DNA from: a virus
Strand: one strand, 5' to 3'
Virus record (IMG/VR): IMGVR_UViG_3300029319_007200
Location: 1-27,710 of that record
DNA length: 27,710 nucleotides
In this document: positions 1 through 27,710 of the stretch, one piece after another
Layout: each line of letters opens with the position of its first letter
Numbering within the stretch: position 1 is the stretch's first letter
Made by a program: the position numbers and the translations under genes
Notes under the pieces: generated by a model
Database searches by the model: none
Told to the model about the DNA's origin: nothing
What the model saw: only the letters and a program-made list of their open reading frames with translations

Positions 1-163
1 AGCAAAAAAGATGAAGCCAGAGCTAAATGTTGACGATGAAGAAGCATTAGATAAAGCGTTTAAGTTTCAAGGTCAAGACAATTTGTATAGTTTCTTATCA
101 GAAAATCCTGCATTGGTCGAGTTCCTTGAATCCTCAATAAAAGAAATGCTTTCTAACGGCTAG
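1..163 (+). CDS. Hypothetical protein, C-terminal end only
   Basis: Only the last 53 codons are in the window; the frame starts at base 2 and ends at a TAG at 161-163. The visible tail is acidic and predicted helical (motifs PELNVDDEEALDKAF and SENPALVEFLESSIKEM), with no domain I recognise. An internal ATG at position 11 could be a start, but nothing before it suggests a ribosome site, so a gene beginning upstream is more likely. It is followed by about 36 bases without coding before the next gene, the largest gap in the window. Function unknown. Confidence 0.55.
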   Translation, partial: AKKMKPELNVDDEEALDKAFKFQGQDNLYSFLSENPALVEFLESSIKEMLSNG

Positions 164-185
164 AGAGGATCTTAAATAAATTATT

Positions 186-191
186 AAGGAG
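186..191 (+). promoter_or_regulatory. Ribosome binding site for a TTG start
   Basis: AAGGAG lies 8 bases before the TTG at 200. No ATG is available nearby in this frame, so this site is what supports the TTG as the true start of the nuclease-like gene. Confidence 0.6.
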
Positions 192-199
192 TCTGTATT

Positions 200-607
200 T
201 TGATAATAAACGGCCTTGACGGAAGAGAATATAGCTGGAACCCGTCTGCCAGCGAAGCAAAATCTTCCCAAAGATCTTCTTTGCATATAAAAGCAAAAGA
301 TTTACTTGACAATCTATTTCCATATGATAGAATACTAGAAGAAGTATCCCTACCCGGAAGTAAAACGGAGAGACGACGAAGTACGTTAAGAGCAGACCTC
401 TTTATACCAAATAGAAATTTAATCATAGAAGTGCATGGTGAACAGCACTACAAATTCAATAAGTTTTTTTACAAAGACAAGCTATCGTTTTACAGAGCCA
501 AAGCTAGAGATTCCGAAAAGAAGGAATGGTGCCAGCTCAACGACATCACATTAGTAGAGTTCAATTATAACGAGGACTTAGATGAGTGGCGAAGAAAAAT
601 TAAATGA
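200..607 (+). CDS. DUF559/Vsr-like PD-(D/E)XK endonuclease
   Basis: This 135-aa protein looks like a small nuclease of the restriction-endonuclease fold. The diagnostic stretch is D66 in RADLFIP followed by E77, H79, E81 and H83 in IIEVHGEQHY. This is the pattern seen in DUF559 and Vsr-type proteins, where the acidic residues hold metal. An earlier Glu (E47 in ILEEV) and a C-terminal tail in which a Lys/Trp-rich helix leads to LVEFNYNEDLDEW also fit. Translation begins at TTG. The gene overlaps the next one by 26 bases, implying coupled translation. Its place before helicase and primase genes suggests a DNA repair or recombination role, but the substrate is unknown. Family assignment is from pattern recognition only. 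Confidence 0.7.
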   Translation: MIINGLDGREYSWNPSASEAKSSQRSSLHIKAKDLLDNLFPYDRILEEVSLPGSKTERRRSTLRADLFIPNRNLIIEVHGEQHYKFNKFFYKDKLSFYRAKARDSEKKEWCQLNDITLVEFNYNEDLDEWRRKIK

Positions 608-1070
608 GTTTACAAAGGCGATAGATGAGTGGATCTCCTGCAAAAACATTATAAGCCCAGAAGGACCAAAGAAAAATCTTGAGGGAGAATACAAAGGAAA
701 CATAAGCAGAATACTAAACTTTACCTCAGAAACTCTTGAAACACTAACCGCTGAACAATGCCTAAGCTATGCTTACGAGCTTCACAACTACGGAGAATAT
801 TTAGAGTCTGTCAAGGTAAAAGAAAATGCAATTTTAGAATGGGCAGATTCTAGCATTTGGTATATAATATCTACAGTGATGCAGAACTATGGATCACAAT
901 ACACTAAATGGCAAGAGAAATATTATTCTGCTATAAGAGAAAATCCACTAGCGTCGGATATATTGAAAGTTAAGAATCATGCAGAAGCTAGAGTCAAGAT
1001 ACTAAATGGTAAAGCTGACAGAATACAAAGTATGGCAAACATACTAACAAATTTATCTAGAAGGAGGTAA
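582..1070 (+). CDS. Hypothetical helical protein, possibly UvsY-like recombination mediator
   Basis: This 162-aa protein has no catalytic motif. It is largely helical with many charged residues. The C-terminal third (SDILKVKNHAEARVKILNG, then ADRIQSMANILTNL) resembles the layout of T4 UvsY, in which an LKVDT-like segment is followed by a helix ending in I..I..M. UvsY loads the recombinase UvsX onto SSB-coated ssDNA. The length is close to UvsY (137 aa), and the gene sits directly upstream of the helicase and primase genes. This is a resemblance seen by eye, not a demonstrated homology, and a structural or unrelated accessory protein is possible. Its stop codon lies inside the ribosome site of the next gene. 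Confidence 0.45.
   Translation: MSGEEKLNEFTKAIDEWISCKNIISPEGPKKNLEGEYKGNISRILNFTSETLETLTAEQCLSYAYELHNYGEYLESVKVKENAILEWADSSIWYIISTVMQNYGSQYTKWQEKYYSAIRENPLASDILKVKNHAEARVKILNGKADRIQSMANILTNLSRRR
1061..1067 (+). promoter_or_regulatory. Strong ribosome binding site for a GTG start
   Basis: AAGGAGG, the best Shine-Dalgarno match in this region, lies 5 bases before the GTG at 1073 and runs into the stop codon of the preceding gene. It decides the GTG start. Confidence 0.7.
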
Positions 1071-1072
1071 GC

Positions 1073-1498
1073 GTGGACAAACTTGAAGAAGCCAAGAAAC
1101 TACTGAAAAACGCAATAGCGACAAATGATGCAGAGTTAATATCTCTAGCAAACAATTTACTGGAACAGCAAACTAAACCACCAAAAACAGAAAGGGTTTC
1201 TCCAGCAAAACCTCGAACTAATGAATCAGAGTTTCTTTCGCCCATCGTGCCCAACGATGCTGTTGAAACCAGAAAAGGTGGAGTTCCTGTGAATGAGATT
1301 ACAGATAGAGTTAATTCGTTTGTTGATGATGGAAAAGATGCTAAAGACATCACAACTCCAGACTTTACGCCCACACAGCGTCGAAGACCCGAGGTGAAAT
1401 TTGTCGTTCAGCACTGCGCAAGATGCAATAAAGATTTTTCCGTACATCCAACACATGCAAGAGAATTTTATACGTGTGACAAATGTCTAGCAAAATAA
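1073..1498 (+). CDS. Small protein with C-terminal zinc ribbon
   Basis: This 141-aa protein starts at GTG. Residues 1-32 form a charged amphipathic helix (LEEAKKLLKNAI). Residues 35-105 are rich in Pro, Thr and Asp and look disordered. The C-terminus carries four cysteines, C115-x2-C118 and C135-x2-C138, a compact zinc-ribbon spacing. No enzyme motif is present. It overlaps the DnaB-type helicase gene by 16 bases. By position it could be a helicase loader or a nucleic-acid-binding adaptor, but this is inference from neighbourhood alone and I do not recognise the family. Confidence 0.6.
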   Translation: MDKLEEAKKLLKNAIATNDAELISLANNLLEQQTKPPKTERVSPAKPRTNESEFLSPIVPNDAVETRKGGVPVNEITDRVNSFVDDGKDAKDITTPDFTPTQRRRPEVKFVVQHCARCNKDFSVHPTHAREFYTCDKCLAK

Positions 1499-2961
1499 CA
1501 ACAAAAAAACTTGAAGACATGGCCGCTGAAAGAGCTGTGATTGCAGCACTTTGTCAATACGGTCTCGACGCCTACCTAGAAATAGACTTTATACAAGCTG
1601 ATCATTTTACAAATGAAATGAACCAGCTTATCTTTAGTTGTGTTCAAAAGTCTATATTTGACTCTTCAAAGGTAGAACTGTCTTCAATACTTTCTATTGC
1701 GAACGATCTTGGTATTTATGATCAAATCAACACTAAAGACGAAATAGGATTTATTAGATCGCTATTTAACTTTCCAATATTGAAAGACAATATAGCGGTT
1801 CATGCGTCAAAACTGGCAAAGCTCAAATTGGCAAGAGATCTAAAGAAGACACTCAAAGCGTGTGAAAAACATCTAGATTCAGTCACTGGCGATGAAGACA
1901 TCATGGACGTAATATCTAAGGTTGAAGAGCCAATCTTGGACGCTACGGGGGATATCTATAAAGGATCTAGTAAGCAGACAGAGCTGATTGGCGAAGATCT
2001 AGACGACTACGTTCAATACCTTATAGACAACCCTTCTGATTTTGCTGGTATCCCAAGCGGCTTCGATAGATTTGACGTAGCTATTGGAGGTGGATTGAGA
2101 AGAAAGTGCGTTGATCTAGTCGCCGCTCGACCAAAGGTTGGTAAGTCTATGTTTGGAGACGCTGTTGCTATGCATGTCAGCAGCGAATTAAACATACCAG
2201 TGTTAGTTCTTGATACCGAGATGTCCAAGAAAGACCACCACAATCGTATGCTCGCGTGTTTGTCTGGTGTAGAAATTAACAATATAACGACCGGAAGATT
2301 TGCCGAAAGTGAAATTGAAAAAGAAAAAGTATTAGCCGCCAGAGACAAACTAAAAGAAATACCGTACCATTACATTAGTATTGCCGGAGAGTCTTTTGAG
2401 AATATATTAAGTCAAATGCGAAAGTGGATATATCAGCACGTTGGCTTTGACGATAACGGACAGACAAAGGATTGTCTAATTGTATATGATTATCTTAAAC
2501 TCATGGGATCTGAAGGCATCAGCTCTTCAATGCAAGAATATCAAGTGCTGGGCTTTCAAATAACCAAGCTGCATAATTTCATGGTAAAATACGATGCTCC
2601 ATGCTTGGCGTTTGTGCAACTAAACAGGGACGGTATAACCAAAGAGTCCACTGACGTGGTTTCTGGATCAGACAGACTTATATGGCTCTGCACGAGTTTT
2701 TCTATCTTCAAGCTCAAGTCCGATGAAGAAATTGCCGACGATGGAGTGGATCATGGAAATAGAAAGCTTGTCCCGGTTGTTGCTAGGCACGGAGAGGGTC
2801 TAGACGACGGCGACTATATCAGTATGAAGATGTTTGGTAAGTACGGAAAAATTGACGAAGGCATGACCAGAAATGAGATACATGTTGAAAACAGATCTAG
2901 AAATGAAGGTTTTGAGATAGATGAAGACGTTAACGAAGAATCAGATATCTCAGATATGTGA
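1483..2961 (+). CDS. dnaB: Replicative DNA helicase, DnaB type
   Basis: A 492-aa ring helicase expected to unwind the fork 5'-3' with ATP. Residues 10-115 resemble the DnaB N-terminal domain (AAERAVIAALCQYG). Residues 185-460 are the RecA-like motor. It contains the P-loop RPKVGKS at 216-222, a DnaB-style acidic segment LDTEMSKKD at 243-251, Walker B LIVYDYLKLM at 332-341, and FVQLNRDG at 377-384, which matches the SQLNR-type motif of the family. The length is near that of bacterial DnaB. The C-terminal 30 residues are very acidic. The start ATG overlaps the zinc-ribbon gene, and the primase gene begins inside its last 41 bases, so helicase and primase are probably made together. Confidence 0.93.
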   Translation: MSSKITTKKLEDMAAERAVIAALCQYGLDAYLEIDFIQADHFTNEMNQLIFSCVQKSIFDSSKVELSSILSIANDLGIYDQINTKDEIGFIRSLFNFPILKDNIAVHASKLAKLKLARDLKKTLKACEKHLDSVTGDEDIMDVISKVEEPILDATGDIYKGSSKQTELIGEDLDDYVQYLIDNPSDFAGIPSGFDRFDVAIGGGLRRKCVDLVAARPKVGKSMFGDAVAMHVSSELNIPVLVLDTEMSKKDHHNRMLACLSGVEINNITTGRFAESEIEKEKVLAARDKLKEIPYHYISIAGESFENILSQMRKWIYQHVGFDDNGQTKDCLIVYDYLKLMGSEGISSSMQEYQVLGFQITKLHNFMVKYDAPCLAFVQLNRDGITKESTDVVSGSDRLIWLCTSFSIFKLKSDEEIADDGVDHGNRKLVPVVARHGEGLDDGDYISMKMFGKYGKIDEGMTRNEIHVENRSRNEGFEIDEDVNEESDISDM

Positions 2962-3967
2962 AAATCTGTTTGAGAGATTGCCAGAAATGCTTAGGGCGCT
3001 TGATATAGATTATGTTGAGCATCCTAATAGATATGCTTTCGCATGTCCTGTACACGGTGGAGACAATCCAGAAGCCTGCTGTATCTTTACAGACGGATTA
3101 ACATCCAAGGGGAACTGGTCTTGCTGGACTCAGCACTGCGAAGAAGATTTCACAAGCAGTCTTTTGGGGTTTGTTCGCGGCACTCTTTCTCATCAAAGAA
3201 GTCGCAAGGTTTCATTGAATGAAGCTGCCGCATGGTGTGCGAATCTTTTTAATATGAGCATTGAAGATTTGGATAACATAGAAGAGCAAAAGCAAAGAAG
3301 GCTCAATGTGCTTGATATTTTTAATAAAAAGATAGAGAGAGCTACGCCTAGTATATCCAGAGAAGAAATAAGGTCTAAAATAAATATACCTTCAAATTAT
3401 TATATTGGTCGTGGATTTACCAGAGAAACATTAGATATATTTGATATTGGAGAATGTTCTGCAAAAAAACAGCCAATGTCAGGAAGAGTTGTGGTTCCAG
3501 TGTATGATGAGCACTATAACTATGTAGGATGTGTCGGCAGATCTACGAATGAATCATTACAACCAAAATGGCTGCATAGCAAGGGATTTAAGAAATCAGT
3601 TCTATATGGTTTGAACATAGCTTCAGAACATATCAGGAAAAGCAAATCTGTAATTTTAGTCGAAGGACAGGGAGATGTTTGGAAGATGCATCAGGCCGGT
3701 CTTAAAAACTGCGTTGGTATTTTTGGATCAAGTATCAACGATGACCAACTCCTGCTGTTAGAACAAAGTGGAGCACTCAATCTTGTTATACTTACAGACT
3801 CAGACGACGCCGGAGAAAAGGCGTGCCAACAAATAGTTAAAAAGTGTGGAAGAAGATTTAACTACCATCGGCCAGAAATTTCAACTAAAGATGTTGGCGA
3901 CATGAGCATAGAACAAATTAAACAAGAACTTTATCCTCAATTGAAAGGTTTATTTAATGAAGAGTAG
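2921..3967 (+). CDS. dnaG: DNA primase, DnaG type
   Basis: A 348-aa primase that should make RNA primers for the polymerase encoded downstream. The N-terminus carries a CHC2-like zinc site: C42-P-V-H45 followed by Cys near 53-54, 68 and 73. The central region (150-230) resembles the DnaG RNA polymerase N-subdomain. The TOPRIM part is clear, with E248 in VEGQGD and D293/D295 in LTDSDDAGEKA, the metal-binding acidic residues. It is shorter than bacterial DnaG (about 580 aa) and lacks an obvious C-terminal helicase-binding domain, as in many phage primases. It overlaps the helicase gene by 41 bases and the kinase gene by 11. Confidence 0.92.
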   Translation: MKTLTKNQISQICENLFERLPEMLRALDIDYVEHPNRYAFACPVHGGDNPEACCIFTDGLTSKGNWSCWTQHCEEDFTSSLLGFVRGTLSHQRSRKVSLNEAAAWCANLFNMSIEDLDNIEEQKQRRLNVLDIFNKKIERATPSISREEIRSKINIPSNYYIGRGFTRETLDIFDIGECSAKKQPMSGRVVVPVYDEHYNYVGCVGRSTNESLQPKWLHSKGFKKSVLYGLNIASEHIRKSKSVILVEGQGDVWKMHQAGLKNCVGIFGSSINDDQLLLLEQSGALNLVILTDSDDAGEKACQQIVKKCGRRFNYHRPEISTKDVGDMSIEQIKQELYPQLKGLFNEE

Positions 3968-4862
3968 AATACTTGCATTTGCAGGAAGCAAGCAAGCGGG
4001 AAAAAGTACCTGTAGTAACTTCCTGCATGGATATCAAATGCGGTCCCACAACGTCGTAAGCGACTTCGGAATTACCGAAAACGGTGAGCTTGCCGTTACT
4101 ACTAATATAGCAGGAATAGATGGAAAAGTCGAGCGAGGAAACGCGATTCTAGATACCACTAGAACAGATGTTGAATTTGCAGATTGGGCTGCTTTTAATA
4201 TGTGGCCGTATGTAAAGAGCTATTCATTTGCTGCACCACTTAAGCAGATCGCTGTGGAATTATTCCAAATGGGACTAGACCAAGTGTATGGAAGTGATGC
4301 TGACAAAAATACCGCATCTATTTTCAGGTGGGAAGAAATGCCGGGAGTTATAACAGATGAAAATCTCGTTAAACAAAAAGAGATTAAAAAGCTTATAGAT
4401 TGTGGAACTTTAAAATATCACAAGCGTGGCAGAATGAGCGCTCGTGAATTCCTGCAATTTTTAGGAACAGATGTTTGTAGATTTATATACGAAGACATCT
4501 GGCAATCGAGACTTGTAAAGGATATATCTATTGAACAACCCCTTTTGGCTATTGTAGATGACTGTAGATTTCCAAACGAGGCGGATGCAATACTTAATGC
4601 CGGTGGTAAGGTTGTCAAGCTAACTAGAAGTCCCTACAAAGATAAACATTCTAGCGAGTGCGCATTATCTTCATACGATAAGTTTGATGCCGTTATAGAT
4701 AACGCGAACCTGTCTATACATGATACAAATATTCAAATAATCAACCTCTTGAATGAGTGGGGCTGGTTGGGCGCTGAGATTGCTCCGGCTCCTGAACCAG
4801 AAGAAAAACCTCCAGAGCCACAGTTGGTTGGTGGTATTCATAAATTTAAAGAGGACAACTAA
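3957..4862 (+). CDS. Deoxynucleoside monophosphate kinase (T4 gp1-like)
   Basis: A 301-aa P-loop kinase. The ATP site is GSKQAGKST at 10-18. A GRMSAREFLQFLGTDVCR block at 158-175 and VDDCRFPNEADAI at 200-212 match the conserved core of T4 gp1-type dNMP kinases, which phosphorylate dNMPs to dNDPs for phage DNA synthesis. Residues 25-75 look like an extra insertion relative to a minimal kinase. After the kinase fold there is a Pro/Glu-rich tail near 266-281 of unknown use. The gene overlaps the primase by 11 bases and shares a TAATG with the next gene. Confidence 0.85.
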   Translation: MKSRILAFAGSKQAGKSTCSNFLHGYQMRSHNVVSDFGITENGELAVTTNIAGIDGKVERGNAILDTTRTDVEFADWAAFNMWPYVKSYSFAAPLKQIAVELFQMGLDQVYGSDADKNTASIFRWEEMPGVITDENLVKQKEIKKLIDCGTLKYHKRGRMSAREFLQFLGTDVCRFIYEDIWQSRLVKDISIEQPLLAIVDDCRFPNEADAILNAGGKVVKLTRSPYKDKHSSECALSSYDKFDAVIDNANLSIHDTNIQIINLLNEWGWLGAEIAPAPEPEEKPPEPQLVGGIHKFKEDN

Positions 4863-5881
4863 TGATAGTTACATATGTTCGCAGTTCATCGTATAATAAT
4901 TACGATTATTGCCAGATGCAGTACTTTATAACGTATGCTCTGGGTCATCAATCAACATCCGGCAAAAAAGCACAACTGGGAACAATAGTGCATAAGGTCA
5001 TGGAGTGCCTTGGCTCCTGCAAGAAAAAACTACAGGAAGGACAAAAGACTGGGATATCTGTCACCGATGATGGAATAGGTGTTATTGAATTTTCCGAGAG
5101 AAAACTGTATACAAAAAAGTTCGTTAAAGATCTCCTCGACAGAAGCTACGAATACTATACAAAAGACTGTGTTCACAACTACACCGGAGCTGATATGAAG
5201 TTCTGTAAAAAACTAGTTGATGACGCCTTGGAATACAATGATGGTCAATTTGATCCGCGAAACAGAAATGTTGTCGCTTCAGAGCCTCAGTTTGACATTC
5301 CAATCGAAGAAGAATGGGCTAAGTATAAATATAAAATGCCCAACGGTGAAGTCGTCGAGGGACAACTTGCAATTAAGGGAACTATTGATTTAGTGACTCA
5401 GGTTGACGATGGCGTTATAGAAGTCGTGGACTGGAAAACGGGAAGAAGGCTAAACTGGGCAACCGGAGAAGAAAAAACTTACGAAAAACTACTTGACGAT
5501 CCGCAACTCCTACTGTATAATTATGCTGTATCAAAACTTTTTCCTGAATACAAACAGGCAATCATGACGATATACTTCATCAGAGACGGAGGACCATTTA
5601 GTATGTGCTTCGACAAATCTGATCAAGATAAATTTTTGGGCATGTTAGAAAAGAGATTCAAGCAGATCAAACACAATGAGTTTCCAAAACCTATATCACA
5701 AAAAAGGTCACATTTTAAATGTACAAAGCTGTGCCACTTTTACAAAAATAACTGGCCGGGAACAAACATTTCAATGTGTGAACATGTCGAGGAACACTTG
5801 AAGGCTTTTGGCCATGACGATACGGTAAAAAGATGCACAAGAGACGGATTTGAAATAGGATATTACGAGGCGCCGGGATGA
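4862..5881 (+). CDS. RecB/Cas4-like PD-(D/E)XK exonuclease with cysteine cluster
   Basis: A 339-aa nuclease of the RecB-like branch (PF12705 type). The motifs run in order: an N-terminal SSYNNYDYCQMQYF segment; H44 in GTIVHKVME; D176 in KGTIDLV; D190-x-K192 in VVDWKTG; and the QxxxY motif Q215-LLL-Y219. C17 near the N-terminus plus C287, C291 and C306 near the C-terminus match the layout of the iron-sulfur staple in Cas4/AddB nucleases, so a 4Fe-4S cluster is plausible. It probably resects DNA ends during phage recombination or repair. It shares one base with the kinase gene and an ATGA with the next gene. Confidence 0.85.
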   Translation: MIVTYVRSSSYNNYDYCQMQYFITYALGHQSTSGKKAQLGTIVHKVMECLGSCKKKLQEGQKTGISVTDDGIGVIEFSERKLYTKKFVKDLLDRSYEYYTKDCVHNYTGADMKFCKKLVDDALEYNDGQFDPRNRNVVASEPQFDIPIEEEWAKYKYKMPNGEVVEGQLAIKGTIDLVTQVDDGVIEVVDWKTGRRLNWATGEEKTYEKLLDDPQLLLYNYAVSKLFPEYKQAIMTIYFIRDGGPFSMCFDKSDQDKFLGMLEKRFKQIKHNEFPKPISQKRSHFKCTKLCHFYKNNWPGTNISMCEHVEEHLKAFGHDDTVKRCTRDGFEIGYYEAPG

Positions 5882-6768
5882 TCGAACAGAATAAAAAAAA
5901 TTGCGGACTGCGAAAGGGTCGTCTTTCATTAGAAGAGAGGCGACATATAGCAGAGCAGTACGACAGGAAAACACCAATTGAAATAGCTAGAGAGCTTAAC
6001 AGAACCGTTGAGCCGATATTTACATATCTGGATAAAAACATACCGGATTGGAGAAGTTCGTCGCCGTATTTTAGTTGGTCTGACAAGGCGACAACAGAAA
6101 AAACAAGCGATCAAACAAAAGACTTTCATAAGAAAATTTTAGAGCTAAGTAAAACGGCAAACATCTCGTATGTAGAAGCAAAGAGATCTTTAAGAAAGGA
6201 CGAGAATAGTGGTGCTAAAACTATAGAAGATTTAGACAAGCTTGTTGATTCATTGAAGGCCCAAAGAAGTTATGTCAATAGTGTCACAGAAGAGATATCC
6301 AACAATATTGATTATTGGAAAAAAGCGGCTATAGACTGGGCATCTGCGGAACTATCCGACAAACGAAGAGACATAGAAATACAAAGGGCTAGACTACAAT
6401 CAGATATAGTTACAAAGATGAACATGCCGTCTCCACCGGCACCCACCATGACCGCAGAGGGTTTTTTAAAAACCGATAAAGAGTTTTCCGGTATTTACTT
6501 TGCATGGAGTGAGGGTAAGGTGGTATATGTAGGGAAATCTAATAACATCCTTAAGAGAATTAAAAAACACAAAAGCTCTGGAAAGGTGAGGTCTGAAATG
6601 CCTTTATCTTGGCTTGAGTTTCCCATGCACCAGCTTTACACAACAGAATGTTTTTATATATGGTTGCTGTGTCCAGAACTTAACGGAGAAGCCATCTTGG
6701 ACTCGCACTACATACAAGACGAACACGAATCGTTTACAGAGGAAATACATAGGAAGCTAGACAAATGA
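5878..6768 (+). CDS. HTH plus coiled coil plus GIY-YIG nuclease fusion
   Basis: A 296-aa protein with three parts. Residues 15-52 look like a helix-turn-helix (LSLEERRHIAEQYDR, then PIEIARELNRTVEPIFTYL). Residues 80-180 are long charged helices, probably a coiled coil. Residues 203-272 form a GIY-YIG domain: G205-I-Y207, Y217-V-G219, R227, E257 in TTECFYIW, and P266 with N269 in CPELNGE. These are the residues expected of a working GIY-YIG nuclease. The HTH may target the nuclease to a sequence. It lies between two PD-(D/E)XK genes with 4-base overlaps on each side. It could be a repair or homing nuclease or a host-DNA nuclease; which is not decided by sequence. Confidence 0.8.
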   Translation: MIEQNKKNCGLRKGRLSLEERRHIAEQYDRKTPIEIARELNRTVEPIFTYLDKNIPDWRSSSPYFSWSDKATTEKTSDQTKDFHKKILELSKTANISYVEAKRSLRKDENSGAKTIEDLDKLVDSLKAQRSYVNSVTEEISNNIDYWKKAAIDWASAELSDKRRDIEIQRARLQSDIVTKMNMPSPPAPTMTAEGFLKTDKEFSGIYFAWSEGKVVYVGKSNNILKRIKKHKSSGKVRSEMPLSWLEFPMHQLYTTECFYIWLLCPELNGEAILDSHYIQDEHESFTEEIHRKLDK

Positions 6769-7265
6769 TTGAAATACAAATAACTGAAGACATGAAAAAA
6801 CGAGCTTGGAGAAAGGCTCGTGAAATGGGTGAAATCAATAACTCGATTACAAAAGGCGACGGAAACATTGCCGGATTTTTAGGTGAAGAGGTAGCTAATC
6901 ATATAATTAAAGGTGACATAAATAACACGTATGATTATGATATAATAAAAGACGATGTTACATATGATGTCAAAACAAAAAGATGCACTAGCGAACCAAA
7001 ACCTTATTACGAATGTTCCGTTGCCGCCTTTAACACTAAACAGAAGTGCGACTATTATGTTTTTGTTCGGATAGAAAATATAAACCGTAGATGGACAAGA
7101 GCTTGGGTTCTTGGAGCGATGTCTAAAGACAATTATTTTTCCGATTCGAGATTTTTGAAAAAGGGACAAAAGGATGGTAGCAATGGGTTTTATGTAAAGG
7201 CGGATTGCTATAATATGGAAATTAAGAAACTTCAATCATTGGAAGAACTATGCCCGCAGAAGTAG
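6765..7265 (+). CDS. Putative PD-(D/E)XK-fold nuclease
   Basis: A 166-aa protein with features of a restriction-endonuclease-like fold. GNIAGFLGEEVANHII gives a helix with E41. DDVTYDVKTKR then gives D68-x-K70, followed by a strand-helix region ending in CDYYVFVRIEN, typical of the fold's core. The basic residues R13, R16 and K17 near the N-terminus could touch DNA. No family name comes to mind. It overlaps the GIY-YIG gene by ATGA and the exostosin-like gene by 16 bases. It is one of several nucleases in the replication block, so a repair or host-DNA degradation role is likely but unproven. Confidence 0.65.
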   Translation: MIEIQITEDMKKRAWRKAREMGEINNSITKGDGNIAGFLGEEVANHIIKGDINNTYDYDIIKDDVTYDVKTKRCTSEPKPYYECSVAAFNTKQKCDYYVFVRIENINRRWTRAWVLGAMSKDNYFSDSRFLKKGQKDGSNGFYVKADCYNMEIKKLQSLEELCPQK

Positions 7266-8158
7266 TAGACCTAAACAAAGAATTTCATCTAGGCAATGGG
7301 TTCACATTAGAAACAGCGAAAAGACTAGCGTTTCTACTTAGCGATCAGTACAGAATTATATTGAAATATGATCTAGGCGGTGATATGCCGTCATACCATG
7401 ATGACAAGTTGAATATTGTATTTTCTACCTCAAGAGAAACCCACGATACGCCAAACGAGTTTTTTAGAAACGATGTATTCTTAATATTTCAACACTACTT
7501 TATGCTTGATGAATGGGGATACCCCATGCCTAATCCCTTGGTGTATCCATTACCGCTTGGAACCTTTAGGGATGTCAATCATAATATTATAAAGCCGCTT
7601 TGTGAAAGGAAGTATGATTTTTCTTTTGTTGGACAAATCCCCCACACCGGAACAAGAGACTGTTTTAAAAGACATCTGGATGCAATAGTAGAAAAGTCTG
7701 AAGGAAAGTTTAAATTTTTCGTTAAATACACAGATGGTTTTTCACAAGGTCTTCCCGCTGAAGAATACATTGAAATACTTTCTGAGTCAAGGGTTTCTCT
7801 GTGCCCACAAGGTGCTCACAGCGATGAAACATTTAGATTCTTTGAGTCGATATTAATGGGTGCCGTACCTTTGATTGAGAGCCTTCCTCGACTTTGGTAT
7901 TATGAATCGGCACCACACTTTAAAACTAAATGGAGAGACTTAGATAGAACGCTGTCACAAGTATTAAACTTTTTACAAACACCAAAATGTCGTAACTTCC
8001 TTTATCAAATTGCCGACTATTGTAATAACGTATTGACACCACAAAATCTTGCAGAACATTTGATGTCAAAAGTTGAAGTGGCAAAAGCAAAAGCAGAACC
8101 TAATAAAAAACATCTTGAAAAAATTAGAAAGAAGTTGAATGAACTGGATACCATTTAA
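7250..8158 (+). CDS. Exostosin-like glycosyltransferase (GT47-type)
   Basis: A 302-aa protein matching the exostosin C-terminal region. It has YPLPLGTF, then YDFSFVGQIPHTGTRDC. The block IEILSESRVSLCPQGA, the ETFRFFESILMGAVPLI segment and WYYESAPHF follow; the S-x-ETFR-FE-x-x-x-G core is the donor-binding part of this family. It closely parallels the protein at 24512-25315, so the two are likely paralogues. The C-terminal 35 residues are a Lys/Ala-rich helix absent from the other copy. It is odd that it sits between nuclease genes and the polymerase, over 4 kb from the glycan array. The acceptor is unknown. It overlaps the polymerase gene by 20 bases. Confidence 0.8.
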   Translation: MPAEVVDLNKEFHLGNGFTLETAKRLAFLLSDQYRIILKYDLGGDMPSYHDDKLNIVFSTSRETHDTPNEFFRNDVFLIFQHYFMLDEWGYPMPNPLVYPLPLGTFRDVNHNIIKPLCERKYDFSFVGQIPHTGTRDCFKRHLDAIVEKSEGKFKFFVKYTDGFSQGLPAEEYIEILSESRVSLCPQGAHSDETFRFFESILMGAVPLIESLPRLWYYESAPHFKTKWRDLDRTLSQVLNFLQTPKCRNFLYQIADYCNNVLTPQNLAEHLMSKVEVAKAKAEPNKKHLEKIRKKLNELDTI

Positions 8159-9734
8159 TTGCAAGACTCACTTTAGCCTATTAAAAGCGTTTTCAAAATG
8201 CGACAAGCTCGCCAAAAAGTGTAAGGAATATGGCTATACCTCCTGCGTTATTGCAGATCTTGAGTGTTTGTCTGGAGCCGTAAGTTTCCACGAGGCGTGC
8301 AGAAAACATGATGTAAAACCAATCTTGGGGTGTGATTTTGGATCATATCTTCTTATTGCCAAAAACAAAGACGGATGGTTTGATTTAATCAAAACAGTAT
8401 CCCACGACGGTCTTGAAGTGCTTCAAGATATTGCCAAGAACGGCAATCTCATTTGCATCACCAACCAATTCCAAAAGGGATATCAAAAGCTTTTTGGTAA
8501 AAACTATTTCTCTTATGGCTATGAAGATCGTGGAGTTTACTATGTCACAAAAGACGAAGCAGAGGCGCACAGGGTTCTTTTGTGTTCTGGGATGAAGGCA
8601 ACACTACCTAAAGTACAGAGTTTAATAAAGTCTGGTGAAAAGGTAGACAATCAACAGTTTTTTGAAAGTGATGATTTTTATCTACCAAGTCCAGAGGAAG
8701 TTAAAGATTCTGAAGAAGATATTAGGCTGATAAATAAAATTTGCGATATGTGCGAAGATTATGAGATTGCATCTAAGCCAATGCTTCCAGAATTTGAATG
8801 CCCGGACGGAATGGATGAAGATGAATATCTGACAGATCTTTGTAGAGAAGGTTGGAAAAACAAGCTTATACCACAGGGTAAAGTTGTCGATCCGTCTATG
8901 AAGCAAGAGTATCTTGAAAGAATTAAAAAAGAACTTGACGTTATATTCAAAGCAGATCTTTCTGGTTACTTTCTCATCGTTCAAGATATCATAAACTTTG
9001 TAAAACAAAAGGGATGGCTTGCTGGTCCCGGAAGAGGATCTGCCGCTGGATGCTTGGTCTCGTATCTTATCGGAGTTACCGAGGTTGATCCTATAGAATA
9101 CGACTTAATCTTTGAAAGATTCTATAATGAAGGAAGAAATACAGAAGAATATATATCACTGCCAGATATTGACATGGACGTTCCAGCCGAATATAGAGAT
9201 GAAGTAATTGACTATATTAGAGAAAAATATGGGCAAGATAAGGTTGGACAGATGATAACATTTGGTAGACTACAAGGTAGAGCCGCACTAAAAGAAGTTC
9301 TTAGAATCAACGATGCAGTTTCATTCATGGAGATGAACAGAATAACAGAGGGGATTCCTGACGAAGCAACGATTTCGGACCAACTTGAACTCATGGAAGA
9401 CAGGTCAATTATTAAGTGGACTCTTGAAAATGAACCAGATGAACTTAAGAACTGGTGCTCTATGGACGAAAAGGGTAACCTTAGCGGCTCTTTAGCCCAT
9501 CTATTTGAACAAGCAATAAAGATAGAAGGCACAAACAAATCACAAGGCAAACATCCCGCTGGAGTAATTATCTCCAAACATACGCTGGCGGATGCGTGCC
9601 CAATGACATTAGACAAAACAGGAGATCCTGTGGTGGCTTTTGAAATGACGGCACTTGAAACTCAAGGGCATGTGAAGTTTGATGTTCTTGGCATCGACTT
9701 ACTTAGCAAGATAATGGATATAGCAAATGAATAA
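8139..9734 (+). CDS. dnaE: DNA polymerase III alpha, N-terminal part (PHP plus palm)
   Basis: 531 aa covering the PHP and palm regions of DnaE. All three catalytic aspartates are here: D343 and D345 in PDIDMDV and D515 in VKFDVLGIDLL, equivalent to E. coli D401, D403 and D555. GPGRGSAAG at 296-304 and HPAGVIIS further on are also conserved. The PHP domain is short and seems degenerate: the start CKTHFSLL lacks one His of the usual HxH, and ADLECLSG lacks the His of the usual DH. The protein ends 17 residues after D515, just before the fingers, which are encoded at 11002-12531. It cannot copy DNA alone, so it should pair with that second protein. Confidence 0.93.
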   Translation: MNWIPFNCKTHFSLLKAFSKCDKLAKKCKEYGYTSCVIADLECLSGAVSFHEACRKHDVKPILGCDFGSYLLIAKNKDGWFDLIKTVSHDGLEVLQDIAKNGNLICITNQFQKGYQKLFGKNYFSYGYEDRGVYYVTKDEAEAHRVLLCSGMKATLPKVQSLIKSGEKVDNQQFFESDDFYLPSPEEVKDSEEDIRLINKICDMCEDYEIASKPMLPEFECPDGMDEDEYLTDLCREGWKNKLIPQGKVVDPSMKQEYLERIKKELDVIFKADLSGYFLIVQDIINFVKQKGWLAGPGRGSAAGCLVSYLIGVTEVDPIEYDLIFERFYNEGRNTEEYISLPDIDMDVPAEYRDEVIDYIREKYGQDKVGQMITFGRLQGRAALKEVLRINDAVSFMEMNRITEGIPDEATISDQLELMEDRSIIKWTLENEPDELKNWCSMDEKGNLSGSLAHLFEQAIKIEGTNKSQGKHPAGVIISKHTLADACPMTLDKTGDPVVAFEMTALETQGHVKFDVLGIDLLSKIMDIANE

Positions 9735-9957
9735 CAAAATATCATCACCAAAAGAAGACTACAAGTCTGTAATTTTTTCTGGCTGCTCGATAGAATCCAA
9801 CGGCGTTTCTATATGCAATCTAGCAGACTTTCTTAAAGGTCTTGTTAGCAACGCCAGATATCAAGTTTGGTCTGACAAGCACAGAACCTACGAGATATAT
9901 TATAACATAGACGAAGCAGTGGACAAATTTTTGCAACTTAAAAATAAAGGTTATTAG
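9727..9957 (+). CDS. Hypothetical 76-aa protein inside the polymerase split
   Basis: A small protein, 76 aa, starting 8 bases before the end of the polymerase N-terminal gene and ending one base before the exonuclease gene. It has two cysteines (SGCSIESNGVSIC), a predicted helix (NLADFLKGLVSN) and an aromatic segment (YQVWSDKHRTYEIYY) followed by a helix. I recognise no family. The tight packing and plausible coding content support a real gene. It could be an accessory factor for the split polymerase or exonuclease, or a leftover of whatever created the split; neither is shown. Confidence 0.6.
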   Translation: MNNKISSPKEDYKSVIFSGCSIESNGVSICNLADFLKGLVSNARYQVWSDKHRTYEIYYNIDEAVDKFLQLKNKGY

Positions 9958-9958
9958 A

Positions 9959-10654
9959 ATGGCGAATTTTAGAGATATTATCGTATTTGACTTTGAAACA
10001 GGTGGGGCTGATCCGTACACATGTCAGCCAACACAAATCGCAGCAGTGGCCATTCACGCAAGAAAACTTGAACTTCAGCCCGGAGGTGAGTTTAATAGTG
10101 AGATGAGACCTATTATTGATGACGAAAAAGCTATTGAGGCTGGTGTTGCCCCTCTAGAAGACAAGGCTCTGGAAATCACAAGGAAGACCAGAAAAGAACT
10201 AGCCAAAGCCCCACTCCCCAAGACCGTCTGGAAAAAGTTTTCTAAGTTTTGCGATCAGTACAACTGGAAAAAGACATCCTACTATGCACCAATTGCTGCT
10301 GGCTACAATATCAATGGATACGACATGCCTATTGTTGAACGAATGTGTCAGCAGTACGGCCCGATTGACGAAAAGAAGGGTCGTCAAAAAATCTTTAACC
10401 CAATCTTCACCATTGATGTCATGCAACATATTTATTGTTGGTTTGAAAACAATCAGGATGTTAAAGGCTACAGCATGGATTACATGCGAGATTATTTTGG
10501 AATGAGTCAAGAGAGCAAGGATAATGCTCACGACGCACTGCAAGACGTTAAGGATACCGCAAATTTGATGATTAAGTTTATGAAGTTACAAAGAAGCTTA
10601 TTGAAAAAAGTAAAATTTGAAAAGGCGTTTGCAAATGGAAACTTGTACGTATAG
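9959..10654 (+). CDS. dnaQ: DnaQ-like 3'-5' proofreading exonuclease (DEDDh)
   Basis: 231 aa with the three exonuclease motifs of the DEDDh family: Exo I D11 and E13 in VFDFETGG; Exo II D122 in NINGYDMP; Exo III H191 and D196 in AHDALQDVKD. These bind two metals to remove mispaired 3' ends. Bacterial polymerase III alpha relies on a separate epsilon subunit for this, so this is likely the phage's epsilon equivalent. An AAAGG site lies 8 bases before its ATG. It lies between the two halves of the polymerase alpha gene. The lysine-rich C-terminal tail (LLKKVKFEKAF) may contact the polymerase, which is only a guess. Confidence 0.9.
   Translation: MANFRDIIVFDFETGGADPYTCQPTQIAAVAIHARKLELQPGGEFNSEMRPIIDDEKAIEAGVAPLEDKALEITRKTRKELAKAPLPKTVWKKFSKFCDQYNWKKTSYYAPIAAGYNINGYDMPIVERMCQQYGPIDEKKGRQKIFNPIFTIDVMQHIYCWFENNQDVKGYSMDYMRDYFGMSQESKDNAHDALQDVKDTANLMIKFMKLQRSLLKKVKFEKAFANGNLYV
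10620..10625 (+). promoter_or_regulatory. Ribosome binding site choosing the ATG of the HNH gene
   Basis: AAAAGG lies 9 bases before the ATG at 10635. A longer reading from a TTG at 10617 is possible, but it has no good site before it, so the ATG is preferred. The site lies within the end of the exonuclease gene. Confidence 0.5.
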
Positions 10655-11009
10655 ATATTCTAAGACTTGTATAAAATGTAAAAAAGTTTATCCCATAGAT
10701 CATTTTGAGAAAAAGAAAAACGAAAAGAACTTCAGGAATGTTTGTATAACTTGTAGAAAGAATGACACAAAAGTTGCACAAAGACTGAAAAAAGAATGGC
10801 TAAAAAATCATGATATGCCAAAATTAGGAGAACCCTGTGAATGCTGCGGAGATTCTACTAAAAAACTAGTTTTTGATCACTGTCACAAAAAAGAAGAATT
10901 CAGAGGTTGGTTATGCGGGAGGTGTAACAGAGCTATAGGGATGATGGGAGATAATATTGAGGGTTTACAAAGAGCAATTGATTATTTGTTGAGGAAAGAC
11001 GATGTTTAA
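10635..11009 (+). CDS. HNH endonuclease of the endonuclease VII type
   Basis: 124 aa from the ATG at 10635. The N-terminal part has a zinc finger of C12-x2-C15 and C37-x2-C40. The nuclease core has C68-x2-C71, the D81-H82-x-H84 motif in LVFDHCHK, and C94-x2-C97-N98 in CGRCNRAIGMMGDN, the signature of the phage endonuclease VII-like HNH family (PF02945). Free-standing members are often homing endonucleases that spread by cutting alleles lacking them. It lies in the split polymerase locus, overlaps the exonuclease gene by 20 bases and ends 8 bases inside the polymerase C-terminal gene. A homing role is therefore the leading idea; junction resolution like T4 gp49 is an alternative. Confidence 0.9.
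   Translation: METCTYRYSKTCIKCKKVYPIDHFEKKKNEKNFRNVCITCRKNDTKVAQRLKKEWLKNHDMPKLGEPCECCGDSTKKLVFDHCHKKEEFRGWLCGRCNRAIGMMGDNIEGLQRAIDYLLRKDDV
10991..10995 (+). promoter_or_regulatory. Ribosome binding site for the polymerase C-terminal gene
   Basis: GAGGA lies 6 bases before the ATG at 11002. An in-frame TGA at 10990-10992 blocks any longer reading, so the second polymerase half must begin here and is translated on its own. Confidence 0.6.
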
Positions 11010-12531
11010 TATTAATAATTTTGAAGACGAAGCGGTTTGGGATTTAATCTGCGATGGGCAGACCAAGGGCGTTTTTCAGCTAGAGTCAAGTCTGGGAAAA
11101 CACTGGGCCAAGCAGGTTAGACCTAGAAACATTAAAGAGCTTGCGGCTTTGATTAGCTTGATTCGTCCGGGATGTCTCAAGGCTAAAGACACAAATGGTA
11201 AGAGCATGACACAGGTTTACGTAGACAGAAAGTCTAACAAGGAGCCCGTTACTTATCCCGATGAAGCCCTTAAAGAATCCCTTTCTGAAACCTATGGCGT
11301 TCTTGTTTATCAAGAGCAGTCTATGAAGATAGCTCAGAAGCTAGCTGGTTTCGATCTTAAGGAGGCTGACGCTTTACGTAAGGCGATTGGTAAAAAGAAG
11401 GCCGATCTTATGGAGAAGGTTAAGAAGAGCTTTCTAGAAGGTTCTGAAAAACAGGGGATTGTAACCGCAGAAGTGGCTGAAGAAATTTTTTCTTGGATTG
11501 AAAAGTCTCACGCCGTATCATACGCAATTAATGCTTACTGGAGCGCCTACTGCAAACTGTATAGACCAGTTTCTTTCTATGTGTCGTATTTAAATCATTC
11601 GGACAGGAAGCCTGACTCCCAGAAAGAACTAAAGGAGCTAATCGTAGACGCTAAGTTTTCAGATATCGAAGTATATCCACCTAGACTTGGAAATCTTCAC
11701 ACCAACTTTTTCCCAACGGATAAGTGTATCTATTTTGGATTGAGGCACATTAAGCATGTAGGCAAAAATGAATGCAAGAAGATAGAGGACATATGCGCAG
11801 AAAATGACATCTCTGAATATTCTTGGATGGACGTTTTAACGAAAGTTATACATGGGGGCAGACTAAACAAAAGGTCTGTAGTGGCCCTGATATCTGTCGG
11901 TGCGTTCAATGGACAAAATAATAAAAAAGATAGACAGCAAATGCTTTATGAGTATGATAGCTGGAGAGACTTAACCTCTAGAGAACAGCAGGCGATAGCT
12001 GATCTTTCAAACAGCTTTGATAAAAATAAATCTCTTTCTGACTGCATATCTGAGATGATGAATGTCACCAAAATAAACAGCAGGAGAATAACAACAGTAC
12101 TAGATATCAAGAACATGTTAGACAATCCTCCGTATGATCTTAAAGACAATATACCATTTTTAGCACAGAGTGAAACAGAATATCTTAGTTACTCACTTAG
12201 CTGTAGCAAGACCGACGCTTTTGATATAAATTTTTCAAGTTCTTTGTGTCGAGATATAGCTAAAGGTGCTATAACAGGTAAGACAAGACTTGCCGCGCAA
12301 ATAAGTACGATTAGGCTGTACAAAACTAAAAATGGAAAGAATCCGGGACAACTTATGGCGTTTGTCACTGCCGAAGATAGTAGTGGCGAGCTAGATTCTA
12401 TAACAGTTTTTCCAGAATCTTATGACAAACACAAGGATATACTTGTTGAAGGAAATACCGTCTTGATGACTGGAGAAATATCTAAAAGAGAAAACACATC
12501 CCTGATTGTGGACAAGGTTTCTCAACTTTGA
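11002..12531 (+). CDS. dnaE: DNA polymerase III alpha, C-terminal part (fingers to OB fold)
   Basis: 509 aa that continue DnaE where the 8139-9734 gene stops. Residues 1-30 (EDEAVWDLICDGQTKGVFQLES) align with the E. coli stretch ending in AVFQLES. Next come ISLIRPG, LVYQEQSMKIAQ and DALRKAIGKKK at 124-133, the fingers residues that hold DNA and dNTP. After IEKSHAVSYAINAY, the usual KFAGYGFN-type segment before KSH is absent. Residues 240-302 form the helix-hairpin-helix region (GLRHIKHVG, RSVVALISVGAFN), and 430-509 the OB fold. Both halves are needed for activity, presumably by non-covalent assembly. The SSB-like gene follows after 10 bases. Confidence 0.93.
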   Translation: MFNINNFEDEAVWDLICDGQTKGVFQLESSLGKHWAKQVRPRNIKELAALISLIRPGCLKAKDTNGKSMTQVYVDRKSNKEPVTYPDEALKESLSETYGVLVYQEQSMKIAQKLAGFDLKEADALRKAIGKKKADLMEKVKKSFLEGSEKQGIVTAEVAEEIFSWIEKSHAVSYAINAYWSAYCKLYRPVSFYVSYLNHSDRKPDSQKELKELIVDAKFSDIEVYPPRLGNLHTNFFPTDKCIYFGLRHIKHVGKNECKKIEDICAENDISEYSWMDVLTKVIHGGRLNKRSVVALISVGAFNGQNNKKDRQQMLYEYDSWRDLTSREQQAIADLSNSFDKNKSLSDCISEMMNVTKINSRRITTVLDIKNMLDNPPYDLKDNIPFLAQSETEYLSYSLSCSKTDAFDINFSSSLCRDIAKGAITGKTRLAAQISTIRLYKTKNGKNPGQLMAFVTAEDSSGELDSITVFPESYDKHKDILVEGNTVLMTGEISKRENTSLIVDKVSQL

Positions 12532-12541
12532 AAGGCTCAAT

Positions 12542-12853
12542 ATGAACGGATGTCACTTTCTCGGAAAGCTAACCGGCGATCCAGTACTTAAGAAATACTA
12601 CAATAGTTTTTTTGTAAACTTCACATTAGAAGTAGAAGAATACAGAAGAGATAAAGATGGTGTAAAAAAAAGAAGAATAGATCTTTTGAATTTTGAAGCT
12701 TGGGACAGTGCCGCAAAAACCATACAACAACGGGCTAAAAAAGATGACATTATGGTGATTGAGGCGATAGCTAGGAATGAGTCGATTAAAGACCCAGATA
12801 CTGTAGTATTTAGGATTACAAACTTTAAAATTATTTCTAAAACAAGGTCTTAA
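12542..12853 (+). CDS. ssb: Single-stranded DNA-binding protein, OB fold
   Basis: 103 aa from the ATG at 12542, which has AAAGG 6 bases upstream; a longer frame from 12506 lacks such a site. The sequence reads like a small SSB: MNGCHFLGKLTGDPVLKKY, then FVNFTLEVEEY, a basic loop (KKRRIDLLNFEAWDSAA) and RITNFKIISK. This order of strands matches bacterial SSB, including the GKLTGDP start and the FEAW segment. It lacks the acidic C-terminal tail that recruits partners in E. coli SSB. It is placed directly after the polymerase and would coat template ssDNA. An alternative is another OB-fold protein. Confidence 0.8.
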   Translation: MNGCHFLGKLTGDPVLKKYYNSFFVNFTLEVEEYRRDKDGVKKRRIDLLNFEAWDSAAKTIQQRAKKDDIMVIEAIARNESIKDPDTVVFRITNFKIISKTRS

Positions 12854-12860
12854 ATAAAAT

Positions 12861-14501
12861 ATGAATAGAAAGAAAAGGATTCTTTTTTGCTCAGAGGCTT
12901 CTTGGTTTTCTACTGGTTATTCGGTATATACTAAAGAGATTCTCACTAGACTAAGCCAGATAGACAATCTAGAGATTGCAGAACTAGCGTGTTACGCAGA
13001 TCCTAACAATCCAATGATAAACTCTGTTCCTTGGAAAGTATACCCTAATAAGCCATTGCCCAGCGATCCGATGTTTGCATCTTACAATGGCAACGTTAGT
13101 GCTCAGTTTGGAGATCACTCATTTAATAATGTACTATTAGACTTTCAGCCAGACATCGTAATGGACATACGAGACTGGTGGATGATTGAGTTTGAACAGA
13201 GGTCTCCTTTTCGAGACTTCTTTCACTGGGCAATTATGCCCACTGTAGATGCGGCACCTCAAGACGTTCAATGGATAAATACATACGCTTCAGCCGATGC
13301 TGTTTTTGCATATTCTGAGTTTGGCAAAAAAACCCTACTAGAACAGTGCGACGATATCAAGTTTATCGACATAGCTTCGCCAGCGGCAAGCAATTTCTTT
13401 TCGCCTGTGCAGGATAAACGACAACACAAAAGCGATATGGGTATTTCTCCTGACACGTTTATTGTTGGGACTGTCATGAGAAATCAAAAAAGAAAGTTAT
13501 ATCCTGATTTATTTAAATCATTCAGGGACTTTTTAGACACGACTCAAGACGATAATTGTTTTCTTTACTGCCACACATACTACCCTGATGTTGGTTGGGA
13601 TATTCCTAGACTATTAGATCAATATGGTTTGTCTAGCAGGGTTTTGTTTACATACAAGTGTAAAAGTTGTGGACACATATCGGTAAATTTCTTTCAAGAC
13701 ACTATACAGTCATGCCCGAAATGCGGAAAGTTTTCAAACGTGCTTGTTGGATTAAGCAACAGCATCAACGAACAAGAGCTTTCTAATATTTACAATCTGT
13801 TTGATGTGTACGTGCAGTACGCAAACAGTGAGGGTTTTGGAATGCCTCAGCTAGAAGCGGCTTACTGTGGTGTTCCTGTTATGTCTACTTACTATTCTGC
13901 AATGGAGTCGGTTATCGACAATATCGGAGGAGTTCCAATAGAGCCTCTTTCATATTATCTAGAGTGTGAAACCGGTTGCAAAAGAGCTGTCCCAGATAAC
14001 AAAAAATTTGTATCTAAACTTATAGAGCTTCATTCGCAGAAAGACAGCCTACCAGAACTGGGCAACGCTGTACGTAATAACGCTTTAAGGAACTACAGTT
14101 GGGACAAAGCCGCAGACGCTTGGGCTAAACACATAGCTACGGTAGAAATAAGAGATCCTCGTGAAACATGGCTCTCTCCACCAAAGATACTAGAGCCCGC
14201 CAGAAGCATACCTTCAAATCTACAGTCAAACGTAGAAAAGGTTAACTTTATATTTAATCATGTGCTACACAAACCAGAGTGGATTGGTAGCTATCTATGG
14301 AAGAAGGTTTTAAAAGACTGCACATTTGGATACAGATGTGAGAATGTAAACAAAGACTTTTATTTTAACGAGTCGCACAAACAATCATTACAATCAAATA
14401 GACCTTTTACTTTTGAAGAGGCGGTGGGAGAAATGGCTTCCTTTAGAGAGCAAATAAACAATTGGGAAAAGGCAAGACTTAACATTAGGCCAAGAGGTTA
14501 A
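12861..14501 (+). CDS. GT4-like glycosyltransferase with inserted zinc ribbon
   Basis: 546 aa, first of the glycan array. It has a GT-B fold: an N-terminal Rossmann half (RILFCSEASWFSTGYSVYTKEI), then a donor-binding half with FIVGTVMRNQKRKLYP and the EX7E motif E324 to E332 (SEGFGMPQLEAAYCG). Between them, residues 267-288 carry C267-x2-C270 and C285-x2-C288, a zinc ribbon that standard GT4 enzymes lack. A C-terminal extension of about 120 residues follows the catalytic part, with no recognised domain. Sugar donor and acceptor cannot be told. It starts 7 bases after the SSB gene, so the array may be read through from the replication genes. Confidence 0.88.
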   Translation: MNRKKRILFCSEASWFSTGYSVYTKEILTRLSQIDNLEIAELACYADPNNPMINSVPWKVYPNKPLPSDPMFASYNGNVSAQFGDHSFNNVLLDFQPDIVMDIRDWWMIEFEQRSPFRDFFHWAIMPTVDAAPQDVQWINTYASADAVFAYSEFGKKTLLEQCDDIKFIDIASPAASNFFSPVQDKRQHKSDMGISPDTFIVGTVMRNQKRKLYPDLFKSFRDFLDTTQDDNCFLYCHTYYPDVGWDIPRLLDQYGLSSRVLFTYKCKSCGHISVNFFQDTIQSCPKCGKFSNVLVGLSNSINEQELSNIYNLFDVYVQYANSEGFGMPQLEAAYCGVPVMSTYYSAMESVIDNIGGVPIEPLSYYLECETGCKRAVPDNKKFVSKLIELHSQKDSLPELGNAVRNNALRNYSWDKAADAWAKHIATVEIRDPRETWLSPPKILEPARSIPSNLQSNVEKVNFIFNHVLHKPEWIGSYLWKKVLKDCTFGYRCENVNKDFYFNESHKQSLQSNRPFTFEEAVGEMASFREQINNWEKARLNIRPRG

Positions 14502-14507
14502 TACACA

Positions 14508-15593
14508 ATGAAGATACTCTATATAGGAAACTATAGAGATGGAACGGGATGGGCTAACGCTTGCATCAACAATATTCTGGCATTAGATTCTGTCGGCGTA
14601 GATATTGTGCCTAGAGCTATCACATTTGAAAATCAACAACAGGATTATCCCAACAGGATAAAAGAACTTGAGTCAGCATCGGCTCAGGGTTGCAATGTAT
14701 GTATACAGCACACGCTTCCACATCTATACTCCTACGATTCAAGATATAAAAATATAGGATTTTTGGCTGTCGAAAGTAGCAACTTCAAGGATACTGGGTG
14801 GCAACACAATATTAACTTAATGGATGAACTTTGGGTTCCAAGCCATGCAGCTAAAATATCCTGCGAAAATAGTGGAGTAAAGATTCCAGTTAAAGTTGCG
14901 CCACACTCGCTAGATATGTCAGAATATAAGAGCAGTACCGCAGGCAACAAGGTACAGGAAATGCTTTCAACATTTAACTTCGCCTTCATTGGAGAATTTA
15001 TAGAAAGAAAAAATCTACAGGCACTGATAAAAGCGTTTCACATGGAGTTTCAATTTCAAGAGCCTGTTAATTTATTTATAAAAACATCAAAGGTAGAATT
15101 ACCCCAGATGCAAGAGTTTGTCAAACACATAAAGTCTGGTTTAAAAATACGAAATAGATATAGAGAAGAGATTATAATAACCGGCAGATTAGAAAAAGAA
15201 GACTATATATCTGTATTGTCACAGTGTCACTCTTTTGTCATGCCGAGTAGAGGTGAAGCGTTTTGTATACCAGCCTTAGAAGCTATGGCTTTAGGAATTC
15301 CAGTCATTTACACACAAGAAACTGGCATGGATGACTTTTGCGTAGGTAGTGCCGTACCATCAAAAGCAACGCCCTGCTTCGGGGCCGTTACAACGCTACC
15401 AAATCTTGACACAGCAAATAGCGATTGGCGTGAGATTGATATAACAGCATTGCGCGCAGCCATGAGACAGGCATACCAAACATGGAATTCTGACGAGGAA
15501 AAAATAAACAGAGAAAAAGTTATGGACGTAGCCAAAACTTACGATCACAAACCGATTGGCTATAAGATGAAGGAGTTACTAAATGACAGCTAG
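14508..15593 (+). CDS. GT4-like glycosyltransferase
   Basis: 361 aa with a GT-B fold. The N-terminus is MKILYIGNYRDGTGWANA. The C-terminal half has FAFIGEFIERKNLQALIKAF, in which R and K are typical donor-phosphate contacts. The EX7E motif runs from E250 to E258 (SRGEAFCIPALEAMALG). It should use a nucleotide sugar and retain anomeric configuration, as GT4 enzymes do. The substrate is unknown. It overlaps the next transferase gene by 11 bases. Confidence 0.88.
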   Translation: MKILYIGNYRDGTGWANACINNILALDSVGVDIVPRAITFENQQQDYPNRIKELESASAQGCNVCIQHTLPHLYSYDSRYKNIGFLAVESSNFKDTGWQHNINLMDELWVPSHAAKISCENSGVKIPVKVAPHSLDMSEYKSSTAGNKVQEMLSTFNFAFIGEFIERKNLQALIKAFHMEFQFQEPVNLFIKTSKVELPQMQEFVKHIKSGLKIRNRYREEIIITGRLEKEDYISVLSQCHSFVMPSRGEAFCIPALEAMALGIPVIYTQETGMDDFCVGSAVPSKATPCFGAVTTLPNLDTANSDWREIDITALRAAMRQAYQTWNSDEEKINREKVMDVAKTYDHKPIGYKMKELLNDS

Positions 15594-16611
15594 AGCAACA
15601 CCAGAAGCTGTAAGATCTATCATGAGAAGACCCCACGTATTGAAAGACCTTGAGTACGGGCGTGAAAAGCTTAACATACTAACATTCTGCACTCATGAAA
15701 GATACGAACAGCAACTATGTAAAACAGGACATAATTTCTATGCAATAAATCATGGGAAAAGATGGGATACCGACTATGGACAGATTCCAGACAACTACTG
15801 TGAGATGGACGGCGTTCCTCGTGGCTATGTTGATATAGACTTGATATTGTGTCACACGCCTTGTGAAAGATTAGCCATTTCTCAAAAAATAAAGCATGAC
15901 CTAAATATTCCTGTGATACTACATACTCACACACTACCTGACATAAGGGTAGACGTGTCTGATCAAGTGCAAAGATTTCAAGAAGCCTCGTCTTGGGTTG
16001 ATAAAAGGTGTTTCATATCCGACTTCAATAGAAGTGCTTGGGGTTGCAATAAAACAAATGCTGAGTATATAGAACATGGCATTGATTGTGATTTTTGGAT
16101 GGACTTTGAAGAAACGCAAAGAGAAAATGTTTGCTTGTCTGTGGTTAATGACTGGCCAAACAGAGACTGGTGCTGTGGTTGGGAACTGTGGAAACAAACG
16201 TCTCAAAACCTACCACTTCGAGTTTTTGGGAAAAGTCCCGGATTTTCACAACCGGCAAATTCCATAGAGCACTTAAGAGAAATTTACCATAAGTCTAGCA
16301 TATTTTATAACACTTCTTTACATTCTCCTGTACCTACAGTGCTGATGGAGGCTATGGCTTGTGGATGTGCAGTTGTTTCTACTTCAACATGCATGATCCC
16401 GGATATTATCGAGAATGGTAAAAACGGTTTGATCTCCAACGATCCCGCCGAACTGAGATCGATGCTAGAGAGACTGCTAGAGAATCCTGAAATGGCTCGC
16501 GAGCTAGGCAAGAAGGCACAAAAAACCATACTTGAAAAATACAATAAAGAACAATTTTTGACCAACTGGAATAATTTATTTTATTCAACCATCAGAGACT
16601 ATAAGGAATAA
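15583..16611 (+). CDS. GT4-like glycosyltransferase, first EX7E Glu missing
   Basis: 342 aa. The C-terminal half matches GT4: PLRVFGKSPGF, then VPTVLMEAMACGCAVVST with E256, and PDIIENGKNGLISND. The first Glu of the EX7E motif, expected at 248, is Ser (HSPVPTVLME). The enzyme may use a variant site or be weak. The N-terminal half contains GYVDIDLILCHTPCERLAIS and IPVILHTHTLPD, consistent with a GT-B acceptor domain. It overlaps the gene before it by 11 bases and leaves 2 bases before the next. Confidence 0.82.
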   Translation: MTARATPEAVRSIMRRPHVLKDLEYGREKLNILTFCTHERYEQQLCKTGHNFYAINHGKRWDTDYGQIPDNYCEMDGVPRGYVDIDLILCHTPCERLAISQKIKHDLNIPVILHTHTLPDIRVDVSDQVQRFQEASSWVDKRCFISDFNRSAWGCNKTNAEYIEHGIDCDFWMDFEETQRENVCLSVVNDWPNRDWCCGWELWKQTSQNLPLRVFGKSPGFSQPANSIEHLREIYHKSSIFYNTSLHSPVPTVLMEAMACGCAVVSTSTCMIPDIIENGKNGLISNDPAELRSMLERLLENPEMARELGKKAQKTILEKYNKEQFLTNWNNLFYSTIRDYKE

Positions 16612-16613
16612 TA

Positions 16614-17036
16614 ATGAGAATATACCTTTCTTCATCAGAACCAGCGGATAAGTCATATAAATGGGCTTCTAATATCGTAGCGTTTAATGACATGGTTCAG
16701 ACGAGCGAAGCTACCTCTGTCGTGTGCGATCAGTTTCTTTCTTCATTTTCGTATAGCGAGATTCCAGAGGTTTTAAAAATTATCGCGTCCAAAATGAGAC
16801 TTCAGTCGCAGATTACAATAGTTCATCCCGATATTGTCGTGTTGTCACAACGCATGTCTAGAGAAGAAGTCAACGAGCAGAATTTCAACGATATACTTTT
16901 TAGAAACGAAGCAATCAGAAGCGTATGCTCTACTGAGACAATACAGTCATTAATTCCAGACAACCTTGAAATTACACAGGGAGTCTTTGATGTGACTACA
17001 TCCAACATGGTCATAAAAGCTAGGAGGGTGAGGTGA
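16614..17036 (+). CDS. Methyltransferase-like protein lacking the SAM motif
   Basis: 140 aa resembling the second half of a class I methyltransferase: SVVCDQFLSSFSYSEIPEVL, then an I-x-I-V-H-P-D strand (residues 67-73) and a C-terminal strand pair ending MVIKARRVR. The glycine-rich SAM-binding loop of the first half is not seen. The protein is therefore either a truncated, non-catalytic relative or unrelated. It sits between a GT4 gene and a GT2-like gene, overlapping the latter by 4 bases. Confidence in the gene is good; confidence in the relationship is low. Confidence 0.6.
   Translation: MRIYLSSSEPADKSYKWASNIVAFNDMVQTSEATSVVCDQFLSSFSYSEIPEVLKIIASKMRLQSQITIVHPDIVVLSQRMSREEVNEQNFNDILFRNEAIRSVCSTETIQSLIPDNLEITQGVFDVTTSNMVIKARRVR
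17022..17027 (+). promoter_or_regulatory. Ribosome binding site for a GTG start
   Basis: AGGAGG lies 5 bases before the GTG at 17033, which overlaps the preceding stop as GTGA. It supports the GTG as a real start. Confidence 0.65.
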
Positions 17037-17827
17037 GTGTAAATAGTGGTTGTAAAGGTTGTGTTTTTGTCGAATCAAATGCAACAGAACAGTTGTCTTG
17101 CAAGCTAGGCAGAGCTTCAAAGCTAGGAATTTCAGAAAAAGATGACGATAATTTTTTTATATTGTCTAGATTTTGTACAACATATAGACCGAAAGAGTGG
17201 CTAAACGACCTTTCTTTGGCTGAGTCGAAAGACACCAAGAAGGCTGTGCTGCAAGAGGTTTCTCCGCGCGTGGGCTTTTTTATACTGCTAGATACCGGTC
17301 AAAAAAATGCGATAGATCAACTTAAAAAAACGCTAGAAGATATTGACAATCAAGAGTCGTTTGAACCGAGGTATGTTGTAGTAATTAACGACAAGGTTGA
17401 ATACAATGAAGAAATTTTTGAGATTCTTCAACCAATGTTTGATTTTGAAAAGACTGAATATCACATACTTCAATTAGAGGTGAAGATAGAAGATCCAGTA
17501 AATACTATAGATGAGGCTTTCAAACACGCTAAAAATGGATATGTTTATGTAACATCTTCCGGAGAGAATGTGCCAAGAGATCTTATCTGCAAAATACACA
17601 AACGTATAAATCTAGATATGAAAAAGCTTGTGGTGATAAAGCCTTATGCTGGAATAAATGGATTACTATTTCAATCTGCCCTATTCAAATTTGTTAATGG
17701 AAACAAGCCAAAGCTTTATCAAGATGAAACTATAGATAATAGACCTTTCTTGGAAAAAGTTAAAGAGGCGGCAAAAGAAAGTGAAGACCAAACGTTTATT
17801 GACTGGAGCGAATTTAATGAATCCTAA
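17033..17827 (+). CDS. Cysteine-motif protein with GT2-like domain
   Basis: 264 aa starting at GTG. Residues 7-57 hold four cysteines, C7-x2-C10, C23 and C48, in CKGCVF, LSCKLGR and SRFCTTYRPKEW; they could bind a metal. From residue 79 the pattern RVGFFILLDTGQKNAIDQLKKTL, a VVVIND strand, NGYVYVTSSGENVP and later helices resembles a GT2 (GT-A) fold. No clear DxD motif is visible, so it may be an inactive or divergent transferase. It overlaps the true GT2 gene that follows by 11 bases, and the two may act as a pair. Confidence 0.6.
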   Translation: MSVNSGCKGCVFVESNATEQLSCKLGRASKLGISEKDDDNFFILSRFCTTYRPKEWLNDLSLAESKDTKKAVLQEVSPRVGFFILLDTGQKNAIDQLKKTLEDIDNQESFEPRYVVVINDKVEYNEEIFEILQPMFDFEKTEYHILQLEVKIEDPVNTIDEAFKHAKNGYVYVTSSGENVPRDLICKIHKRINLDMKKLVVIKPYAGINGLLFQSALFKFVNGNKPKLYQDETIDNRPFLEKVKEAAKESEDQTFIDWSEFNES

Positions 17828-18545
17828 AGTAGCGATAATTATAGCAAATTACAACTATGGAGACTATGTTGTCAACGCTGTAAAAAGCATAGAAAACCAA
17901 ACCTATGACGGTCCAATTAAAATCTTCTTGGTTGACGATGGATCTTCAGACGACTCTTGGGACAAGCTTTCTGAATACAGAAACTCAAAAGAAGATAAGG
18001 ATAAGTATAACTTTATAAGAATAGAAAACTCTGGAGCAAGTGTCGCGAGGAATGTAGCAATTCAAGCGGCTTGGGACTGGGCTGATGTTTTTGGTGTGCT
18101 TGATTCTGATGATGAGTACTATCCAGAAAAAGTCGAAAAGCTTGTCGCCAAACTTGTTGAGCATCCAGAGGTTGGGGTTGCCTATGCTGACTATGACATA
18201 CAGACCCCCGTATATTCAAAACAAGAGTTAAAGCCGTCATACGACAGAGAGACCCTCTTGCAAAGATGTATAGTTCATAGCAACTCTCTGATAAAAAAAC
18301 AATATCTAGAACTCGTAAGACTTCCTAATGGAGAGTTTTTCGATAGTAGACTGCACGGACCAGCCAGTCAAGGGTTTATAGGCTGCACAGAAGACTATGA
18401 TTTGTGGATAAGGCTATCCAAGGTATGCATGATAACACACGTCCCAGAGTGTTTGGCTAAAGCAAATGAGCATGGCAACAATCAATCACTTAAGATGACG
18501 GGAGAAATATTTCAAAAACACGCTCAAATTTTAGGTAGCAGATAA
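17817..18545 (+). CDS. GT2 family glycosyltransferase
   Basis: 242 aa from the ATG at 17817 (MNPKVAIIIANYNYG), chosen because GGAG lies 8 bases before it; a longer frame from 17781 has no such site. The GT-A motifs are clear: IIIANYNYGDYVVNAVKSIENQTY, VDDGSSDDSWD, the SGASVARNVAI helix, and GVLDSDDEYYPEKVEKL, where DSDD is the metal and nucleotide-sugar site. ED in GCTEDYDLWIRLSK is a likely catalytic base. It would transfer a sugar in the cytoplasm or at the membrane face. It shares a TAATG with the next gene. Confidence 0.92.
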   Translation: MNPKVAIIIANYNYGDYVVNAVKSIENQTYDGPIKIFLVDDGSSDDSWDKLSEYRNSKEDKDKYNFIRIENSGASVARNVAIQAAWDWADVFGVLDSDDEYYPEKVEKLVAKLVEHPEVGVAYADYDIQTPVYSKQELKPSYDRETLLQRCIVHSNSLIKKQYLELVRLPNGEFFDSRLHGPASQGFIGCTEDYDLWIRLSKVCMITHVPECLAKANEHGNNQSLKMTGEIFQKHAQILGSR

Positions 18546-19264
18546 TGAGTGGTAGGTTTACGACAAAAATAACAACAAGCAAGCACAAGTCATATAATAA
18601 TATGTCGCAAACCACAATTGCGATACTTGGTGCTGGAGTGGGCTCAAGGATTAAGTCCCACGAACCAAGAAGTCTGATAAAAATAGGAAACAAAACATTA
18701 ATAGAACATCAGTTATGCGCCATAAAACAATCATTTGATAATCCTGAAGTGATAGCGGTGGTTGGATGTAAGGCTGAAAAAGTAATAAAGAAAATGAGGG
18801 GCGAGGTCAGAATAGTAGAAAATCAAATACATGAAACAACAAACGCTTCAGAAAGCATCAGACTGGCATTCAACAACAGTTCTAAGACTAATTTTCTTTT
18901 CATGCATGGCGACTTATATTTTAACGCTTCCACATTGAAGAATGTTGACTATGGGAAATCTTTTGTTATAATTGATAACAGAAATATGATCTCTGACAAA
19001 GAAGTGGGACTGACCATTTACAACAACACAGCAACAATCTTCTCTTACGGACTGCAAACAAAGTGGTGCCAGATAGCATATTTTACCGGTAAAGAGCTAA
19101 AGATGCTAAAAAATATATTTAACAAGTTTGATCAAACCCATAAGAAAATGTTGTCATTTGAAATATTAAACAAGATGATATCTATGGGTGCAAACTTTAA
19201 GTGCTACGAACCCAAAGACATGTCTATACTTGAAATAGACCGAATAAAGGATTTAAACGTATGA
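18545..19264 (+). CDS. Sugar-phosphate nucleotidyltransferase-like protein
   Basis: 239 aa. After a basic 20-residue leader comes TIAILGAGVGSRIKSHEPRS, then LIKIGNKTLIEHQL, which matches the GAG-x-GSR and P-x-x-L signature of MobA-like/nucleotidyltransferase enzymes that join NTP and sugar-1-phosphate. NFLFMHGDLYFN gives the Asp (HGD) for metal. The usual Lys of the P-K-x-L motif is Arg42 (PRSL). It could supply the activated sugar for the array. A second possible start is the ATG at 18602, but neither has a strong ribosome site; the 18545 start shares TAATG with the gene before. Confidence 0.75.
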   Translation: MSGRFTTKITTSKHKSYNNMSQTTIAILGAGVGSRIKSHEPRSLIKIGNKTLIEHQLCAIKQSFDNPEVIAVVGCKAEKVIKKMRGEVRIVENQIHETTNASESIRLAFNNSSKTNFLFMHGDLYFNASTLKNVDYGKSFVIIDNRNMISDKEVGLTIYNNTATIFSYGLQTKWCQIAYFTGKELKMLKNIFNKFDQTHKKMLSFEILNKMISMGANFKCYEPKDMSILEIDRIKDLNV

Positions 19265-20292
19265 AAGTAATGATAGCTAGCGATGGAACACACGCGCACT
19301 TTTTTCAAAGAGCTGCTTGGAAACACGCTTTCAATGCCTGCGGCATAGAGGCGGAACTCTGGGATTGTAAACAGGTTTCCGCTTTTGATGCGTTTGATAC
19401 ATTTGAGCCAGATATTTTTATGGGTCAATCGTATAATTTAGACGATGCTACAATAAAATGCATAAAAGAAAGACCTCATCTTAAAGTTGGCTTAAGGGCT
19501 GGTGACTGGGGAGATCACGAATCCTCAGTAGACAAGCAAAAGTACAACATTCTGTTTTGCTCCGAACAAGAAAAACAGATGCTGAAAAAACTAAAGGATG
19601 AAACAGGTAAGCCTGATTTTGTTCATATACATTACAGCCAAAAAGATATCTCTAAAACGCACAATCATTATGAGTCAATAGGTATTAAGCCTGTATCTTT
19701 AATGATGTGTGCAGATACAATCATGTACGGCGGAGCAAAGGTTGACGAAAAGCTAAAATGCGATATTGGATTTGTTGGGGGATATTGGCCACACAAGGGA
19801 TTGATTATAGACAAGTATTTATTCCCGCTTCTACATCCGGTGGGTAAATACAGAGTTAAAATATTTGGAAATCAACCTTGGAAGGTAAACCAATACTGCG
19901 GTGCTATCGGTGATCTCGATGTTAAAAACCTTTTTGTGTCTGCAAAAATATGTCCAAATCTAAGTGAGCCACATGCTCATGAATTTGGAATAGATGTAAA
20001 CGAAAGAATATTTAAGATCTTATACTCAGGCGGCTTTTGCGTTTCTGACAATGTTGAAGCATACAAGATGTTTAGAGACGGTGTTGTGCTGGCAGATTCG
20101 CCAGAAGATTTTGAGCAAAAAATAAACCACTATCTTGAAGCACCTGAAGAAAGGGCCGCCATTGCAAAAAGAGGTCGTGAATACGTGAAAGCAAATCACA
20201 CAGGATTCCATAGGTGCGCTACAATACTAGAAGAATGTGGATTTAAAAACCTATCTAAACAAGTTGTTAAAGTAGCAGGAACCATCGCATGA
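19261..20292 (+). CDS. CgeB-like GT-B glycosyltransferase
   Basis: 343 aa. The C-terminal half has the Glyco_trans_1_2 (CgeB/spore-maturation) pattern: CDIGFVGGYWPHKGLIID, then VKIFGNQPW and NERIFKILYSGGFCVSDN followed by a D-G-V-V-L strand and VKANHTGFHRCATILE. The N-terminus (MKVMIASDGTHAHFFQRAAW) is a Rossmann start. The donor is unknown. ATGA overlaps link it to both neighbours. The fucose synthase gene follows directly, which makes GDP-fucose or its precursor one possible donor, though other sugars are equally open. Confidence 0.8.
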   Translation: MKVMIASDGTHAHFFQRAAWKHAFNACGIEAELWDCKQVSAFDAFDTFEPDIFMGQSYNLDDATIKCIKERPHLKVGLRAGDWGDHESSVDKQKYNILFCSEQEKQMLKKLKDETGKPDFVHIHYSQKDISKTHNHYESIGIKPVSLMMCADTIMYGGAKVDEKLKCDIGFVGGYWPHKGLIIDKYLFPLLHPVGKYRVKIFGNQPWKVNQYCGAIGDLDVKNLFVSAKICPNLSEPHAHEFGIDVNERIFKILYSGGFCVSDNVEAYKMFRDGVVLADSPEDFEQKINHYLEAPEERAAIAKRGREYVKANHTGFHRCATILEECGFKNLSKQVVKVAGTIA

Positions 20293-21254
20293 CAAAACAA
20301 AAAGTATTGGTAACAGGGGCAAACGGTTTTCTTGGGAAGTCGGTCTGTCGTCAAATCGCAAAGGATAAAAACTACAAGGTAATTCCGCTGTCGGGAAAAG
20401 CCGAATGGGATCTAACCAAACAAAAGTATGTTGACTATGCCTTAACAGAATTTAGTCCGGATATAGTAGTCCATCTCGCAGCAACCTGCGGGGGAATAGG
20501 TGCTAACAGAGAGAATCCCGGACTATACATGTATGACAATCTGTCTATGGGTATGAATTTAATAGAGTCTTGCAGAAAATATGGCAGACTCAAAAAGTTT
20601 GTGATGGTGGGAACTGTCTGCGCATATCCTAAATTTACTCCAGTGCCATTTAAAGAAGACGACATATGGAACGGCTATCCAGAAGAAACTAACGCTCCTT
20701 ACGGGATTGCTAAAAAAACTTTGATGGAGCTGCTTATAGCTTACAATAAACAGTATAATTTTAACTGTACTAACTTGATACCAGTAAATATGTATGGCCC
20801 GAACGATAATTTTGATCCGGGAAAAAGCCATGTTATTCCGGCACTCATACTAAAGTTTGCAAAAGCTATAAGAAACAAGGAATCGACCGTAGAATTGTGG
20901 GGAACCGGATCAGCTAGTCGAGAGTTTCTTTATGTAGATGATTGTGCGTCTGCCATTTCACAGAGCTTGGAAAAAGACACCACGCCATATCCAATAAACA
21001 TTGGAACATGCAGCGAGATAACAATCAAAAAACTTGCAGAAACTTTAGCTGACATTATGGGTTACGAAGGCAGTGTAACATTTAATTCCGACTATCCAGA
21101 CGGCCAGCCCAGAAGATGTCTAGATACAAGCAGGGCTTACAAGGTGCTTGGCTTCAATGCCAAAACAGAACTATCTAAAGGGTTAAAGGAAACAGTGATC
21201 TGGTTCTACAAAAACGAAGGAAAATTTGTTGATTACTTCAATAATATTCAGTAA
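20289..21254 (+). CDS. fcl: GDP-L-fucose synthase
   Basis: 321 aa, an NADPH-dependent short-chain dehydrogenase/epimerase that turns GDP-4-keto-6-deoxymannose into GDP-L-fucose. The Rossmann motif is GANGFLG at 10-16. The Fcl-specific stretch GTVCAYPKFTPVP holds C111, equivalent to catalytic C109 of E. coli Fcl. The Y138-x3-K142 pair (APYGIAKK) and H181 in SHVIPAL (E. coli H179) complete the site. PNDNFDPGKS and WGTGSASREFLYVDD are also as in Fcl. GDP-mannose 4,6-dehydratase, the preceding enzyme, is not in the window, so it must come from the host or elsewhere in the phage. A GT10 fucosyltransferase lies 4 kb downstream. Confidence 0.93.
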   Translation: MTKQKVLVTGANGFLGKSVCRQIAKDKNYKVIPLSGKAEWDLTKQKYVDYALTEFSPDIVVHLAATCGGIGANRENPGLYMYDNLSMGMNLIESCRKYGRLKKFVMVGTVCAYPKFTPVPFKEDDIWNGYPEETNAPYGIAKKTLMELLIAYNKQYNFNCTNLIPVNMYGPNDNFDPGKSHVIPALILKFAKAIRNKESTVELWGTGSASREFLYVDDCASAISQSLEKDTTPYPINIGTCSEITIKKLAETLADIMGYEGSVTFNSDYPDGQPRRCLDTSRAYKVLGFNAKTELSKGLKETVIWFYKNEGKFVDYFNNIQ

Positions 21255-22131
21255 GGATAGAGCGTTGCAGCTCGACCTAACTTTAAAAACAATCAAGCAA
21301 AACTTCGGGCTTTGCACTAGTGTAGTGGTTCTATATGAAACTTCAGAAAAACAATACGAAGATTCCTACGTCACTGTCAAGGAAGAGCACCCCAATGTTT
21401 ATTTTTACAAGCAGTCACATTCTATATTTTTTGATATACTCTCAATTATTAAAAATGCAAACTCTAATTATATATGTTTCTTTACTGATGACAATATAGT
21501 TTATCGCAATGTGGATATTTCTGAAGATGCTCTTAATCAAGTTTTTAATCTGGTTGATGAGTCTGGGCAGCGTGTTGGTTGTGCGTGCCTGTCTCTTAGA
21601 CTAGGGTTAAATACAACAAAAAGAGATATTGGCAACGGGCTGGTAGATGACTTAATACCCAAGCTTTTTTCTTTGCCTCCATTTTTTCTCTGGGGATTTA
21701 CTAGCCTTCCTCCCGGAGGTTACTGGTCATATCCCTTGTCTGTTGATGGACACATATTTAGTAAAGAAAAGATTCTAGCATTTTGTGTAGAGCTTGAAAT
21801 TTTAAATAAATACTACCAGTGCAAATATCAAGCATCTAAAGAAAAGTTGCACTGGAGACAAACCCCAAACGAGTTTGAGTCGAAATTGCAGAGATTTTAT
21901 TTTGATATGCCCAACGCTATGGCAACGTTAGAAAATAGCTGTGTTGTAAATAGCCCCAACAACAAAGTACAGAATCAAATGCCAAATAAATTTGGAAACG
22001 ACTTTAGCTACACTGCGCAAGACCTTAACAGTCATTACAAATCAGGGAAAAGGCTAAATGTTAATAATATTAATTTTGATAATATTGTTTGTCCACATCA
22101 GGAAATAGACATAATAAAGGGATTGCAATGA
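21226..22131 (+). CDS. GT2-like glycosyltransferase, TTG start
   Basis: About 300 aa. The start is a TTG: two tandem TTG codons at 21226 and 21229 follow GAAGG at 21216-21220, with spacings of 5 and 8, so either may be used. ITSIIFSKDRALQLDLTLKT is typical of a GT-A family in which a sugar transferase begins with an FSKDRA strand. YICFFTDDNIV is the metal-binding TDD. WSYPLSVDGHIFSK is a conserved late segment. It overlaps the fucose synthase gene by about 26 bases and the following exostosin-like gene by ATGA. The substrate is unknown. Confidence 0.78.
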   Translation: MLITSIIFSKDRALQLDLTLKTIKQNFGLCTSVVVLYETSEKQYEDSYVTVKEEHPNVYFYKQSHSIFFDILSIIKNANSNYICFFTDDNIVYRNVDISEDALNQVFNLVDESGQRVGCACLSLRLGLNTTKRDIGNGLVDDLIPKLFSLPPFFLWGFTSLPPGGYWSYPLSVDGHIFSKEKILAFCVELEILNKYYQCKYQASKEKLHWRQTPNEFESKLQRFYFDMPNAMATLENSCVVNSPNNKVQNQMPNKFGNDFSYTAQDLNSHYKSGKRLNVNNINFDNIVCPHQEIDIIKGLQ

Positions 22132-22946
22132 TAGATCCAAAAGAATTTGTGAGAGGAGAACATCTTCCCTACACATGCGACATGATAGCGGGAACTGAGG
22201 AACGACTCCCTTACTTGGAGCGGCTTGAGGTTCCCGACAAAAAGTATGTTAGTATCTATGCTAAAACAGAAAACGTTTGTGCTGCTCATGATATTATCAG
22301 AAATAATCCCGATAAGCTATTCACACTTGTTACGCACAACAGTGATATGTCTATAGATCCTTGCACTATGCCAGACAATATACATAGATGGTTTGCCATG
22401 AATAGAAATACTACTCAAGGCAAGATTCACTCAATTCCTATAGGGCTAGAAAACGAGCACTGGTTTCCCTATAAACAGGGGGTGATGCTAGATACGTATC
22501 GTGATGCTCTTCACCTTGGTCAACGACCACGCACGATCAAAGCGTTTGCGCAGTTTAATTCCGGTACGCATTCAGAAAGAATTTACGCTCTAAACAATTT
22601 AGACGCTAGTGTTTATGATTTGTATACGGGACATAATGGCGACCGCGACCAACATGAATTGTTTTGCAGAAACCTGTTAAATTACGCCTTCTGCTTGTGC
22701 CCAAGAGGTAATGGAATTGACACACACAGACTATGGGAGTCGTTGTACATGGGCTGCATTCCAATATGCAAAAACTACCCAGCTCACCGGTTTGACGAAC
22801 CTCTACCAATTTTATTTGTGGAGGACTGGGACGAAATAACAATAGAGCTTCTTGAGCACACGTATAAAAATATCGACAGGTCTTTGTTTGATTCTAATCT
22901 TCTAAAAATGTCTTACTGGAGCAAAAGAATTAACAATGAATTATGA
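22128..22946 (+). CDS. Exostosin-like glycosyltransferase
   Basis: 272 aa from the ATG at 22128, preceded by AAAGGGA with spacing 5; a longer frame from 22089 has no such site. Key segments are IHRWFAMNRNTTQGKIHSIP, the IGLENEHWFP turn, and AFCLCPRGNGIDTHRLWESL followed by YMGCIPICKN, the exostosin-like donor site with CPRG, R and E. It is related in layout to the proteins at 7250-8158 and 24512-25315 but differs in having D-T-H-R-x-W-E where they have S-E-T-F-R. It overlaps the next gene by 11 bases. Confidence 0.8.
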   Translation: MIDPKEFVRGEHLPYTCDMIAGTEERLPYLERLEVPDKKYVSIYAKTENVCAAHDIIRNNPDKLFTLVTHNSDMSIDPCTMPDNIHRWFAMNRNTTQGKIHSIPIGLENEHWFPYKQGVMLDTYRDALHLGQRPRTIKAFAQFNSGTHSERIYALNNLDASVYDLYTGHNGDRDQHELFCRNLLNYAFCLCPRGNGIDTHRLWESLYMGCIPICKNYPAHRFDEPLPILFVEDWDEITIELLEHTYKNIDRSLFDSNLLKMSYWSKRINNEL

Positions 22947-23658
22947 TTTAGTAGTATTGTGTCACCCTAAAGATTATGTTAAGCTTGAATTTTGCATAAA
23001 CTCTTGTCTTAGGTTTTCTAACCCTAAACCAGATGATATATACATAGTATCGCCAGACGAAATTCGTTCAGAACATATAGTTCACATATATGATGATGAC
23101 GCAATTCAAATAAAAAAAGAAAACATAAAATACCGAAGACCAAATTGGATATATCAACAATTTATCAAGCTATGTCAAGACTTTACAAAAAATGATCATT
23201 ATCTTTGTGTGGATAGTGACTTGATATTCAACAGAGACTTTGACTTGTTTGATGATGAAAAAGTAAAGTTCTTTATTAGCGATAGAGACCAAAAACATGA
23301 TCCGTATTTTAGCTTCATGAAAATGGCCTACAACCTAGAAAGGCAAGTAGATTTTACTTTTATCAATGACTTTATGATGTTTGACAAGTCAATTTGCAGA
23401 GAAATAGTTCCAAATATTAATGATTTTTTACAACTCTGCAACGATAATGTATCGGATGACTGCTTGCTTTCAGAGTTTGAATTGTATGGAAACTACGTAA
23501 CAAAACATCACCCTGAACTATACACCAAGCAGAAAACCAAAACGCAAACCAATGGCAGGTTTGCACACATCCCTTGGTGTAAAGAAGAGATAGATGAATT
23601 ATCGGCAGAAAATGCGGATAAGGATATCGACTTATTCACAATTCATAGCTGGACATAA
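22936..23658 (+). CDS. DUF6492-like glycosyltransferase
   Basis: 240 aa. The pattern DLVVLCHPKDYVKLEFCINS, then RRPNWIYQQFIKLC and HYLCVDSDLIFNRDFDLF matches the DUF6492 family, in which D93-S-D95 is the DxD metal site of a GT-A fold. INDFMMFDKSI and SEFELYGNYV are later conserved segments. The family is found in polysaccharide and capsule loci. It starts with ATG overlapping the exostosin-like gene by 11 bases and is 2 bases from the next. Donor and acceptor are not evident. Confidence 0.78.
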   Translation: MNYDLVVLCHPKDYVKLEFCINSCLRFSNPKPDDIYIVSPDEIRSEHIVHIYDDDAIQIKKENIKYRRPNWIYQQFIKLCQDFTKNDHYLCVDSDLIFNRDFDLFDDEKVKFFISDRDQKHDPYFSFMKMAYNLERQVDFTFINDFMMFDKSICREIVPNINDFLQLCNDNVSDDCLLSEFELYGNYVTKHHPELYTKQKTKTQTNGRFAHIPWCKEEIDELSAENADKDIDLFTIHSWT

Positions 23659-23660
23659 CA

Positions 23661-24515
23661 ATGATAGTAAATACCTTTATATCTGACGGCGGCCCGATCC
23701 CCGAATACACAAAGGTGTCTTTACGTCAAGCACGCCATACAAACCCAGATACAGATATTAGCTTTATATCTGCGGACAATCAAGACATATTTGATGAGCT
23801 GAATATAAAATGGGTTCCGCAGGGGTCTATAGATAGCGAGCTATTGAGAGAATTTAATGAGTGCTGCTGGTTCAAGAGACATGGCACACCTCAAACAACC
23901 TATCCAAGCCCAGAACTTTTTTGGCATCGCACAGCAGAAAGAATATACTACTTAGAGGCATACATATCTCAAAACGATCTGAAAAACGTTTTTCATTTTG
24001 AAAATGATGTGCTTATTTATGGCGACTTGTCAACTGTCCCTGTTTCTGGGAAAATTGCTATGATGCTACCGATGTCTCGCAATAAATCCACCTTTGCATT
24101 TACCCACATACCAAGTCCCCAACACCTACATAAAGTGTGCAAGTATTTTAACAAGCTGATGTCTACATACGGAGAACAAACATTATCACAACACCTTCGC
24201 GACCATGTTAGCGAGATGTCTCTTTTGCACATGGCGTTTAGAGAATGGCTTGTGGCTGGCTTCCCTATACTGCCAACACAGAGCAGTGAAATGGTTTTTG
24301 ACCCCGGATCTTATGGTCAGTTCCTTGGCGGTACAAATAATGGACACTCAAAAGGCTTTACAGATCCCGAGCACTTTATAGGAGAGCTTATTAATGATGG
24401 TGATTTAAATGTGGAGTTCAATGACGAACCATCGGTTAATGGTGTAAAGATATTCAATCTACATATCCACAGTAAAAATTTAAAAGAATTCGCTAGTTAC
24501 GAAAAGGTAAAATGA
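23661..24515 (+). CDS. Putative GT-A glycosyltransferase
   Basis: 284 aa. NVFHFENDVLIYGDLSTV carries E114-N-D116 in the position of a DxD-type metal site after a hydrophobic strand, as in GT-A transferases. Other segments are SFISADNQDIF near the N-terminus and MVFDPGSYGQFLGGTNNG, followed by GFTDPEHFIG, which likely line the acceptor site. I do not recall a named family. ATGA overlap with the following gene and a 2-base gap before it place it firmly in the array. Confidence 0.72.
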   Translation: MIVNTFISDGGPIPEYTKVSLRQARHTNPDTDISFISADNQDIFDELNIKWVPQGSIDSELLREFNECCWFKRHGTPQTTYPSPELFWHRTAERIYYLEAYISQNDLKNVFHFENDVLIYGDLSTVPVSGKIAMMLPMSRNKSTFAFTHIPSPQHLHKVCKYFNKLMSTYGEQTLSQHLRDHVSEMSLLHMAFREWLVAGFPILPTQSSEMVFDPGSYGQFLGGTNNGHSKGFTDPEHFIGELINDGDLNVEFNDEPSVNGVKIFNLHIHSKNLKEFASYEKVK

Positions 24516-25315
24516 AAACTGTAATAGAACTACTGGACGGAAAATGGGAATATGACTACTTCAACCGTATAGCCCAACATGTTAACGTGAGGGATGACCT
24601 AGATATTGTTTTTATGAAGTGGGATCAAGAAATTCCAAAGACTAAAAACAAGTGTATACTTTTTGTTACGTCAGACGAACATCACAAATATCACGAGAAG
24701 TTTACCAATCACCCAGATGTGCTATTAACCTTTAGAAATTATTTGCCAGAACAACAACATCCAAAGGTAAAAGCTTTGCCCCTCGGATATCTTCAGGGAT
24801 TTCAGCACCCTCCTGTAGATTTCGATGACAGGGAGTACATGTATAGCTTTAGTGGTACACTACCAGAGCCGCCATGCGAGGCTACAAGACATGCCTTAAA
24901 ATTTTCGTTAGACAAACTGGCCCCCGACAAACATCAGAAGTTTGTTTTATTTTACAAAGGTTGGGCAAAAGGGTTAAGTATTCCAGAGTATGCTAGGATA
25001 ATGCATAATAGTAAAGTTGCGATGTGTCCAAATGGCTACACTAGCAGCGAGACGTTTAGATATTTTGAAGCCGCGAAAGCCGGATGCGTAATAATTAGCG
25101 AACCCAAGCCGGATGTTTGGTTTTATGAAGACGCTCCACACATCGAAATAAAAGACTGGCTTCAATTGCCAAGTATATTGCCAGACATCCTACAGGATGA
25201 AAGTCTACTTCGGCACCATCACAACCTAACAAAAAAATGGTGGAACGAAAAATGTTCACCTGAAGCCGTAGGTAAATACATAACAAAAGAGTTAAATAAA
25301 ATAGGACAATATTAA
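24512..25315 (+). CDS. Exostosin-like glycosyltransferase (paralogue of 7250-8158)
   Basis: 267 aa with KALPLGYLQGFQ, then GLSIPEYARIMHNSKVAMCP, the SSETFRYFEAAKAG segment and WFYEDAPHIEI, the exostosin donor-site pattern. The same order of motifs with matching residues (GL..EY..I...S.V..CP.G..S.ETFR.FE, W.YE.APH) is found in the protein at 7250-8158, so these are probably duplicates or a common import. This copy lies inside the glycan array, unlike the other. It is linked to its neighbours by an ATGA and a TAATG. Confidence 0.8.
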   Translation: MKTVIELLDGKWEYDYFNRIAQHVNVRDDLDIVFMKWDQEIPKTKNKCILFVTSDEHHKYHEKFTNHPDVLLTFRNYLPEQQHPKVKALPLGYLQGFQHPPVDFDDREYMYSFSGTLPEPPCEATRHALKFSLDKLAPDKHQKFVLFYKGWAKGLSIPEYARIMHNSKVAMCPNGYTSSETFRYFEAAKAGCVIISEPKPDVWFYEDAPHIEIKDWLQLPSILPDILQDESLLRHHHNLTKKWWNEKCSPEAVGKYITKELNKIGQY

Positions 25316-26193
25316 TGAGAATCAGGTTTGAAAATTTCTGGGGAGGTTTTCCAGTCTACGACAACATTGTTACAGTTGCTTTGAAAATGAGGCATAATGT
25401 CGAGGTTGTTAGCGGTGCCGCAGATATAGTGGTTCATCAGGGGCGGAGATCGCATAAAGATGATAATGCAATAACCATATCTTGGTTTATTGAATCTATG
25501 AATAGGACTGGCGAGCCGGACTACAATAATTGTGACTACTCGTTTAATAGCTGTAATCTAGATGATGACAGGAACTACAGAATACCATTCTGGGCAACAC
25601 AAATTAACTGGAACAACGCCTCTGTTCATGACATAAATCGTGGGCCAACCTACTATGTCTCTGCCGGAAAACTTGATCGTCGAGAGATAACACATCGAGA
25701 TAGATGGTGCTGTTCTGTCGCTTCAGGAACGCTTGGTAAACGAGCTGAGTTTTACCCGCTAATCTCTGAAAAGATACCCATTACTCATGGTGGAGACTTT
25801 CTTAGAAATACAACAGAGATGTTAAAGAAGCCGGGGAACAGTGACTATCTAGAAAAGATAGAATTTTTGTCAAAGTTTAAATCCAATCTTTGTTTTGAGA
25901 ACGACGACAGAGACGGCTATGTTTGCGAAAAAATACTACACGCTTTTTATGCCGGATGTCTTCCGATATATTGGGGGCCAAAAAATGTAGGAGAAGATTT
26001 TAATAAAAACGCTTTTATTGATGTGGGAGACTTTGAGTCAGATGAAGAAGCGATTGATTATATAAGAGAGGTCTTAACCGACGAGTCAAAGTTACTAACG
26101 TATCTACGAGAACCAGTATTTGAAAACAATAAAATACCACATCACGCAACCCCTAAAGCGTTGTCAGAGTTTTTTGATAAGGTAGGATTATAA
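25315..26193 (+). CDS. GT10 family fucosyltransferase
   Basis: 292 aa. The core KFKSNLCFENDDRDGYVCEK (residues 187-206), followed by ILHAFYAGCLPIYWGPKNV and DFNKNAFIDVGDF, is the defining donor site of GT10 alpha-1,3/1,4-fucosyltransferases, closely paralleling the FEN-x-x-x-x-GYV-x-EK pattern of the H. pylori enzyme. WCCSVASGTLGKRAEFY is the usual preceding block with its Arg. It would move L-fucose from GDP-fucose to a sugar acceptor, and the fucose synthase gene upstream could provide the donor. Length is within the bacterial range, without the H. pylori heptad repeats. It overlaps both neighbours by one base. Confidence 0.93.
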   Translation: MRIRFENFWGGFPVYDNIVTVALKMRHNVEVVSGAADIVVHQGRRSHKDDNAITISWFIESMNRTGEPDYNNCDYSFNSCNLDDDRNYRIPFWATQINWNNASVHDINRGPTYYVSAGKLDRREITHRDRWCCSVASGTLGKRAEFYPLISEKIPITHGGDFLRNTTEMLKKPGNSDYLEKIEFLSKFKSNLCFENDDRDGYVCEKILHAFYAGCLPIYWGPKNVGEDFNKNAFIDVGDFESDEEAIDYIREVLTDESKLLTYLREPVFENNKIPHHATPKALSEFFDKVGL

Positions 26194-26723
26194 TGAGAGA
26201 ACTACATAGAGTAAAGCCCGGAGACGTTTGTGCTGAGGTTGGTGTATGGAAGGGCGAGTTTTCAGAACATATACTGGATCGGCAACCTTCAAAACTACAC
26301 CTTATAGACCCTTGGCTTCATCAGGATTTTCCAGTAGATGACCCGAACGAATTAAGAATCTATTGTTGTGGTCAAGACGAAATGGACAAAATATATAACG
26401 ATGTTGTCCATAAGTTTGCCGAAAATAAAACAGTTGAGATACACAGAGAGTTTTCCGTGAAAACAAGCTTTCCAGAAAAATACTTTGACTGGGTATACAT
26501 AGACGGAAACCACAGCTATGAAAATGTTCTAGAGGATTTATACCACTATTTACCATTTATGAAGTCTGGGGGACTTCTTTGTGGCGATGATTATGGTAGT
26601 AACGACAGCGACCCATACTCTAATGGTGGACCAGAAAGGGCGGTTAGGGAATTTACAGAACAAACAGGACTAGAGGCAGAGATAGATCTGCACGGATCAC
26701 AATTTTGCATAAGGGTACAATAA
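26193..26723 (+). CDS. Class I SAM-dependent methyltransferase
   Basis: 176 aa. Motif I is CAEVGVWKGEFSEHIL (V-G-V-x-x-G), with D36 near the second strand in LHLIDPW. FDWVYIDGNHSYENVLEDL followed by LPFMKSGGLLCGDDY is the pattern of the Methyltransf_24-type enzymes often found in glycan loci. An HREFS segment carries a possible acidic/His substrate contact. It could methylate a sugar hydroxyl, but protein or small-molecule substrates are equally open. It overlaps the fucosyltransferase and the sulfotransferase genes by one base each. Confidence 0.85.
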   Translation: MRELHRVKPGDVCAEVGVWKGEFSEHILDRQPSKLHLIDPWLHQDFPVDDPNELRIYCCGQDEMDKIYNDVVHKFAENKTVEIHREFSVKTSFPEKYFDWVYIDGNHSYENVLEDLYHYLPFMKSGGLLCGDDYGSNDSDPYSNGGPERAVREFTEQTGLEAEIDLHGSQFCIRVQ

Positions 26724-27334
26724 TGGCTGGAGAGTTTTCTTACAACGGAAACAAATATTTCTTTCTGCACATACCAAAAACCGGCGGTAAAATGTGGGAG
26801 CATCTTTTTGGTCCCGTGGGATTAACTTCTGGTCATGGGTTTGTGGATTCTAAACCAGAAGGCTACTCTTTTACAGTAGTAAGAAATCCCTTTGATAGAT
26901 TAGTAAGTTGTTTTTGCTATCTTAAAGCCGGAGGCTGCTGGTCTGGGGATGCCAACGACGCCGCAAAATACGAAATAACACACAGCAGCTTTTCAGATTG
27001 GGTTAAATTAGCCAGCACAAACCCAGAACACTATCTCGAACAACAGCACGTTATGCCCATGATTCGCAGAATAGGCAAGAGGGAGAACTTCGATCATATT
27101 GGTCTTTTTGAAAATCTAGAAAAAGAGACTAGAAAGCTATATGCAATTATACATAATCAAAATCTTGAAGAACTAGAGCAAATCGCTAATAAGATTGAGG
27201 TTCCCATAATAAACAAAAGCAAGCATAAGAGCTTTGAAAAATATTATACACCAGAAACCAAAGAAATAGTGGCAGAGCTGTATAAAGAGGATATAATACT
27301 ATATGAGGAGATACTAAATGCACAAGATATATAA
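26723..27334 (+). CDS. Sulfotransferase (PAPS-dependent, Sulfotransfer_2-like)
   Basis: 203 aa from the ATG at 26723, with AAGGG 7 bases upstream; a longer frame from 26705 lacks this. The 5'-phosphosulfate loop is LHIPKTGG (K19), and the 3'-phosphate motif is VVRNPFDRLVSCF (R54, S62), as in carbohydrate sulfotransferases that move sulfate from PAPS to a sugar hydroxyl. IGLFENLEKE is the conserved segment after these. PAPS synthesis is not encoded here and would come from the host. It follows the fucosyltransferase and methyltransferase, so a sulfated fucose-containing glycan is a reasonable guess. It overlaps the cupin gene by 17 bases. Confidence 0.85.
   Translation: MAGEFSYNGNKYFFLHIPKTGGKMWEHLFGPVGLTSGHGFVDSKPEGYSFTVVRNPFDRLVSCFCYLKAGGCWSGDANDAAKYEITHSSFSDWVKLASTNPEHYLEQQHVMPMIRRIGKRENFDHIGLFENLEKETRKLYAIIHNQNLEELEQIANKIEVPIINKSKHKSFEKYYTPETKEIVAELYKEDIILYEEILNAQDI
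27305..27310 (+). promoter_or_regulatory. Ribosome binding site of the final gene
   Basis: GAGGAG lies 7 bases before the ATG at 27318, supporting that start inside the end of the sulfotransferase gene. Confidence 0.6.
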
Positions 27335-27710
27335 AGACAATAAGCTCTATCACTGCTATTTTAACGCAGACGAATATCCGGAAGGGAGATTTGACGCAAC
27401 TGATGCGGGTGAGTATTTGCAGTGTGCCATTATAAACATGGATGATGGGAAACAGTTTGATCCGCACGTCCACATACCTTGCGAAAGAACCACCGATACA
27501 ACTCAAGAGGCGTGGGTTGTACTTAAAGGAAAGATTAAGATTACCTATTATGACGAAGATAAAAATCAAATGGATGAACCAGCGATAGTCTCTGCTGGTG
27601 GTTGTACGATAAGCTTTTGGGGTGGGCACAAATACGAGTGCCTAGAAGACGATACTGTAGTGTATGAGTTTAAGACTGGCCCATATTTCGGAAAAGATGC
27701 GGACAAGGTG
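27318..27710 (+). CDS. Cupin-fold protein, 3' end outside the window
   Basis: 131 codons are open to the end of the window with no stop. The sequence is a single-domain cupin: FDPHVHIP gives H50-x-H52, then Q-E64 in TQEAWVVLKGKI with G71, and the second motif is GGCTISFWGGHKYE with H104. These are the usual metal ligands. Small cupins of this sort occur in sugar loci as WbuC-like proteins or as sugar-nucleotide isomerases such as FdtA/QdtA; which applies here is not clear. The gene is read after the sulfotransferase with a 17-base overlap and probably belongs to the glycan operon. Confidence 0.75.
   Translation, partial: MHKIYKDNKLYHCYFNADEYPEGRFDATDAGEYLQCAIINMDDGKQFDPHVHIPCERTTDTTQEAWVVLKGKIKITYYDEDKNQMDEPAIVSAGGCTISFWGGHKYECLEDDTVVYEFKTGPYFGKDADKV

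Follow-up and report, generated by a model that had tools for sequence, protein, structure and literature searches.

The window, that is, the whole stretch of 27,710 nt analysed here, is an IMG/VR fragment in which dnaE is present as separate N-half and C-half genes (8139-12531), with three further genes nested in between. The features considered are the following.

1483-2961, + strand: DnaB helicase, an upstream replication gene
2921-3967, + strand: DnaG-type primase, an upstream replication gene
3957-4862, + strand: dNMP kinase, an upstream replication gene
4862-5881, + strand: second exonuclease gene, upstream of the N-half and among the replication genes
8139-9734, + strand: DnaE N-half, 531 aa; PHP (degenerate metal site), palm with the catalytic D343, D345 and D515, thumb
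9727-9957, + strand: u76, a conserved 76-aa protein of unknown function; overlaps the end of the N-half gene, stop included, by 8 nt
9959-10654, + strand: DEDDh 3'-5' exonuclease, 231 aa; PF00929; phrog_192, 'DNA polymerase exonuclease subunit'
10635-11009, + strand: endonuclease VII/HNH-type gene (PF02945, E 4e-15), between exonuclease and C-half
11002-12531, + strand: DnaE C-half, 509 aa; fingers (PF17657, E 1e-45), helix-hairpin-helix (HHH), probable OB
~11503-11508, + strand: junction of a 24-nt in-frame deletion in the C-half, where the SNRYAFNK of relatives is missing
12539-12853, + strand: single-strand binding protein (SSB), PF00436

In profile searches the N-half matches PHP (PF02811) and Pol3_alpha (PF07733, E 3e-72), and the probable OB fold of the C-half reaches 26.9 bits against PF01336, the cut-off being 27. 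The domains by which DnaE is recognised, i.e., PHP and the three-Asp catalytic domain, fingers and helix-hairpin-helix, are all present, though not on one continuous polypeptide. The C-half begins with a separate ATG at 11002, closely preceded by GAGGA, and an in-frame TGA (10990-10992) lies upstream. Both the stop and the separate start had been pointed out in the initial annotation and are indeed found in the sequence, as are the 76-aa protein, the DEDDh exonuclease and the endonuclease VII-type gene that it had listed in the gap. An SSB gene follows the C-half in most loci surveyed for neighbours.

The break in DnaE and its distribution

Profile matches to solved structures place the N-half on residues 6-625 of Taq alpha and the C-half on those from 651 onwards, which puts the break between palm and fingers. 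Unsplit proteins have a median of 33 residues between the KFDxLG and fingers motifs, against 29 when the split halves are summed. Almost nothing has therefore been lost, in agreement with the earlier statement that the two halves cover DnaE nearly completely. All three catalytic Asp stay on the N-half side. The N-half had been described as ending 17 residues past D515; its end after the third Asp is right, and the count is corrected to 16 residues.

D343, D345 and D515 are kept in 105/105 split representatives, where the fingers motifs FQLE, YQEQ and RKAIGKK are near-invariant as well. On the other hand, only 28 of them have intact PHP metal-site motifs, with one keeping these in part and 76 having them degenerate, the window being of the last kind; a mostly degenerate metal site fits a separate proofreader. 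Measured against the two closest relatives, the N-half gives a dN/dS of 0.05-0.07, the C-half one of 0.04-0.05 and the exonuclease one of 0.03; purifying selection, strong on both halves, acts on u76 as well. The evolutionary distances of N-half and C-half are correlated (r 0.86), as shared descent alone would also produce.

IMG/VR and bacterial genomes were scanned for loci, which were then classed by reading-frame and profile searches. The same break occurs in 352 of the 454 loci of the first set (188 distinct). Over all sets, 676 loci comprise 520 split, 126 unsplit and 30 partial ones, with 294 distinct split loci. Such recurrence excludes chance or an assembly error as the cause of the break. 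The split in the window is thus genuine, its split point being found again in phage genomes and no continuous DnaE having been found inside the clade.

In the tree of 105 split representatives the split proteins form an exclusive group with a support of 0.99; with 168 representatives the support is 0.98 and no unsplit member is included, where trees and counts draw on the best 80 loci of each scan and an unsplit sister may be missed. This grouping is recovered from the N-half or the C-half alone as well, though weakly supported (0.21 and 0.68, respectively). Unsplit phage and bacterial DnaE fall outside the split clade. Within the clade the identity is at least 38%, and the window DnaE shows at least 45% identity to every split representative, compared with at most 37% to the unsplit ones. 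The carriers are uncultured aquatic phages that make up a large group. Their terminase-like genes are matched by phrog_2, and the nearest isolates by terminase stand at 27% identity; no match to PF17289 was found, and none to PF07068 either, but for the latter the control genomes also gave none.

A few loci deviate from the compact arrangement. In two partial loci with enough flanking sequence (L304, L314), the N-half is not within 5 kb and lies ~7 kb upstream instead, with six extra genes between u76 and the exonuclease; these are the two records (G022, G023) with halves ~7 kb apart. L553, the sole split locus lacking the gap exonuclease, has a 39-nt gap and an ATGA start/stop overlap; it falls outside the clade and may represent an independent break or a frameshift. 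At the level of sequence it is established that one ancestral dnaE was divided in the palm-fingers linker, its halves being now separate, packed or overlapping genes.

Genes in the gap and inserts at the junctions

A DEDDh exonuclease gene is found between the halves in 293 of the 294 distinct split loci. The median gap is 968 nt, and the shortest ones (~663-678 nt) hold nothing else. By comparison, this exonuclease is absent from the examined stretch around unsplit viral dnaE in 48/48 loci of the last scans. Its D11, E13, D122, H191 and D196 are kept in 53/53 sequences, and the AF2 model (mean pLDDT 94.4) is about equally close to RNase T, DinG, the PolC exonuclease and E. coli epsilon, with Z values near one another. 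Sequence matches in the PDB are weak only; active site and fold are of the DEDDh type that DnaQ/epsilon has. The only isolates with a match are Bacteroides phage DAC19 and its sister phages, and no DnaE half was seen beside the DAC19 gene in the 16.6 kb examined. Overall, the gap exonuclease is probably the proofreading subunit of the split DnaE, and its near-constant place in the gap argues for the earlier suggestion that it belongs to the complex.

The small protein u76 is found in the gap of 145/188 distinct loci of the first set and of 147/294 in all, and it is therefore not essential to the arrangement. Its AF2 model (mean pLDDT 82.9) has an a-b-b-b-b-a fold with a weak likeness to YkuJ (Z 6.3), which may be only a common arrangement, and Foldseek gave no match at E <0.001 in PDB or BFVD. 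We also considered u76 as a counterpart of theta, which has the same length, and rejected it, since theta is helical and the u76 model is mixed alpha/beta.

In most loci neighbouring genes share 4-20 nt at their ends. Where exonuclease and C-half adjoin directly, the C-half mostly starts inside the last exonuclease codons; 54 loci have an overlap of 20 nt, 25 one of 8 nt and 25 one of 11 nt. In the window, it is the start of the endonuclease VII gene that lies 20 nt ahead of the exonuclease stop, i.e., at the position taken by the C-half start in many relatives, and the C-half start in turn overlaps the endonuclease VII stop. The endonuclease VII gene is present in the gap of 23/188 loci, and dnaE is split there with or without it. 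This patchy presence at the same site across relatives is as expected of a homing nuclease. At other loci unrelated inserts occur at the three gene junctions, their family and position varying among relatives. From these comparisons, the endonuclease VII gene is judged to be a recent guest at a gene junction, and not the cause of the split.

Relation to known split polymerases

The E. coli Pol III core (alpha, epsilon, theta) also combines a DnaE chain with a separate DEDDh exonuclease, but its alpha is one chain while here there are two. Cyanobacterial DnaE is likewise encoded by two genes, whose products are joined by an intein further downstream in the protein. It differs from the present case in the split intein, as no intein blocks were found at the palm-fingers break among the N- and C-half ends listed. 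Actually, the C-halves of three loci (L125, L128, L147) contain a split intein at FNK|SH, near the cyanobacterial downstream site, so that alpha comes from three genes there; a contiguous intein is present at RPG|C in L129, L147 and L296. All these inteins were recognised by visual inspection of their block sequences.

In other polymerase families, gp43 carries its own exonuclease domain, and no separate proofreading gene is nested in its split form. Aeromonas phages 44RR and 25, in which gene 43 is split, likewise make a replicative polymerase as two polypeptides, and for phage 25 the split is associated with a homing nuclease (PMC2988022); however, this is a family B enzyme of T4-like phages, and ours is of family C. 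The marine OM43 phages MEP401 and MEP402 have PolA in two ORFs with a small unknown ORF between, as here, but the polymerase belongs to family A and the exonuclease domain is fused to the N-part (PMC10580990), instead of forming a separate gene.

The closest case is the Pol III alpha of group 2.2 jumbo phages, where a family C catalytic subunit is also made as two phage proteins, which were proposed to reconstitute an enzyme (PMC7824862, 2021). That version is minimal and lacks other Pol III domains, whereas here PHP, palm and thumb are found along with fingers, HHH and a probable OB. Its break lies between the NTP-binding and the Mg-binding subdomains rather than after the third Asp. The jumbo-phage halves are far apart, in contrast to the colinear halves around an exonuclease gene described above, which are ~7 kb apart in two records. 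The jumbo phages further have a family B polymerase, whereas PF00136 is absent from 36 viral records examined here. In the openly accessible literature searched, we found no description of a full-domain split family C polymerase with a nested exonuclease. Of the novelty claimed initially, a split Pol III alpha as such falls away, and the nested, full-domain form may be what is left.

Proposed assembly of the halves and possible origin of the break

One N-half, interrupted in G033, is carried by every one of the 36 viral records (24 + 12), which measure 30-224 kb, and a single PF17657 match was obtained in each of the 24 tested with the C-half profile. Neither PolA nor PolB was found in the 36 records, none of which is rated at least 90% complete, and no second family C polymerase was found in them either, though one could be missed in incomplete records. 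The beta clamp (PF00712) gave no match in 21 records. A distant full-length polymerase, which might have made the halves dispensable, was thus not encountered.

Considering the comparative sequence data together, we regard it as likely that the two halves assemble non-covalently into the phage replicase, with the gap exonuclease proofreading and the endonuclease VII gene a later guest. The halves would be translated separately, probably via translational coupling, and would meet through the palm-fingers interface without a covalent bond. Once assembled, they would be the family C enzyme that replicates these phages; the DEDDh exonuclease would be its proofreading subunit, and endonuclease VII would have arrived afterwards at a gene junction. 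Assembly without covalent joining, as initially envisaged, is consistent with a junction free of intein and of any Rfam intron and with the wide separation in two records. There is a precedent in phage 25, whose gp43A and gp43B co-purify and show polymerase activity (PMC2988022). That the exonuclease additionally helps to keep palm and fingers in contact within an obligate multi-part replicase, and that the gene order persists since assembly follows translation, is a further idea that we consider rather unlikely.

If non-covalent assembly is correct, a family C replicase cut between palm and fingers still copies phage genomes of ~200 kb, and a split replicase has been kept through a deep radiation. 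The palm-fingers interface, and the possible holding role of the proofreader, would then be testable with natural parts. Guest genes (nucleases, glycosyltransferases, metabolic cassettes) would have gathered at the gene junctions without loss of the split replicase. For annotation, such phages would have a replicase despite the lack of a full-length polymerase gene.

As to how the break arose, one proposal compatible with non-covalent assembly is that an ancient homing group I intron or intein lost its splicing and left two genes. In the dnaE of Alicyclobacillus phage KKP_3916, group I introns are matched before DITVDID (E 3.5e-16) and right after KMDFLG (E 1.6e-7, under the gathering score of the family), the latter match being followed by a nuclease-like ORF. 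This second site is near the palm-fingers junction, which makes it plausible that the split goes back to an old homing intron; other interruptions of phage dnaE lie before PDID and at FNKSH. On the other hand, the KKP_3916 site lies some residues before the fission point, this phage may be no close relative, and no intron or intein remnant is seen at the junction in the clade. We thus hold this origin tentatively, at somewhat less than an even chance. Of the earlier claim that a homing event broke dnaE, the part that may survive is an older element of this kind.

The same introns, together with the inteins in three C-halves within the clade, might suggest that one chain is restored from the halves, whether through RNA splicing, ribosome hopping or protein trans-splicing. 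However, the N-half stops at once at the junction and the C-half begins without an intein block, the window has no Rfam match, and the gap is filled by overlapping, conserved genes, with no reading frame fusing either half to the exonuclease in 188 loci. In two records the gap is enlarged by ~6 kb and six more genes, and with halves so far apart splicing is very unlikely; we rate rejoining of any kind accordingly low.

Still less probable is that the endonuclease VII now in the gap caused the split, as the initial annotation had it for the homing nuclease seen in the window. It does sit in the gap, and other phage genes have been split by homing insertions (PMC2988022), but the gene is carried by just 23 of 188 loci against a constant split, and inserts differ in family and position among relatives. 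That the halves are decaying remnants and a host polymerase copies the phage is equally improbable: eight conserved residues are missing from the window C-half, yet dN/dS is ~0.05 for both halves, the catalytic residues are kept in all 105 representatives, every long viral record tested has an N-half, and the surrounding genes encode helicase, primase, exonuclease and SSB.

The missing residues, SNRYAFNK, belong to an otherwise conserved part of the fingers and are present in the closest relatives, L002 (94% identical) and L003. Among 167 long C-halves, FNKSH is found in 161, an intein stands there in four, and the pattern fails in two, namely the window and L219, for which the stretch captured did not show the motif region. 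Either the residues were truly lost or the assembly is at fault here, so that the window copy may be damaged or mis-assembled, and therefore the functional statements made above rest on the clade rather than on this copy. The 24-nt in-frame gap is flanked by AAGTC repeats and adjoins the split-intein site used in some relatives.

Deletion and inteins in the C-half

The C-half of the window (fingers, helix-hairpin-helix and OB regions) carries a 24-nt in-frame deletion at 11503-11508, and no such deletion has been seen among the other long C-halves. The deletion stops at K/SH (the slash marks the insertion position), which is the split-intein position of some relatives. A repair scar is one possible explanation, faulty assembly another.

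At this position (FNK/SH), we have observed a split intein in the dnaE loci L125, L128 and L147, and thus three separate pieces together code for DnaE alpha in these loci. A contiguous intein lies at RPG/C, in the fingers, in L129, L147 and L296; that of L296 seems to contain an HNH-like stretch.

Additions around the gap, and other breaks in dnaE

In L071, L081, L215, L296, L298 and L345, the C-half starts with a CGC-containing extension of ~36-52 residues ahead of the fingers motif. The interval between u76 (the small 76-aa protein gene) and the exonuclease gene holds a six-gene cassette in L468 (2011-7912) and L469 (2425-8353, on the reverse complement), which is metabolic-looking, with aldehyde dehydrogenase-like, aminotransferase-like and dehydrogenase-like genes judged by eye only.

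DnaE is interrupted within or ahead of the PDID-motif region in L377 (in the N-half), L150 and the long viral record G033, and an Rfam search of L377 and L150 gave no match. The dnaE of Alicyclobacillus phage KKP_3916 (L689) has at least three breaks, with group I intron matches at two. Outside the clade of split-dnaE phages, DnaE of L553 (3241-6515) is split over two frames, with an ATGA overlap, at the same palm-fingers linker as in the clade; this may represent either independent fission or a frameshift.

Neighbouring genes and phage lineage

Other genes of the window are as follows.

5878-6768, upstream of the N-half: HTH and GIY-YIG nuclease matches in one gene
7250-8158 and 12861-25312: several genes with glycosyltransferase-type family matches

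The phage lineage appears to be uncultured, since the large terminase of the clade member L464 (1402-3390) shares just ~27% identity with those of the closest isolate phages.
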